A DNA stretch of 64,000 nt from Methyloglobulus morosus KoM1 (GTDB lineage Bacteria; Pseudomonadota; Gammaproteobacteria; Methylococcales; Methylomonadaceae): NCBI RefSeq assembly GCF_000496735.2, contig NZ_AYLO01000051.1, forward strand, positions 31,992-95,991, in the 5' to 3' direction. The notes under the pieces are model-generated. The model was not told where the DNA came from and did no database searches. It saw only the letters and a list, made by a program, of their open reading frames with translations. This document shows, in pieces, positions 1-64,000 of the stretch; position 1 is the first letter of the stretch, and every line of letters begins with the position of its first letter. Both the position numbers and the translations under genes were made by a program.

Positions 1-192
1 CCGCCTTTGGATGGCAGCCGTATCCTGACTGGCCTATTGCCGCACCGATTGGCTTGGCAATATAACCAATTGGAACGGTATGGCTTCATAATTTTGCTAC
101 TATTGCTGTATACCAAAATCTTGAATACCATCCTCGCTTATCCTATGTATATTGCCCAAAACCTGTTTTTATCGTTAGCTGGGTTGAATTAA
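1..192 (+). CDS. Site-2 protease-like M50 membrane metallopeptidase, C-terminal fragment
   Basis: The reading frame is open from base 1, so the gene starts upstream of the window. The first residues, PPLDGSRIL, match the conserved third motif of M50 (site-2 protease, YwhC-like) peptidases, where the Asp of LDG is a zinc ligand. They are followed by a hydrophobic helix (GFIILLLLLY) and a second hydrophobic tail, as in the last membrane segments of this family. The usual role is intramembrane proteolysis. It lies 49 bp upstream of scpA on the same strand, an arrangement also seen in other gammaproteobacteria. The fragment is short, so the family call rests mainly on the LDGSR motif. Confidence 0.75.
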   Translation, partial: PPLDGSRILTGLLPHRLAWQYNQLERYGFIILLLLLYTKILNTILAYPMYIAQNLFLSLAGLN

Positions 193-240
193 ATCCTTAT
201 TGTGCCCTTAACCATTGACTTATTTTATTGAAATAATGCA

Positions 241-1071
241 ATGAATATGCCCGAAAGCATTCTCGAACGACCGCCAGTGCCGCCAGCGTATGCGATAGTC
301 AATGGTGCGCCGTTCAACCAGTTACCGGAAGATTTGTATATACCGCCGGATGCGTTGGAAGTGTTCCTGGAATTGTTTGAAGGGCCGCTGGATTTGTTGC
401 TGTACTTGATACGGCGGCAAAATCTCGACATTATTAACATACCCATTGCCCAGATTACCCACCAGTACATTAGCTATATCCAGGTGATGGATAGCCTGAA
501 AATGGAACTGGCGGCGGAATACTTGGTGATGGCGGCATGGCTGGCGGAAATCAAGTCCCGGATGCTGCTGCCCCGGCAGCAGGAAGCCGAAGACGAGGAA
601 GACGATCCCAGGGCAACCCTGATTCGTCGGTTACAGGAATACGAGTGTATCAAGAGCGTAGCCGAGGAAATCGACCTGATGCCACGACTGGAGCGCGACA
701 TTTTTGCCGCCGTGGTTGACGTATCCAAACTGGACATCGAACCAACACTACCGGACATCCAACTGAAAGAAATGCTGCTGGCATTCCAGGATGTCTTGAA
801 ACGGGTTGAACAACTCAGCCACCACCATATCACCAAAGAGCCATTATCCGTCCGTGAACGAATGTCAACCATTTTGGAAAACCTTAAAGGAGCGGATAGT
901 CTCCTTTTTTCGCAACTTTTCCTCAGAAAAGAAGGACGACAAGGGGTCGTCGTTTCGTTTCTGGCAATCCTCGAACTCAGCAAAGAACGACTCATCGACA
1001 TTTTCCAGTCCGAGCCTTACGCAGAGTTGCGAGTCAGGACCGCCGGTGCAGCAAGCTTTGGTGGAAACTAG
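241..1071 (+). CDS. scpA: Segregation and condensation protein A
   Basis: Kleisin subunit of the SMC-ScpAB condensin-like complex that compacts and segregates the chromosome. The kleisin signature FEGPLDLLLYLIRRQNLDI lies at about residues 46-64, followed by the helical region LAAEYLVMAAWLAEIKSRMLLP that binds the SMC neck. The C-terminus carries a winged-helix-like segment (FLAILELSKERLIDI) that contacts the SMC head. At 276 residues it has normal length; the roughly 40 residues before the core are variable. It is followed after 28 bp by scpB, its obligate partner. ATG start at 241; no strong ribosome binding site is seen upstream. Confidence 0.95.
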   Translation: MNMPESILERPPVPPAYAIVNGAPFNQLPEDLYIPPDALEVFLELFEGPLDLLLYLIRRQNLDIINIPIAQITHQYISYIQVMDSLKMELAAEYLVMAAWLAEIKSRMLLPRQQEAEDEEDDPRATLIRRLQEYECIKSVAEEIDLMPRLERDIFAAVVDVSKLDIEPTLPDIQLKEMLLAFQDVLKRVEQLSHHHITKEPLSVRERMSTILENLKGADSLLFSQLFLRKEGRQGVVVSFLAILELSKERLIDIFQSEPYAELRVRTAGAASFGGN

Positions 1072-1099
1072 CCCAGTCATTGAAATCCTGGACGTTAAC

Positions 1100-1759
1100 A
1101 TGGAAATAAAACGCATCGTTGAAGCTATCCTGTTTGCCGCCAACCGTCCGATGACGGTCAAGCAAATTCAACAAGTCTTCCCGGAAATTGAACAACCGGA
1201 AACCATTGAAATACTCGGTGCTATCGAATCCATCACTGAGGATTATCGGGATCGTCCCATCGAACTCAAGAAAGTCGCCAGTGGTTATCGTTTTCAGGTC
1301 AGGCAGGAATTGGCGCGCTGGGTAACGCGTTTATTTGAGGAAAAACCGCCGCGCTACTCCCGCGCCTTGCTGGAAACTTTGGCGATTATCGCCTACCGTC
1401 AACCCGTGACGCGCGGCGATATTGAAGACATACGCGGCGTTAGCGTCAGCACCAGCATCATCCAAACCCTGCTGGAACGCGACTGGATCAAAGTGGTTGC
1501 CCACAAGGAAGCACCCGGTCGGCCTGGCTTATACGGCACGACAAAACAGTTTTTGGATTACTTTAATATCACCACCCTAAACGATCTACCGACCTTACAA
1601 GAGATACAAGACCTTGATTTGCCGTTAGATACCCCGCAGCACATCCCACAGGAAGAGAGTGAAGAACAAACCACCGACGAACAAGACGACAAGCCACAGG
1701 CGACTACCGACGACCAAGAAGATATTGGCGAGGAACTTGGCGAATCCGCAACCGTCTGA
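1100..1759 (+). CDS. scpB: Segregation and condensation protein B
   Basis: Winged-helix dimer that binds ScpA and stabilises the SMC-kleisin complex. Family hallmarks are MEIKRIVEAILFAANRPM at the N-terminus and ALLETLAIIAYRQPVTRGDI followed by VSTSIIQTLLERDWI and APGRPGLYGTT. The C-terminal tail of about 60 residues is rich in Glu, Asp and Gln (EESEEQTTDEQDDK), typical for gammaproteobacterial ScpB. The same frame is open back to 806 inside scpA, but homology begins at the ATG at 1100. An in-frame GTG at 1061 is an alternative start that would overlap scpA. The gene is followed by rluB after 25 bp, so scpA-scpB-rluB is probably one operon. Confidence 0.93.
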   Translation: MEIKRIVEAILFAANRPMTVKQIQQVFPEIEQPETIEILGAIESITEDYRDRPIELKKVASGYRFQVRQELARWVTRLFEEKPPRYSRALLETLAIIAYRQPVTRGDIEDIRGVSVSTSIIQTLLERDWIKVVAHKEAPGRPGLYGTTKQFLDYFNITTLNDLPTLQEIQDLDLPLDTPQHIPQEESEEQTTDEQDDKPQATTDDQEDIGEELGESATV

Positions 1760-1784
1760 GCCGACGAGCACAAGGAACAGCGAC

Positions 1785-2591
1785 ATGACGGATAGCGACG
1801 GCCTGGGCGAACGTATCCAAAAAGTGCTGGCACGGGGCGGCCTTGGTTCCAGGCGGGAAATTGAACGCTGGATAGAGGAAGGCCGCTTGAAGCTCAACGG
1901 TGCGACCGTTACTTTAGGCACACGCATCAAAGCTGGCGACTACTTGACTGTCAATGACCGCGTCGTGCATTGGGAAAAATTCTCCGTGCAACCCACGCGT
2001 GTGTTGCTTTACCATAAACCCACGGGTGAAGTGGTTTCCCGCCGTGATCCGGAGGGCCGTCCGGTCGTGTTCACGCAATTGCCGAGTTTGGTCGCCTCGC
2101 GATGGATAGCCGTCGGCAGGCTTGACATCAACACATCGGGCTTGTTGCTGGTCACCAATAACGGCGAACTGGCCAATAAACTGATGCACCCCTCCACCCA
2201 AGTCGAACGCGAATATGCCGTACGGGTGTTAGGCGAGATTCCCGATGCCGTCATCGAACGGTTGAAGCAAGGCGTGGAGTTGGAAGACGGCATCGCCAAG
2301 TTTGACGACATCCGGTTTTATGCCGGTGAAGGCGCCAATAAGTGGTATTACGTGACCGTCAAGGAAGGGCGTAACCGCTTGGTCAGGCGCTTGTGGGAAT
2401 CACAAAATGTCGTGGTTAGCCGTTTGATGCGGGTGCGCTACGGGCCCGTGGTGTTGCCGGAGCGGTTAAAATCCCATTCCTTCTACGAATTGGATGCGAA
2501 AGAGCTAGCCCTTCTTTTTGAATTTGCGGGGATGAAAGGGGACGGGACTTATCCGCCCTTTAAACCTGACACCAACAAAACCAACGAGTAG
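1785..2591 (+). CDS. rluB: 23S rRNA pseudouridine synthase RluB
   Basis: RsuA/RluB-family pseudouridine synthase, expected to modify U2605 of 23S rRNA. An N-terminal S4 RNA-binding domain (ERIQKVLARGGLGSRREIERWI) covers about residues 8-60. The catalytic domain follows with VGRLDINTSGLLLVTNNGEL, containing the catalytic Asp in GRLD, and then KEGRNRLVRRLWE. The upstream in-frame extension overlaps scpB and has no homology. The ATG at 1785 has AGGAAC about 8 bases before it and gives 268 residues. A neighbouring family member such as RluE or RsuA is less likely because scpAB-rluB is a standard gene order. Confidence 0.92.
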   Translation: MTDSDGLGERIQKVLARGGLGSRREIERWIEEGRLKLNGATVTLGTRIKAGDYLTVNDRVVHWEKFSVQPTRVLLYHKPTGEVVSRRDPEGRPVVFTQLPSLVASRWIAVGRLDINTSGLLLVTNNGELANKLMHPSTQVEREYAVRVLGEIPDAVIERLKQGVELEDGIAKFDDIRFYAGEGANKWYYVTVKEGRNRLVRRLWESQNVVVSRLMRVRYGPVVLPERLKSHSFYELDAKELALLFEFAGMKGDGTYPPFKPDTNKTNE

Positions 2592-2626
2592 CGAATGGGC
2601 GAATATTTTCTGTCACTCAGCAGAAA

Positions 2627-2857
2627 TTATTCGGCTTTCTCCCCGTCTTCCAAAAGATAAAGGTCTTCTATCAATGTCCTTTCCCCCGGCGTTAACCAGA
2701 TTCGCTGGGCATTTTCTCCCTTGTCTACAGGTTTTGCTTGCAAAATCCGACGGTCGCTGGTTTTTCGTCGCTCACTCTTGATGTTTTTTCCTTCCGGCAT
2801 CTGATTTTTGGGTGATCGACGTCGTTTTTTACGTAAATCAGTTACATTCAAGTTCAT
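2627..2857 (-). CDS. Small basic hypothetical protein
   Basis: A 76-residue protein very rich in Lys and Arg in its first 45 residues (LRKKRRRSPKNQ, SERRKTSDRRI), then an acidic C-terminus (LIEDLYLLEDGEKAE). No known domain is recognised and no membrane segment or signal peptide is present. The start has AGGTTGAG 6-10 bases upstream, a plausible ribosome binding site. It is convergent with rluB and on the same strand as the metallo-beta-lactamase-fold gene upstream of it. The charge split suggests a nucleic-acid-associated or ribosome-associated small protein, but that is only inference. Confidence 0.5.
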   Translation of the reverse strand: MNLNVTDLRKKRRRSPKNQMPEGKNIKSERRKTSDRRILQAKPVDKGENAQRIWLTPGERTLIEDLYLLEDGEKAE

Positions 2858-2964
2858 AACATCTCAACCTATTCCGCCCTATGTCTAAGTCTAGCTGAAA
2901 AAAAGTTTATTGCCGAAAGCCAAGCGTACGACACAAAAAAATCATAAAAGTGCCGCCTATAAGA

Positions 2965-3567
2965 TTACGATAATGAACCTGCCAAAGCCTTAAGCGCATC
3001 GGCGCCTTGATTAAACAATGGCCAGCCATCCCCCACCAGCACCGTCTTTATACCGGGCAAAGCAGCGAGCCGTTTTACGGATTGTTTCGCCAGTGCGATA
3101 TCGGTAAGTTTGGCTTCGGGCAACATGCATAGCTCACCCCCCACATGGGAACGGATTAAATCGCCCGTAATCAAAGTGCTTTGCTCCAAAACCAGCGCAA
3201 GTTCACCCGGTGTTTTTGAACCGTTTAATTCATGCACAAGCAACCCCGGCACAATTTCCTCTTTGTCATGCAGCCAATGGCCGCAAACAATTGGAAAACT
3301 ATCCTTTTCTCGGGCGGGGCCGTACAAGGCGGCACCCGTCACTTTGGCGATATGGAAAGCATCCCGACAATGATCGCTATTAGTGACGACAATATATTTC
3401 GCTCCGCCCAATTGCCGCAAATGGTTTTGGTCGTGCGCCGACAAAGGCAAAGGGTCGATCAGCACGTTGCCTTCCGTACGCACCCAAAGCACACTGTGAA
3501 AATCCAGGTTGCGCTCGACGTTAAATTCCGACCAGCCAAACAAATCTTTTCTATGCAACTGTTTCAT
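2965..3567 (-). CDS. Metallo-beta-lactamase-fold protein with a degenerate metal motif
   Basis: About 200 residues with the layout of a small metallo-beta-lactamase-fold hydrolase: VLIDPLPLSAHDQ, then YIVVTNSDHCRDA where the HxHxDH motif should be, VHELNGSKTPGELALVL, and TLITGDLIRSHVGGEL carrying the later Asp. The first two metal His are replaced (TNSDH), while the DH pair and the TGD Asp remain. Metal binding may be partial or lost, so activity is uncertain. The frame opens earlier with a GTG at 3585, but the ATG at 3567 is preceded by GGAG and gives the better start. Nothing in the neighbourhood identifies a substrate. Confidence 0.72.
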   Translation of the reverse strand: MKQLHRKDLFGWSEFNVERNLDFHSVLWVRTEGNVLIDPLPLSAHDQNHLRQLGGAKYIVVTNSDHCRDAFHIAKVTGAALYGPAREKDSFPIVCGHWLHDKEEIVPGLLVHELNGSKTPGELALVLEQSTLITGDLIRSHVGGELCMLPEAKLTDIALAKQSVKRLAALPGIKTVLVGDGWPLFNQGADALKALAGSLS

Positions 3568-3683
3568 AAAATCTTCTACTCCCACGCTGTAATATAGGAC
3601 GCCTATGATGCTTAACTGTTGTTTGGCATCAATTCCGTTGTTTTGTAAATACGGTTAAACTTTTAAACCACGCGCTAGTTTGG

Positions 3684-4529
3684 CTAATTCACCAAATCCA
3701 CTTTGACCAAAATATGCAGGTTGTTTTGCCTGGATTGGCGGTTATAGGAAAATGTCGTGTTCCCAGCACTTTGTCCGCTTTCGTCAACGCCGCCCAAATC
3801 GACCCATTCGCCCAGGTTGGCCCGGATCGTTGTCTGGGCCTCTTGCGACTGTATTTGGCCTTGCCCGTTGAACCTGTCTGACCATGGCGACACGTCCATC
3901 ACGACTTGTTGACCTACCAGCCTTGGCGTAACCTCAAAACCAGTCGAGGCTTCAACCAATTGGGTTGACTGGGTAACAGCGGGGTAACCATAACCGCCAG
4001 GGTTGACTTGATAATTGGTAATCGGATAAGTATTGCCGACCTTTATGTGGGCGGTTTCGCCTTCTAATGTCCTGATCGTTTGGGTGTTTTGATTGTCGTG
4101 CGTACTGTTGATTTTTGAATTTTGGCCATAAATACGGCCTTGCAATGGATTGCGGTCATTGCCCACATTATATCTAGGGCCTGAAGCGTTAGGTAAGGGC
4201 GTATCGATATCGAAACCGATCCCCGCATTTAACTGCTCGGCAGTGGCATTCCTGCTTTGGATGACGGTGATTAAAAGGTTATTGACCGGATTATCCAGCT
4301 TGCGAATAAGATTAGTGATAGTTTGCAAACGCTCAGGAGTCGTCTTTACGATAATCGAATCACCATTGGCGACGATTTGATCCGTGCTTTCCAGCAAGGG
4401 AATGAGCAAGGGCTGAAATTCGGAGGCAGGACGATTGTAAACGGTGATGATTTCAACTACAGATTCCGCCAGGGATATTGTCGGAATGATAAGCATCAAA
4501 AGCAGCACCGGTAAAGTTGGCTTTTTCAT
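3684..4529 (-). CDS. Exported secretin N-domain (NolW-like) protein
   Basis: A 281-residue protein with a clear Sec signal peptide (KKPTLPVLLLMLIIPTISLA, cleaved near residue 21). Residues 25-95 look like a secretin short N-domain (VVEIITVYNRPASEFQPLLIPLL, then a repeat-like strand pattern ending TNLIRKLDNP). The rest resembles the start of the type II/III secretin core (GETAHIKVGNTYPITNYQV, TGFEVTPRLVGQQVVMDV, ANLGEWVDLGG), but the pore and C-terminal segments expected of a full secretin (500 residues or more) are missing. No type II, III or IV secretion genes lie nearby. It sits 41 bp downstream of glgA on the same strand. Confidence 0.75.
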   Translation of the reverse strand: MKKPTLPVLLLMLIIPTISLAESVVEIITVYNRPASEFQPLLIPLLESTDQIVANGDSIIVKTTPERLQTITNLIRKLDNPVNNLLITVIQSRNATAEQLNAGIGFDIDTPLPNASGPRYNVGNDRNPLQGRIYGQNSKINSTHDNQNTQTIRTLEGETAHIKVGNTYPITNYQVNPGGYGYPAVTQSTQLVEASTGFEVTPRLVGQQVVMDVSPWSDRFNGQGQIQSQEAQTTIRANLGEWVDLGGVDESGQSAGNTTFSYNRQSRQNNLHILVKVDLVN

Positions 4530-4570
4530 AACACACCCAATCGTTTCATCAAACCTGCTATCAGATTAGC

Positions 4571-6004
4571 CTATAAATTCCGATAAAGCATTAAATACTG
4601 CTCCGCGCTGTGCCGCCAGGAAAAATCTTTTTTCATGGCATTGGTTTGGATTGTGGCCCAGGCCTTTTTGTCGCTATACAGGATCATGGCACGTTTGATG
4701 GCTTCCAACAGCGAGCTGGCGCTGGCTTCATTGAAGACAAAACCCGTTGCCGTTCGGTCGGCAATAGTTTCGGGCAAGGTATCGACCACGGTATCGGCCA
4801 ACCCGCCGGTTTTCCTGACAATCGGCAATGTACCGTAACGTTGGCTGTACATTTGGTTCAGTCCGCATGGTTCAAACCGCGACGGCATAAGGAAAACATC
4901 AGAACCTGCTTCAATTAAATGCGCCAATGGTTCGTCGTAACCTAAAGTGATGGCCATCTTGTCAGGGTAGACATGGGCAAGATTCTGCAAGCGCTGCTCA
5001 TAAACTTTGTCGCCTGAACCAAGCAATACCAATTGCATAGGCATGGATAGCATATCAGGCAGGCAGTCGATAATCAGGTCGATACCTTTTTGCTCGACCA
5101 GCCGCCCGATCAAGCCAAACAGGGGGACATGATCATTGACTGGTAAGGCAAACTTACGTTGTATCTCGGACTTGTTATATTGCTTATCGGCTAACGATGC
5201 AATACGGTAATGCTGGGGAATCAACGGGTCGGTTTCAGGGCTCCATACCTCAAGGTCAATGCCATTGAGTATGCCTCTCAGGACATCCTTCCTGTGCAGT
5301 AGCAGCCCCTCCAAACCACAGCCGTATGCTGACGTTTGGATTTCCAATGCATAGGTTGGGCTGACGGTGGTGATATGATCGGCATAAACCAAGCCGCCTT
5401 TGATGAAGGACAGCATGTGGTAAAACTCCAAGCCTTCTGGATGCCACAATTGGCCCGGCAGGCTTAATCCTTGGATACTTTCTGCCGGGAACAAGCCTTG
5501 GTATGCCAAATTGTGGATGGTGAACACGGAAGCGGGAGAGTCGACCTCCAACGACAACAAAGCCGGCACCAAACCACTTTGCCAGTCGTTACAATGGACA
5601 ATATCGGGTTGCCAATCCAGGTTAGCCCTGTTCATGGCCACCTCAACCGCAATCCGACAAAACAGGGCGAAGCGGTCGGCATTGTCCGGCCAGGAATTTC
5701 CCAGCCCATCTAAGTAAGGGTTGCCTGGACGATGATAGAATTCAGGATAATCGACCAGCCAGACGGTTATCTCGCTGTCCGGCAACTGCGTTTCAAGCAG
5801 GTTGACGTCACGGTTATCCACGCGCAACGAACATAAAAAACGCACCTCCTTATCCGACTTAATGCCCTGATAGTTAGGCAATATCAAGCGCACGTCCTGG
5901 GACAGTTCAGCAAGGGCTTTGGGCAAGCTACCAGACACATCGGCAAGTCCTCCTGTTTTTATCAGGGGATGGGCTTCACTGGAAACAAACAATATTTTTT
6001 TCAT
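4571..6004 (-). CDS. glgA: Glycogen synthase (ADP-glucose)
   Basis: GT5 glycosyltransferase that extends alpha-1,4-glucan from ADP-glucose. The N-terminal motif KTGGLADV (from residue 17) binds ADP-glucose. The C-terminal half contains the second nucleotide-binding region IGRLVEQKGIDLI and the catalytic SRFEPCGLNQMYSQRYGTLPIVRKTGGL block. At 477 residues it has the normal bacterial length. The ATG at 6004 follows the glgB stop by 72 bp, so glgB-glgA are probably cotranscribed. No glgC (ADP-glucose pyrophosphorylase) is in the window. Confidence 0.96.
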   Translation of the reverse strand: MKKILFVSSEAHPLIKTGGLADVSGSLPKALAELSQDVRLILPNYQGIKSDKEVRFLCSLRVDNRDVNLLETQLPDSEITVWLVDYPEFYHRPGNPYLDGLGNSWPDNADRFALFCRIAVEVAMNRANLDWQPDIVHCNDWQSGLVPALLSLEVDSPASVFTIHNLAYQGLFPAESIQGLSLPGQLWHPEGLEFYHMLSFIKGGLVYADHITTVSPTYALEIQTSAYGCGLEGLLLHRKDVLRGILNGIDLEVWSPETDPLIPQHYRIASLADKQYNKSEIQRKFALPVNDHVPLFGLIGRLVEQKGIDLIIDCLPDMLSMPMQLVLLGSGDKVYEQRLQNLAHVYPDKMAITLGYDEPLAHLIEAGSDVFLMPSRFEPCGLNQMYSQRYGTLPIVRKTGGLADTVVDTLPETIADRTATGFVFNEASASSLLEAIKRAMILYSDKKAWATIQTNAMKKDFSWRHSAEQYLMLYRNL

Positions 6005-6076
6005 AGATGATTCTTGACGATCATTTAATTAACATGCATGGCGGATAATCCCGCCATCATCGTAATAATGGGGTTG

Positions 6077-8251
6077 TTAAAGTTTCAGGATGATCGCACC
6101 CAAAGGCGGCAAAGAAACACAAATCGAATGGGCCTGGTTCATCCAGGGGACAGGCTCAGACAACACTTCGCCATTGCCGACATTGCTGCCGTCGTAATAC
6201 TTGGAATCCGAATTGAATATCTCCGTGTAAACACCCGCTTTAGGCACCCCGATACGATAAAATTCGCGGGGGACGGGCGTAAAATTGAGGATAACACAGA
6301 TATCCTCATGCTCGCTTTTACGGCGGTAACTGATGATGGATTGCTGCACGTCATGGCAATCGATCCATTCAAAACCGCGATGGTCAAAATCAAAGCGATG
6401 CAATGCCGGATGCGCTTTATAAAGGTAGTTTAAGTCTTTCACCAGTGCTTGTATGCCTTGGTGATGCGGATAATCGAGTACATACCAATCCAATGCCTTA
6501 TTAAAGCTCCATTCCGTCCCTTGACCGAACTCGCAGCCCATAAACAATAATTTCTTGCCGGGATAGGTAAACATGAATGTGTACAAGAGCCGTAAATTGG
6601 CGAAACGTTGCCAGTCATCACCGGGCATCTTATTCAGTAAAGAACCTTTGCCGTGAACCACCTCATCATGGGAAAACGGTAGGGTAAAATTTTCGGTAAA
6701 CGCATACAGCATACCGAACGTGAGCTGGTCGTGATGGTACTTTCGATGCACGGATTCCTGGCTCATATAGGACAGCACGTCATGCATCCAACCCATATTC
6801 CATTTCATGGAAAAGCCCAAACCTCCTGTCCAGGTTGGACGGGTAACTTGCGGCCAGGACGTGGATTCTTCCGCCATGATGACCGTACCGGGATGCTGGT
6901 CGTGGGTAACCGAATTCAATTCCCTTAAAAAATCAATTGCTTCCAGATTTTCATTGCCGCCATAACAGTTAGGCAGCCAGTCCCCATCGTTACGGGAATA
7001 ATCCAGGTACAACATGGACGCAACCGCATCCACCCGCAAGCCGTCAAGATGGAATTCTTCCAGCCAGAAAATGGCGCTGGCCAGCAAGAAGTTTTTGACC
7101 TCATTGCGGCCATAGTTATAAATCAACGTACCCCAGTCACGGTGTTCGCCCTTGCGGGGGTCTTCGTGTTCGTATAAAGCGCTACCATCAAACCGGGCAA
7201 GGGCAAAGGCATCCTTGGGAAAATGCGCAGGGACCCAGTCCAGGATCACGCCTATGCCATTTAGGTGGAAGGTATCGACAAAATACCGGAAATCGTCGGG
7301 CGAACCAAAGCGACTGGTCGGGGCAAAATAGCCCGTAGTCTGGTAACCCCAGGAAGCGTCCAGTGGATGCTCGGTGATGGGCAGTAATTCGATATGCGTA
7401 AAGCCCAGTCGTTTGACGTATTCAACGAGTTGGCTTGCGACTTCGCGGTAATTGTAGAACTGCCCTTGATTATCTAGTCGCCAAGAACCGAGATGGACTT
7501 CATAGATCGACATTGGTTCATGTAGCCAATGGTTGCCAGTCCGTTTGGCAAGCCATTGTCCGTCCTCCCAAGCATAAACGCCCTCTTTGACCACAATAGA
7601 TGACGTATTCGGGCGAAGTTCAAACTGTTGTCCGAAGGGATCGGTTTTCACCAATATTTCATTGCTGAAACGATTCAATATTTCGAATTTATACAGGCAA
7701 CCTTCGGTTAAGCCCGGAACGAACAATTCCCAGAGCCCGCCGCCGCCCAAGCTACGCATGGGGTGACATCGACCGTCCCAGTGGTTGAAGTCGCCAACCA
7801 CACTGACACGTCCGGCGTTAGGCGCCCAGACAGTGAACAGGACACCATCAATTCCGTCGGCTGTGTGTAGATGGCCTCCCAGCTTTTGGTAAATATGCCA
7901 ATGCCTACCTTCTCCAAACAGGTGCTGGTCAAATTCCGGCAATTGCACTTGAAAATCGTAGGGATCGTAATCGATATGGCTAATGCCATTTTTATCGAGC
8001 CATGCAAGTTGATAATGTTGTGGCAGCAATTCTTTGTCGACGGCGTATTCAAAAAAATCGGTGCCTTCTATGCGTTGCACAAGGGCATTATCGTGATAGA
8101 GCTTAACGTTTTCAGCATAAGGCAGGAAAACCTTGATATACGTTTGGTTGTTTTTTTGATGCCGGCCTAACACTGAAAAAGGATCGTGGTGTCTGGCTTC
8201 GGCAATTTTGATGGATTCCGCGTCCAGCTGGTAGTCGTTTGTGTTTTTCAC
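6077..8251 (-). CDS. glgB: 1,4-alpha-glucan branching enzyme
   Basis: GH13 branching enzyme that introduces alpha-1,6 branches in glycogen. The order is an N-terminal CBM48-like module ([10 protein letters not shown] and [20 protein letters not shown]), then the (beta/alpha)8 barrel. Catalytic residues by position are Asp408 in [12 protein letters not shown], Glu461 in IMAEES and Asp529 in [10 protein letters not shown]. The C-terminal beta domain ends with PLGAIILKL. At 724 residues it is full length. The gene is divergent from glgX across 292 bp that hold no convincing gene and presumably both promoters. Confidence 0.96.
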
Positions 8252-8543
8252 CGTCTGATCTCCTTAGTGTAGTAAAATCAATTTCAAGTTATGGTAACAA
8301 AGAAAGGCCTTAGTCATTGAACGAAAAATAGTATCTACGGGTTTCAGGTGCTGAAAAATGCCCGGATATTTCTCGTCCATCCTATGCTCAACCCAACCTG
8401 CAATAAGATGGCGTACCAAATTCGAGATACTGAAATACTTAAAAGCCATGTTTGATGCCGCATGAAAAAACGATAACAGGTTATTGCAGCCTAAATGTAG
8501 GCAATGAATTACAATATGACTTGATTTAAAGCCAGATACCCTT

Positions 8544-10655
8544 ATGCAAAAAAAAGAGTACGAAATAAAACCTGGAAATTGTTATCCCTTTGGTTGCAAA
8601 CATTACGGCGGCGGCGCTAACTTTTCTATCTTTAGCCGATATGCGACAGATGTCGAATTGTTGCTGTTCGAAACCGCCGAAGACGTAGAACCTTTTTTGG
8701 TAATATCGTTGCAGAAGAAAATCAATCGCACTTTTTATTACTGGCACGTCTTTATTGTCGCGTTACCTTTAGGCACTTGGTATAACTGGCGTATCGACGG
8801 CGCCAACTTAACCCGCGAAAACGGCTTTAGCTTCGATAAAGAAAAGCACCTGATCGACCCTTGGGCACGGACGGTCAGCCAGAAAAACTGGAGCCGCAAA
8901 GCGGGCTGCAAACCGGGCGATAACAGCCGTACCGCAATGCGCTGTTGTGTCGTGGACGATCGCTATGACTGGGAAGGCGACCTCCCGATGCGCATCAGTA
9001 GTGAAAAATCGATTATTTACGAATTGCATGTCGGCGGCTTTACGCGGCATTCATCCGCAAAAGTGGCTCATCCAGGCACGTTTTCCGGCTTGATTGAAAA
9101 AATTCCTTATCTACAGCAATTGGGTATTACCCATGTTGAACTGTTGCCTGTTATGGCTTTCGATGAACAAGATGTTCCTCGTAATACCTACGACCTGGGG
9201 TTAAAAAATTATTGGGGCTACAGTACGCACAGTTTCTTCAGCCCCCATCCCGGCTATTGCGTAACGCCCGAAGAAGGCACTCATATCCAGGAATTTCGCG
9301 ACTTAGTCAAAGCCTTACATAAGGCAGGAATCGGCATTATCATGGATGTGGTTTTCAACCACACTGCCGAATCCGGCGCGATAGGGCCCATAATCAATTT
9401 TAAGGGGATAGGCGGAAAAATTTTTTATCACCACGACAAATTTGATAAGACCATTTTTATCGATTACACCGGCTGCGGTAATACGGTCAACGCCAATCAT
9501 CCCCTGGTGGCAAGCTTTATCATCAGTTGCCTGGAATATTGGGTCAATGAAATGCATGTCGATGGCTTCCGCTTTGATTTGGCTAGCGCATTGACCCGGG
9601 GTGAGCATGGCGAAGTCCTTGAAGACCCTCCAGTATTGTGGGGAATCGAATTGTCGGAGCAACTTTTTAAGACCAAGTTAATTGCCGAGGCATGGGACGC
9701 GGCTGGACTGTATCAAGTCGGCAGTTTCCCCGGTTACCGCTGGGGGGAATGGAACGGGAGGTATCGCGATGTCATTAGGCGCTTTGTGCGTGGCGATGCG
9801 GGCCTATTATCGGAAGTCGCCACCCGCATTTGTGGCAGCAGTGACCTCTATGAACATCAGGGGCGTTTGCCTATTAGCAGCATTAATTTTGTCACCTGTC
9901 ATGACGGATTTACCTTATATGACTTGTTCAGTTACAACGAAAAAAAGAATCTAGCCAATGGCGAAAACAACCTAGATGGCTGTAACGAAAATTACAGTTA
10001 CAACTGCGGCATAGAGGGGGATACCGAAGACAGCAGTATTTTGCAACTAAGAAAACAACAGGCAAAAAATGTTTTTGCGATTTTGTTGCTCAGTCAGGGC
10101 GTTCCCATGTTACTTGCTGGCGACGAGTTTTTAAATAGTCAAATGGGTAACAATAATGCCTATTGCCAGGATAATGGGCTATCCTGGCTGGACTGGGATA
10201 CGGCGGCGCAAAATGCCGATATGGTCAATTTTGTCCAACAGATGATCGCACTTCGTAAAAGGCACCCTTCGATCATGAGAAGGCAGTTTCTGACAGGCAA
10301 CAATGTTGAAGGCAAAAATATCAAAGACATAAGCTGGCATGGGACACAGATAGATCAGCCTCAATGGAACGAACCGGAAACTAGGCTATTGGCTTATACC
10401 TTGGCTGGAATGCATGCCGATGAAGCGGATTTGCATATCGTAATGAATATGTCGGATGAAAAAGCGTCGGTAGATGTGCCATTGATCAGCGGTAAAGAAT
10501 GGTGCCTGGCTGTTGACACGTCATTGCCGTCATTTCACGAGGTTATTCCCCCTCGACACCAACAGTTGATAAAAAATCAAACCTATACTGTAAATTCTAA
10601 AACGATTGTTGTCCTCGAAAACAGGGGCTCTCATTCAAATTTGTTTGTGCCATAA
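8544..10655 (+). CDS. glgX: Glycogen debranching enzyme GlgX
   Basis: GH13 isoamylase-type enzyme that hydrolyses alpha-1,6 branches of limit dextrins. The N-terminal CBM48-like domain (GGANFSIFSRYATDVELLLFE) is followed by the catalytic barrel, with Asp345 in VDGFRFDLASAL, Glu382 in LIAEAWDAAG and Asp454 in FVTCHDGFTLYDL as the three acidic residues. The GlgX signature GDEFLNSQMGNNNAYCQDN follows. At 703 residues it has normal length. It is divergent from glgB-glgA, so the three enzymes form one glycogen locus. The next gene is beyond an apparent insertion at about 10.8 kb. Confidence 0.95.
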   Translation: MQKKEYEIKPGNCYPFGCKHYGGGANFSIFSRYATDVELLLFETAEDVEPFLVISLQKKINRTFYYWHVFIVALPLGTWYNWRIDGANLTRENGFSFDKEKHLIDPWARTVSQKNWSRKAGCKPGDNSRTAMRCCVVDDRYDWEGDLPMRISSEKSIIYELHVGGFTRHSSAKVAHPGTFSGLIEKIPYLQQLGITHVELLPVMAFDEQDVPRNTYDLGLKNYWGYSTHSFFSPHPGYCVTPEEGTHIQEFRDLVKALHKAGIGIIMDVVFNHTAESGAIGPIINFKGIGGKIFYHHDKFDKTIFIDYTGCGNTVNANHPLVASFIISCLEYWVNEMHVDGFRFDLASALTRGEHGEVLEDPPVLWGIELSEQLFKTKLIAEAWDAAGLYQVGSFPGYRWGEWNGRYRDVIRRFVRGDAGLLSEVATRICGSSDLYEHQGRLPISSINFVTCHDGFTLYDLFSYNEKKNLANGENNLDGCNENYSYNCGIEGDTEDSSILQLRKQQAKNVFAILLLSQGVPMLLAGDEFLNSQMGNNNAYCQDNGLSWLDWDTAAQNADMVNFVQQMIALRKRHPSIMRRQFLTGNNVEGKNIKDISWHGTQIDQPQWNEPETRLLAYTLAGMHADEADLHIVMNMSDEKASVDVPLISGKEWCLAVDTSLPSFHEVIPPRHQQLIKNQTYTVNSKTIVVLENRGSHSNLFVP

Positions 10656-10848
10656 ACGGCTTGTGTTTTTAAAGCTAAACCGTAATAGTGAACACGGGTA
10701 TCAGGTTAACCATCGAATTGACCCGATGGGTTATGGATTTTGGGTTATTTTTTGTATGCCTTGTTGTAACGGGTTGTTGTATTGTCATTTTATCAAGCAG
10801 GATGGCTGATAAAACCTAATGCGCCGGTATTGAGTATTCTCACGATTT

Positions 10849-10911
10849 TGGCCACTCATTTTCATAAGCTGACCACTAAAACCTTTATTGACCGCTGATT
10901 TCATACTGACC
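10849..10911 (+). repeat. Left terminal iteron array
   Basis: TGACC-type words begin at 10849 (as TGGCC), 10870, 10889 and 10907, with steps of 21, 19 and 18 bp. The segment 10866-10911 aligns with the reverse complement of about 15029-15073 at roughly three quarters identity with one gap, by eye. The spacing of nearly two helical turns suggests side-by-side binding of a recombinase or regulator on one face of the DNA. Confidence 0.6.
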
Positions 10912-11064
10912 AGTCAAATCAGCGATTGCCAGAATACGGCCAAAAGCGATCCGCCGTTAACCAAGGCACTTGCATCCGCACCTCCCCTAAAGCAGTCATA
11001 TAGTAAACTTGTTTAACCTCTTTTCAATGATTCGAAGCCACAGCAGTTTAATATCATCCACTGA

Positions 11065-14000
11065 TTAACAACTATAGAGTACAAGGAGATCGTCGACCGA
11101 GCCAACATGCGTCTTAGATAAAGCTTCGATTTTTGAGTACTGCATAGGTACAACTCCGCTACAAACAAGGCATGAGACGATGTTGGGCTCTTGAATGCCT
11201 GTAAAGCGTTGTAGCCGCTCAAGACTTCGTTCGAGGATAGAAACGCGGATCAAGTGCTTTTTTAAACTATCAGGCTTTCCATCAACATCTGCACCTTGAA
11301 AACTGGAAAGCAATGCCGCAATCTCTGAATAGTTTCGAGCCAACGACAGGTCTTTACACTCAATTACCAAAACGTCTTGTCGATCCGGCCTCCAAGCAAG
11401 GACATCGACATCACCGAAGTCCTGTACCGTCTTTTGGTTGAGTAGTTCTGGAATTTCAATGTTTTCCCGAATTTGCCAGCCAGCATCCAACAAACGTTGC
11501 GCAACCTCGGCGTTGAAGCTATGCCCCTCGCTAGCCTTTCCCCACCAAGTATTTTTCATTTCGTCGGACTGAAAAAAGGACTGGCCAAAGCGGCCACTAT
11601 AAGCTCCATCAACGACATAAGCAAAACCATTTCGGAGTGCAGCAGGGGCAATAAGCAATAGTGGATCATCGCTTTCGTCTACTTTCAGAATCGGACGAGT
11701 CGCGAATGACAACCTTCTGCCGAACCGCCATGGATAGATGTCTTTCATCGCAAAGCCTTTCGATGGTTTATCCCAGCGGTGACGAGTTTTAAGCGAAAAT
11801 TGCTCAAGGAACTTTGCTGCAGCATCTCCTGAAACTTGGTCTGAGCAAACCAAAGAAAAATATTCGCGTTGTGAAATACTAAAGATTGCGGAATGATCGG
11901 TGATGCCTTTATTTTCTAAGGCATCAATTATGTTACGGGCCTCATCCAAGTCAAATCCCACCTCGACTTTCCAGATGCGCCAGAATTCTTCGTCAATTTG
12001 GCCTTTACTTGTGGAAGTAAACACCGGTTCATCGTAATTCTTTTTTTGCAAAGGGGCGTTGGCGATGAATTTCTCACCTATCACGCGCGACAACATTGGC
12101 TGAACAACCAGCTCCCCAAAATCATCACGAAACAATATGTCGCCAAGAGAGGAGATTGTAAGTTCAGGAGATAGCGCGTTATAGTGAATCGCATCAGAGA
12201 GGCCTCCGATGCGAACAAGCAAGGAAGCCCGCGCAATCAATTTGCTCAATTCGATGTCCGATAGTTGTGCTCCATCGTTAAAAGGGCATACGCACACGGC
12301 CATCTCAATCAATACGCGGCTCGCAATGCCAGCACCGGCAAACTTCGATGTCTGCTTCACGTATCTCTGAATAGTCGTATCAACTTGGCCATGAAGCCCG
12401 ATTATCGCAGCTGATGTTCTCCTCCAGTGATTTTCTTCCACACTCGCTTTTTCACTGTTAGCTAATAACCGCTTTAGTGTCGAAATACGCTCGACGGAAA
12501 TAAGCATTTCGCAGATTTCTGCTAGCAAAACATCGACGACTTTTCCGAGAAAGCTGGTACAGGCTTCCCGCCCTTCAATTTTGTTGCCGTGCACTCGATC
12601 ATGGACACGCCACCCCAGACCTATTTTCGCGGCTGCATCGTCAATCTCGTCAATGATGACAAGCTTTTCCGGTAGTGTATCATGCACATAGTCAATGAAG
12701 TGGTGAGCATGAATAACATGGAAACTACGGGCTTCCTGATTTTGAACGACATTCCTCGTAATCTCTTCGGCGTCTCCATCGATATCTGTCACGTTTAAAA
12801 GGTGCAGGAAGGCACGCGAAACATTGAGGACAAATAGCCGCTCTGCGACATTCTCTGCAATGCCAAAACCGCTTATAAAACCGGCTTTGAAGACCGCCTT
12901 AATGGCATTTGGCTCCTCCTCATGCTCGTTGACTACGCAGAATTGAGTAAGGTCATCGAGCTTAGGTTTTTGTCCAGGCTCGTTAGGCGGATCAATATCT
13001 TGAAACTCAACATGCACTTTTAAATTTGTTGCCTTTGTCAGATGCCCTGCGTACCTATCGAGTTTGCTGCCGATACGATGCAGCCATTCGTTTGCCATCT
13101 CCCATAGCCGGAAGGTAATTTCTCTATCGGAGATATTCGGCGTTTCTAGTGAAAGCCATAGCTGGAACTTACCTTCATAGACGGACATAAACTTCCCATC
13201 CAGCGCATGGCCCATTGAAGCATAGAGTCGCCGAGCACTCTCGCTGGTAAAAAATGGGTTAGGCCCTAAATGCTGAACATCGTGCCAGACACCGGTATTA
13301 TCGACTGCGCGATGGCGATCATAGCCAAGGTCGGCCTCAGCTCGCACTCCCTTAAGAAGGTTAATAGGAAGACTGAGCATCAAAGGCTGCTCGGGCGAGA
13401 CTTCCTCGTCTAAGAGCTGGGCGTGCGGCACAAAGTGTCCGTCATTGCTGCGCACCCAGCCTATGAGGTTCAGTATGCCGTTCGGGTTGAAAATACGCAC
13501 TCCAGTCTTCGTCACGGCCTCAAGTCCATCTTGAATGCGCCAGAAATAGCTGGGATTCATATCACCAAGCCAACTAAGGCGAACGAGGTCGGCTGCGGAC
13601 ATGCTTTCGAAACGCCATTTGGGATGATTCACCTCTATTTCTTGAGTAACATAGCCTTTCCCCCAACCGCAGCCGACCAGGATTATCAAGCCTTCTTTAA
13701 AATCGGGGCGTTTCGAAAATTGCTCTATCGCGCTGCTGATTGATTCCTGCAAAGCGTCTGTAAGCGCGCCTTCGTCTTGATACTCAGACTTAAAACCGCC
13801 ATCGGCATGCGTTTCCACGGAAGTCAGAAACAAGTGGTAAGAAATGAAATAACCTCGATCGACCTCAATTGCGAATATAGACAAGCGATGCGGGCCTAAT
13901 TTTTTCCATAAGACGGGGGATCGCATCTGGCCACCCAGCAGTGGCGTATTGAAGAATATCGCTGAATAGTTCTTTGCAAGCGCACTATTGAAAGCATCAA

Positions 14001-14865
14001 CCTGCTCAATTTTAATGATATGCGATATGACAAAATCTCTGGCCGCAACAGATAGTGCTGAGGGTAAGGCAACAGAGAGGTGTGTGTTTGATTGGAGTAT
14101 AAGCGGACAGCGATCCAAGTCGCTGCATCCAATTTGTTCCGCGACTAGGCCGTTTTTCATCTGGTGATCAAAAAGGAATGGTGCAATATCGGCTTTAGTA
14201 ATTCCTCTCTCACTAAGCACCTCAAATGAGATGGTAACCCGTGAGATTAGAGCATTTCGTCCAGGAAGTTTGCGAGGAGAAAGTGCTGTATGTCGCTCAT
14301 CCGATCCAAGCTGATAACGGCTCAATTCGGCATTTTCACAAACAATTTCAGATATCATGAGAAGTGCGCGAAAGCTTCTTTTAATCCGCCCGAATCTCCC
14401 GGAATCAGGCATTGTTGAAACGACTTCCAAAACACATTGCGTGTAGAAGCCAGCTGCTTCCCAGACGCCTTCAACAAGACGATAGTTTCCGTTGCGGTCA
14501 GTTACGAGTGATACAAAGACATCTTCCGCCGGGTCTTCACCCACTACGCATCGAGATTTTCCAATTTGGAAAAACCAGCGCACCGCATTATCAATCTTAG
14601 GTTTCTTCCGACCTTTACAGAAAATCACAGCCAATGCGACCAGTATTTCAAGCCTGATACACTGCGTTTGGTATTCTGGGAGTGTCAAAAGACCTGCCAG
14701 AAGCGGAATGCTAATGTTGGGATCGTAGTGGGATAGATCACGGACGAGTGCCTTGTTGTCGTCTGCAATCTCTTGGATGGTTACAGATAGTGAAGCCCAT
14801 CGCGTTTGCTCATCAAAAAATGACTTAAGTGTTTTCCAGTCGATATTCGCATCATCATGTGACAT
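11065..14865 (-). CDS. Large hypothetical protein with C-terminal PD-(D/E)XK nuclease-like domain
   Basis: 1266 residues; the family is not recognised. The last 160 residues have a restriction-endonuclease-like layout: a helix (GHSFNAEVAQRLLDAGWQI), then Asp1152/Asp1154 in FGDVDVLAW and Glu1169-x-Lys1171 in VLVIECKDL, the D...ExK core of PD-(D/E)XK nucleases. The first 1100 residues show no signal peptide, no membrane helices and no complete P-loop. VGCGWGKG (397-404) and VIIDEIDD (736-743) only superficially resemble Walker motifs. The start has GGAG 11 bases upstream. It stands alone between inverted repeats, which suggests a transferred single-gene defence or DNA-processing protein; this function is inferred, not shown. 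Confidence 0.8.
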   Translation of the reverse strand: MSHDDANIDWKTLKSFFDEQTRWASLSVTIQEIADDNKALVRDLSHYDPNISIPLLAGLLTLPEYQTQCIRLEILVALAVIFCKGRKKPKIDNAVRWFFQIGKSRCVVGEDPAEDVFVSLVTDRNGNYRLVEGVWEAAGFYTQCVLEVVSTMPDSGRFGRIKRSFRALLMISEIVCENAELSRYQLGSDERHTALSPRKLPGRNALISRVTISFEVLSERGITKADIAPFLFDHQMKNGLVAEQIGCSDLDRCPLILQSNTHLSVALPSALSVAARDFVISHIIKIEQVDAFNSALAKNYSAIFFNTPLLGGQMRSPVLWKKLGPHRLSIFAIEVDRGYFISYHLFLTSVETHADGGFKSEYQDEGALTDALQESISSAIEQFSKRPDFKEGLIILVGCGWGKGYVTQEIEVNHPKWRFESMSAADLVRLSWLGDMNPSYFWRIQDGLEAVTKTGVRIFNPNGILNLIGWVRSNDGHFVPHAQLLDEEVSPEQPLMLSLPINLLKGVRAEADLGYDRHRAVDNTGVWHDVQHLGPNPFFTSESARRLYASMGHALDGKFMSVYEGKFQLWLSLETPNISDREITFRLWEMANEWLHRIGSKLDRYAGHLTKATNLKVHVEFQDIDPPNEPGQKPKLDDLTQFCVVNEHEEEPNAIKAVFKAGFISGFGIAENVAERLFVLNVSRAFLHLLNVTDIDGDAEEITRNVVQNQEARSFHVIHAHHFIDYVHDTLPEKLVIIDEIDDAAAKIGLGWRVHDRVHGNKIEGREACTSFLGKVVDVLLAEICEMLISVERISTLKRLLANSEKASVEENHWRRTSAAIIGLHGQVDTTIQRYVKQTSKFAGAGIASRVLIEMAVCVCPFNDGAQLSDIELSKLIARASLLVRIGGLSDAIHYNALSPELTISSLGDILFRDDFGELVVQPMLSRVIGEKFIANAPLQKKNYDEPVFTSTSKGQIDEEFWRIWKVEVGFDLDEARNIIDALENKGITDHSAIFSISQREYFSLVCSDQVSGDAAAKFLEQFSLKTRHRWDKPSKGFAMKDIYPWRFGRRLSFATRPILKVDESDDPLLLIAPAALRNGFAYVVDGAYSGRFGQSFFQSDEMKNTWWGKASEGHSFNAEVAQRLLDAGWQIRENIEIPELLNQKTVQDFGDVDVLAWRPDRQDVLVIECKDLSLARNYSEIAALLSSFQGADVDGKPDSLKKHLIRVSILERSLERLQRFTGIQEPNIVSCLVCSGVVPMQYSKIEALSKTHVGSVDDLLVLYSC

Positions 14866-14974
14866 TAGAATTTTTTCTCCTTGATTTTTAGTTGATGGTG
14901 CGAATATAGCGGATGCAATTTTGAAAACAGGCCGGTATCACGTAAAAGCGAATTGCCGCAATAGACCAAACAGC

Positions 14975-15090
14975 GGTCATTAAAGCACATCACCTTAAAG
15001 ACAGATAAGGGTCGATAGCTCCACTTGCGGTCAACATGAGAATGAGCGGTCAGTATGATTTTACTGGTCAGCCTAAATAGTTTTTGGTTT
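14975..15090 (-). repeat. Right terminal iteron array
   Basis: GGTCA words (TGACC on the minus strand) begin at 15066, 15048 and 15029, with weaker copies at 15010 (GGTCG) and 15085 (TGGTT) and another exact GGTCA at 14975. The steps of 18-20 bp mirror the left array, and the 14975 copy lies 54 bp from 15029, three steps of 18. It lies upstream of the start of the large gene at 14865, so it could also act as an operator for that gene. Confidence 0.6.
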
Positions 15091-15118
15091 TAACGGCAAC
15101 CGATCGATGGTTTTATCG

Positions 15119-15538
15119 TTACGGGTTTTGCAAGAATTTCCTTAAGCCGGACATTAGCCCGTATGCAATATGTGAAATACCTGTGTACAGGAAAAACACA
15201 GGAATGCGGTCATCGATAGCAACATCGTTGATCTTTCCATAAAAAGCCAGTGAACCCATCATCATAATCAAGAAATATCCCACAAAGAGCATCATCTTGG
15301 GCTGTTTGGTGACCAAACAATACCCACAGACCACTATTTCTGTCATTGCTAGGTAGAGCAGGGCAATCCTTAGATTATTGTGCATGACGCCAAAAAGATC
15401 TTCATTGAACTTGAAAATACTGTAATTCTCAGTAATCGCGGATAGGCCTCCGTAGACCAAGACCAACACCGAGATATAAAAATTGGCATCCACAAAAAAT
15501 TTTACCACTTGCATGATTTTAGTCTCGATTTCGCTCAT
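15119..15538 (-). CDS. Small four-helix membrane protein, hypothetical
   Basis: 139 residues with about four hydrophobic segments: FYISVLVLVYGGLSAI, LRIALLYLAMTEIVVCGYCLV, MLFVGYFLIMMMGSLAFYG and IPVFFLYTGISHIAYGLM. No family is recognised. The ATG at 15538 has AAGG six bases upstream, so translation is likely. Its stop lies about 20 bp from the outer right end of the candidate mobile unit, so that unit appears to have inserted just 3' of this gene. Function is unknown. Confidence 0.6.
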   Translation of the reverse strand: MSEIETKIMQVVKFFVDANFYISVLVLVYGGLSAITENYSIFKFNEDLFGVMHNNLRIALLYLAMTEIVVCGYCLVTKQPKMMLFVGYFLIMMMGSLAFYGKINDVAIDDRIPVFFLYTGISHIAYGLMSGLRKFLQNP

Positions 15539-15838
15539 AAACTACCTTAAAAAGAAGCATCTCCCAAACACGTTGGGAGGGCTATAGAGGAGGGCATTAG
15601 GATAAAAGGCATATTCACTAGGCGTTTATCTCATCTGTTTGGATGTTTGCCGATCTTGCAATTGGCAATACGACGAATTTGATTGCGTTCGCATTCATAT
15701 TTAATGTTAGCCACAACTTACGGCTCAAGTGTCATCTTGTCAAAATATATTTAAACAATACTTGAACAGGCACTTAAAAACCAGTGAAAATCCACCTAGA
15801 GGGCAGAAATGATTATGCAAAACAAGGGAAGCTGTTTT
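15539..15838. other. Non-coding spacer, nothing recognised
   Basis: About 300 bases upstream of the small membrane protein gene and downstream of the photolyase gene, both on the minus strand. It contains short palindromic AT-rich stretches but no gene, RNA or clear terminator that I can support. The promoter of the membrane protein gene would be expected at its left end. Confidence 0.4.
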
Positions 15839-17221
15839 TTATGTGTTTGCCGAATCCAATGCCTTGTAACATTGCCTGGCTACTTGGCTTTCACGGCTAT
15901 GGTCGACCATTGGTGCCGGGTACAGGCTGCCTGAATATCTACTGTACCAGTTATGGATAGCGTTTACTGGCATGCTTGTGAGTTCGGGTATCCAGCGATA
16001 GATATAACGGCAGTCTGGATCAAACTTTTGTTGTTGTAACCAAGGGTTGAAAATCCTGAAATACGGTTGGGCATCGCAGCCCGTTGAAGCGGACCATTGC
16101 CAGTTACCATTGTTAACGCAAGGATCATAATCGATAAGGTGCTGGGCAAAATAACGTTCGCCCCAGCGCCAACTGATGTGCAGGTCTTTAGTCAGGAACG
16201 ATGCTGCGACCATCCGTACGCGATTGTGCATGAAACCGGTTGTGTTCAGCTCGCGCATCCCTGCATCGACCAGAGGAAATCCTGTATTACCCTCAGACCA
16301 TCGTCGAAAAGCATCCTGATCGTCTTTCCAGACGAGCTTGTCGTATCGGCTATGAAAAGCCTTGCCAAATACGTGCGGGAAATGGAAAGCGATATGGGTG
16401 AAAAAGTCTCGCCAGTATAATTGCCTAAGCAAAGGGTGTTCTGGCCCCAATTGTTGGATTATCGCAGAATAGGCTTCTCGTATTGAACAAGTTCCAAATT
16501 TTAAGTGTGCCGACAGTCGGCTGCTGGCGTCCTGCGCAGGGTAATCGCGCAATGCTTGATAATCAACGTGCTTGGCTAACGCGTTTAATAAGGCAATGGC
16601 CAGTTGACGACCGCCGGTCATGCCATTTACAAGCGTTTCGGTTGGAGGGAAAACCGATAGGTCGATGTTAATTTTCTCCTCAATATGGATAAAATTTGCC
16701 CTTGCTAATGGAGTGGGCAGGGCGACTGGGAATAGTCGGGCATTGTTGTAAAAGGCGGTGAAAACTTGGTAAGGGCTGCCGTCACTTTTAAGCGCTTGTT
16801 CGGGTTCTATCAGCAAACAATCGGGGACAACGTGAAAGTCTATGTTTAAGTCTTGGCAAACTTGAGCCAATTCGCCATCGCGCATACGGCTGAATGGCGT
16901 GTAATCACGGTTAATGAACACCGCTTGTATCCGATATTGTTGGGCAGCCTGTTTTATGACCGTGATAGGCAGGTCGACATAAAACGCAAGCTTGAAACCT
17001 AGGGACAGAAATTCATTTTGGAGATCCCTTAACGATTGCCGCATAAAATGCAAAGCGGGCTTACTTTGGTAGGGATGGGGTTGAATTTGCCTAGGGTCAA
17101 AAATGAAGCAGGGAAGGACAGCGGAAGAACAGCTTATCGCCTGATTGAGCGCGCTGTTGTCATGAATCCGCAGGTCACGCCTAAAAATGAATAAGGAGGT
17201 CGTGTACCGGTTTTTATGCAT
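15839..17221 (-). CDS. phrB: Deoxyribodipyrimidine photo-lyase
   Basis: Class I CPD photolyase that repairs cyclobutane pyrimidine dimers with blue light. The N-terminal antenna domain (SLFIFRRDLRIHDNSALNQA) is followed by the FAD-binding helical domain. Signatures are LYWRDFFTHIAFHFP, GFPLVDAGMRELNTTGFMHN, RMVAASFLTKDLHISWRWGE and DPCVNNGNWQWSASTGCD. At 460 residues it is normal for the family. The gene precedes nothing obviously related; the DUF1499 gene lies 28 bp upstream on the same strand. FAD/MTHF use follows from the family, not from the sequence alone. Confidence 0.94.
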   Translation of the reverse strand: MHKNRYTTSLFIFRRDLRIHDNSALNQAISCSSAVLPCFIFDPRQIQPHPYQSKPALHFMRQSLRDLQNEFLSLGFKLAFYVDLPITVIKQAAQQYRIQAVFINRDYTPFSRMRDGELAQVCQDLNIDFHVVPDCLLIEPEQALKSDGSPYQVFTAFYNNARLFPVALPTPLARANFIHIEEKINIDLSVFPPTETLVNGMTGGRQLAIALLNALAKHVDYQALRDYPAQDASSRLSAHLKFGTCSIREAYSAIIQQLGPEHPLLRQLYWRDFFTHIAFHFPHVFGKAFHSRYDKLVWKDDQDAFRRWSEGNTGFPLVDAGMRELNTTGFMHNRVRMVAASFLTKDLHISWRWGERYFAQHLIDYDPCVNNGNWQWSASTGCDAQPYFRIFNPWLQQQKFDPDCRYIYRWIPELTSMPVNAIHNWYSRYSGSLYPAPMVDHSRESQVARQCYKALDSANT

Positions 17222-17249
17222 AGGTGGCCTGACTATTTACATAAAACCA

Positions 17250-17690
17250 CTACCCCAACAAAACATGCAGTTTTCGTAATTGCGTCCTGATAGCTTCGAT
17301 GCGCTTACGGTTGACGCCAAAATCGCTGTGTCCCCGGCGCGATGCTGAACGTATATGAATCAATCCTGCCTTCGCATCAAGGATAGCGTCGATATCATCG
17401 ACAAATTGCAACACTAAACTGGTTGCTTCGGCATGGAGCGTGTTTTCCGTCTCGTGGGTCAGGATCATACGGTCATGCGTTATGATGGCTTTACGTAATG
17501 CTTGCCAGGCCAGCGTTGGGTCGCCAGAAATCTTAAAAGGCGCAATATAATGCCCTTCATCCAGTGCTTGGCTGGATACGCAGTTCGGCGTATCTTTACA
17601 AGGCGGCAACTTCTTTATGGCAGGCGTGTTGGCGTACGTTGTCATACTGGCAATCGTTACGAGAATAAAAAAAATGAGATTAAGTTTCAT
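17250..17690 (-). CDS. DUF1499 family exported protein
   Basis: 146 residues with an N-terminal signal peptide (LNLIFFILVTIASMTTYA). The family features are LPPCKDTPNCVSSQA near residue 30 and, at the C-terminus, LVLQFVDDIDAIL followed by IHIRSASRRGHSDFGVNRKRIEAIR, which is the characteristic DUF1499 block. The family has no assigned biochemical function. The gene lies 28 bp upstream of phrB on the same strand. DUF1499 proteins and photolyases are sometimes neighbours in proteobacteria, but no joint role is established. Confidence 0.85.
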   Translation of the reverse strand: MKLNLIFFILVTIASMTTYANTPAIKKLPPCKDTPNCVSSQALDEGHYIAPFKISGDPTLAWQALRKAIITHDRMILTHETENTLHAEATSLVLQFVDDIDAILDAKAGLIHIRSASRRGHSDFGVNRKRIEAIRTQLRKLHVLLG

Positions 17691-18322
17691 AAGTAGATTG
17701 TTTAGGTACTAATTTACGGTTGAATTTGTCCATGTCAAGGAAAGATTGAACGTATAAAATTATGTCCATGGTCATTCAAGCCATTAATGCTATATTACCT
17801 ATTGCTGCTTAATCGCTCAAACACATTCTTTCAAGCCTGGCCAGACTCAGGGTGATGCAAACTATATTTTCGGCGGCATCGAATGTGTTGGTAGAGAACA
17901 GTCCATCAAGACGATTTCGGCTTAACGCATTGCCGATCCAACGGGAATAGCCGTAACACGGATTCAAGGTGGTGGACGTACCTTGATGCTTGGATTGATA
18001 GACGCTCAACACGTATATTATGTTTGTGACCGTCCGCAGATATTGATCCTCACTAGCGTCCGCGATTTAGGCAGGCCGATATTCGGGCTAAAGCGGTATC
18101 GACAGGTTTCGTGCCATGCCTTCGGATTTGGTCGGCGAGCACATTTATTTCCCAAACTGGCGGTCACGGCGACTTCCGCCTTCCGAATAAGTTGCCGGTT
18201 CCGTCCGCTCGATGTCACCCAACATACGATTTCCGAGTTAAACCACCTCCGGCTTTGCAGAGGGTGATTTAACTGTCGGTTTCAACTATATAATCTGGGT
18301 TGACCAACAAGGACAATGCGGC
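17691..18322. other. Long non-coding stretch with a palindromic unit
   Basis: About 630 bases between pfp and the DUF1499 gene. Small open frames exist on both strands (for example 17809-18012 minus and 17983-18267 plus), but none has a recognisable domain, a good ribosome binding site or gene-like context. The right edge holds a strong inverted repeat at 18237-18273. The stretch could be the remains of an insertion. Confidence 0.4.
18237..18273. repeat. Palindromic unit downstream of pfp
   Basis: The arms GTTAAACCACCTC (18237-18249) and GAGGGTGATTTAAC (18260-18273) pair with one mismatch and one bulge around a ten-base loop. It lies 50 bp beyond the pfp stop on the 3' side, so it could act as a transcription terminator for pfp or be a REP-like dispersed repeat. 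There is no uridine run in either direction, which argues against a classical intrinsic terminator. Confidence 0.5.
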
Positions 18323-19552
18323 TTAATGCCCGACAGCCACTTTCGACCCTTTCGTTTGGCCGATTTCAGACAATGTTTGATTGAACCAGGCGGCATCGAT
18401 ATCGAACGGTTTGCCGCCTTTGATGCGCGGGAATTCAATCGCCCTTAGCACATTGCCGCGATCCTCGTCGTGACCGATAACTCCAGATTCGCGACGGAAA
18501 GCACATTCGACGGCGAGGTCGGCACAGGACTTGATAAGGCGGATATCTTCCACGTTGGAAGCGGCGGCCCGTGCAAAATAACCGGATTTTTGCACTAAAG
18601 TTTTTTCTGCGCCGATCATTTGCGCGAATTGTTCGCCAAACCATTTGCCGGGGTTGACGGCATCCAACTTGACGTGACCGAAGGCATCGCGCGGAACTTC
18701 TTGCCCTTTGGCCTGCATTTCCGCGACGATGGATTCAACGCCAGCACCTTCGGAAATAAAGATATTGACGCAATCCACTTTGTCCATGACCGCACGTAGG
18801 CGTTTAGCTTCCGCGTCCAAGTCAATCGCCATTTCGGGGATAAATACACCGTGGACTTCGTAAGTATCCCGTCCCAGCCCCAGTTCGGGCAGCCATTCGG
18901 CACGATCCAACAACTTGCGATATTCCAGTGCAGTTGCCGCCGTAAGCCAGCCGCAACTGCGTCCCATGACTTCATGTACGATCAACATGCGTGGATTGGA
19001 GTTATTTTCCGCAACGACATTCCAGAAATAGCGTGCGCCCTGTTCCGCAGCCGTCCATGCGCCCAGTGATTGCTTGATTGGGAAAACGTCGTTATCGACG
19101 GTTTTGGGCAAGCCGATGACAGTCAAGCCATAGCTGTTGCTTGCTAGGAACGCGGCTAGATCGGCGGCAGCGGTGTTGGTGTCGTCACCGCCGATGGTGT
19201 GCAGGATGTCCACGCCGTCTTTAACCAATTGGTCGGCGGCGACTTTTTGTGGATCTTCCCCTTCTTTGACAAGGCCGCGTTTCACGCAGTCTTTGACGTT
19301 AGTGAGTTTGACACGGCTGTTGCCGATGATTGAACCGCCGAATTTATGTAACAGGCCGGCTTTCTCGCGTATTTCTGACGTAACCTTATAGGAATCGCCT
19401 AATAACAAGCCTTTATAACCGCTGCGGTAGCAAATAATTTCAATCGAAGGGTCGATTTCGCTGTAACGCTCGATAAGGCTGCCGATGGCGGAGTTAAGGC
19501 ACGGGGCTAAACCACCGGCAGTGAGAATGGCGACTTTTTTGGGTTTATTCAT
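18323..19552 (-). CDS. pfp: Pyrophosphate-dependent 6-phosphofructokinase
   Basis: Catalyses the reversible phosphorylation of fructose-6-phosphate with pyrophosphate. The GGDDTNTAA motif near residue 120 has Asp where ATP-dependent enzymes have Gly, which marks PPi use. PKTVDND provides the catalytic loop and MGRSCGWLTAATAL follows. At 409 residues the length fits the PPi-dependent group. Methanotrophs of the Methylococcales are known to rely on such an enzyme in the RuMP pathway. The gene is transcribed alone. Confidence 0.92.
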   Translation of the reverse strand: MNKPKKVAILTAGGLAPCLNSAIGSLIERYSEIDPSIEIICYRSGYKGLLLGDSYKVTSEIREKAGLLHKFGGSIIGNSRVKLTNVKDCVKRGLVKEGEDPQKVAADQLVKDGVDILHTIGGDDTNTAAADLAAFLASNSYGLTVIGLPKTVDNDVFPIKQSLGAWTAAEQGARYFWNVVAENNSNPRMLIVHEVMGRSCGWLTAATALEYRKLLDRAEWLPELGLGRDTYEVHGVFIPEMAIDLDAEAKRLRAVMDKVDCVNIFISEGAGVESIVAEMQAKGQEVPRDAFGHVKLDAVNPGKWFGEQFAQMIGAEKTLVQKSGYFARAAASNVEDIRLIKSCADLAVECAFRRESGVIGHDEDRGNVLRAIEFPRIKGGKPFDIDAAWFNQTLSEIGQTKGSKVAVGH

Positions 19553-19817
19553 GATAATTCTTCGTGTGTTTTATGGTTAAATTTTAAGTATCCGCAGCGG
19601 CATAGGGTATTTCAGGGTATGTCTTGCGCTGCGTAAGGGTGCGCGAATTTTACCATAGTTAAAACTGAATCTTTTCATTTGTTCGTTTGTTTTTGCTACG
19701 AAATGACCTGTTTAACGTACTTGTCACATGCATTTATTAAACTTGGATACGAAACATCCGCACGTTGTATAATTTCATCCTACTATTTTTTCAGAATAAA
19801 AAACGTACCGATAAACG

Positions 19818-20561
19818 ATGGACAAACCGGAAAAACGCTCAATTCGCCGACGCGGTATCTATTTATTGCCCAACTTACTGACCACAGGTGCATTGTTTTC
19901 GGGCTTCTATGCCGTTACTTCGGCCATCGGCGGTCGCTTCGAGACTGCCGTAATCGCTATTTTTATTGCCATGATACTGGATGGTTTGGATGGTCGTGTC
20001 GCCCGTCTGACCAATACCCAGAGCGAATTCGGCGTACAGTATGATAGCTTGTCTGACATGACTTCATTCGGTGTCGCGCCTGCTTTGGTCATGTACCTTT
20101 GGGCGTTCGCCAGCTTCGGTAAAGCAGGCTTGTTTGCTGCTTTTGTCCACACGGCGGGTGGGGCTTTGCGCTTGGCGCGGTTTAATGCCCAAGTAGGCAC
20201 GGACGATAAACGCTATTTTCAAGGCTTACCCAGTCCGGCGGCGGCGGCAGTTCTTGCTGGATTTATCTGGATGTCACTCGAGCATGGCTATGATATTAGC
20301 GTAGTCAAATATCCAGCGCTCGTGCTGACAATCTGTACAGGTTTGTTGATGGTGAGCAATTTTCGTTATTCCAGCTTTAAGGAAGCGCACTTAAAAGGGA
20401 AGGTGACTTTTTTTGTGGCGATTGCCGTTATGCTGGGGCTTGCATTTGTGATGGCGAAGCCGGAAGTGATGTTGTTTTTAATATTTTTGGCTTACGCCGT
20501 TTCAGGGCCTGTCGTTACCTTGATTATGCGTAAACGGCGATTACAAGCGCGCAAATTGTAG
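19818..20561 (+). CDS. pssA: CDP-diacylglycerol-serine O-phosphatidyltransferase
   Basis: Integral membrane enzyme making phosphatidylserine, the precursor of phosphatidylethanolamine. The CDP-alcohol phosphatidyltransferase motif DG-x2-AR-x8-G-x3-D-x3-D is seen as DGRVAR, then EFGVQYDSLSD, at about residues 57-80. About seven hydrophobic helices follow the N-terminal PNLLTTGALFSGFYA. At 247 residues it matches the Bacillus-type (PssA2) enzyme rather than the 450-residue E. coli PssA. It stands alone between the divergent pfp and leuA. Confidence 0.93.
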   Translation: MDKPEKRSIRRRGIYLLPNLLTTGALFSGFYAVTSAIGGRFETAVIAIFIAMILDGLDGRVARLTNTQSEFGVQYDSLSDMTSFGVAPALVMYLWAFASFGKAGLFAAFVHTAGGALRLARFNAQVGTDDKRYFQGLPSPAAAAVLAGFIWMSLEHGYDISVVKYPALVLTICTGLLMVSNFRYSSFKEAHLKGKVTFFVAIAVMLGLAFVMAKPEVMLFLIFLAYAVSGPVVTLIMRKRRLQARKL

Positions 20562-20802
20562 AATATGCTTGTGGCTTGAAGACTAATCAGTTATATTTTC
20601 ATCATGTTTACCCATCACACCAAACAAGGCAAAAGCCACTATCTAAAAGTCAGCTTCGCGGTTGCAAAACTGTGCGCCTGTTTGTACCTGCTTCTGGAAA
20701 TCCTGCCCTAGCGGGCATCGGATTCCTTTTTCACAAAATACAACCCTTTTTCTCTTCGGCTATTAGTTTGGTAGCTGATTGCCATCCATTGATGGAGACA
20801 AT

Positions 20803-22344
20803 ATGAAAGACCATTTGATTATTTTTGACACCACCTTGCGGGATGGTGAGCAAAGTCCCGGCGCATCCATGACGCGCGATGAAAAAATCCGCATTGCCAA
20901 GGCGTTGGAGCGATTGAAAGTGGACGTGATAGAAGCTGGATTTCCTGCCGCCAGTGTCGGCGATTTTGAGGCCGTCCTAGCCGTCGCCAATATCATAAAA
21001 GACAGTACGGTATGCGGTTTGGCGCGCGCGTTGGATAAAGACATCGACCAAGCAGGTGCGGCATTAAAAGGCGCGGCGAGATCGAGAATTCACACCTTTA
21101 TCGCCACTTCGCCCATCCACATGCAAATGAAATTGCACATGCAACCGGAGCAGGTTATCGAATATGCGGTTAAAGCAGTCAAACGCGCCCGACAATTTAC
21201 CGATGACGTTGAATTTTCGCCGGAAGACGCTGGCCGCTCGGAAGAAGACTTTTTGTGTCGGATTCTTGAGGCTGTCATTGATGCAGGTGCGACGACGTTG
21301 AATATTCCCGATACCGTCGGTTACAGTGTGCCGCAGCAATTCGGTGCGACGATAGCTAACTTGATCCAGCGTATACCCAATTCCGATAAGGCCATTTTTT
21401 CGGTACATTGTCATAATGATTTGGGGTTGGCAGTGGCGAATTCTTTGGCTGCCGTAATGAACGGTGCAAGGCAAGTTGAATGCACTATCAATGGCTTGGG
21501 CGAGCGTGCAGGCAATGCCTCGCTGGAAGAAGTTGTCATGTCCGTACGTACCCGACACGACGTGTTTGCTTGCCAAACACGTGTCGACAGCCGCGAAATT
21601 TTGACCTGTTCAAAGTTGGTATCGTCCATCACCGGCTTTCCCGTGCAACCCAATAAGGCCATCGTCGGCGCGAACGCGTTTGCCCACGAGGCGGGCATCC
21701 ACCAGGATGGGGTTTTGAAAAGCCGCGAGACTTACGAAATCATGCGGGCCGAAGACGTGGGTTGGTCCGCCAACCGGATGGTGTTGGGCAAACATTCCGG
21801 CAGGAACGCTTTCAAAAGTCGGATGACCGAGTTGGGTGTGGAATTTCAATCAGAAGAGGACTTGAACGAAGCCTTTTCGCGTTTCAAGCAACTCGCAGAC
21901 AAAAAGCACGAAATTTTTGATGAAGACTTGCAAGCGTTGATTTCTGAAGTCGGCTTTGAAGCGGAAGACGAGCACGTCAAGCTTGTCGCCTTGAAAGTCT
22001 GCTCGGAAACCGGGGAAATCCCCAATGCCAAGGTCACCTTGCGGATAGCCAACAAAGAAGTGACGGGCAATGCGGAAGGCGGTGGTGCGGTCGATGCCAG
22101 CCTGAAAGCGATAGAAAAACTGGTGGCGACCGATGCGGTCTTGGCGTTATATTCGGTCAATAACATTACCAATGGCACCGATTCCCAGGGCGAAGTCACT
22201 GTTCGCTTGGAAAAGGGGGGGCGTATTGTCAATGGCCTGGGTGCGGATACCGATATTGTTATTGCTTCTGCAAAAGCTTATGTCAATGCGGTAAACAAGT
22301 TGCTGAGTCCTGAGCGTAGGCATCCCCAGAAAGGGGAAGTTTGA
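20803..22344 (+). CDS. leuA: 2-isopropylmalate synthase
   Basis: First committed enzyme of leucine synthesis, condensing acetyl-CoA with 2-oxoisovalerate. The N-terminal [16 protein letters not shown] holds metal and substrate ligands, and [16 protein letters not shown] contains the HxH zinc motif. The C-terminal third ([20 protein letters not shown] and the [15 protein letters not shown] stretch) is the leucine-sensing regulatory domain. The frame opens at a TTG at 20779, but the ATG at 20803 has GGAG five bases upstream and is the likely start (513 residues). No leader peptide rich in Leu is visible upstream. Confidence 0.96.
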
Positions 22345-22715
22345 TTATTTAGGTTCAAGGCTCAAGGTTTTAGGCGAAATCTGACTGTGAAATTGTATTT
22401 GAAAATACCCAAAATAAAGGGTATCTGCACACGTTAAAAAAGCCGTCATTCTGGCAGGGATCGCCGGATATTTTACTGGCTATTTTCACCTATGAAAAAA
22501 GATGAATAATTTGCAAGAGCTATGTGCTGTTCTGAACTCGTAAGATGCGCCAAATGTAGGATGTGCCGAGGCACGAGGCGCATCTGTCGAGGAAACAATT
22601 TCCACGCTAACTAACGATGCGCTTCACTCCGCTCAGCACAACCCATCTGTCCTGGGGCCACATTCCCAAGCGCAGAGAGTGCGGGACGGCGTAAATTTTG
22701 ATCTCTCTTGATAGC
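22345..22715. other. Non-coding spacer carrying dispersed-repeat remnants
   Basis: About 370 bases between leuA and the convergent PilZ gene. It contains one clear imperfect inverted repeat (22556-22646) and a short stretch, CCGTCATTCTGGCAGG near 22445, that looks like part of another intergenic repeat family. No gene is supported. Confidence 0.45.
22556..22646. repeat. Dispersed inverted repeat of the aggatgtgc...gatgcgctt type
   Basis: The left arm 22556-22584 (GTAGGATGTGCCGAG then GCACGAGGCGCATC) pairs with the right arm 22616-22646 (GATGCGCTTCACTCCGCTC then AGCACAACCCAT) in opposite orientation, with several mismatches. Repeats of this wording occur between genes in many gammaproteobacterial and betaproteobacterial genomes. 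Only one copy is seen in this window. Confidence 0.6.
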
Positions 22716-23057
22716 CTAGAGCATTAGGAATTGGGCTACGACTTCCGTTTCCAAAGGGGGGAGGTCAATAAACTGAAAACCGACCTTAAAGCCTTTCTCG
22801 GCATGGCTGAAAACGCTATGTGCGACTTGTACTTGGATATTGAGGACAGTTTTATCTTGAGGGTGCAAAGGAAGGGATAGCCGAACCATACAGGACGTAC
22901 CAGGCAATAGGTTTACGTCGGCAATAGCCCCCAAACCGCCTTTGCTGATATCGGTTGTGCGGACCAGGATTGACGGGCGGTCAGGAAACAGCAAATGGGC
23001 ATTGCGTCGCATTGCTTTGCGAGCATGTTTGCGGCGGTTTGAGCTTGGGAAGTTCAT
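22716..23057 (-). CDS. PilZ domain protein
   Basis: 113-residue single-domain PilZ protein, expected to bind cyclic di-GMP. The N-terminal arginine motif is present as RRKHARKAMR (residues 8-17), and the second motif appears as TTDISKGGLGAIAD (D-x-S-x-G-G) near residue 35. The C-terminal strand pattern (GFKVGFQFIDLPP) is normal for the domain. The start is the ATG at 23057. No partner domain or c-di-GMP enzyme is nearby, so the target (motility, exopolysaccharide or other) cannot be told. Confidence 0.88.
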   Translation of the reverse strand: MNFPSSNRRKHARKAMRRNAHLLFPDRPSILVRTTDISKGGLGAIADVNLLPGTSCMVRLSLPLHPQDKTVLNIQVQVAHSVFSHAEKGFKVGFQFIDLPPLETEVVAQFLML

Positions 23058-23959
23058 GCCTACAACGCTACCCGCCGCTTTTTAGTAAAGCGCTACGGCG
23101 TTGAAATGTGAAAATGGCGGCGAGCTTGCTGATAGGGGATTCGCCAGTGAAATACCGCAGATCTGGGTTATTCGACGTCGAAACAAGTGTTTGGAATTCG
23201 ACTTTCAATATTTTCCAAAAAACCCCATATATTTGTCTTGTTAAGTTTCTCGACACAAACCTTCGGGATTTTTCCATTTCTTTAGGTATCAAGTAGAGAT
23301 AAAATGAGTTTTGAATAGTCATGTCCTATGATTTTTTGATTTAAATTAGATAAATATCGAGGGTTTGTGTCTGTCCCAACTGGGATGCCATACAAAACCC
23401 GTAACAAAACACACCCTCACTTGCTCGAACCAGGCTAAGTTTCAATTGTCGGGGATTGAAATCTTGGGCTTCGGGCAGTGTCAAAACCCAGCAAATAGGG
23501 ATTTCGAAATATTATTCCACTTAATGCTTACTTTTTAGGGATAAAGTCTGAGCATTAGCCCCTTCATATACAGAAATTTCAGTTAAATATTCTCATAAAT
23601 GGCCACTTAATAAAATTAGCCCAACATTTTGAGACTGCCTGGATACGAAAACGTAGTGCAGCGTTCAAGGTGAGTTGACAAATTTCGTAAGTGTCATATA
23701 TCGCTCGCTTAGGGATATACGAATGGCACCAAAAATCACATCTGTTAAATTATAGACGATCTCTCTATTAGTGTTAGGGTAGGCTGCGCTAAAAAATAGG
23801 GGATGCACATTGTTCGTGTATCCTCGATTGATCGATCTCCCCTTCGAGAGGTTGACGATGTAAGGTTTTGAACAAAATGTAGCGTATCAATCGCAAAAGA
23901 TGCCCGCCCATAGCTGCGGGGGGATGTGCCCCTTACCGAATAAATGTTTTGTTTGTATT

Positions 23960-23996
23960 TTTATGGTTTCCAAGCAGAGGGTATGGAAACCATAAA
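23960..23996. repeat. Perfect 12-bp inverted repeat downstream of sodB
   Basis: TTTATGGTTTCC at 23960-23971 is exactly complementary to GGAAACCATAAA at 23985-23996, with a 13-base loop. Neither side is followed by a uridine run, so it is not a standard terminator. It could be a protein-binding site or the end of a lost element. Confidence 0.55.
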
Positions 23997-24010
23997 TAAA
24001 ACTTACAGCG

Positions 24011-24048
24011 TGGCAGGCTGGATTCCGTACGCTTCATCCAGGCTGCCA
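24011..24048 (-). terminator. Hairpin just 3' of sodB
   Basis: TGGCAGGCTGGAT (24011-24023) pairs with ATCCAGGCTGCCA (24036-24048) with a single mismatch, forming a stable stem 13 bases beyond the sodB stop on the minus strand. The following transcript sequence is only moderately U-rich, so termination is plausible but not certain. Confidence 0.5.
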
Positions 24049-24060
24049 GCACAAAGCTTG

Positions 24061-24642
24061 TTAGGCTGAGAAATTAGCCGCAGCAAAGTCCCAGTTAACT
24101 AAAGCCCAGAACGCTTCCAGATAAGCTGGGCGGGCGTTGCGGTAATCGACGTAATAAGCGTGTTCCCAAACGTCGCAGGTCAACAAGGGCGTATAGCCTT
24201 CTGTCAGCGGGCAACCGGCATTGCTGGTGCTAACCAAGGCCAATTTGCCTTCGGGGGTTTTGACCAGCCAAGCCCAACCCGAACCGAATGTGGTCGCTGC
24301 GCATTTGGTGAACGCTTCCTTGAAATCCGCAAACGATCCGAATTCGGCATTGATGGCATCCGCCAATGCGCCTTTCGGTTCGCCGCCGCCGTCGGGCGAC
24401 AAGCTGTTCCAGTAGAAAGTATGGTTCCAAATTTGTGCGGCATTGTTAAAGATACCGCCAGAGGATTTTAGGATGATTTCTTCCAGCGGCAGTCCTTCGA
24501 ATTCAGTGCCAGGAACCAGGTTATTCAGGTTAGTGACATAAGTTTGGTGATGTTTGCCATAGTGGTAATCTAAGGTTTCTTCGGAAATGTGGGGAACCAA
24601 TCTATTTTTGCCGTAAGGTAATGGGGGTAGTTCAAAAGCCAT
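24061..24642 (-). CDS. sodB: Superoxide dismutase [Fe]
   Basis: Cytoplasmic iron superoxide dismutase. Metal ligands fall at the standard positions: His27, His74 (in IWNHTFYW), Asp157 and His161 (in CDVWEHAYY). The motif [15 protein letters not shown] with NNAAQ before it, and the 193-residue length, indicate the Fe type rather than the Mn type. It is transcribed alone, with a hairpin after the stop. Its upstream region (24643-24903) is shared with the divergent dcd. Confidence 0.95.
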
Positions 24643-24903
24643 TTTGTCTCCAGGGTTAAATTAAACGCATAAACAAATTCCTTTAGCCGGAATTATAATT
24701 ACCGATTATTCTACAATGCTTTGCAAGCTGAAATAGCTGCTTATGAGTAAACACTTTATTTAGAAATAGTAGGTAATAAGGTTTTTCGCGTACTTTTTAG
24801 CGGTCTTAATATCCCGGTTAGTAAGCAGAAAAGGCGATTTTCAATTAATATAGTCGACTAAATTTCTTTAAACCGGTTAAATTTTTTACGCATTTATATC
24901 TCA

Positions 24904-25470
24904 ATGAGCATCAAATCAGACAAATGGATACGCCGGATGGCGCAGCAACACGGCATGATTGAACCTTTTGAATCGGGCCAAGTCCGGGATTCCGAACAAG
25001 GGCGGGTGATTTCCTACGGGACGTCGAGTTACGGTTATGACGTACGCTGCTCGGATGAATTCAAGATCTTTACCAATATCAATTCTGCGGTGGTTGATCC
25101 CAAAAATTTTGACCCGAACAGCTTTGTGGATGTAAAAGCGGATGTCTGCATCATCCCCCCTAACTCTTTCGCCTTGGCGCGGACAGTGGAGTTTTTCCGA
25201 ATTCCGCGTGATGTGCTAACCGTATGTTTGGGCAAATCGACTTATGCCCGCTGCGGGATTATCGTGAACGTGACCCCGCTGGAGCCGGAATGGGAAGGCC
25301 ATGTGACCCTGGAATTTTCCAATACGACTACGCTACCGGCAAAAATCTATGCCAATGAAGGCGTGGCGCAAATGTTGTTTTTTGGCAGTGATGAGGTTTG
25401 CGAAACGTCTTATAAAGATCGGGGCGGGAAATATCAGGGGCAGACGGGCGTGACTTTGCCTAAAGCCTAG
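24904..25470 (+). CDS. dcd: dCTP deaminase
   Basis: Converts dCTP to dUTP in the thymidylate pathway. Motifs [13 protein letters not shown] near residue 40, [34 protein letters not shown] (shown by its parts KSTYARCGI and PLEPEWEGH) and the C-terminal GKYQGQTGV match the trimeric dUTPase-fold deaminase. The catalytic Glu lies in the EPEWEG/VTLEF area. At 188 residues it is full length. ATG at 24904, without an obvious strong ribosome binding site. Confidence 0.95.
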
Positions 25471-25606
25471 CCTATGTTCGAATATCTCATGATCCCTTCG
25501 CAAGGCCATAGTCCGCAATACGGGCTTTCATCGTGATAAAACAAGGGATTGTAAAAGTAGCTGCCGACCTCTCCTGTAGGAGAGTTCAGGGGTAAAGAGA
25601 ATATAC

Positions 25607-26098
25607 ATGACTATGACAAAACGAATTTCCCTAATAGCTTGCGTGCTGATTTTATGTGTCGGCTGCGACCAAACAACCAAGTCAGTTGCCGAATCATTCC
25701 TGTCTGAAACCCCCATGCGGTCGTTTTTGGGCGATACTTTACGGCTTCAACTTGCCCATAACTCCGGTGCGTTTTTGGGTTTGGGCGCGTCATTGCCTGT
25801 AGCCGCCAGAACGGCGTTTTTCTCGGTTGGGGTAAGTGGCCTGTTGCTTGTTTTGCTGGGTTATACCTTATTTGCCAAGTCGGTCTCAGCTTTGGAAGTA
25901 TTGGCTTATAGCCTATTGTTGGCAGGCGGTGTGGGCAACCTGATTGACCGTGTCGTTTACGGTTATGCCGTCGATTTCATGAATATCGGGATTGGCCCGT
26001 TGCGTACGGGGATTTTCAATGTTGCCGATATAGCCGTTTCCGCTGGGGTGCTTATTCTTATTGAAGATTCGTTACGTGGACGAAACCAAAGCGTGTAG
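25607..26098 (+). CDS. lspA: Lipoprotein signal peptidase (signal peptidase II)
   Basis: Membrane aspartyl protease that removes prolipoprotein signal peptides. It has four hydrophobic helices and the conserved blocks GCDQTTK (near residue 21), AHNSGAFLGLG, GGVGNLIDR, VDFMNIGIG and FNVADIAVSAG. The two catalytic Asp are in VDFM or NLIDR and in FNVAD. At 163 residues it has normal length. It is not next to ileS, its usual neighbour in gammaproteobacteria, so the genome may have a second copy elsewhere; that is inference. A short hairpin (CTCTCC/GGAGAG) lies just upstream. Confidence 0.9.
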   Translation: MTMTKRISLIACVLILCVGCDQTTKSVAESFLSETPMRSFLGDTLRLQLAHNSGAFLGLGASLPVAARTAFFSVGVSGLLLVLLGYTLFAKSVSALEVLAYSLLLAGGVGNLIDRVVYGYAVDFMNIGIGPLRTGIFNVADIAVSAGVLILIEDSLRGRNQSV

Positions 26099-26181
26099 GC
26101 CGGATTGACAAACACCGTTATCATACGTAAATGCTGGGTTTTGTTGCTCAATAAAGCCTGTAAAATTTTTGTATAAAAGTT

Positions 26182-28122
26182 ATGTCGCAACCCCAACAAA
26201 CAACGTCTGAAAAGTTTATCCTGGTATTCAGCTTGTTGGGTATTGGCACGTATTTGGTTTTACAATATGGTTTAAAGTTACCGGATGAAACCTTTACGGT
26301 AACGCTGAATGCCAACCTGGCCTCGGCAGTTGCCGATCTCTATCAAGGTCAATTAAGTTTCCCTCTTTACTTGGTGCAATCGCCCTTGTACCTAGTGTTG
26401 CTTGTGGGCGGGGTTCCACTAGTACTCCAGATCGTCGCTAAATTTATGCGAGGTGACTTTGGTGCCGACTTGCTGGCGGGAACGTCGATAGTCACTGCCG
26501 TATTATTGGGCGAACATCTGGCCGGAAGCTTGGTGATATTAATGCTTGCCAGCGGCGAGGTGCTGGAAACCTACGCAGTACGGAAAGCGTCGTCAGTACT
26601 GGAAGCATTGGCAAAACGTATGCCGTCCATCGCCCACAAGCAAATGGAGGAAGGCGTAAGGGACATTCCAACCGAGAAAATAAACATTGGCGATACCTTA
26701 TTGGTCCTCCCGCATGAAATTTGCCCTGTGGATGGCACGGTGCTGGACGGTGTCGGCTCCATGGATGAATCCTACTTGACCGGAGAGCCTTATCTGATGG
26801 AAAAAACCAGCGGATCACAGGTGATGTCGGGCGCAATCAACGGCGATTCGGCCTTGACCATCCGTGCAGACAAGTTGGTCGTCGATTCGCGCTATGCCAA
26901 AATTACCGAAGTCATGCGCGCATCCGAACAGCATCGGCCTAAACTCAGGCGTTTGGGTGACCAGCTCGGTGCGTTATACACGCCATTGGCTTTGCTTATT
27001 GCCATTGTCAGTTGGTGGTACTACGGTGATGTGGTGCGATTTTTAGCGGTGCTGGTCATTGCTACCCCCTGTCCCTTATTAATCGGCATTCCAGTCGTGA
27101 TTATCAGTTCTATCTCGTTGGCGGCTAAACGTGAAATTATCATTAAGAATCCGGCTGTCCTGGAAACCATCGGTCAATGTACGACGGCGATTTTCGATAA
27201 AACGGGCACGCTCACCTATGGTCGCCCATCGCTGACAAAGCTAATTCCTAGCGGTACCCATAATGAAGGAACTGTGCTGACCTTAATCGGTAGCCTGGAA
27301 CGCTATTCGAGGCATCCACTATCCAACTCGATCGTAAAAGCGGCAGAAAAAGCGGGTTTGCCTGTACTTACCGTAAGAAATATCAAGGAGTTGGCTGGTG
27401 AAGGCGTGATCGGTGAAGTGGACGGAAAAAAAGTCCAGGTGACTAGCCGAAAAAAAATACTGGAGCGCCAACCGGATATTGCCCGCTTATTGCCGCCTGT
27501 CAGCGGTGGTTTGGAATGCGTTGTGCTGATTGACGGCAACTACGCCGCCCTGTTGCAATTCAGGGATGAAGTCCGCACAGATAGTTCTTCTTTTATCAAT
27601 CATTTGAAACCTAACCATGCCTTCGGCAAGGTCATGATTGTGTCGGGCGACAGGGAATCTGAAGTGCGCTATCTGGCAGAGGAAGTCGGCATCAAACATG
27701 TGTTTTTTAGTCAAAGCCCTGAGCAAAAACTGGCAATAGTCCGCACGGAAACGGAGCGCGCAAAAACGGTCTACCTAGGCGATGGCATCAACGATGCTCC
27801 CGCACTGACCGCTGCAACCATCGGCATTGCCTTCGGGCAGAACAGCGACATCACGGGCGAATCCGCCGATGCGGTCATCATGGACAGCTCGCTGCTTAAA
27901 GTCGATGAGCTTTTCCACATCGGCGAACGTATGCGCAAAATCGCCTTGCAAAGCGCGATAGGTGGCATGGCATTGAGTCTGGTCGGGATGGGTTTTGCCG
28001 GTTTGGGCTATCTTTCGCCCGTCGCTGGCGCGATCACACAGGAACTAATTGATGTGATTGCCATTTTAAATGCATTCAGGGCGGCAATCCCGCCAAAAAC
28101 ATTATCGGATTATCAGCAATAA
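26182..28122 (+). CDS. Heavy-metal transporting P-type ATPase of the TPCP group
   Basis: P1B-type ATPase, 646 residues. The membrane motif is [11 protein letters not shown], where copper and zinc pumps have CPC. The phosphorylation site FDKTGT has Asp339, the SRHPLS motif supplies the His-Pro pair, [10 protein letters not shown] is the actuator loop and [12 protein letters not shown] is the hinge. There is no N-terminal metal-binding domain; the protein begins with a membrane helix. The TPC-type motif is placed in a poorly studied P1B-5-like group whose substrate (possibly Ni or Fe) is not settled. A DUF486 gene follows after 3 bp and is probably cotranscribed. Confidence 0.88.
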
Positions 28123-28125
28123 TAG

Positions 28126-28476
28126 ATGAATAACCCCATATTAACCAGCATTTCCCTGCTAATTTGCAGCAACGTATTTATGACTTTCGCCTGGTACGCA
28201 CACCTAAAAGAACTGCATAGCAAACCCTGGTTTATCGCTGCGCTGGTCAGTTGGGGCATAGCCTTATTCGAGTACCTGTTTCAAGTGCCAGGTAATCGCA
28301 TAGGCTATACGGTGTTGAGTGTCGGGCAATTGAAAGTGATGCAAGAAGTCATTACCTTATCCGTTTTTGTGCCATTTTCTGTGTTTTACCTGCGCGAACC
28401 GTTAAAGCTGGATTATTTGTGGGCGGGTTTATGTCTTTTGATGGCGGTGTATTTTATGTTTAGGGAGAAAATGTAG
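28126..28476 (+). CDS. DUF486 family small membrane protein
   Basis: 116 residues with four hydrophobic helices. The family pattern is clear: FMTFAWYAHLKEL near the N-terminus, SWGIALFEYLFQVPGNRIGY in the middle, and QEVITLSVFVPFSVFYL with the terminal AGLCLLMAVYFMF. DUF486 proteins resemble small drug/metabolite transporter halves, but no substrate is known. The start is 3 bp after the stop of the P-type ATPase, so the two are very likely translated from one message. Confidence 0.9.
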   Translation: MNNPILTSISLLICSNVFMTFAWYAHLKELHSKPWFIAALVSWGIALFEYLFQVPGNRIGYTVLSVGQLKVMQEVITLSVFVPFSVFYLREPLKLDYLWAGLCLLMAVYFMFREKM

Positions 28477-28589
28477 TGTGATGTTGCGTGTACAATTGCC
28501 CATTGGCTTCAAATCTTATTGCATCTCTGCCTTCCCCTTGTGGCATCATAGACACCTCCAACTTATTAAATTCCAGCCACAAATTAATA

Positions 28590-29966
28590 GTGCCAAGCAA
28601 GCCAATCCTTTCACCGCTGCCTTATTTTCCTGATAGCGCAGCGCTGTTTTCTGCCATCGCGGATCAAACCTGGGCTGTTTTTATCGACAGCGGATATCCG
28701 CATAGCGATCAAGGTCGATATGACATTATCGCCGCAGAGCCCATGACTACTTTGGTCACGCATGGCGAAAGCACCCAGATCATCCGAAACGGTTCTTCGA
28801 TAGACTCTTGCGATGATCCGTTTGATTTAGTGAAACATGAATTGCTTGCTTATTCGCATGAAGGCTTTGCAGGATTGCCGTTTAGCGGCGGTGCTATCGG
28901 CTATTTTTCTTATGATTTAGCGCGTCGCCTGGAAAAATTACCTGTGATTGCGGACGATGCGGAACATATCCCTGAAATGGCGGTGGGCATTTACAACTGG
29001 GCGGTGGTGATCGATCATCAGCTCCGGCAGAGTTTTTTGGTGGGGCAGGGATGTGATGAGGGGCATTGGCAGGCACTAATCCAGCAATTCAGCGTATTGC
29101 AAATTAAAGGTCAAACGAACCGCTTTTCGGTAACCAGCGCGGTCAAATCCAATATGGATAAACTTTTTTACACTCGCGCTTTTGATAAGATTAAACATTA
29201 CCTGAAAGAAGGCGATTGTTATCAGGTCAATCTTTCACAGCGTTTTGTGGCTGATTGTGAAGGCGAGCCTTGGATTGCCTATCAACTGTTGCGGGAAATG
29301 AATGCCGCGCCCTTTAGTGCATACTTGAACTTTCCGGAAGCGAAAATATTAAGCTCATCGCCGGAACGTTTTTTAAAGTTGGAAAATGGTTGCGTTGAAA
29401 CAAAACCCATCAAAGGAACGAGGCCGAGGAAAGCTTACCCTGCGTCGGACTGGCATCAAATTGACCAACTCCGGTACAGCCCTAAAGACCGGGCGGAGAA
29501 CCTGATGATTGTCGATTTATTGCGTAACGACCTAAGCAAGACGTGCAAGACGGGTTCGGTAAAAGTGCCGAATTTATTTGCGGTGGAAAGTTATGCCACC
29601 GTGCATCATCTGGTGAGTACGGTCACGGGCATCTTAGCGGACGGAAAGCACGCGTTGGATTTGCTCAAAAGTTGTTTTCCGGGCGGTTCGATTACCGGCG
29701 CACCCAAAATACGGGCAATGGAAGTCATCGAAGAATTGGAGCTGAATCGGCGCGGTGTCTATTGCGGTTCTATCGGTTATATCGGTTTCGACGGTAACAT
29801 GGACAGCAATATCGCCATCCGCACCTTGGTGCATTCCAACGGCGCGATACGGTTTTGGGCGGGCGGCGGCATTGTCAATGACTCCAATCTTGATGAAGAG
29901 TACCAAGAGTGTTTTGATAAGGCGGCGGCATTATTAAGTTTATTAAATAAGCTAAGCGGTACATGA
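28590..29966 (+). CDS. pabB: Aminodeoxychorismate synthase component I
   Basis: Makes 4-amino-4-deoxychorismate from chorismate on the way to p-aminobenzoate. The C-terminal chorismate-binding domain carries KEGDCYQVNLSQRF, SSSPERFL, KPIKGTRPR, DRAENLMIVDLLRNDL and CFPGGSITGAPK. An N-terminal domain starts about SGYPHSDQGRYDIIAAEP. The frame is open from a GTG at 28488, but comparison with typical PabB places the start about residue 30-35, and the GTG at 28590 fits (458 residues). Neither start has a strong ribosome binding site. It overlaps the next gene by 4 bases, suggesting that p-aminobenzoate here feeds pterin and methanopterin synthesis. Confidence 0.9.
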   Translation: MPSKPILSPLPYFPDSAALFSAIADQTWAVFIDSGYPHSDQGRYDIIAAEPMTTLVTHGESTQIIRNGSSIDSCDDPFDLVKHELLAYSHEGFAGLPFSGGAIGYFSYDLARRLEKLPVIADDAEHIPEMAVGIYNWAVVIDHQLRQSFLVGQGCDEGHWQALIQQFSVLQIKGQTNRFSVTSAVKSNMDKLFYTRAFDKIKHYLKEGDCYQVNLSQRFVADCEGEPWIAYQLLREMNAAPFSAYLNFPEAKILSSSPERFLKLENGCVETKPIKGTRPRKAYPASDWHQIDQLRYSPKDRAENLMIVDLLRNDLSKTCKTGSVKVPNLFAVESYATVHHLVSTVTGILADGKHALDLLKSCFPGGSITGAPKIRAMEVIEELELNRRGVYCGSIGYIGFDGNMDSNIAIRTLVHSNGAIRFWAGGGIVNDSNLDEEYQECFDKAAALLSLLNKLSGT

Positions 29967-30523
29967 TTGTTATCAAACTGGGCGGCAGCTTGACAACATC
30001 GGGTAAGCTGCAACCTTGTCTCGACAAGATTGACGAAGATTATCAGGGCAGGGCGGTGGTTATTGTCCCAGGGGGAGGCGAATTGGCCGATCAAGTCAGG
30101 AAAATGCAGCGGCAATGGCAATTTGGGGACAGGTTCGCACATCGCATGGCAATTCTTGCCATGCAGCAAATGGCCTTATTGTTCAAGGCACTCAAGCCGT
30201 GCTTTACAATGGCGGAATCAATCCCGGAATTACGGGTACGGACTGCCCAACCGGGTGTCTCCATTTGGTCGCCTAATGTGCTTGAGTTGGATAAAGCCAA
30301 TATTTCGTCAACCTGGGATATGACATCGGACAGTTTGGCGGCTTGGCTGGCTAAAACGCTAACGGCTGATGAACTTATCCTGGTTAAATCTGTTACTATT
30401 GATGCTGATTGGGATGTGCTGAAACTTGTGCAAAATCAGATTGTCGATGTTTCTTTTCCTGAGTATATCCAGCAAGCAAATTTCAGCCTAAACATAGTCA
30501 ATGCAGAAAAATTCATATCCTAA
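29963..30523 (+). CDS. Amino acid kinase-fold protein, MfnE-like
   Basis: 186 residues with the amino acid kinase fold: VIKLGGSL at the N-terminus binds ATP, VVIVPGGGELAD follows, and STWDMTSDSLAAWLA is the later substrate and nucleotide region. In methylotrophs and methanogens, small kinases of this type act on a furan intermediate of methanofuran synthesis (MfnE). The sequence is at the short end for the family. It overlaps pabB by 4 bases (ATGA), so the two are translationally coupled. The assignment to cofactor synthesis is inferred from the fold and this coupling. Confidence 0.75.
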   Translation: MIVIKLGGSLTTSGKLQPCLDKIDEDYQGRAVVIVPGGGELADQVRKMQRQWQFGDRFAHRMAILAMQQMALLFKALKPCFTMAESIPELRVRTAQPGVSIWSPNVLELDKANISSTWDMTSDSLAAWLAKTLTADELILVKSVTIDADWDVLKLVQNQIVDVSFPEYIQQANFSLNIVNAEKFIS

Positions 30524-31217
30524 TTCAGGAAGTATCCGATCAAAAAGCCTAAGAAAAACTACTTTCGGTTTTTTTAGGCGGATTTTGTCCAAACTGTTCA
30601 GGAATTTTTATTACACCGCCAAAGAAACTATCGGCGAACACAAGCGCGACATCGTGGTATACCAAGTGGAACAGGCCTGCACCAGCTTGCAAGAAACCCG
30701 ACATGAATTTGAAGATGCGTTGGGTAAGTTCAGGTCGTTGGTGCAGGTTAATGAATCGACTTTGGAGCATAAGTACAATATGCTCAACAGGCAATACTTG
30801 TTTTGCCGCGCCAAATCCGATTCGGTAAGCGACCGGATACGGGCGATAGAAGAAGTCAGCCACGCCTTGTTTGCGGAATGGGAAAGCGAGCTAAATGAAT
30901 ATTCCGACCGAAATCTCCGTAACAACAGCAAACGGCAGTTGAAGGTGGCAAAACAGAATTACACGCGGCTAATCAAGACCATGCGCTTAGCTGAGTCGCG
31001 GATTCAGCCGGTGTTGTTGGCATTTAAGGATCAAGTGTTATACCTGAAACACAATCTGAATGCCCGTGCCATTTCCGCGTTACAACACGAATTTATCGAG
31101 ATTGGCATTGATATTTCGCAGTTGATCCATGCGATGGAACTGACTATTTTGGAAGCCAGCCAGTTCGTGTCGCTGCTGTCCAACAATCAGAAAACCTTAC
31201 CGTTGCGGGGCTCTTAA
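30501..31217 (+). CDS. DUF2959 family coiled-coil protein
   Basis: 238 residues, mostly helical. The family motifs are GEHKRDIVVYQVEQA near residue 46, FRSLVQVNESTLEHKYNMLN in the middle, and LAFKDQVLYLKHNLNARAIS followed by HEFIEIGIDISQLIHAME near the end. DUF2959 members are usually lipoproteins; here the N-terminus (FGFFRRILSKLFRNFYY) has no lipobox, which is odd. The ATG overlaps the end of the kinase gene by 23 bases, and its 3' end overlaps the convergent lipoprotein gene by 21 bases. Function is unknown. Confidence 0.8.
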   Translation: MQKNSYPNSGSIRSKSLRKTTFGFFRRILSKLFRNFYYTAKETIGEHKRDIVVYQVEQACTSLQETRHEFEDALGKFRSLVQVNESTLEHKYNMLNRQYLFCRAKSDSVSDRIRAIEEVSHALFAEWESELNEYSDRNLRNNSKRQLKVAKQNYTRLIKTMRLAESRIQPVLLAFKDQVLYLKHNLNARAISALQHEFIEIGIDISQLIHAMELTILEASQFVSLLSNNQKTLPLRGS

Positions 31218-31640
31218 ATCATAGAGTATCGTTGTATTGGGTGAGTCGTAATTCCGTTTGGTATCGACGACATGCTTTTTGTCTTGGTCCATACGTTCCT
31301 TGTCGTATTTCGCGATCATTTCTTCCCAGGTATTGTACTTTTCATAGCCCTTGAAGCCGGATGTTTTGCGCTGTTGGTAAATTTCCTTGCCCATATCGAT
31401 AATTTCAAAGGGTGATTTTCCGTCGACGGCATCCAGGAATGCGTCTTCGGAGCTATTGGCATCCCGTATCGTCCAAAATGCGACCTCAAATTCAATCCTG
31501 TTGTCGGGCGGAAGTTTTTCTTTCATCATTTTGACTGAGCGATAGGCCGTCCGTGCCGTATGGCCGTTGATCCCGCTTTTGCCGCAGGCAGTAAACGCTA
31601 AACATAAGATAATAAAAAAAATCAGGGGTAATTGTTTCAT
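31197..31640 (-). CDS. Small lipoprotein of the DUF6694 type
   Basis: 147 residues with a lipoprotein signal: LIFFIILCLAFTACGKSG, where the lipobox FTAC places the lipidated Cys near residue 20. The mature part is short and charged (YRSVKMMKEKLPPDNRIEFEVAFWTIRD) and resembles DUF6694-type lipoproteins. The frame opens 10 residues earlier, but the ATG at 31640 has AGAGG six bases upstream. Its coding end overlaps DUF2959 on the opposite strand by 21 bases. Role unknown. Confidence 0.78.
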   Translation of the reverse strand: MKQLPLIFFIILCLAFTACGKSGINGHTARTAYRSVKMMKEKLPPDNRIEFEVAFWTIRDANSSEDAFLDAVDGKSPFEIIDMGKEIYQQRKTSGFKGYEKYNTWEEMIAKYDKERMDQDKKHVVDTKRNYDSPNTTILYDLRAPQR

Positions 31641-31853
31641 TAAAGGCCTCTTGTGCTGTATCCGTGCCATGATGGGGTGGTCACGGCTATTATTGCTGTT
31701 ATTATATGACGCTAATTTTAAGGTGCTGCTATGGTTTGTTGCCCAAGCATTTGAAGTTTGGGTTATTTAACTTATGGCTGATGCGTATTTGCACAATACA
31801 AACGGTTAAATCCATTAAAAGGTAAGTCAATTATAAACTTAAGCAAACCTGTC

Positions 31854-33587
31854 ATGCTGGAATTTATACAATTACTAAAACAGCGTTACCAGTCAGTATT
31901 AAGCCAACAGCGCGATGAGTCAAATAAATCAAGCTATCAGCAACGCATAGATGACCTGATCCTGACGGAAGCCTTTCTCCGTAAAGGGCAAATGCTTAAA
32001 AATTCAGCCGATTATCCCTTGCAGATAGCCGTCATCGGGCCAACCCAGGCGGGTAAAAGCTCGTTGGTAAATGCCTTGCTGAACAGCAGCGTCGCCAGTG
32101 TTAGCCCATTGGCCGGCTATACCATGCACCCGCAAGGCTTTTGCAACGGTGTGGCGATGTCGGCGTGTGGCGGCTTGCAGTGGTATTTTGGCCGTTTTCA
32201 GCAAATGCAGCAAAGCCAGTTACCCAAAGACCGACTGGATTGCTATTCATTGACCGAAAATACCACCGATTCCCCTTTTTTGCCTGATAGCGTGTTATGG
32301 GATACGCCCGATTTCGATTCCATCGACTCGGCGAATTACCGGGAAGGGGTTATTCGAACGGTAGCCTTGGCCGATATGGTGATCCTGGTGGTCAGCAAAG
32401 AAAAATACGCCGACCAATCCGTCTGGGACATCATGGCGGATATTGAAGCTTTGCAGCAGCCGACCCTCATTTGCCTCAACAAGCTGAGCGAAGGCTCTGA
32501 GACTTTATTAATCAATTCCTTAAAAGATAAATGGCAACAGACTAGGAAAGACGGATTTCCTGAAGCCGTCCCCTTGTATTATCAAAAACAGAGCGGCAAG
32601 CCACAATGGCCGGATAACCAACAACTGCAACGGTTGGCAAGGCAAATCAACCGCAAGACGCAGCCCCGATTGGAGCAGGAATTGCTGCAAAAATATTGGC
32701 AATCCTGGCTAGAACCCGTACTGGCTGAACATTCCTCACTCAGGGATTGGCACGGCTTGGTCGATCAAGTTATCCAGCAAGGCTTGGACAGTTACCGGCG
32801 CGATTACCTGGATCATCCCCATCATTACGAAACCTTTCAGCATGCCTTGGCAGAGCTGTTGAATTTGCTGGAGATTCCGGGTGTGGCTGGGATTTTGGCC
32901 AATACCCGGCGAATGTTGACCTGGCCCATACGAAAAATGATGAGCATCGGCAAAAAGCGCCTTCATATTGCCGATAGCAGCCAGGAAATTACCTTGCTCA
33001 ACCAGATCGCCGAACACGTCTTGATCCAGATGGCGGACAAGCTGCTGAACCAAGCTGAGCAAAATCGCCAAAGCCAATGGTGGAAGGAGTTCAGCCGCTT
33101 ACTTCGCACCCAACGGGCCAATATCCTGCAAGACTTTGGTGATGCTGCCCAGCAATATCACTTGGCATTCCAGGAAGAAGTCGAAAATACTGCCAGTCAA
33201 CTGTTCAATAAATTACAGGAACAACCTACCTTGCTGAATAGCTTGCGCGCAACGCGCGTGACTGCCGATGCCGCCGTTATCGCCCTGGCCTTACATACGG
33301 GCGGCATTGGGGTGCACGATTTGATTATTGCTCCCGCCATGTTGACGGTCACCTCCTTGTTGGCAGAAAGTGCGCTGGGCACTTACATGAGTCGAGTGGA
33401 AAAGGAGCTTAAGCAACGCCAACTGGCCGCCGTTAAACAGGCGTTATTTACCGATAGCATGAAACTTAAGCTGCTGGAATTGTCCAGCCAATTATCCTCG
33501 GTCACTTATTTCAACATTTCTCCTGAGCAGCTACAGCAAGCTGAATCACAACTCACAGACTTACGTCATGGCTTACGATTACTCTGA
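31854..33587 (+). CDS. Era/dynamin-like GTPase, first of a pair
   Basis: 577 residues. The G domain has G1 GPTQAGKSSLV (Lys68), G3 DTPD and G4 NKLS, so GTP binding is very likely. After the G domain comes a long helical region with a hydrophobic stretch (VTADAAVIALALHTGGIGVHDLIIAPAMLTVTSLL, in two parts), compatible with membrane insertion. The last 20 bases overlap the next GTPase gene, so the two proteins are probably made together. Similar GTPase pairs are known only as uncharacterised; dynamin-like membrane remodelling is inferred from the architecture. Confidence 0.8.
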   Translation: MLEFIQLLKQRYQSVLSQQRDESNKSSYQQRIDDLILTEAFLRKGQMLKNSADYPLQIAVIGPTQAGKSSLVNALLNSSVASVSPLAGYTMHPQGFCNGVAMSACGGLQWYFGRFQQMQQSQLPKDRLDCYSLTENTTDSPFLPDSVLWDTPDFDSIDSANYREGVIRTVALADMVILVVSKEKYADQSVWDIMADIEALQQPTLICLNKLSEGSETLLINSLKDKWQQTRKDGFPEAVPLYYQKQSGKPQWPDNQQLQRLARQINRKTQPRLEQELLQKYWQSWLEPVLAEHSSLRDWHGLVDQVIQQGLDSYRRDYLDHPHHYETFQHALAELLNLLEIPGVAGILANTRRMLTWPIRKMMSIGKKRLHIADSSQEITLLNQIAEHVLIQMADKLLNQAEQNRQSQWWKEFSRLLRTQRANILQDFGDAAQQYHLAFQEEVENTASQLFNKLQEQPTLLNSLRATRVTADAAVIALALHTGGIGVHDLIIAPAMLTVTSLLAESALGTYMSRVEKELKQRQLAAVKQALFTDSMKLKLLELSSQLSSVTYFNISPEQLQQAESQLTDLRHGLRLL

Positions 33588-35181
33588 TCTCATAGAACTT
33601 ACAAGGCGTTGGGCTGAACAAGCGGTATTGGCCGGGTGGATAAACGCGGAGACGGCGCAAACCTTATGTGATTTTGATGCCAGGACACCCGAAGCCTTGT
33701 TCAACCCTAACGGCTCAAGGCCGCTCATCGTCGCGTTCATGGGTGGTACGGGTGTGGGCAAAAGCTCCTTACTGAACCGTCTGGCCGGCAAGGCGATTGC
33801 CAAAGCGGGGATCGAAAGGCCGACTTCACGGGAAGTCACCTTATTCCATCATCAAGGCATTGCGATCCAGCATTTGCCGGAAAATTTACCTATCGAGAAA
33901 ATCAGGATTGCCCAGCACGACGACGAGACCAAAAAAAATATCGTCTGGATCGATATGCCCGATTTTGACAGCACCGAGCAAAGCAACAAAGTCTTGGTGT
34001 TTGAGTGGCTGCCGCACATCGACGTGCTGATTTATGTGGTCAGCCCAGAACGCTACCGGGATGAAAAAGCTTGGCGGCTATTGATGTCGGAAGGCAATCG
34101 CCATGCCTGGTTATTCGTGCTAAACCAATGGGATAGGGGGCAGCAAGCGCAATACGAAGATTTCAAGCAGCAGTTAGGGAAAGCAGGATTTGTCGAACCG
34201 ATCATCTTCAAGACCGTATGCGGTGAATCTTCTTATCCTGATGAGTTTGCCGATTTGCAATCAACTATTTTATCGTTGTCAAACAAGCATGTGGTTGCAG
34301 AATTGGAGCAGCGCGGCATCCAAGTCCGCAAGGACGAGTTAAGGGAAAAGCTCCAAAATACCCTGCAAAAGCTGGGATCATCGGCTGCGTTCAAAAAAGC
34401 GGGGGAATTTTGGGAAGCTCAATGGAGAATAACATCAGGCCAATTACATCAAGGCTTTGTTTGGCCGATGCAGAAATTGGCCGCTTATTATGCCGATCAT
34501 GCGGCGGATTTAATCGGCAATCTCGCGAACGATACCAACCCATCGGCGACTGCCTTATGGGACAACTGGGCGCAAGCCCGCTTTGGCGATGCCCTGGACG
34601 AGTTCGTCGTCAACGTCGATGCGCTGGGTTTGCCCATTGCCCCATTGAAAAACCAATTGGCTGCCGTGCGCGTCAAAGCGCCCAAGATCGTGCATGCCCA
34701 AAGCGAATTGCACGTCCGTGAAGCTTTGGCGCATCCCGGCAACGCATTGCAACGTGCATTTTTGAAATTCGTCAGGGTTTGCGAAATCATCCTGCCTTTA
34801 GCGGCCATTGCTTGGGTGGGCGATGAGATATTCGTCGGTTATTACCAAAGCAACGAAACCCATGACCACTATCTTGGCGTAGATTTTGCGATCCACAGCA
34901 GTTTGTTAATCTTGATAAGCTGGCTCATTCCCTGGTATATCTTGAAAAAACTCAAGCCATCGCTGGAGAAAAGCGCCTTACGCGGCTTAACCAAAGGCTT
35001 GGACAATGCCATCCACACGATTGATGGTGAAGTCATGTCCGTTGTAGAAAATATCGCCAATCAACATGCCGCGCAATTAAAGGAGATTGTGCAGATCAGC
35101 GAGGAATGTTGCACGGGGGATAGCTACAAACCGGAGAAGGCAAGCAGTGATAATCCGCTGACACGGATGTTGATAAATTGA
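33568..35181 (+). CDS. Era/dynamin-like GTPase, second of a pair
   Basis: 537 residues. G1 is GGTGVGKSSLLN (Lys65), G3 is DMPD and G4 is NQWD. A helical middle region is followed by two hydrophobic segments near residues 410-460 (FLKFVRVCEIILPLAAIAW and HSSLLILISWLIPWYIL), so the protein is probably membrane anchored. It begins inside the 3' end of the first GTPase gene in another frame. The stop is 160 bp upstream of ssrA. Both the overlap and the shared design suggest a heteromeric complex. Confidence 0.8.
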   Translation: MAYDYSDLIELTRRWAEQAVLAGWINAETAQTLCDFDARTPEALFNPNGSRPLIVAFMGGTGVGKSSLLNRLAGKAIAKAGIERPTSREVTLFHHQGIAIQHLPENLPIEKIRIAQHDDETKKNIVWIDMPDFDSTEQSNKVLVFEWLPHIDVLIYVVSPERYRDEKAWRLLMSEGNRHAWLFVLNQWDRGQQAQYEDFKQQLGKAGFVEPIIFKTVCGESSYPDEFADLQSTILSLSNKHVVAELEQRGIQVRKDELREKLQNTLQKLGSSAAFKKAGEFWEAQWRITSGQLHQGFVWPMQKLAAYYADHAADLIGNLANDTNPSATALWDNWAQARFGDALDEFVVNVDALGLPIAPLKNQLAAVRVKAPKIVHAQSELHVREALAHPGNALQRAFLKFVRVCEIILPLAAIAWVGDEIFVGYYQSNETHDHYLGVDFAIHSSLLILISWLIPWYILKKLKPSLEKSALRGLTKGLDNAIHTIDGEVMSVVENIANQHAAQLKEIVQISEECCTGDSYKPEKASSDNPLTRMLIN

Positions 35182-35192
35182 AACTAGGCACT

Positions 35193-35227
35193 AGGTACAA
35201 GGTACAAGGTACAAGGTACAAGGTACA
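35193..35227 (+). repeat. Tandem 7-bp repeat, five copies
   Basis: AGGTACA is repeated five times in direct order (35193-35227), just after the second GTPase stop. A seven-base period breaks the reading frame, so it is non-coding. Such arrays change copy number by slipped-strand replication. It may contribute no function beyond spacing before ssrA. Confidence 0.85.
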
Positions 35228-35303
35228 GGGCGAAAAACAGCGTACACTTTTTAGCCTTTAGCCCCACCTCTGCGGCGCATATTCCAGAACAAATTGAATT
35301 ATC

Positions 35304-35333
35304 TTGGTAATGCTTGGTCAAACGCATTAGAAT
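35304..35333 (+). promoter_or_regulatory. Predicted sigma70 promoter of ssrA
   Basis: TTGGTA (35304-35309) and TAGAAT (35328-35333) form a -35/-10 pair with an 18-base spacer, ending about 10 bases before the 5' end of mature tmRNA at 35343. The match is moderate. Confidence 0.5.
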
Positions 35334-35342
35334 ACCAACCAA

Positions 35343-35736
35343 GGGGGCGACATGGCTTCGACGTGGGTAGCGAAACCTTGAGTGCATGCCGAGGACTGTA
35401 CACCTCGTAAATCCTACAGAAAAAAAGTATTCGCAAACGACGAAAACTACTCAGTGGCTTTAGCAGCTTAAAACCTGCACCACTTCTCTGACTGGCTGTG
35501 CTTATGCGGCCAGAGTTTGATGCAACCTTCGGGGTGCAAAGGACGCTCAGGGATCATCTTACATAAGATCGCGCCAGGACTTTGTTCGGAGTCTAAAGCG
35601 CTAAACCCAATCGAAATCGCTGGTGGTTTTCTTGGCCCGACGGGTAGCCATCAGCTAAATCAAAGCGCGGGATAAGCATGTAGACCTTGTGGCGGAGTGC
35701 TTGCGGACGGGGGTTCAATTCCCCCCGCCTCCACCA
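35343..35736 (+). ncRNA. ssrA: Transfer-messenger RNA
   Basis: Rescues stalled ribosomes in trans-translation. The 5' end GGGGGCGACATGGCTTCGACG and the 3' end ...CCGCCTCCACCA form the tRNA-Ala-like acceptor, with the T-arm sequence GGGTTCAATTCCC. The tag frame runs from GCA at 35433 to the TAA at 35469-35471 and encodes ANDENYSVALAA, close to the E. coli tag and ending in the ClpXP signal LAA. The CCA is encoded. At 394 bases the length is typical. The strong hairpin after the 3' end terminates transcription. Confidence 0.97.
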
Positions 35737-35766
35737 AATTAAGCTTTAACAAGATACAATAGAAAC

Positions 35767-35802
35767 CAAAAACCCGCATGTTACAAGCATGGCGGGTTTT
35801 TT
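35767..35802 (+). terminator. Intrinsic terminator of ssrA
   Basis: AAAACCCGCATG and CATGGCGGGTTTT pair around TTACAAG and run into a seven-base T tract at 35796-35802. It lies 30 bases beyond the tmRNA CCA end, as expected for ssrA. Confidence 0.88.
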
Positions 35803-36249
35803 TATTGTCCAATAAAATGCATTGGGCGTATTGGCATAGCGTCATAATAGACGGTATAAATGCGGTATATCGATAATTTGAAAATCTTATACCGTCATAA
35901 CGAATGCCAAAGCCACGGGTAAGCCTTTCAAGATGTCAGGCGGAAAAGGCATTCCAACGGTTCAAGATACTTCCCTAGCAAATTCAGGTCAATTAGACCA
36001 ATCGGATAGGTCTATAGGTATTACGCGTAGCATTCACTTAGGCACATGATCAAAAAGGGTCAGATGGCTTCCTGCGGCGGCGAAGCTTTGTCAGCAGCAT
36101 GATAGCTTTATTTGTTGGCGGCTTAATGAGGTGACCTGTTTGTATTTTTCTGGCTTGAATTAATTAACGCAACAGAACCTCAATAGACATAGTTTTGATA
36201 GTTTAGTCTATAATTTTAGTCTTACTGGTATTAGTGTATAGGAGGGGGT
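35803..36249. other. Non-coding spacer downstream of ssrA
   Basis: About 450 AT-rich bases between the ssrA terminator and the next gene. The 3' end of ssrA is a common integration site, but no integrase gene, no att-like duplication of the acceptor stem and no tRNA is visible. The last 100 bases contain TATAATTTTAG (36209-36219 area), a likely -10 region for the gene at 36250. Confidence 0.4.
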
Positions 36250-36732
36250 ATGGCGTTCGACGAAGGTTGCAGTTGTAGGGTTTGGGCTATTGACGGGTGG
36301 GTTGGAGATGCGCAGGCTGATCAAGTTAACGGTGATATTGTGGAGATTGGAACCATGCTATTGCAGGAAGGATTTAACGGCACGCTGAATGAGAAAGTTG
36401 CCCAATTCTTGCCAAGTCGGCGTTCTGAAACCCTTGATCTGCCGTGCATTATATACGGAGAATTTGAATATGTGACAGATGTGACACCAACGCACATGTG
36501 GTTGGAATATCAAAATTTTATATATGACACGATCCCTGGTTTTCCATTGGTGCGTCTTCCAGCGACCCCGACTAACCGCAGGGGGCCTGGATGTGTGGAT
36601 GGGTCGTATCCTGCAAATGTAATCGGAAGCGTGAATTATACTTTATCACAGGCTCAATTGGACATCATAACTGGAGCGGTATGGGTACCTTATGCTGCTG
36701 GCAAACCTGGTGAGCATAGGTACATGCCATAG
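36250..36732 (+). CDS. Hypothetical protein with possible Cys-His-Asp catalytic layout
   Basis: 160 residues, no recognised family. A very strong ribosome binding site (GGAGGGGG) precedes the ATG. There is no signal peptide. Notable residues are Cys7 and Cys9 near the start (EGCSCRVWAIDG) and the later segment THMWLEYQNFIYDTIPG with His82 and Asp93, which resembles the His-Asp part of transglutaminase/papain-like proteins. Cys66 and Cys115 could also pair. Catalysis is speculation. It stands alone, downstream of ssrA, and is followed by a weak AT-rich hairpin. Confidence 0.65.
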   Translation: MAFDEGCSCRVWAIDGWVGDAQADQVNGDIVEIGTMLLQEGFNGTLNEKVAQFLPSRRSETLDLPCIIYGEFEYVTDVTPTHMWLEYQNFIYDTIPGFPLVRLPATPTNRRGPGCVDGSYPANVIGSVNYTLSQAQLDIITGAVWVPYAAGKPGEHRYMP

Positions 36733-37172
36733 CTTGGATTGTGTCGTATATTTTATAAAAGCTTGTGAGCGGCTTTTTGCGGGCAAAATTATCCTGGCAG
36801 CGATAATTTTTATAAGCCGGAGCGTTGCCTACTGAGATAGGCAGTTCGATGCCGTCGAACATTGCCAGTGCGGGATGAAGGCCTCAACACCCGAGTAATT
36901 GGCTTGGCTTTTGCCCATAACGATCTTATGGAGGAAACCGTTCAATAGACATCAGCTCATCTGTAGCATGAGCAAGAAAATCGATTGCCATGACAATGCT
37001 GCATTCAAAACTGGGCTATCTCAGCCCGAACGCTTTTGAAGCTAAAAAACTCGCTTGGCAAGGTGTCCGTGAAATCTTGGCAAGGTCAGCAAGTAAGTAT
37101 TTTGAATGTCGGGCATCATTGTTCATGACAGCGTTCGATATCGTATTCTTAAATTCTACCTGAGGAATTATT
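36733..37172. other. Non-coding spacer with a 9-bp inverted repeat
   Basis: About 440 bases. AAAATTATC (36785-36793) and GATAATTTT (36802-36810) form a perfect AT-rich stem with an eight-base loop followed by T, which may terminate the gene ending at 36732. A small minus-strand frame at 36665-36862 has no recognisable features. Nothing else is supported. Confidence 0.4.
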
Positions 37173-38792
37173 ATGGCGCGTAGTCTGCTATTTCGAAAAC
37201 TTGTTTTTGCCCTTCAAGCAGCCAGAAGGGAAAACTTGGCGGCACAAAATTTACCTCCGCCATTACCGGAAAGCGCAACTGATTGGACACGGCGAAAATT
37301 CATCAAGACAACGGCGGCGGTTGGGGCGGCGGGCTTAGCGGGGGGATGCGGCATCACTTTCCCTTCCGATGCAGGTGCGGTACCGCCCGCTCCCAGCATT
37401 GCCATTATAGGTGCGGGTATTGCGGGGCTGAATGCGGCGTACCAACTCAAAAAGGCAGGATATTTCGCTACCGTTTATGAAGCCCGGTCACGGATAGGGG
37501 GGCGTATGCTGTCCGCAGATATGGGCAATGGCCTTATTGTCGATTTAGGGGCGGAACTCATCAATACCGACCACGCCGATATGCTTGAATTGGTGAAAGA
37601 GCTCGATATTGAACTGTTTAACCGGGCTGAAGACGTGAAAGGTTTGCCTTTCCCTAAGGAAGCTTATTACTTTGATGGCGAGAGCGTCAGTGAATCAGAA
37701 TTGGCCGATGATTTACGTCAAATCGCTGCCCAAATGTCTGCAGACGCAACCCTGCTCGATCAAGACTGGGATACCTACGCCCCTCAGTTTGATCGTCTTT
37801 CTGTGACAGATTACTTGATGTTACATGCGGATAAGATCAACAAGCCCTATATTTTCAAGTTGTTTAGGGATGTGGTGCATACAGAATTTGGGGTTGAACC
37901 TCATAAATCATCATCGATACAATTAATTCTAGTCCTGCCTGTCATTAAGGGGCAATCCGTTGAACTGTTGAGTTATAGTGACGAAGTTTACTCCGTTGTC
38001 GGCGGCAGTGCCCAAATCACGGATGCGTTGGGCAAGAAGTTGACGGGACAGATCCAGTTGGGCATGGAGCTTACGGAAATCACAAAAAACAAGTCAAGGT
38101 TTAGGCTCGTTTTCGCTAATCAGCCGCCTATTGAGGCGGACATCGTGATCGTCGCTATCCCTTTCCCCGTCTTGAATAGAATTTTGTTGGACGTAAAGTT
38201 GCCAACGCTACTGCGCCGATTTATCAACGAAGCCAAGCTGGGTTCAAATGAAAAAGTTATTGGTGGCTTCAATAACCGTTTTTGGCGACAACTACAAGGA
38301 TTTACCAGTGCCGCATGGAGTGATTTGGGCTTTTCTGAAGTATGGGACGCCACGCAGCGGCAGTCGTCGCGCCTTGACGGTGCGCTTAATTTTTTCTTGG
38401 GCGGCGACCAGGCTAGGCAGTTGGCAGACACGCCTAATATCACCGCGCTCGGTAAGCAATTTGTGTCCAGGCTAAATCATTTTATCCCAGGCGCTTCAGA
38501 TGCCGCGACAGGTCGATTCGTTCACACGGGATGGACGAAGAGCCCTTTGACGACAGGTGGTTATGCCAATTTTAAACCGGGGCAGTTAACCCAGTTCGGA
38601 AGTTTACTGTGGGTTGAATCCGATATGCCTAATGAACGTCAACAAGTCCACGTTGGTAATTTGTTATTTGCTGGCGAGCACTTAAGCGACGCTTTTTATG
38701 GCTTTATGAACGGAGGAGCCCAAACCGGGCGTTTGGCTGCGAATTTGGTATTAGAAAAAGTAGCAGTAACAACCGTTGGTCATCGTTCTTAG
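37173..38792 (+). CDS. Tat-exported FAD-dependent amine oxidase-like protein
   Basis: 539 residues. The N-terminus carries a twin-arginine signal (WTRRKFIKTTAAVGAAGLAGG) and continues with a Cys (GGCGITF) that could be lipidated. The FAD-binding Rossmann motif IAIIGAGIAGLNAAYQL begins near residue 76, then YEARSRIGGRM and VDLGAELIN. The C-terminal FAD site LLFAGEHLSDAFYGFMNGGAQTG is also present. This is the flavin amine oxidase (NAD(P)-binding) family; the natural amine is not evident. Export as a folded flavoprotein to the periplasm is inferred from the RR motif. It stands alone. Confidence 0.88.
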   Translation: MARSLLFRKLVFALQAARRENLAAQNLPPPLPESATDWTRRKFIKTTAAVGAAGLAGGCGITFPSDAGAVPPAPSIAIIGAGIAGLNAAYQLKKAGYFATVYEARSRIGGRMLSADMGNGLIVDLGAELINTDHADMLELVKELDIELFNRAEDVKGLPFPKEAYYFDGESVSESELADDLRQIAAQMSADATLLDQDWDTYAPQFDRLSVTDYLMLHADKINKPYIFKLFRDVVHTEFGVEPHKSSSIQLILVLPVIKGQSVELLSYSDEVYSVVGGSAQITDALGKKLTGQIQLGMELTEITKNKSRFRLVFANQPPIEADIVIVAIPFPVLNRILLDVKLPTLLRRFINEAKLGSNEKVIGGFNNRFWRQLQGFTSAAWSDLGFSEVWDATQRQSSRLDGALNFFLGGDQARQLADTPNITALGKQFVSRLNHFIPGASDAATGRFVHTGWTKSPLTTGGYANFKPGQLTQFGSLLWVESDMPNERQQVHVGNLLFAGEHLSDAFYGFMNGGAQTGRLAANLVLEKVAVTTVGHRS

Positions 38793-38887
38793 TGTCAATT
38801 TCTAGGGAATTGTAAATATCATGACGATGGAACAGTCCCTTTCATCCGGTTAGTTTGTAGTATTAGAAAGAATAACGGAAATTGACC

Positions 38888-39859
38888 ATGCAAGAACCCG
38901 ATAAATCCTATTTCCCAAAAGATTTTATCGAGACGGTAGAAGGGCTGTGCTTTGCCGTTGTTAAGCAGGGGAAGGAACACAGCAACGGAGAGGATAAAGT
39001 ATTATGCTTCCTGCGTTACGTTTGGCAGGTTAGCTATGGCCATTGGCAAAAAGTTGCCACTGAGCAAGCAAACGCTTATTTAAAAGCCGATTACCCAGGC
39101 TATTTGTATTATTCAATGGCATTGGATGCCCAACTCCACGCGGTGACGGCGGAAAAAATCGTCCAACACCATAAACCAAGGCAACGCTTACAGCAGGTTC
39201 TGTCTGAACAGTCCCGAGATGCGGTCGAGCAGGATTTGGCCGATGTGTGCCGACTATTCCAACAAAATGGCCTGGACTTAGCGCAAGTGGGCGTAACCGG
39301 GTCGTTATTGATAGGCGTTCAGCAGCAAAGCTCAGACATTGACCTCGTGTTTTATGATCGTGGACAATTTCACAAGGCTCAGGCAATCACCGCCGATCTC
39401 ATCGGCAAACAGCAATTGGATAACCTGGGCGAGAAGGATTGGCAAGAAGCCTATCGCCGTCGTTCCTGTACGTTAACCTTGGAAGAATACATTTGGCACG
39501 AACGTCGAAAATTCAATAAGGGGCTAATTAATGGGCGAAAATTCGACCTGAATTTTGTTGATGAACAGAGCCGGCCTGAGCAAGCCACATTTCAGAAATG
39601 CGGCGAGATTACCATTCAGGGCAAAATAATCGAAGATTTTTACGGGTTCGATTACCCCGCTATTTACACAATCGACCATGAAACCATCCCTATGGTTGTT
39701 TGCTTTATTGCGACTTATACAGGACAGGCCGTCGTGGGTGAAACAGTTGAAGTTTCCGGCTTATTGGAGCAAGCGGAAAATGGCATTAAGCGAATCGTCG
39801 TTGGATCCAGCCGGGAAGCCCCTGGGGAATATATCAAGGTGATTACATGCCCAAATTGA
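38888..39859 (+). CDS. Nucleotidyltransferase-fold protein, unknown substrate
   Basis: 323 residues. Residues about 130-160 contain the pol-beta-like motif VTGSLLIGVQQQSSDIDLVFYD, i.e. GS plus DxD, the metal-binding core of nucleotidyltransferases. An N-terminal helical domain of about 110 residues precedes it, and a C-terminal domain (TIPMVVCFIATYTGQAVVGETVEVSG) follows that may bind substrate. A TTG at 38882 opens the frame, but the ATG at 38888 is preferred. It overlaps the HAD gene by 13 bases and lies close to beta-RFAP synthase. A role in cofactor or sugar nucleotide synthesis is possible but unproven. Confidence 0.75.
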   Translation: MQEPDKSYFPKDFIETVEGLCFAVVKQGKEHSNGEDKVLCFLRYVWQVSYGHWQKVATEQANAYLKADYPGYLYYSMALDAQLHAVTAEKIVQHHKPRQRLQQVLSEQSRDAVEQDLADVCRLFQQNGLDLAQVGVTGSLLIGVQQQSSDIDLVFYDRGQFHKAQAITADLIGKQQLDNLGEKDWQEAYRRRSCTLTLEEYIWHERRKFNKGLINGRKFDLNFVDEQSRPEQATFQKCGEITIQGKIIEDFYGFDYPAIYTIDHETIPMVVCFIATYTGQAVVGETVEVSGLLEQAENGIKRIVVGSSREAPGEYIKVITCPN

Positions 39860-40527
39860 CCGATTTTGCCGCTTTTATCTTTGACCTGGACGGTTTGGTG
39901 TTAGACACTGAGCCGACTTATTTTGCGGCATGGCAAAAAACTGTTGAGACGATGGGTTTTCAGCTTGAGCCGGCGTTATTCAGGACTTTATCGGGGTTCC
40001 ACTATCAAGGGGTCAAAACCCAGTTACAGGCGTGGTTGGGACAAGAATTTGATTTGCAGGCCTTCGACCAATTGGGCAAGGAAATCTGGCGGCATCATGT
40101 TCACGAACAGGGAATCCAGGTCAAACCTGGCGTTATCGCGTTGCTGGATTATGCCCGACAGCAAGGGATTCCTATTTGTTTGGCAACCAATAGCCTTAAG
40201 CCTTATGCCCAAGAATGCCTTGCCGTCGCAGGGTTGACGCACCGATTTCCAACGATGGTGACGGGCAGCGATGTAGAAAGGGCTAAGCCAGCACCGGATA
40301 TTTTCCTGAAGGCGGCCGAAAAGATGCAGGTTGATATTCGTCACTGCGTGATATTTGAAGACTCGCCTACGGGCGTCGCCGCCGCCGTAGCAACGGATGC
40401 CTATACCGTATACGTACCCTCGATATTTCCAGTTGACGGACAAGCCGTAGAAATGAGCAACTGCGTGTTGGATGACCTGACACAGGTTTTTGAAACCTTA
40501 CCTCCTCGGGCGCTTAAGGGGATATAA
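39847..40527 (+). CDS. HAD-superfamily phosphatase/phosphomutase
   Basis: 226 residues. The HAD motif I is FDLDGLVLDTEP (nucleophile Asp in DLDGL), motif II is LATNS (Thr/Ser) and motif III/IV is FEDSPTGVAAAVAT. The cap-domain position and length match the beta-phosphoglucomutase-like subfamily, which contains phosphatases of many small phosphates. The ATG overlaps the end of the nucleotidyltransferase gene by 13 bases, so they are probably translated as a pair. The substrate is unknown. Confidence 0.88.
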   Translation: MPKLTDFAAFIFDLDGLVLDTEPTYFAAWQKTVETMGFQLEPALFRTLSGFHYQGVKTQLQAWLGQEFDLQAFDQLGKEIWRHHVHEQGIQVKPGVIALLDYARQQGIPICLATNSLKPYAQECLAVAGLTHRFPTMVTGSDVERAKPAPDIFLKAAEKMQVDIRHCVIFEDSPTGVAAAVATDAYTVYVPSIFPVDGQAVEMSNCVLDDLTQVFETLPPRALKGI

Positions 40528-40719
40528 TTGCGGCTTAGCATGTAAAACTAAATCCAGCGCTACAGGCTGGATTAAGGCACGAACCCCAGCATTACTGGAT
40601 ACTCGCTGGATTCATCAACACCAACCTATAAGCTGATCCGGATTGTGAAACCTTACCCGCTCGAACACCTATCAGGCTATAATTGCCCACAAGCCAGCGA
40701 TTTTAAATCTAGTCATTTA

Positions 40720-41688
40720 ATGCTTCCCGTTTCCAAAATTTCCGTTACCGCTCCAGCAAGGCTGCACATGGGTTTTCTCGACCTAAGCGGCTCGCTAGGT
40801 CGGCAGTTTGGCAGCATTGGCATTGCCTTGAACGAAATTAACACGTGCTTAACCTTAAGCAAAGCCGATCAACGCCAAATCACCGGGCCTTCCGCCCAAC
40901 GTGCTGACCGCTGTCTGACCCAGTTATGTCAGGCAATGTCCGTGTCCGACCAAGTCAGCATCCATATTGAATCGGCCATACCGGAACATGTCGGGTTAGG
41001 TTCGGGGACACAAATGGCGCTGGCTATCGGTTCGGCATTGGATGCTTATTATGGGCTGGGGTTGAAGGTGCGCGACATTGCATCTGTCATGGACAGGGGC
41101 TTACGTTCCGGTATCGGCATCGGCGTATTTGAACACGGCGGGTTAGTTGTTGATGGCGGTCGTGGAGAAAAAACGATCACGCCGCCTGTGCTTGTCCATC
41201 TGGAAGTTCCAGCCGATTGGCGATTCATTCTGGTTTTTGATCGAGGGCAAGGTTTGCACGGCGACCAGGAAATCGCCGCCTTCGAAGCCTTGCCGACTTT
41301 TCCGCAACAAGAAGCAGAACACTTGTGTTACCAAATCATGATGCAAGCCTTGCCCGCCGTTGCAGAAGGCGATTTGCAACTCTTCGGTCAGGTCATTTCG
41401 CATTTGCAAATAGCCGTCGGCAACCACTTCGCGCCCACCCAAGGCGGCATTTACGCCAGCAAGGAAGTGGGCAAGGCGATGGCATGGTTGACGAAGCAAG
41501 GCGCGGTGGGTATTGGGCAAACCTCTTGGGGGCCGACGGGCTTTTGCGCGGTTGAAAATTCAGAGATTGCTAGCTCCCTTGTCAATCAAGCTAAAGCCCA
41601 ATTTTCAGATTGGGTGAATTTGGATTTTATGGCGGTGAGCGCGAATAACCAGAAAGGCACGTCAAGATTGGTGCTAGCAAGCGATTAG
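40720..41688 (+). CDS. mptG: Beta-ribofuranosylaminobenzene 5'-phosphate synthase
   Basis: Joins 4-hydroxybenzoate or p-aminobenzoate with PRPP in tetrahydromethanopterin synthesis; it belongs to the GHMP-kinase fold. Motifs are TAPARLHMGFLDLSGSLGRQ near the N-terminus, IPEHVGLGSGTQMALAIGSAL (the GHMP ATP-type loop) and GIGQTSWGPTGFCAV near the end. The frame opens at a GTG at 40645, but homology begins at the ATG at 40720 (322 residues). The enzyme is diagnostic for methylotrophs and methanogens that use methanopterin-linked C1 transfer. Confidence 0.92.
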   Translation: MLPVSKISVTAPARLHMGFLDLSGSLGRQFGSIGIALNEINTCLTLSKADQRQITGPSAQRADRCLTQLCQAMSVSDQVSIHIESAIPEHVGLGSGTQMALAIGSALDAYYGLGLKVRDIASVMDRGLRSGIGIGVFEHGGLVVDGGRGEKTITPPVLVHLEVPADWRFILVFDRGQGLHGDQEIAAFEALPTFPQQEAEHLCYQIMMQALPAVAEGDLQLFGQVISHLQIAVGNHFAPTQGGIYASKEVGKAMAWLTKQGAVGIGQTSWGPTGFCAVENSEIASSLVNQAKAQFSDWVNLDFMAVSANNQKGTSRLVLASD

Positions 41689-41771
41689 TAACCATAACTT
41701 TTGCCACCGGAGATTGTTTATCGTGATGATGCAATAGCGCGACGGGGTGAGCAAAAACTTATGTTTAGGGT

Positions 41772-43436
41772 ATGACGTTGCTTGATAATCAATCACGAAG
41801 CCAGGCGCATCCAATGCAAGCCATTATCTTGCTTTTCGGTCTAGTTGTTTTGGTGGGTGTTGGGGTTTATCAGACGATCCCGCCCAAGCCTGCTTCGCTG
41901 GATACACCTGAATCGGCTTTTTCATCGGTCCGCGCCATGCCTCATGTACGGCAGATTGGATCAAAGCCGCATCCGACGGGTTCGCATGAAAATGCTGAAG
42001 TCCGACAATATCTAATAAGCCAGATAAAATTATTGGGCATTACGCCGGAAATACAATCGGCGGTTGTCGTCAATCCTAAGAATAAAAAAGCGGTACAAAT
42101 CCATAATATAATGGTCAAGCTTCCTGGAAGCAATCCTGGCAAGGCATTGTTGCTGTCAGCCCATTACGATTCCGTGGCTACAGGGCCGGGTGCCGCAGAC
42201 GATGGTGCATCGGTTGCGGCAATCTTGGAAACGCTGAGAGCCTTAAAATTGCAACCCGCACTACAAAATGACCTGATTTGCCTTTTTACCGATAGTGAAG
42301 AAAGCGGGTTGCTAGGGGCGCACGCGTTTGTCGAGTTACATCCCTGGGCAAAGCAAATCGGAATGGCGCTGAATTTTGAATACCGTGGCAACAGCGGTGC
42401 GTTTATGATGTTTGAAACCAGTGACGGCAACGGTAAATTGATAGAAGGGCTTGCCGAGTCGGTCGCGTTCGTTATGAGCAATTCCTTAATGTACGAGGTT
42501 TACAAGCGCTTGCCAAATGATACCGATTTCAGCGTCTTTAAACACGCGGGCATTCCAGGGATGAATTTTGCCGCAATTGAAGGGCACAAGGCTTACCACA
42601 CTCCCTTGGATCGCCCGGAATTCTTGAGTCAAAGTACGTTGCAGCATGAAGGGGCTATCATGATGGCCTTAGTCAAGTATTTTGGCAATCAACCATTAGG
42701 AGACCTAAAAGCCGAAAATCGGATGTATTTCGATTTTCCCGGCCTAGGCATTATCCATTACCCCATGAGCTGGACAATTCCCTTGTGCAGCTTGCTAGCA
42801 AGCCTATTTGCCGCACTGTACGTAATCCACCATAAGGCGAAAACCATCAGGATAATGCAGCCGTTAATTTCGGCATTTTCTTATCTTTTGCTGGTTTTTG
42901 GTTTGTATTGGGTTAATGGCGGCCTTTGGGCTGCCATTCGTAGCTTTCATCCCGATTACCAGGCCTTTGCTTATGACGATAACTTTGCGAGTTATTGTTA
43001 TTTAGGCGGATTTCTTTTTTTAAACAGTGCGATAGTGTGCGGTTTTTATCTTTCTGCAACGAGATGGCTGAAGCCTGCGGAACTCATTCTGGGAGCGGCG
43101 GCTATCTGGTTGCTGTTGGCATGCTGTACGCTGAATAACGGTGCAAATTTCTTGTTCACTTGGCCTTTGTTTGCCTTTCTAGCTTCATTCGGCCTGATAA
43201 GATTGTCATTTTTCAAAGCGCATCCGGATTTTACCGCCCTGGTCTTGCTGATCGGCAGTGCGCCAGGGTTATTGATATTTACGCCGCTAATCAAGAATTT
43301 ATTTGTGGGTCTGACTCCCCATTACATGGCCATCGTATTGATTTTTTTAAATTTGTTGTTAGGTTTATTGGTTCCGGTACTGGCTGCAATAACCACAAAC
43401 AAAAAAGGCTTTATCCCAACATGCACATTATCCTGA
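41772..43436 (+). CDS. M28 family metallopeptidase with membrane C-terminus
   Basis: 554 residues. An N-terminal hydrophobic anchor (IILLFGLVVLVGVGVY) precedes the M28 core: SAHYDSVATGPGAADDGASVAAILE contains the zinc His and Asp (HYDS, ADDG), CLFTDSEESGLLGA provides the catalytic Glu pair, and ALNFEYRG and KRLPNDTDFSVF and EGHKAYHTPLDRPE give the remaining ligands. The second half has about six hydrophobic helices (residues 330-550). Eukaryotic Fxna-like relatives are longer, so this may be a shorter form. The start follows beta-RFAP synthase by 83 bp. Confidence 0.87.
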   Translation: MTLLDNQSRSQAHPMQAIILLFGLVVLVGVGVYQTIPPKPASLDTPESAFSSVRAMPHVRQIGSKPHPTGSHENAEVRQYLISQIKLLGITPEIQSAVVVNPKNKKAVQIHNIMVKLPGSNPGKALLLSAHYDSVATGPGAADDGASVAAILETLRALKLQPALQNDLICLFTDSEESGLLGAHAFVELHPWAKQIGMALNFEYRGNSGAFMMFETSDGNGKLIEGLAESVAFVMSNSLMYEVYKRLPNDTDFSVFKHAGIPGMNFAAIEGHKAYHTPLDRPEFLSQSTLQHEGAIMMALVKYFGNQPLGDLKAENRMYFDFPGLGIIHYPMSWTIPLCSLLASLFAALYVIHHKAKTIRIMQPLISAFSYLLLVFGLYWVNGGLWAAIRSFHPDYQAFAYDDNFASYCYLGGFLFLNSAIVCGFYLSATRWLKPAELILGAAAIWLLLACCTLNNGANFLFTWPLFAFLASFGLIRLSFFKAHPDFTALVLLIGSAPGLLIFTPLIKNLFVGLTPHYMAIVLIFLNLLLGLLVPVLAAITTNKKGFIPTCTLS

Positions 43437-43627
43437 TAGTTTTAGTTATCTTGATCATTGTGATCGTGACGTTCATCAGAAATTTTAAAAGCTACGTGAT
43501 CGGCACTTGCCATTCCCTGTATCGTATAAACTCAGTATTTTTAATTTCACAGGGCGATACCCCTAAATCCCGTCATACCAACAATCTATGCCAAAACGAA
43601 GTGGCCAGTGTTCGCCTATTAAATTGA
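43421..43627 (+). CDS. Possible small single-helix membrane protein
   Basis: A 68-codon frame overlapping the 3' end of the M28 gene by 16 bases. It begins MHIILIVLVILIIVIVTFIRNF, a strong single membrane helix, followed by a polar tail with no motif. No good ribosome binding site is seen apart from translational coupling, and there is no homology that I can name. It may be a chance frame or the displaced end of the peptidase gene after a frameshift. Confidence 0.3.
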   Translation: MHIILIVLVILIIVIVTFIRNFKSYVIGTCHSLYRINSVFLISQGDTPKSRHTNNLCQNEVASVRLLN

Positions 43628-43782
43628 TAATATTATGATATTTAATGAAAATAATAAAAAAGGATAGTTCCCTATCAACGGCCTCTAGGTATTTACACGT
43701 ATAGACTTTTCCATTAATTGAAGTTAGATTTTGATTACCTATAACAAAAATATATCTGTATTTACTATTCTGAGGTTCTCAA

Positions 43783-44253
43783 GTGTTCAAAATATCTATT
43801 GTCGAAAGCCAGTCGATAATCAGGGAAGGGTTATCCGCACTGCTAAGTAAACAAGTTGGATTTGATATTATAAGTAGCCACGTTGACTTTATTGGGCTTT
43901 TGCGGGAAGCGGATTCCTTGCAGCCAGATGTTGTGTTTATTGGACTGAATACAGTTGGCGTGAATGAAATTAGGGCGATCGAAAAAATAAAAATGCAGTT
44001 TGCAAACGTAAAGATACTTATCTTTTCGACCAATTACCACGAAGAATGCATCCGGTGCGCTTTCCGGGCTGGCGTTCATGGTTATCTCCACAAGGACTCA
44101 ACACCAACTCAACTTTGTAATGCCGTTAAGACCGTCACCAAAGGCCGGTTCTACCTCTCGACGACAATCCTGCCGATAGTGCTTAATTGTTTTGTGCATT
44201 GCGTCAATCGCTCCCATTCAGCTGGCAACACAAATCCCACTATCCGTACATGA
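43783..44253 (+). CDS. Degenerate receiver-domain protein without DNA-binding domain
   Basis: 156 residues. The frame resembles the receiver part of NarL/LuxR-type response regulators (ISIVESQSIIREGLSALL, QPDVVFIGLN, VKILIFSTNY, GVHGYLHKDS). The phosphoacceptor Asp is replaced by Gly54 (VVFIGLN), and the acidic pair DD is ES at positions 8-9, while Ser82/Thr83 and Lys104 are kept. The usual HTH is missing: after residue 122 the sequence ends in an unrelated tail. The GTG start is preceded by GAGG. It is probably a pseudo-receiver or a decayed regulator; phosphorylation is unlikely. No kinase is next to it. Confidence 0.75.
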   Translation: MFKISIVESQSIIREGLSALLSKQVGFDIISSHVDFIGLLREADSLQPDVVFIGLNTVGVNEIRAIEKIKMQFANVKILIFSTNYHEECIRCAFRAGVHGYLHKDSTPTQLCNAVKTVTKGRFYLSTTILPIVLNCFVHCVNRSHSAGNTNPTIRT

Positions 44254-44769
44254 ATAGTTAAATCCTATTTCCAAAAGTTATGCAAGAATAAGACGCTGTT
44301 TGGTTAAAAAATCAAATGTATTTTGTATCTGCCTGTTGATAGCAGGCTAAGTAAAGAAATTATCACTTATTAAAAGATCAATCGGGGATTGATGGCATGG
44401 TATGGCTTCCGAAAGCCGTATTAAGATAGTTAGTGTGGCTTAAAAATGTTTCTTGTTATTCTTGTTAAGGGCATTTTGCAAAAAGCCATTATCTACAGCT
44501 ATTCAACATCCATTTATGGGCAAATACATAATCCGACAAATGCCCCTTTCCCATCATTGCCACTGCCACAAATGTTGATTTCAATCGCCAGCGCCCTGCT
44601 ATTAATGAGTGCCATTCACCTTGTTAATATGATGGATGAATGAGGGTATTATGGCCTCGTTGCAAGGCAAAACGTGTAACCCTATTAATTTGGGTAGCCG
44701 GATTGATAGGCTTAAAACGGCCGAGAATTATCTGGTAGAATACGAAACTGGTTAATTGCGCTAAAGCCT
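44254..44769. other. Spacer with one weak small frame
   Basis: About 515 AT-rich bases between the receiver gene and pycA. A 65-codon frame at 44446-44643 encodes two hydrophobic stretches (FLVILVKGILQKAIIYSYS and LPQMLISIASALLLMSAIHL) and weakly recalls the end of a TRAP transporter small permease. It has no ribosome binding site and no partner genes, so it may be a gene remnant or chance. Confidence 0.35.
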
Positions 44770-46185
44770 ATGCTACGTAAAATACTAATCGCCAATCGCG
44801 GCGAAATCGCCGTCCGCATTATCCGTGCCTGTGCAGAAATGGGCATACGGTCAGTCGCAATTTATTCGGAAGTGGATCGTTTTGCCTTGCACGTCAAAAA
44901 GGCGGATGAATCTTATTGTATCGGCACAGAACCCTTGGCAGGTTATCTCAACGTTTACGCCCTCGTAGATTTGGCGGCGGCGACAGGTTGCGACGCAGTG
45001 CATCCGGGCTATGGTTTCTTGTCCGAAAACGCGCAGTTTGCACGGGCATGCAAGGAACGTGGGTTAATCTTTATTGGTCCGGATGCCGACGTTATCCAGC
45101 GTATGGGAGACAAGACCGAAGCCAGGAATGCCATGATTAGCGCAGGTATTCCGGTAACGCCGGGTACGGCAAATCTTGCCAACGTTGAAGAAGCACTAAC
45201 GGCTGCCGAAAAGATTGGTTATCCGATAATGTTGAAAGCCACATCAGGAGGCGGTGGCCGAGGCATAAGGCGTTGCGACAATGCCGATGACTTGCGGCGC
45301 AATTATGACCGCGTCATATCTGAAGCCACCAAAGCCTTCGGCAGTGCGGATGTCTTCCTGGAAAAGTGCGTCGTCAATCCGCGCCATATTGAAGTCCAGG
45401 TGTTGGCCGACCATCACGGCAACACCATCCACCTGTACGAGCGGGATTGCTCCATCCAAAGGCGAAACCAGAAACTCATCGAAATTGCGCCATCACCGCA
45501 ATTGGATGAAGCACAACGGCAATATATTGGCGGTTTGGCAGTGCTGGCTGCCAAGGCGGTGGGTTACACCAATGCCGGGACGGTCGAGTTTTTGCTGGAC
45601 AGCAACGACCGCTTTTATTTCATGGAAATGAACACGCGGGTGCAGGTTGAACACACCATCACCGAGACGATCACGGGCGTGGATATTGTCGAGGAGCAAA
45701 TCCGTGTCGCCGCTGGCTTGGCCTTGCGCTGCAAACAGGAAGACATCAGCCGGCGCGGCTACGCCATCCAATTCCGCATCAATGCTGAAGACCCGCAGAA
45801 TGGCTTTCTGCCAAGCTTCGGGCATATTTCCCGGTATTACGCGCCGGGTGGTCCGGGGGTTCGCACCGATACCGCGATTTATACGGGGTATGATATTCCG
45901 CCGTATTACGATTCCATGTTGGCGAAATTGATTGTCAGCGCCATCACTTGGGAAGATACCATTAAGCGCGGCGAACGTGCCTTAAGGGATATGGGCTTGT
46001 TTGGCATTAAAACGACCATTCCTTATTATCTGGAAATCTTACGGCATCCTGAATTCCGTCTAGGACGTTTTAATACCGGATTTATTGAGCAGAATCCAGC
46101 ATTGGTCAATTATTCCAATAAGCCTCGTCCTGAAGTATTGGCGAGCGTGATTGCCGCCGTGATGGCGGCGCATACGGGGTTGTAA
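44770..46185 (+). CDS. pycA: Pyruvate carboxylase subunit A (biotin carboxylase)
   Basis: ATP-grasp enzyme that carboxylates biotin with bicarbonate. N-terminal ILIANRGEIAVRIIRAC, ATP-binding KATSGGGGRGIRR, RDCSIQRRNQKLIEIAPSP and EMNTRVQVEHTITETITGVDIV are all present. At 471 residues it resembles both AccC and PycA. The pairing with the carboxyltransferase-biotin subunit at 46420, separated by 234 bp, points to the two-subunit pyruvate carboxylase. The product oxaloacetate replenishes the TCA and serine-type cycles. Confidence 0.88.
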   Translation: MLRKILIANRGEIAVRIIRACAEMGIRSVAIYSEVDRFALHVKKADESYCIGTEPLAGYLNVYALVDLAAATGCDAVHPGYGFLSENAQFARACKERGLIFIGPDADVIQRMGDKTEARNAMISAGIPVTPGTANLANVEEALTAAEKIGYPIMLKATSGGGGRGIRRCDNADDLRRNYDRVISEATKAFGSADVFLEKCVVNPRHIEVQVLADHHGNTIHLYERDCSIQRRNQKLIEIAPSPQLDEAQRQYIGGLAVLAAKAVGYTNAGTVEFLLDSNDRFYFMEMNTRVQVEHTITETITGVDIVEEQIRVAAGLALRCKQEDISRRGYAIQFRINAEDPQNGFLPSFGHISRYYAPGGPGVRTDTAIYTGYDIPPYYDSMLAKLIVSAITWEDTIKRGERALRDMGLFGIKTTIPYYLEILRHPEFRLGRFNTGFIEQNPALVNYSNKPRPEVLASVIAAVMAAHTGL

Positions 46186-46200
46186 GGTTCTAGTTGATTC

Positions 46201-46335
46201 CCGTTCGTGGTGAACCTGTCGAATCGAGAATGAAATCAACTTAACCACTTTTTATGCACCGTCATTCCTGTATCGCCTGCCGGAATGAGGGATAAGTTAA
46301 GGCGCTTGGCATGAGTCTTTCGACAAGGTTAACGG
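46201..46335. repeat. Intergenic inverted-repeat remnant between pycA and pycB
   Basis: CCGTTCGTGGTGAACCTGTC then GAA (46201-46223) is partly repeated in opposite orientation as TTCGACAAGGTTAACGG (46319-46335). Inside lies a smaller hairpin, CATTCC (46263-46268) with GGAATG (46282-46287). Both words belong to families of dispersed intergenic repeats in proteobacteria. It could reduce read-through between pycA and pycB. Confidence 0.45.
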
Positions 46336-46419
46336 AATTAATGTACAAGATATCATCTCAATCCGATCCCTACTCACTTCGGTTAAAATAAGCCCACCTT
46401 AAAGAAACCCAATTACGCT

Positions 46420-48249
46420 ATGACTAACCAACAAGTTAAAATCACCGACGTTATTCTCCGCGATGCCCACCAATCCCTGATCGCAACCCGCCTGCGGACG
46501 GAAGATATGCTGCCGGGCTGTGCGATGCTCGACGACATCGGCTATTGGTCATTAGAATGCTGGGGCGGGGCGACATTTGATGCGTGTTTGCGGTTTTTGA
46601 AGGAAGATCCGTGGGAACGCTTGGGCAAACTCAAGGCCGCCTTGCCCAAGACCCGCTTGCAAATGCTGGTGCGTGGGCAAAACCTGTTAGGTTACCGTCA
46701 TTACTCGGATGACGTAGTGCGCGCGTTTATCCATAAGGCGGCGGAAAACGGCATGGATGTGTTCCGCATCTTCGATGCCTTGAACGATGTCCGCAATTTG
46801 CGGACGGCGATCGAGGCAACCAAAGAAAGCGGCAAGCACGCGCAAGGTACGATCTGCTATACCACCAGCCCCGTCCATGATGTCCATAGTTTTGTTACGT
46901 TGGGTAAGGCGCTGGCAAACTTGGGTTGTGATTCCATCGCCATCAAAGACATGGCGGGCTTGCTGATGCCTTATGCCGCCAGTGAATTGGTCAAAGCCTT
47001 AAAAGATGCCGTTGATTTGCCTTTGCACTTGCATTCCCACGCGACCTCCGGTTTGGCGGAAATGTGCCAGATGAAGGCGATAGAAGCGGGCTGCCAGCAC
47101 ATTGACACGGCCTTGTCGTCCTGGTCGGGCGGCACTAGCCATCCGCCGACCGAAAGTTTGGTGATCGCGTTAAAAGGTAGCCCTTACGATACTGGCCTGG
47201 ATTTGGATAAGTTGCAATCGGCGAACCACTATTTTGCCGAGATAAGGAAAAAATATCGCCGTTTTGAAAGCGAATTTACGGGCATCGATACCCAAGTGCA
47301 TGTGTTTCAGGTGCCGGGCGGCATGATTTCCAACCTGGCAAACCAGCTAAAGGAACGCAATGCTTTGGATCGCATAGGCGAAGTCTATAAGGAAATCCCC
47401 GAAGTCCGCAAGGATTTGGGCTATCCACCCCTGGTCACGCCCACGTCGCAAATTGTCGGTACGCAAGCTGTGCTCAACGTGTTGACAGGCAAACGCTATG
47501 AAACCATCACCAATGAGGTGAAGCGTTACCTGCAAGGCGGTTATGGCAAAGCGCCCGCGCCCGTGAGTGCGGCCTTGCAGAAAAAAGCCATCGGCGATGA
47601 AGACGTGATGGACTGCCGCCCTGCCGATTTATTGAAGCCTGAATTGGATAAGCTACGTCAGGAAATTGGCGAACTGGCGCACAATGACGAAGACGTGTTG
47701 AGTTATGCGATGTTCCCCGAAGTCGGGAAGCTATTCCTGGAGCAACGTGCAGCCGGAAACTTAGTGCCGGAGCCATTGGTTATTGAATCAAGGGCGGACG
47801 ATGCCATAAAAAAAGCACCCACCGAATTCAATGTCGCCCTGCATGGCGAAAGCTATCATGTCAAAGTCACCGGAGCAGGCCCCAAAAACCAGATGCTTAG
47901 ACATTTTTATTTCATGGTCGATGGCGTACCGGAAGAAATCGTTGTCGAAACCTTGGATGAAATCGTGTTGGAAGGCGGCACCCAAGGCGCAGTAAAAGGC
48001 ACGATTTCCAGCAAACGGCGCAAACCTACCTCTCCCGGGGACGTGGTCGTCAGTATGCCGTGCAACGTGCTGGAAGTGCTGGTCAAGGTTGGGCAATCCG
48101 TGTCGGCAGGGCAGGCAGTCATGATTACCGAAGCCATGAAAATGGAAACCGAGATCACCGCCCCTATTGCCGGTGTAGTGAAAGCCGTTCATGTCGTCAA
48201 GGGTGAGCCTGCTAATCCGGATGAAGTGTTGGTGGAGATCGGCGTTTAA
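46420..48249 (+). CDS. pycB: Pyruvate carboxylase subunit B (carboxyltransferase and biotin carrier)
   Basis: 609 residues. An N-terminal HMGL-type carboxyltransferase barrel (VILRDAHQSLIATRLRTEDM near residue 10, metal His in HLHSHATSGLAEM) is followed by the conserved PYC/OAD region and a C-terminal biotinyl domain. The biotinylated Lys is Lys574 in TEAMKMETEI. The layout equals oxaloacetate decarboxylase alpha, but with biotin carboxylase as the neighbour and no sodium-pump beta/gamma subunits, pyruvate carboxylase is the better call. About 90 residues before the biotin domain form a linker (EEIVVETLDEIVLEGG). Confidence 0.9.
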   Translation: MTNQQVKITDVILRDAHQSLIATRLRTEDMLPGCAMLDDIGYWSLECWGGATFDACLRFLKEDPWERLGKLKAALPKTRLQMLVRGQNLLGYRHYSDDVVRAFIHKAAENGMDVFRIFDALNDVRNLRTAIEATKESGKHAQGTICYTTSPVHDVHSFVTLGKALANLGCDSIAIKDMAGLLMPYAASELVKALKDAVDLPLHLHSHATSGLAEMCQMKAIEAGCQHIDTALSSWSGGTSHPPTESLVIALKGSPYDTGLDLDKLQSANHYFAEIRKKYRRFESEFTGIDTQVHVFQVPGGMISNLANQLKERNALDRIGEVYKEIPEVRKDLGYPPLVTPTSQIVGTQAVLNVLTGKRYETITNEVKRYLQGGYGKAPAPVSAALQKKAIGDEDVMDCRPADLLKPELDKLRQEIGELAHNDEDVLSYAMFPEVGKLFLEQRAAGNLVPEPLVIESRADDAIKKAPTEFNVALHGESYHVKVTGAGPKNQMLRHFYFMVDGVPEEIVVETLDEIVLEGGTQGAVKGTISSKRRKPTSPGDVVVSMPCNVLEVLVKVGQSVSAGQAVMITEAMKMETEITAPIAGVVKAVHVVKGEPANPDEVLVEIGV

Positions 48250-48268
48250 GCTAATAACGAGAATAATC

Positions 48269-48550
48269 TTGATAAATTTTTTAATTTTCTGCGGTGTTTT
48301 TGGACTAAGTCTTGTTCTCTCTTTTATGCTTTATATTTTTGCTATGAGCATTGGAGGAACAGTACTAGCTACTATTACGGGCGGATTATTGGTTATGTTG
48401 TACCTCTGGATTTTTTTCGATTCGAACGAAAAAGAGAGGCAAGGCGACGGTAGATGGGGTGAAATCGCAATAGTGAAGTTAACTATGTATGTTTTTGTGG
48501 TGATATGCGCTTCTTTGCTGTACGAGTTTGCTAAAAAAAACAAAGAATAA
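48269..48550 (+). CDS. Small membrane protein, hypothetical
   Basis: About 93 residues with three hydrophobic segments: INFLIFCGVFGLSLVLSFML, GGTVLATITGGLLVMLYLWIFF and LTMYVFVVICASLLYEF. No family is recognised. The frame extends into pycB; a TTG at 48269 gives a start just 20 bases after pycB, while an ATG at 48221 would overlap it. The DSNEKERQGDGRWGE loop is polar. Probably real given its position and helices, but unproven. Confidence 0.45.
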   Translation: MINFLIFCGVFGLSLVLSFMLYIFAMSIGGTVLATITGGLLVMLYLWIFFDSNEKERQGDGRWGEIAIVKLTMYVFVVICASLLYEFAKKNKE

Positions 48551-48665
48551 AAAATTGAATCATAGGGCAGACTTACGCCGTGCCTCAAACAAAAAGAGCG
48601 ATATAAGCCTAATCATATTGCGCGGCTAATCCGCCACGGAATGTGACTTACCGCTTGTTAAATAA

Positions 48666-49724
48666 ATGAAAACCAACATACAGACTGCCAATCAAGAGAC
48701 AATCCAACTAGCCGCGGAATTATTGCATCAAGGCAAACTGGTCGCCATCCCCACCGAAACCGTCTACGGCTTAGGTGCGGATGCTAAAAATCCGGAAGCC
48801 GTCAAGCGTATTTTTGCCGCTAAAGGCCGTCCTGCCGATCATCCGTTGATTGTCCATATCCTGGATAAGGCGGCGCTTGAAGAGTGGGCAATTGAAATCC
48901 CAGAGATTGCCTGGAAACTGGCGGATCGTTTCTGGCCTGGGCCTTTGACTATCGTGCTAAAGAAACACCCTGATGTGCCGATGGAAGTCACGGGCGGACA
49001 AAACACCGTTGCCTTACGCGTCCCTAACCATCCCGTTACTTTAAGCGTATTACGGGCTTTTGGCGGTGGCATCGCCGCACCGTCCGCCAACCGTTATTGC
49101 CGGATTAGCCCCACACTAGCCAGCCATGTCGAAGAAGAACTGGGTGATAAGGTCGATATGATTTTGGATGGTGGCGCGTGCCAAGTGGGTTTGGAATCCA
49201 CGATTGTGGATTTGAGTGGAACGCAACCCAGATTGCTTAGGCCAGGGCAAATTAGCAAATCCGAGATTGAAGAGTTGCTGCAAGTGAAACTGCTATTGCC
49301 TGAGAATAATGAGCAAATTCATGCACCGGGGATGATGGAAGTGCATTATGCGCCAGATACAACAACCATACTTTGCACCGTTGAACAAATTGAGAAAATT
49401 CAACAAGGCGTTGTTTATCGGCATAAATACAACTTAGGTGTAATGGCTTATGATAGCGAGATTAAAGCTGACACAAATTCCTATGTTGTCAAAATGCCAA
49501 AACATGCTAATGACTATGCTCATGTTTTGTATAGCATTTTTCGTGAACTGGATAATCCAAGTGTTGATATAATCTTGGTCGAACAACCACCCCAAACAGA
49601 AGAATGGCGAGCAGTGAATGATCGTATAGGAAAAGCGGCAAAACTTTTCTCTGACGTAGCGGAATCAGGCAATATCGACAAGAATATCCTTGATGGGTTG
49701 CTTCAATTACTAATTTGGTCTTAG
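48666..49724 (+). CDS. L-threonylcarbamoyladenylate synthase (Sua5 type)
   Basis: Makes the activated intermediate for the t6A37 modification of tRNAs reading ANN codons. The YrdC/Sua5 core has IPTETVYGLGADA (near residue 28), AAKGRPADHPLIVH, RFWPGPLTIVL, ALRVPNHP and GIAAPSANRYCRISPT. A C-terminal Sua5 domain extends beyond the core (MMEVHYAPDTT onward), so it is the long form of 352 residues rather than short TsaC. It stands alone, 64 bp upstream of hemC. Confidence 0.9.
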   Translation: MKTNIQTANQETIQLAAELLHQGKLVAIPTETVYGLGADAKNPEAVKRIFAAKGRPADHPLIVHILDKAALEEWAIEIPEIAWKLADRFWPGPLTIVLKKHPDVPMEVTGGQNTVALRVPNHPVTLSVLRAFGGGIAAPSANRYCRISPTLASHVEEELGDKVDMILDGGACQVGLESTIVDLSGTQPRLLRPGQISKSEIEELLQVKLLLPENNEQIHAPGMMEVHYAPDTTTILCTVEQIEKIQQGVVYRHKYNLGVMAYDSEIKADTNSYVVKMPKHANDYAHVLYSIFRELDNPSVDIILVEQPPQTEEWRAVNDRIGKAAKLFSDVAESGNIDKNILDGLLQLLIWS

Positions 49725-49788
49725 TTTGTGTTTATAAGCTAGAACTTAAATTACTGGAATAAAACATAATTTAACTAAAGGCTACCTC

Positions 49789-50715
49789 TTGATAAATAAA
49801 GTCATCCGCATCGCCACCCGCAAAAGCCCGCTCGCCTTATGGCAAGCAGAACATGTCGCGGCATTACTTGAAAGTACCTTTCCCGGCCTAAAAACCGAAC
49901 TCGTCAAAATGACCACCCAAGGCGATAAAATCCTGGATGCGCCGCTGGCCAAAATCGGCGGTAAGGGATTGTTCGTCAAGGAATTGGAGATCGGTATGCT
50001 GGAAGGGGCGGCGGATATTGCCGTGCATTCCATGAAGGATGTGCCTGTCGAATTCCCGGAAGGGTTGCACTTAGGGGCGATATTAAGCAGGGAAGATCCC
50101 ACGGATGCCTTTGTTTCCAACCGTTATGCGGCATTAACGGATTTGCCGCCAAACGCCCGAATAGGTACGTCCAGCCTGCGAAGGCAATGCCAGATTAAGG
50201 CGTTATATCCCCATGCGGAAATCCTGACCTTGCGGGGCAACGTCAATACGCGCTTGGCTAAACTGGATGCTGGCGATTACGATGCCATTATTTTAGCTTC
50301 GGCTGGGTTGAAACGGTTGGGTTTTTCCGAACGGATAGCGCAATGCCTGGATACCCAGGTTAGCTTGCCCGCCATAGGGCAGGGGGCTATTGGCATTGAA
50401 TGCCGAGTTGACGACAAGGAACTTAATGACATCTTGGCCCAGTTACACGATAACGATACCGGAATTTGTGTCATTGCAGAACGTGCGATGAACGCCCGAT
50501 TAAGCGGCGGTTGCCAAGTGCCTATCGCGGGTTTTGCTGAAATTCGAGATAACCAGTTATTCATGCGCGGCCTGGTCGGCAGTCCTGATGGCAGGCAAAT
50601 CTATCGCAGCGAACACAGCGGTAAACTAGTAGACGCTGAAAGCATAGGTAAAACTATCGCGGAGGATTTGTTGTCGCAGGGTGCAGATCAAGTTTTGCAG
50701 GCACTTCATCTGTGA
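49789..50715 (+). CDS. hemC: Hydroxymethylbilane synthase (porphobilinogen deaminase)
   Basis: Condenses four porphobilinogens into hydroxymethylbilane for heme, siroheme and B12. Motifs are [15 protein letters not shown] at the N-terminus, [23 protein letters not shown] and [14 protein letters not shown]. The dipyrromethane cofactor Cys is Cys242 in [10 protein letters not shown], the same number as in E. coli. The start is TTG at 49789, which lacks a good ATG alternative. Its stop overlaps the start of hemD (GTGA). First gene of hemCDXY. Confidence 0.95.
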
Positions 50716-51527
50716 GCAATGCCTTGAAAGGGTTGCATGTCCTGGTCACGCGGCCAGCACATCAGGCAGAAAACCTATGTCAACTCATTGAGCAACAGGG
50801 CGGTGTAGCCGTCCGTTTTCCAACACTGGAAATTGTTGGAATGGAAAGCCATTCGGGTAATCTGCCCGATAATCTGGCCCTAGCAACCAAATACCTTTCC
50901 GAGTTGTCCAATTGCCAATGGCTCATATTTACGAGCGCAAACGCAGTAAATTTTGCGCTTAAAGCGAATGGTGGCAAAATAGCGGAGCTTAAGGCCGCTC
51001 AATTAGCGGCAATTGGGCAGGCAACAGCCAAGGCATTAGAATTGGTCGGTTTGAAGGTTGATTTAATACCGGCAACGGGTTGCGATAGTGAAGCTTTACT
51101 TGCGATGCCCCAATTGCAGCAGGTCGATGGCCAGGATATTTTGATAGTCCGGGGGCAGGGAGGTCGTGACGAATTGGCAAATGTCCTTCGTAGTCGGGGC
51201 GCAAATGTCGGCTACTGGGAAGTCTACCGGCGGGTTATGCCGGATATCGACATTACCGAGGTCATTGGCTTGCTGGAAAAGGTTTTGTTAGACGTAATTA
51301 TTGTCACCAGTTTTGAAGCATTACGGAATTTGCTTGCTATGCTGGGCGCAAACTATAAAAAAAAGCTGGCAATGCTACCGTTAGTGGTCATTAGCGAAAG
51401 GATCGGCAAACTGGCAGCCGAACTAGGATTTACGCAAATCGCCGTGACTGAAAGCCCTAAAGATCAGGCAATTCTTGATACGGTCATTTCATTAAGCGGG
51501 CGCGGCAATACACGAGAGCAGGAATAA
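50712..51527 (+). CDS. hemD: Uroporphyrinogen-III synthase
   Basis: Closes and inverts ring D to give uroporphyrinogen III. This family is weakly conserved; supporting features are the N-terminal [16 protein letters not shown], the mid-region [48 protein letters not shown] and [14 protein letters not shown], plus the 271-residue length. The GTG start overlaps the hemC stop (GTGA), indicating translational coupling. The position between hemC and hemX confirms the call. Confidence 0.92.
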
Positions 51528-51539
51528 ACGGGGAATAGA

Positions 51540-52799
51540 GTGGCAGAATTGAGTGAACAACCAGAACAAGTAGCCGTCATCAAACCAAATGACGACAAAC
51601 CCCAATCGTCCCCTAAATCTAATGGTGGACTTTGGTTTGGCATCACTATGCTGCTTATATTTAGTATAGCGGGTGCGGGGTTTTATTTTTTTACGCAACT
51701 GCGCGACAAACAAGAAGGTTTGGGTGGCGAAGTCAAAGGTGAACTCACCCGGCAAGTCAATGATTATCAAGCCCAATTGACCGCTATTCAGTCACAAGTA
51801 GCCGCGCTGCAATCCGAAATTGCCGGAAAAGAAGACCATTTTAATAAGACGCTTGCCGATTTTTCTGGCTTGCACACGCAAAAAATGGAAGCGACGCGCA
51901 AAGAACTCAGCGACAAAGTCCTGCAAGTGCAGCGGCAACTGGGCAAAACCCGTGGCGATTGGTTGGTTGCGGATGCCGAATATCTGCTCAGTGTTGCCAA
52001 CGAACGGTTGCATTTGGTGGGCGACATCAACACCACCCGCGTTGCGCTCGAGGCGGCTGACCAAAGGCTACGTGAAAGTGGCGATACCGGCACCATTAAA
52101 ATACGTGAACAAATTGCCAAAGAATTGTCGCAAATTCAAGATATTAATGTACCCGATTTGGTGGGTTTGTACACATCAATACAAACCTTGGAAAGCGAAG
52201 TTGCCAAGTTGGCCTTGGTACTGCCTTATTCAGGAAAACCCCTGACCCCTCCAGGGGAAGCCTCAAACTCCAGTGCAGTCAGCGAAGATTCCAATGATTT
52301 GCTCAATGCCGCCATCCAGGAATTGGAGGGCATCGTCACCATCAAGCATTCCGATAAGCCTGTCAAAGAAATACTGACCAAGGAACAGGCCGAATTCATC
52401 CGTGAACAGCTTAAAGTCAAATTGGAAATGGTGAAAATGGCTTTGGTCCAGCAAAATGACGCCTTATATCAAGCCGCGTTGGCCGACCTCAAAATCGATG
52501 TAGGCCAACATTTTACAGTTAACGATGCGGCCAAGAAGTTTGCCGATGAGATATCGCGCCTACAAACAATCAAACTCCGCAGCCAATTGCCTGACATCAG
52601 CCTGTCGTTAAAGATGCTTCGTGATGTGACTAAGCTAAGAATTGAAACAGACAAGGCTTTGGCTACTGATGAGGAACCGGTGACACAAGAAAAACCAGCA
52701 GAACCATTAGATTCTAAAGAGCCAACCACAAAACCTTCAGAACCCATAAAACCTGTCGATTCTCGTCCATCAGAAACCGCACCCCCAAAGCAAAAGTGA
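51540..52799 (+). CDS. hemX: HemX-like membrane protein
   Basis: 419 residues. An N-terminal membrane helix (GLWFGITMLLIFSIAGAGFYFFTQ, in two parts, about residues 32-55) is followed by a long coiled coil (QLTAIQSQVAALQSEIAGKEDH) and a mostly helical periplasmic part (LVADAEYLLSVANERLHLVGDINT). The C-terminus is a Pro, Glu and Lys-rich tail. Though once called a uroporphyrinogen methyltransferase, this type has no SAM motif; the role is likely structural in heme synthesis. The start is GTG, 12 bp after hemD. Confidence 0.9.
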   Translation: MAELSEQPEQVAVIKPNDDKPQSSPKSNGGLWFGITMLLIFSIAGAGFYFFTQLRDKQEGLGGEVKGELTRQVNDYQAQLTAIQSQVAALQSEIAGKEDHFNKTLADFSGLHTQKMEATRKELSDKVLQVQRQLGKTRGDWLVADAEYLLSVANERLHLVGDINTTRVALEAADQRLRESGDTGTIKIREQIAKELSQIQDINVPDLVGLYTSIQTLESEVAKLALVLPYSGKPLTPPGEASNSSAVSEDSNDLLNAAIQELEGIVTIKHSDKPVKEILTKEQAEFIREQLKVKLEMVKMALVQQNDALYQAALADLKIDVGQHFTVNDAAKKFADEISRLQTIKLRSQLPDISLSLKMLRDVTKLRIETDKALATDEEPVTQEKPAEPLDSKEPTTKPSEPIKPVDSRPSETAPPKQK

Positions 52800-52806
52800 G
52801 CGCATC

Positions 52807-54045
52807 ATGAAAAACGGGCTATTTTTCTTTGGGTCATTGCTGATTACATTGGCTACCGTGTTTTTGGTTAAACACTGGTTGGGGACGTTTGAAAACCCCG
52901 GGTATGTTTTAATCGGGATTGGCGGTTGGTCGATGGAAACATCGCTTATCGTGTTCTTAACGAGCCTGATTGTCGGTTTTTTTGTCCTGTATATGTTTTT
53001 CAGGTGGCTGGGTTGGTTGCTTCGCTTGCCCTGGCAATTAAAAAACCGTAGCCGAAACATCAAGTTTAATCGCTCACAAGACGCATTAATTGCCGGCTTG
53101 GTGGGATCAGCGGAAGGAAAATGGGAGCAAGCTGAAAAAGTCCTGGTTAAACATGCCTCGCATAGCGGTGCGCCATTAATCCATTATTTGACCGCCGCCA
53201 AAGCGGCGCAATCGCGCGGCGCCTATGACAAACGGGACGAATACCTGAAGAAAGCGGCATCCCATGCCCCGGGTTCTGACGTGGCCATCGGTTTGACCCA
53301 AGCCGAATTGCATTTTTCAGCAAACCAGTTTGAACAAGCCTTAGAGACGCTGACCAAACTGCACTCCATCGACGCAACGCATGCCAGTGTCTTAAAACTC
53401 ATGCACCAAACTTATCAACGCCTGGGTGATTGGCAAGGTTTGCGCAAGCTATTGCCCACCTTGAACAAAAATAAAGTGTTGATGGAAACCGACATAAAGA
53501 AGCTGGAAATTGACGCATTTGGCGGCTTGTTGAAGCAGTCCATCAATCAAGGCAATACCGATGCAATGAGGTTGCTGTGGACCGAAATCCCTCCACATAT
53601 AAAAAAGACCCCCGGTGTTGCCGCAATTTATTTTGCAGCCATGATTAAGGCTGGTTTGGGGCCCGAAATCGAAAATGAATTGGTTGAGACGCTCACCATC
53701 AATTGGGATGAAACGCTGTTGCTGCTATTCGGTAGCTTGCAGTCGAGCGACGTTTTGAAACAGATTGACATTGCCGAATCTTTATTGCCGTATCATAAAA
53801 ATGATGTCGTTTTGTTGACAATCCTTGGCAAGCTGAGCCTTAAATGTCGGGATTACGAAAAAGCCGAAGATTACCTATCCAAGAGTTTAGCCATTGATCC
53901 CACTGTGCAGGCTTATCGTTTGCTGGGAGAGTTGTACACTGCCCAAGGCGAAGAGCACAAAGGAAACATGGCGTACAAGCAAGGCTTGGAGCTTGCGTCA
54001 AGCGGAGTTGTCAGTCAGATTGATGCGGCCGTGCTGCATTCTTAA
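52807..54045 (+). CDS. hemY: HemY-like TPR membrane protein
   Basis: 412 residues. Two N-terminal membrane segments (LFFFGSLLITLATVFLV and SLIVFLTSLIVGFFVLYMFF) precede a TPR-rich part (LEGKWEQAEKVLVKHA, ALETLTKLHSID, CRDYEKAEDYLSKSLAID). This is the proteobacterial HemY of unknown biochemical role, not the Gram-positive protoporphyrinogen oxidase also called HemY. It is 7 bp after hemX, so hemCDXY is one operon. It likely helps organise late heme synthesis at the inner membrane. Confidence 0.9.
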   Translation: MKNGLFFFGSLLITLATVFLVKHWLGTFENPGYVLIGIGGWSMETSLIVFLTSLIVGFFVLYMFFRWLGWLLRLPWQLKNRSRNIKFNRSQDALIAGLVGSAEGKWEQAEKVLVKHASHSGAPLIHYLTAAKAAQSRGAYDKRDEYLKKAASHAPGSDVAIGLTQAELHFSANQFEQALETLTKLHSIDATHASVLKLMHQTYQRLGDWQGLRKLLPTLNKNKVLMETDIKKLEIDAFGGLLKQSINQGNTDAMRLLWTEIPPHIKKTPGVAAIYFAAMIKAGLGPEIENELVETLTINWDETLLLLFGSLQSSDVLKQIDIAESLLPYHKNDVVLLTILGKLSLKCRDYEKAEDYLSKSLAIDPTVQAYRLLGELYTAQGEEHKGNMAYKQGLELASSGVVSQIDAAVLHS

Positions 54046-54062
54046 ATTTTTTTGAGGGTTTC

Positions 54063-54103
54063 TTGATTTAGATCAAATTAGCCCTGATATTTTTGGTTAT
54101 ATT
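54063..54103 (+). promoter_or_regulatory. FNR/Anr box with class II promoter for the 54261 gene
   Basis: TTGATTTAGATCAA at 54063-54076 is a perfect TTGAT-N4-ATCAA site. TATATT at 54098-54103 fits a -10 element, which puts the start near 54110 and the box centre at about -41, the class II position for FNR activation. The 5' untranslated region would be about 150 bases. Confidence 0.75.
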
Positions 54104-54260
54104 TGTACGTTGGAGTATTGCAAGAAAAGGATTCTGAACACATTAGACGTTGTTTTGACCTTTAAGGGACAGATGGCGTTTTAAGGTAATCGACGATGTG
54201 CTTTTTATCTTGAAAATCGCATTTTTGTTTACCGATCAGCAAATATAATTGAGGAAATAC

Positions 54261-54638
54261 ATGAATTTTAAGTACATTTTGGCAGTCTTGCTGTTGTCCT
54301 TGTCCGCATCGGGCGTAGCCATTGCAGCCGGTTCACCAATCCAAGAAGACTACACCACCTTAATAGCACTGGGCGAAAAGATGTTGGCGGCGAGCAAGGC
54401 ATCCGATGCCACCACGTTTTCGGCTGCCGCTACAGAAGCGTCCGACGTGGCAAAAGATCAAGGTAACAAGGGCAATTCCCCCCGTTTACAACGGATAAGC
54501 TCCAAAATTAAACAAGCCAAAAGATCAGTAAAAACGGGGGACTTCCCTCAGTCTACCGCGCTGATTGAAGAGGCGTTAGTGGAAATGAAGAAAACCAATC
54601 CGGCACCCCAATGGGGCGGAAATGTTCCTACTGAATAA
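54261..54638 (+). CDS. Small exported helical protein, paralog A
   Basis: 125 residues. A Sec signal peptide (FKYILAVLLLSLSASGVAIAAG, cut near residue 22, shown in part) leaves a roughly 100-residue helical protein. The core ASDVAKDQGNKGNSPRLQR is shared exactly in parts with the paralog at 55260. TTG at 54249 opens the frame, but the ATG at 54261 with GAGGAAA upstream is the start. There is no His cluster, so it is not obviously metal binding, although the size and helices recall the SmbP-type family. Expression under FNR is predicted. Confidence 0.75.
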   Translation: MNFKYILAVLLLSLSASGVAIAAGSPIQEDYTTLIALGEKMLAASKASDATTFSAAATEASDVAKDQGNKGNSPRLQRISSKIKQAKRSVKTGDFPQSTALIEEALVEMKKTNPAPQWGGNVPTE

Positions 54639-54708
54639 ATAATGGGTATCCGTAGTTGGGGCGGGCCGTTGAATGCTGCTTAACTCTACACCCATTGGCC
54701 CCTAGTAA

Positions 54709-54738
54709 AAAACCCAGACTGAGTCTGGGTTTTTTTTT
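54709..54738 (+). terminator. Intrinsic terminator of paralog A
   Basis: AACCCAGACT (54711-54720) and AGTCTGGGTT (54722-54731) form a tight stem followed by a run of T to 54738. It ends the transcript about 70 bases after the stop. Confidence 0.9.
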
Positions 54739-55034
54739 TATGAAGACCGCCTCTCTTATGTTTTGAATCCAAATCAGGCGGCATCATTAGCCTACGATTG
54801 TTTCCGAAAAAAACTGTTTACCCCCCCTCCGTCTCGGGCATTTTTTGCCCCTGTTGATTTGCATATCTCGTTGAGCAAGTTTTGCAAAACGACATTGTCA
54901 TATCGAGCATAGCACCGACCTTTTAGAATTAAGGCATTGTCGGCATTATTTCTTTTAATCTATACAATAGATTACCGTTATAGCGGGGCTGGTGATTCCG
55001 CTTAGTCTCATGCAATCAAAAAACTCTATTTTTT
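54739..55034. other. Spacer between the two paralogs
   Basis: About 300 bases of AT-rich sequence after the terminator and before the second FNR box. It contains GGGCA/TGCCC (near 54837-54851) as a short stem and T tracts, but no gene that I can support. Confidence 0.4.
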
Positions 55035-55082
55035 TTGATTTAAATCAAATTGCCTTGCTTTGTTTTGTGATACCGCTAAATT
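55035..55082 (+). promoter_or_regulatory. FNR/Anr box with promoter for the 55260 gene
   Basis: TTGATTTAAATCAA at 55035-55048 is another perfect TTGAT-N4-ATCAA site. GATACC or TAAATT (55069-55082 region) could be the -10, giving a start near 55081-55090. The untranslated leader would be about 170-180 bases, and it contains the hairpin at 55183. Confidence 0.7.
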
Positions 55083-55182
55083 ATGGACTATTGCTTAAAA
55101 AAAGGGTATTCTAATTGGACCTAAGTTTGTGGTTTGGTCTTAGGAACACAAAGCTTTTAAGGTTTTGGTAACTACGATGGCA

Positions 55183-55220
55183 GGAATGTTTTGGTTGACT
55201 TGAACATTCCGGCGTTTTTT
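55183..55220 (+). terminator. Leader hairpin with U tract (attenuator-like)
   Basis: GGAATGTT (55183-55190) pairs exactly with AACATTCC (55203-55210) and is followed by GGCGTTTTTT. It lies in the untranslated leader of the 55260 gene, so it could stop transcription early. A nine-codon frame, ATGGCAGGAATG to TGA (55176-55202), overlaps its left arm, so translation of it could open the hairpin. Confidence 0.5.
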
Positions 55221-55259
55221 GTATTTGTCGCACGGCAAATAGGTACATGAGGAAATTTA

Positions 55260-55664
55260 ATGAATTTTAAACATATATTGGCGGCTTTGATGCTGTCTTT
55301 ATTTTCAATGAGTGCGGTTCACGCTGCTGGTCAACCGATCCATGAAGATTTTACAACACTTTTAGGCCTTTCCGATAAAATGTTGGAAGCAGCTAAAGCC
55401 AAAGACGTTACCGCTTTCACCACCGCTGCTTCGGAAGCATCTGATGTCGCAAAAGACCAAGGCAATAAAGGAAATTCTCCACGCTTGCAACGTGTCAGTA
55501 CTGCATTCAAGAAAGCCAAGAAAGCTGCTAAGACAGGTAAATTCGAAGAAGCAACCACTATAATTGATGCTGCTGTACTGGAAATGAAAAAACCCGACGT
55601 AAAACCAACCTTTGGTGGTACAACTGAAGGCGGCGGACGTAAAGGTGTGTTTGGCGAGTTTTAA
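55260..55664 (+). CDS. Small exported helical protein, paralog B
   Basis: 134 residues. The signal peptide (FKHILAALMLSLFSMSAVHA) ends near residue 21. The mature part matches paralog A, with EASDVAKDQGNKGNSPRLQR at the same place, then KKAKKAAKTGKFEEATTII. The C-terminus adds a Gly-rich end (GGTTEGGGRKGVFGEF). The ATG at 55260 follows GAGGAAA. It has its own FNR box and its own terminator, so each paralog is monocistronic. Function is unknown; a structural or sensory periplasmic role under low oxygen is inferred. Confidence 0.75.
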   Translation: MNFKHILAALMLSLFSMSAVHAAGQPIHEDFTTLLGLSDKMLEAAKAKDVTAFTTAASEASDVAKDQGNKGNSPRLQRVSTAFKKAKKAAKTGKFEEATTIIDAAVLEMKKPDVKPTFGGTTEGGGRKGVFGEF

Positions 55665-55743
55665 GCCGTAGCTTATTAACGCTCATGGCTGGAGTTTTTT
55701 GACCTATAGCTATGTATTACAAAGATCTGCGATCAAAATTCGG

Positions 55744-55769
55744 AAACCCAGCTATTTGCTGGGTTTTTT
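55744..55769. terminator. Intrinsic terminator of paralog B
   Basis: AAACCCAGC (55744-55752) and GCTGGGTTT (55758-55766) with a TATTT loop, then a T run to 55769. On the other strand it lies 40 bases past the ubiD stop and may end that transcript as well. Confidence 0.88.
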
Positions 55770-55807
55770 GTTTCCGTGATTTTATTGATTGAATTCGCTT
55801 TTGTTGT

Positions 55808-57271
55808 TCAGTGAAATAAAGAATCCCATAGCTCATCTATTTTTAGCTTGATTGCTTTTGGCATTTCAATCGGTGTTCCCCATTCTCTGCTTGTTTCCCC
55901 TGGCCATTTGTTGGTCGCATCAAAGCCTACCTTTGAGCCCAACCCCGATACAGGTGAGGCGAAATCGAGATAATCAATCGGCGTGTTTTCCAGTATGGTT
56001 AAGTCTCGAGCTGGATCCATTCGGGTTGTGATAGCCCAAATCACGTCCTCCCAATTACGGACATTGATATCCTCATCGACCACGATGACGAATTTAGTGT
56101 ACATGAATTGCCGGAGATAAGACCAAGTCCCTAACATGACCCGCTTGGCATGTCCGGCATATTGCTTCTTCATGCTGATGACCGCCATCCGATACGAACA
56201 GCCTTCGGGGGGCAGGTAAAAATCGATTATTTCCGGGAATTGCTTTTGCAGGATAGGGATGAAGACTTCGTTTAAAGCGACACCTAAAATGGCCGGTTCA
56301 TCAGGAGGCCGTCCGGTATACGTGCTGTGATAGATGGGATTGCGGCGTTGAGTAATCTTTTCTATTGTAAATACCGGAAATTCATCGACCTCGTTGTAGT
56401 ATCCCGTGTGGTCGCCGAAAGGCCCTTCCTTTGCAGTTTCACCCGGATAAATAAAGCCCTCCAGGACAATTTCGGCACTGGCAGGCACTTGCAGGTCGTT
56501 AGTCAAGCATTTTGCCACTTCTGTTTTGCTGCCGCGCAACAGCCCGGCAAAAGCATATTCTGACAAGGTGTCCGGCACTGGCGTTACCGCACCGAGGATG
56601 GTGGCGGGATCGGCGCCCAACGCCACTGCAACGGGAAAAGGCTGGTCAGGATAAGCCTGTTGCCATTCCTTAAAGTCCAGTGCCCCGCCCCGATGCGCCA
56701 GCCAACGCATGATGACCTTGTTTTTTGCGATGACTTGCTGGCGGTAGATCCCTAAGTTTTGCCGTTGCTTATTTGGGCCTTTAGTAATCACTAGGGGCCA
56801 CGTAATTAAGGGTGCGGCATCCCCTGGCCAGCAGGTTTGTATGGGATAACGGCTTAGGTCGATTTCGTCACCTTCCAGCATGGTTTCCTGGCAAGCGGGG
56901 TTGGTCACGACTTTAGGTGTCATGTTGAGGACTTGCTTGAACACTGGAATTTTCTCAAACGCATCTTTCATGCCCTTGGGTGGTTCGGGTTCTTTTAGGT
57001 AAGCCAGCAATTCCCCTATTCCGCGCAATTCGCTGATGTCCTTAGCGCCCATGCCCATTGCCACTCGTTTGGTCGTGCCAAACAGGTTACAAAGGATCGG
57101 GATGTTCGAATTTTTTGGATTTTCAAATAGCAGGGCCGGGCCGCCCTGTTTAAGGACGCGGTCGCAGATTTCAGTTATTTCAAGGTAGGGATCAACTTCA
57201 ACGGTGACGCGCTTTAATTCCCCTCGTTTTTCCAGTTGCTCGATAAAATCCCGCAAATCCTTGTATTTCAC
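55808..57271 (-). CDS. ubiD: 4-hydroxy-3-polyprenylbenzoate decarboxylase
   Basis: Prenylated-FMN dependent decarboxylase of ubiquinone synthesis. Motifs are [20 protein letters not shown] at the N-terminus, [60 protein letters not shown] (with the catalytic Glu region) and [20 protein letters not shown]. At 487 residues it is typical. The ATG overlaps the stop of prlC by 4 bases (57268-57271), so they share a message. The ubiX gene for the cofactor is not in the window. Confidence 0.95.
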
Positions 57272-59313
57272 GCCGCGACACCGATACCGTTGTGCCTGAG
57301 CAGTGCGTCGATGGTGGGTTTGCGGCCACGGAATTTGACGTACAATTCCATCGCATCCTGGCTGCCGCCACGTTCCAAGATATTCGACAAGAAGGCATTC
57401 CCCGATTCCTGGTCAAAAATGCCTTTTTCCTCAAACAAGGAAAACGCGTCGCTGGATAGGACTTCCGCCCATTTGTAGCTGTAGTAGCCCGCAGCATAAC
57501 CACCCGCAAAAATATGTGAGAAACTGTGCGGAAAACGGTTGAATTTGGGTGGTTGGACGACGGCAACTTGAGACCTTACCTTTTCTAACGTTTCATATAT
57601 CCTGCCGCCCAGTGCGGGATCGTAATCCAGGTGAATCTTGAAATCGAACAGGCTGAATTCGAGTTGCCTGACCATTATCATGCCGGCCTGGAAGTTTTTT
57701 GCAGCCAGCATTTTGCCGAATAAGCTGTCAGTGAGCGTTTCGCCCGTTTGGTAATGACCGGAAACCAGTTGCAGCGATTCTTTTTCCCAGCACCAATTTT
57801 CCATGAACTGGCTGGGCAGTTCCACCGCATCCCATTCCACGCCGTTGATGCCGGATACGCCAAGATAGTCGATTTTTGTCAGCATGTGCTGGAGGCCATG
57901 ACCGAATTCATGGAATAAGGTGGTGACTTCATCGTGTGTCAAGAGAGCGGGATCATTTCCGGTCGGCGGGGTAAAGTTACAGGTGAGGTAGGCGACGGGT
58001 GTTTGCACCGAACCGGCAGATTTTTTTCTGCCCACGCAATCATCCATCCATGCCCCGCCGCGCTTTTTCGGACGAGCGTATAAGTCGAGATAAAATTGGC
58101 CGCGCAATTGTTTATCCTTATCATGGATTTGGAAAAAACGTACATCAGGATGCCAACTGTCAAAATCACTCAATTCAGTAATAATCAACCCGTAAAGTTT
58201 TTCTACAACGGTAAACAAGCCTGGCAAAACGCGGGTAACGGGAAAATAGGCTTTAACTTCTTCTTGCGACAACTGGTAAAAATGCTGGCGCATTTTCTCG
58301 GAATAATAACCCAAATCCCAAGACTGCAAGTCTTTGATGTTATAGTGTTCATCAGCAAACGCCTTTAAATCGTCCAAATCCTTACGGGCTTGGGGTAGGG
58401 ATTTTTCGGCCAAGTCTTCCAGAAAATGTATGACATCTTGGGGTTTTTCCGCCATTTTGGTGGCAAGGGAAAGTTCGGCATAATTGCTGTAGCCCAGTAA
58501 TTTTGCCTTTTCGTGGCGTAATGCCAAGATACGTTCCATGAGTTCGGTGTTGTCCCATTGCCCGGCATGGGGGCCTTGGTCAGATGCACGCGTATTATAG
58601 GCTTCGTAATGTTCGCGCCTAAGTTCCCGGTTGTCGGCATTCATCATTACGGCATGGTAAGATGGAAATTGCAGGGTAATCATCCAGCCTTCCTGTCCGG
58701 CTTGTTCCGCCGTTTGCCTGGCCTGAGCCAAAGCGGAAGCAGGCAATCCTGCCAAGTCTGCTTTATCCGTAATCAATTTGCTCCAGGCATTGGTAGCATC
58801 AAGGAGATTTTCCTCATAATTGCTGGCGAGTTGCGATAGTTCCTGGCTGATTTCCTTAAAACGCTGTTTTTTCGCTTTATCCAGGGCAATACCGGACAGC
58901 TTGAAATCCCTTAAGGCATTGTTGATGATTTTCTGTTGGGCATCTGTCAACGTAGGATATTCGGGGCCGTCGGCAATAAAGCGGTACGCATTAAATAAGG
59001 CTTCATTTTGACCCATTTCGGTTGAATATACGCTCAATTTTGGGAGGCACGCATTGTAGGCGGCCAGCATTTCCTTGGTGTTGACCACCGAATTCAAATG
59101 GCTGACTGGTGACCAAGCCCTGTTGAGCCTGTCGTCTGCGCTTTCCAGCGGTTCAATCAGATTTTCCCAAGTATAGTTGTTGCTGGCCTGTAGCCGCTCC
59201 TCTACTACTGCACGGGCTTCTGCCAGGAGTCGGTCGATAGCGGGTTCAACATATTCGGGTTTTATTTGGGAAAATAAGGGGAGGGTAGACTCAGCTAATA
59301 AAGGGTTATTCAT
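57268..59313 (-). CDS. prlC: Oligopeptidase A
   Basis: Cytoplasmic M3 zinc peptidase that degrades peptides, including cleaved signal peptides. The HEXXH zinc site is His468-Glu469 to His472 in [14 protein letters not shown], with [14 protein letters not shown] as the downstream zinc Glu region. [18 protein letters not shown] and the C-terminal ALLRHNGI match the family. At 681 residues it has full length. Its stop overlaps the ubiD start. Confidence 0.96.
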
Positions 59314-59472
59314 AGTCGGGTTCAGGTAAGGAAGTGGTGTTTGGCAGGCTCAATAATGCGCTAAAAAATCTGTTAAATGTAGTTGGTTAATTAGGATATC
59401 AGTAACTTGGCAACCGGCAAGTTACTAAGGTTCATCCAATTCAACAGGGATTTGTTTGGTAAGGTTTAATGT

Positions 59473-59913
59473 TCATGGCTTCATGATTGTTTCTTTGTTA
59501 TTCGTCGATTCCAGATAAAGCCCTGTTTGGGAAGCCATATCGTGCCAGCTACGTTGGTTTTTATCAACAAGCACCCATAGAAAGCCCAAACCTAAAACAC
59601 CCCAAGAAAACAGGGAGACAATAAACCGTACGAAGGCTTGCCGCCATGTGATAGGTTCGTAATTATCGTTTAGAACCCTTATTTTCCATGCCCTTAACCC
59701 CAGCGTTTGACCGCCGTGCGTCCAAAACCAGCCATAAAATAGGAAACTGACAAAAACTAAATAAGCTGGATACAGGAATTGCTCTCGGCTGAAAGCGATT
59801 CCTGCGTTAAAAGGGAGAATTAACAGCGTTGCGAAAAACAATACCCCTAACAGCAGCAAGGCATCGTAGACAATTATGGCCAAATAGCGAAAAAAACTGG
59901 GTTTTGGCTTCAA
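59473..59913 (-). CDS. RDD family membrane protein
   Basis: 146 residues with the RDD pattern: RYLAIIVYDALLLLGVLFFATLL (Arg then Asp in the first helix), then a second hydrophobic region, QTLGLRAWKIRVLNDNYEPITWRQAFVRF and the terminal FLWVLVDKNQRSWHDMASQTGLYL. The family is of unknown function, with suggested transport or antiporter roles. The start overlaps the end of the next upstream gene (59910) by 4 bases, so they are coupled. Confidence 0.85.
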   Translation of the reverse strand: MKPKPSFFRYLAIIVYDALLLLGVLFFATLLILPFNAGIAFSREQFLYPAYLVFVSFLFYGWFWTHGGQTLGLRAWKIRVLNDNYEPITWRQAFVRFIVSLFSWGVLGLGFLWVLVDKNQRSWHDMASQTGLYLESTNNKETIMKP

Positions 59914-60278
59914 GCTTTGGGTTTGGCCTTTGGTTTTGCCTTTGCTTTGGGTTTCGTTTCGGTTGCGGATGGCGCAGGTGTGGACACAGCAGCTGTTGCG
60001 GCAACTTTGGGTGCTGCGGCGGGTTCGGCTACCGCTTTTGCGGCAGTGGCTACTGGTGCCGGTTTGACTCCCGTTTTGGGCATCAAGTTAAAAATAGCCA
60101 GTTTTTGCCCGAAATACATAGACATGGCCACTAAGCCGCCTACCATTAGGAGGGAAAATAAGACCGGTGGCCTGTGCAGCAGCAAAATGGCGAAATCGAC
60201 AATAAAAATGCTCCCCAGAAAAGGTTGGTCGAGCAAGGCGGCTTGGAATTTTTTTATAGTGTCAATCCAGTTATTCAT
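59910..60278 (-). CDS. Small membrane protein with Ala/Pro/Lys-rich tail
   Basis: 122 residues. The first 65 residues contain two hydrophobic segments (SIFIVDFAILLLHRPPVLFSL and LLMVGGLVAMSMYFGQ). The rest is low complexity (PAAAPKVAATAAVSTPAPS and KPKAKAKPKAKPKA), which is compatible with binding to nucleic acid or acidic partners, or spanning the wall. It overlaps the RDD gene by 4 bases and is probably the first gene of that pair. No family is recognised. Confidence 0.65.
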   Translation of the reverse strand: MNNWIDTIKKFQAALLDQPFLGSIFIVDFAILLLHRPPVLFSLLMVGGLVAMSMYFGQKLAIFNLMPKTGVKPAPVATAAKAVAEPAAAPKVAATAAVSTPAPSATETKPKAKAKPKAKPKA

Positions 60279-60528
60279 ATTATCGGCCTTGAATTTGATG
60301 GTTGATTAGGATGTTTTGTTGTTATTGTAAATCACTTGCGGTGGAAATTTGTTAAAATCCAACTTGATTTTACACTATCCAAGCGAGTTCTGTAAAAGAA
60401 AACCCGCCAGCGAATTGGGACTATGCCTTGCAAAATGCTATGATTGGCGCGAATAAAAACAACACCAGGGATAAAAGGTCATTTTAAACTTTATCAAAAA
60501 AATTATTGGCGGCACTAAGGCTAACAGT

Positions 60529-61848
60529 GTGCCGACAAAAGCAAAGATCAGGTTGTACGAACGATCTGAGCATTGTATTTCGCGCAGCCAAATTAGCGAC
60601 AATGCATTGAAGGTATTGTATAAACTGAAAAAAGAAGGCTATGACGCTTATCTTGTGGGTGGGTGCGTACGCGACCTGTTGTTGGGGCGCGAGCCGAAGG
60701 ATTTCGATGTGGCCACCAACGCCGACCCAGATGAGGTCAGAAAAATCTTCCGAAATTGCCGTTTGATCGGGCGACGGTTTCGTCTGGCGCACGTCCATTT
60801 TGGCAAAGAAGTCATCGAAGTCGCCACTTTTCGCGGTAACGGTGACGTGCAGGACGAAAAACAAATGCTCAATAAGGAAGGGCGGTTGCTTCGGGACAAT
60901 GTCTACGGCACGATTGAGGAAGATGTCTGGCGCAGGGATTTTACTGTCAATGCGTTGTACTACAACATCAAGGATTATTCCGTCGTCGATTACGTGGGCG
61001 GGATGGAAGACCACAAGGCGGGCACGATACGGCTGATCGGTGATCCTGAAACCCGGTTTCGAGAAGATCCTGTACGGATGCTTAGGGCGGTGCGCTTTGC
61101 CGTCAAGCTGGGCTTCAATATGCATCCCGATTGTCAAGCCGCGATCCACGCCAATGCCCCTTTGCTCGACAGCATTCCGCCCGCACGCTTGTACGACGAG
61201 GTCTTGAAGCTCTTTATGGTCGGCTACGCCGTACAAACCTTTGAAATGCTGAGGCATTATGGCTTATTCCAGGTGTTGTTCCCAGCGACGGAAAGAAGCC
61301 TCGCGGTTGAACAGGATGGATTCCCTAAATTGTTTTTAATTAAGGCGTTACAAAATTCAGACAACCGGATTACAGAAGGCAAGACGGTGACGGCTTATTT
61401 TTTGTTGTCGGCGTTCTTGTGGGAGCCGGTGCAGACCCTTGTCAGGAACTTACTCTCCCAAGGTGTGCCTGAATTCATGGCCTATCAGGATGCTGCTAAC
61501 GAAGTCGTTTCCAGGCAACTGAAGCTAACGGCAATGCCGCGGTTTATTACGACCGCCATGCGTGAAGTTTGGAGCTTGCAACCTAAGTTTAATGCCCGCG
61601 TGGGTTCAAAACCGAACCGGCTGTTGAGCCATCCCCGTTTTCGGGCAGCTTATGATTTCTTATTGTTACGCGCTGAAACGGGTGGCGCTGATCCTGAATT
61701 GGCTGAATGGTGGACAAAATACCAGAATGCCAATGAAAACGAGCAACGAAAGATGACCCAGCCGGGACGGAATAACCAGAAAAAATCAGGATTTAAAAGG
61801 AATTTGCGGCGGTCTAGCCAAAACAGGCCAAAGGCAACAGAATCCTAG
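60529..61848 (+). CDS. pcnB: Poly(A) polymerase I
   Basis: Adds poly(A) tails that speed RNA decay. The nucleotidyltransferase motif VGGCVRDLLLGREPKDFDVATNADPDEV holds the catalytic DxD (GREPKDFDVAT), and RRFRLAHVHFG, WRRDFTVNALYY and DPVRMLRAVRFAVKLG follow. The C-terminal tail is basic. The track-type GTG start at 60529 has AAGG eight bases upstream and gives 439 residues. The frame is open to 60475, and the codons 60490-60510 read FIKKIIGG, similar to PcnB N-termini elsewhere, so a non-standard start (for example ATT at 60481) is possible. E. coli pcnB is known to start at AUU. Confidence 0.93.
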   Translation: MPTKAKIRLYERSEHCISRSQISDNALKVLYKLKKEGYDAYLVGGCVRDLLLGREPKDFDVATNADPDEVRKIFRNCRLIGRRFRLAHVHFGKEVIEVATFRGNGDVQDEKQMLNKEGRLLRDNVYGTIEEDVWRRDFTVNALYYNIKDYSVVDYVGGMEDHKAGTIRLIGDPETRFREDPVRMLRAVRFAVKLGFNMHPDCQAAIHANAPLLDSIPPARLYDEVLKLFMVGYAVQTFEMLRHYGLFQVLFPATERSLAVEQDGFPKLFLIKALQNSDNRITEGKTVTAYFLLSAFLWEPVQTLVRNLLSQGVPEFMAYQDAANEVVSRQLKLTAMPRFITTAMREVWSLQPKFNARVGSKPNRLLSHPRFRAAYDFLLLRAETGGADPELAEWWTKYQNANENEQRKMTQPGRNNQKKSGFKRNLRRSSQNRPKATES

Positions 61849-61864
61849 CGTTTCCGTTCCCGAG

Positions 61865-62386
61865 ATGAATAATCCGAAAGATCCCCAAACGGTTGCGTAT
61901 ATCGGTATGGGCAGCAACCTGGAATCGCCTGTTGCCCAAATTAAATCGGCGCGTTTGGCGATTTCTGCACTGACTCATGTAAAGGAACTCGCATTCTCGA
62001 GCCTGTACGTCAGCTCTCCTATGGGTCCGCAAGAGCAACCCGATTATATAAATGCGGTAATGGCCGTGGCAACCTGTTTATCCCCCTTGGATTTATTGCA
62101 TGCCCTGCAAGCGATTGAGTTGGAACATGGGCGGGTAAGGGGTGTCCAACGCTGGGGAGCGAGGACATTGGATTTGGATTTGCTCCTGTATGGCGACCGG
62201 CAAATTGATACAGAGGAATTGGTCGTGCCGCATAAGGGCATAGCCGAACGGGCTTTTGTCCTTTATCCCTTGAGCGAATGTGCGCCGGAATTGAATATCC
62301 CGGGTCATGGCGACCTGTCGTATTTACTTCCCCATTGTCCGATTGCAGGCTTACGGCGGTTAAACGAAGATGAATCAGCTAATTGA
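61865..62386 (+). CDS. folK: 2-amino-4-hydroxy-6-hydroxymethyldihydropteridine pyrophosphokinase
   Basis: Transfers pyrophosphate from ATP to the pterin in folate synthesis. Motifs are AYIGMGSNLESPVAQI at the N-terminus, VSSPMGPQEQPDYINAVMAV, LHALQAIELEHGRVR and RWGARTLDLDLLLYGDRQI (with the two metal Asp in LDLDLLL). At 173 residues it has normal length. It starts 16 bp after pcnB and overlaps panB by 17 bases, matching the pcnB-folK-panBC order of many gammaproteobacteria. Confidence 0.95.
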   Translation: MNNPKDPQTVAYIGMGSNLESPVAQIKSARLAISALTHVKELAFSSLYVSSPMGPQEQPDYINAVMAVATCLSPLDLLHALQAIELEHGRVRGVQRWGARTLDLDLLLYGDRQIDTEELVVPHKGIAERAFVLYPLSECAPELNIPGHGDLSYLLPHCPIAGLRRLNEDESAN

Positions 62387-63173
62387 CAAACCCTTGTCGA
62401 TCAACGATATAACGACTATGAAACGCAAAGGCGAAAAAATATCATGCCTGACCGCTTACGATGCCAGTTTTGCCGCCGTCATTGATAAGGTCGGCATTGA
62501 TATTTTATTGGTAGGCGATTCTTTGGGCATGGTCGTCCAAGGCTACGGCACCACAATACCCGTCACGATTGAACAGATGGTATACCATACCCAATGCGTC
62601 AGCCGGGTGCGGAAAAGGGCTTACATCATCGCCGACATGCCATTTATGACCTATTCCAACCTTGATGATGCCGCCAGGAATGCCGCGCAATTGCTCCAAG
62701 CGGGTGGCGCACACATGGTAAAACTGGAAGGCGCCAGGGTTGACTGCGTCCGTTTTCTGGTCGAGCAAGGTATTCCCGTTTGCGGACATTTGGGCTTGTT
62801 GCCACAATCCATCCATCAGCTTGGGGCGTACAGCGTCCAGGGAAAAGAGCCGGAAGCTGCCCAAAAACTTCGTGATGATGCCCAGAAATTGCAGGAATTG
62901 GGTGCGGGTATGTTGGTTTTGGAATGTGTGCCTGCCGCGCTTGCCAAACAAATCAGCGCTGAGTTGACCATTCCCGTGATCGGTATTGGCGCAGGCATTG
63001 GTTGCGATGGTCAAGTGCTGGTCTTGTATGACATGCTCAATATTGGCGTTAATAAGCGACCCCGGTTTTCCAAAAACTTCATGACAGGATTTAAGTGCGT
63101 TGAAGAAGCCATTACGGCCTATCATCTCGCCGTCAAGAGTGCTGAATTTCCAGGGTTGGAACACAGTTTTTAG
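62370..63173 (+). CDS. panB: 3-methyl-2-oxobutanoate hydroxymethyltransferase
   Basis: Makes ketopantoate using 5,10-methylene-THF. The conserved segments are ISCLTAYDASFAAVIDKVGID, LVGDSLGMVVQGYGTT (metal Asp in GDS), DMPFMTY, VKLEGA, GHLGLLPQS and VIGIGAGIGCDGQVLVLYDML. At 267 residues it is normal. The ATG lies inside folK, 17 bases before its stop. The panC gene follows 7 bp later. Confidence 0.96.
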   Translation: MNQLIDKPLSINDITTMKRKGEKISCLTAYDASFAAVIDKVGIDILLVGDSLGMVVQGYGTTIPVTIEQMVYHTQCVSRVRKRAYIIADMPFMTYSNLDDAARNAAQLLQAGGAHMVKLEGARVDCVRFLVEQGIPVCGHLGLLPQSIHQLGAYSVQGKEPEAAQKLRDDAQKLQELGAGMLVLECVPAALAKQISAELTIPVIGIGAGIGCDGQVLVLYDMLNIGVNKRPRFSKNFMTGFKCVEEAITAYHLAVKSAEFPGLEHSF

Positions 63174-63179
63174 CCGGTC

Positions 63180-64000
63180 ATGCAGGTAACCGATACGATT
63201 ATTAATGTGCGGAATGCCGTCAAGACATGGCGAATGGCTGGTGCACGTATCGCTTTTGTTCCCACAATGGGCAATTTACACATTGGGCACTTGAAATTGG
63301 TCGAAGAAGCCCAAAAATCTGCGGATCGGGTCGCTGTCAGTATTTTTGTCAATCCCACCCAGTTCGGTGTAGGCGAGGATTTTGAGGCTTATCCACGTAC
63401 AGAAGCTGAAGACAAGCAAAAATTGGATGATGCCGGCGTTGATTTGCTCTTCTTGCCCAGTGTTGGCGAGATGTATGGTAACGATGCAAAAACTGTCGTC
63501 AGCGTAAAAAACCTTTCTAATTTGCACTGTGGGGCATCAAGGCCTGGGCATTTTGACGGTGTTGCAACAGTCGTTTGCAAATTTTTAAATATAGTGCAAC
63601 CTGACATAGGTTTTTTGGGTCAAAAGGATTTTCAACAGTTAGCTGTTATTCGCAAGATGGTTAATGATTTGAACATCCCTGTTGAAATAAGGCCCGTGGA
63701 GACCGTCCGGGAAAGTAGCGGATTGGCGCTGAGTTCAAGAAACGGCTATCTAAGCCCAGAAGAATTACGGGTTGCGCCAAAGTTGTATCAGGCCTTGTGC
63801 GCCGCCCGTGACGGGATTTTGATGGGCAAAAAGGGTTATTCGGCATTAGAGGACGAAGCCGTGATTTATTTGCAAGAGGCTGGTTTTGTGCCGGATTACT
63901 TCAGCGTGTGCCGGGTGGGTGATTTGTTGAAAGCCGATAAGCAAGACACCGATTTGGTTGTGTTGGCAGCGGCGAAGCTGGGGCGGACACGTCTTATTGA
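63180..64000 (+). CDS. panC: Pantothenate synthetase, truncated by the window end
   Basis: Joins pantoate and beta-alanine using ATP. From the ATG at 63180 the frame is open to the last base: MQVTDTIINVRNAVKTWR, then FVPTMGNLHIGHLKLVEEA (the HIGH motif), VSIFVNPTQFG, RPGHFDGVATVVCKFLNIV, GQKDFQQLAVIRKMV and RESSGLALSSRNGYL (KMSKS-like). About 273 of some 283 residues are in the window. No separate stop is seen. Confidence 0.95.
   Translation, partial: MQVTDTIINVRNAVKTWRMAGARIAFVPTMGNLHIGHLKLVEEAQKSADRVAVSIFVNPTQFGVGEDFEAYPRTEAEDKQKLDDAGVDLLFLPSVGEMYGNDAKTVVSVKNLSNLHCGASRPGHFDGVATVVCKFLNIVQPDIGFLGQKDFQQLAVIRKMVNDLNIPVEIRPVETVRESSGLALSSRNGYLSPEELRVAPKLYQALCAARDGILMGKKGYSALEDEAVIYLQEAGFVPDYFSVCRVGDLLKADKQDTDLVVLAAAKLGRTRLI

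Follow-up and report, generated by a model that had tools for sequence, protein, structure and literature searches.

Among single-gene anti-phage systems, Shedu is a defence built on a PD-(D/E)XK nuclease, and upx, reportedly described by Gao et al., is likewise a one-gene system carrying a PD-(D/E)XK domain. In PMC10855318, which refers to Gao et al. 2020, Upx is tabulated under 'Nuclease Activity-Nucleic Acid Degradation' with presence in 3 of the 100 strains of the panel. A structure is available as PDB entry 9WUF, titled 'Cryo-EM structure of Upx' with the molecule name 'Restriction endonuclease' and released on 2026-02-11, for which a literature search found no publication. A description of the trigger and the substrate of Upx was not found either in the literature covered, and as this coverage was partial, published accounts may exist.

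The locus described here lies in a window, meaning the whole stretch of 64,000 nucleotides of Methyloglobulus morosus KoM1 DNA that was analysed, where a gene encoding a 1266-residue protein is located between glgX (ending at 10655) and a gene for a 139-aa protein plus a photolyase gene. The reading frame is real according to the ORF list and its translation, and the GGAG preceding its ATG is a probable ribosome-binding site as read from the DNA (Table 1). This protein is Upx, a catalogued single-protein anti-phage defence, since it is matched by the PADLOC profile PDLC02221 (2051.5 bits, residues 1-1262), by the NCBIfam model NF042954.1 'anti-phage protein Upx' (2039.7 bits, residues 19-1261, exceeding the equivalog cut-off of 1900) and, using phmmer, by 9WUF (residues 6-1261, 1060.8 bits). 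All 15 sequences compared, comprising the window protein and 14 relatives, are recognised by each of the two Upx profiles at E <= 0.01, with the 1900-bit cut-off compared for the window protein only. The original prediction had placed the protein in an unknown family, with about 1100 upstream residues matching nothing, and this has to be given up in view of two profile libraries whose Upx models span nearly the full length and of a solved structure. The family may have escaped recognition because Pfam has no match, as no Pfam family was obtained for the 1266-aa protein at E <= 0.1. Thus, an apparent unknown is settled as Upx, and with its identity already known the finding is largely ordinary.

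Table 1. Positions of the upx gene, its candidate functional elements and its surroundings in the window
Feature	Position	Strand	Basis or remark
upx CDS, 1266 aa	11065..14865	minus	ATG at 14865; PADLOC and NCBIfam Upx profiles
Putative ribosome-binding site GGAG	14877..14880	minus	Read from sequence, 11 nt upstream of ATG
Predicted PD-(D/E)XK nuclease core, residues 1115-1236	11158..11523	minus	AlphaFold model; resemblance to known nucleases by VIA-align (highest Z about 9)
Candidate catalytic codon D1154	11404-11406	minus	Identical in 15/15 sequences
Candidate catalytic codon E1169	11359-11361	minus	Identical in 15/15 sequences
Candidate catalytic codon K1171	11353-11355	minus	Identical in 15/15 sequences
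Block shared with M. tundripaludum L001 7851-11931	10933..15015		89.7% identity, blastn
Inverted repeat, left arm	10865..10911	plus	Imperfect; TGACC motifs about 19 nt apart
Inverted repeat, right arm	15029..15075	minus	Pairs with 10865..10911

The likeness to Upx is near-full-length and includes a similar length, the fold and the C-terminal nuclease, at about 40% identity to 9WUF in Foldseek alignments, with the difference that the window protein is encoded by a lone gene between inverted repeats. The fold was compared using AlphaFold models of the two halves, which are of middling confidence (pLDDT 67.9 and 72.8, the latter for residues 560-1266, from seven sequences each). In both cases 9WUF was the sole Foldseek hit at E <= 0.001 (1.1e-47 and 6.8e-55), and VIA-align gave Z 36.2 (rmsd 9.1, 611 residues aligned) for the N-terminal and Z 37.4 (rmsd 6.2, 647 aligned) for the C-terminal half-model, far above every other row. 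At this confidence, both half-models have the overall fold of 9WUF, and the C-terminal half-model additionally contains a core of the PD-(D/E)XK type.

Other known systems resemble the window protein in parts. Shedu SduA is present in the fold list of the C-terminal half at Z 6.2, but PADLOC at E <= 0.1 gives the protein no name other than Upx. The CRISPR-linked nucleases Can2, Cdn1 and Card1 have a similarly folded PD-(D/E)XK domain (Z 6.9-9.0), whereas the N-terminal half scores only Z 4.2-4.5, below background, against Can2 and Cdn1. Unlike Avs and other STAND NTPases, Upx has no P-loop in sequence tests, the Walker A motif GxxxxGK[ST] being absent from 15/15 sequences, which bears out the original statement that complete ATPase motifs are missing. 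Across the same 15 sequences, Pfam at E <= 0.1 named solely DUF234 and Mrr_cat, in one member each; a PADLOC match to PDC-S02 (2/15 members, best E 0.0087), an NCBIfam match to TIGR04317.1 (1/15 members) and ferritin chains in the structure search (E 0.0055 and worse) are likewise weak hits.

For the N-terminal part, neither Foldseek nor VIA-align gave a clear structural relative except 9WUF. A second nuclease fold in this half was considered but is not supported, as FokI, Nt.BspD6I, EcoT38I, RPB5 (RNA polymerase chains E) and a Shedu nuclease domain score Z 4.1-6.5, below the background of about 8. Receptors and zincins at low Z in the fold lists were taken as chance arrangements. Residues about 285-475 (window 13440-14013) exhibit a low-Z likeness to restriction-endonuclease folds that is not accompanied by sequence support: when the profile of the C-terminal module was compared with slice 285-475 and with 25 slices sliding over the remaining sequence, the probability was at most 2.1%. 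From the model, this region is a possible degenerate second nuclease-like domain.

At the C-terminus, FGDVDVLAW and VLVIECKDL are both found in the order claimed originally, and the predicted module has the αβββαβ order in the model of residues 560-1266 (protein numbering being model residue + 559). Its predicted elements are a helix at 1115-1127, strands at 1131-1137, 1152-1158 and 1164-1172, a helix at 1200-1213 and a strand at 1228-1236, the second strand carrying D1154 and the third carrying both E1169 and K1171. The module resembles Cdn1, Can2, FokI and BstEII at Z 8.2-9.0, just above the background of 7-8 stated for VIA-align. Concerning the proposed catalytic set of Asp1152/1154, Glu1169 and Lys1171, conservation of D1154, E1169 and K1171 throughout the alignment supports these three. 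D1152 is replaced by N in one row and E in another, so that of the two aspartates D1154 is more likely to be the catalytic one. Judged by residue conservation, the PD-(D/E)XK active site composed of D1154, E1169 and K1171 is intact. Narrowing of the likely catalytic residues in this manner allows exact mutants to be defined.

The alignment consists of the window protein with 12 relatives of 18-88% identity and two of 15-16%. Seven columns are invariant in 15/15 (E854, L1025, P1058, G1151, D1154, E1169 and K1171), a list weighted towards the C-terminus, as the first 400 residues are wholly or largely missing from four rows; in the 11 rows with an N-terminal part, the invariant columns number 36, with E110, D111 and P112 among them. 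Two Upx-like proteins, at loci L007 and L010 (genomes G373 and G844), give BLAST alignments confined to some 340-350 residues towards the C-terminus, with the triad kept, and may perhaps represent a wider superfamily with exchanged sensors. The relative on S. meliloti pHRB800 (L013, 8025-10636) is annotated as two overlapping genes and is possibly broken.

The explanation of Upx function that we favour, and consider fairly probable, is that of a nuclease gated by infection, in which the large N-terminal part controls the C-terminal module. The first ~1100 residues would keep the nuclease inactive, contact of the N-terminal part with a product of phage infection would switch it on, and the activated C-terminal module would then cut DNA of the phage and perhaps also of the host. 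Such gating is probably required, because scans of the window found no methyltransferase or partner and a permanently active nuclease would be harmful to the host. The design originally proposed, a large N-terminal region fused to a terminal nuclease in a single-gene anti-phage system, gains support from the Upx identity and the predicted fold. A single-gene layout is also seen in the block conserved with M. tundripaludum, which contains no other large non-overlapping ORF in this one pair of loci.

Alternatively, the N-terminal part could recognise a feature of incoming phage DNA, for instance a modification or the structure of an end, and Upx would cut only that DNA with no infection-triggered gating involved. 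The molecule name given to 9WUF is in line with such direct restriction, and FokI, Nt.BspD6I and EcoT38I are among the next rows for the N-terminal half-model, but only at Z 5.4-6.3, below the VIA-align background of about 8. Moreover, Pfam, PADLOC and NCBIfam scans of window ORFs (by PADLOC at E <= 1e-10 for the 49 other ORFs) named no DNA methyltransferase, which, as far as the window is concerned, may speak against direct restriction. Direct restriction is regarded as rather unlikely, and the infection-triggered form as about twice as likely. A housekeeping role as a host DNA-repair nuclease would agree with the adjoining photolyase block and with the resemblance of the C-terminal module to Holliday-junction resolvases (Z 7.0-7.6). 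However, none of the seven other genomes of the genus (two of them < 90% complete) has a upx match, and four have a photolyase match, which the 139-aa gene adjoins in three (G001, G004 and G007); in the fourth (G006), the stretch examined ends before the position of this gene. Retention of these neighbours in three genomes where no upx match was found, together with the occurrence of the 4.1-kb block among other genes in M. tundripaludum, renders a repair function highly improbable.

The distribution of upx is patchy, a pattern typical of accessory genes and in line with the favoured explanation. A match was found in 1/150 other relatives, in 1/368 others of the class sample (weak) and in 4/397 others of the phylum sample, two of these weak and one from the same genome as the class-sample match. 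A pattern search, which finds close relatives, gave 4 genome-contig loci, the best from M. tundripaludum at 88% protein identity. Upx was further detected in 6/72,556 plasmid records and at 3 loci of the viral collection, where one match is both short and weak, with 0/50,697 phage records matching by tblastn. Megablast with a fragment of one relative's locus (L012) gave no Upx DNA in E. coli genomes, by a method that would miss distant copies.

Between glgX and the photolyase block, upx looks like a horizontally acquired small mobile cassette. Within window positions 1-26000, only the block listed in Table 1 aligns by blastn to the M. tundripaludum locus, and the flanks differ. Movement of the gene as a small unit is suggested because the 88%-identical protein resides there inside a block of ~4.1 kb with other flanks. 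The inverted repeats flanking the window copy also suggest a mobile cassette, and the M. tundripaludum alignment ends just inside both arms. Of six inverted pairs present in 10650-15160, three link one edge to the other, and two of those three belong to a single repeat. Alignment of the two flanks (~47 bp) has 38 matches in 48 columns by a count by eye and scores 42, a value reached by 0/2000 dinucleotide shuffles (maximum 26) and by 0/1180 other same-distance window pairs (maximum 36), these flanks having been chosen after the repeats had been seen. The inverted repeats are thus more than chance. The flanks of the M. tundripaludum copy are different and, by eye, contain a direct repeat.

The pattern TGACCRSTNAN{5,12}TGACC, built from the two flanks and hence matching them by design, has 4 hits in the genome itself, all being the two flanks (control 2). 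Across the family sample of 91 genomes, which includes this one, the pattern was hit 120 times and the control 139 times, so that it marks no wider element family. Other patterns tried for a repeat family were discarded: TGACCRSTNAWWTTCATA with up to 3 mismatches has 2 window matches versus 2.00 expected by chance, CGACCCN{2,6}GCGGNCA has 3 genome hits versus 2 in the control and 0 in the window, and GACCGCTN{3,8}GGCCG has 0 in the window. When the genome was searched with the DNA of each flank, only the flank itself was found; as even the other arm was missed, the resolution of this search does not suffice to rule out similar copies. A one-gene cassette whose inverted arrays of ~19-nt-spaced TGACC resemble the ends bound by transposases, and which is mobilised in trans by a transposase encoded outside it, is a speculative and doubtful reading. 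As a lead, the mobile boundary is minor and only mildly new, with the inverted repeats providing a testable boundary.

The original prediction also referred to an island-like position, which stands in part. PADLOC at E <= 1e-10 named no defence gene among the 49 other window ORFs, its only hits being two of GlgB type and one of desaturase type, and the window thus shows no defence island; on the other side, the gene looks inserted, and in some other genomes defence genes are found near it. At the M. tundripaludum locus (L001), integrase-domain genes at 1066-2214, 2141-3868 and 6275-7420 all lie upstream of upx, an ORF with no Pfam match sits between the second and the third, and a CBASS cyclase at 18243-19118 follows about 6.4 kb downstream of upx, 1 of 10 neighbours scanned matching PADLOC. 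Hence, upx there is in an apparent island spanning 1066-19118.

Around the homologues in general, 82 of 124 neighbouring ORFs were scanned jointly and matched 81 PADLOC families at E <= 1e-10, a count of families in which many represent the same protein again. Avs2, ShosA, AbiEii, MADS genes, HamB and another Upx are among the 25 families listed. Pfam found transposases and integrases in the same 82, along with housekeeping genes, for example tRNA synthetase and HPPK. When ten larger or nearer neighbours were scanned singly, 3 had PADLOC matches and 7 had none. The three matches are an Avs2-like protein (L015 1137-5363), which on a Deinococcus plasmid lies immediately upstream of a distantly related Upx, mad3 in L045, and in L014 a helicase of the HamB (Hachiman) kind. 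All these neighbour matches are raw counts.

The host itself is probably a methane (or ammonia) oxidiser, since its genome has three PmoA/AmoA-family (PF02461) matches over the cut-off, as compared to 0/14 control genomes. That the nearest Upx comes from Methylobacter tundripaludum agrees with this, although a mobile gene gives no proof. Beside the glycogen genes, the window also encodes a 281-aa secretin-domain protein (3684-4529), and in the congener G001 a longer secretin-like ORF (442 aa) adjoins glgX.
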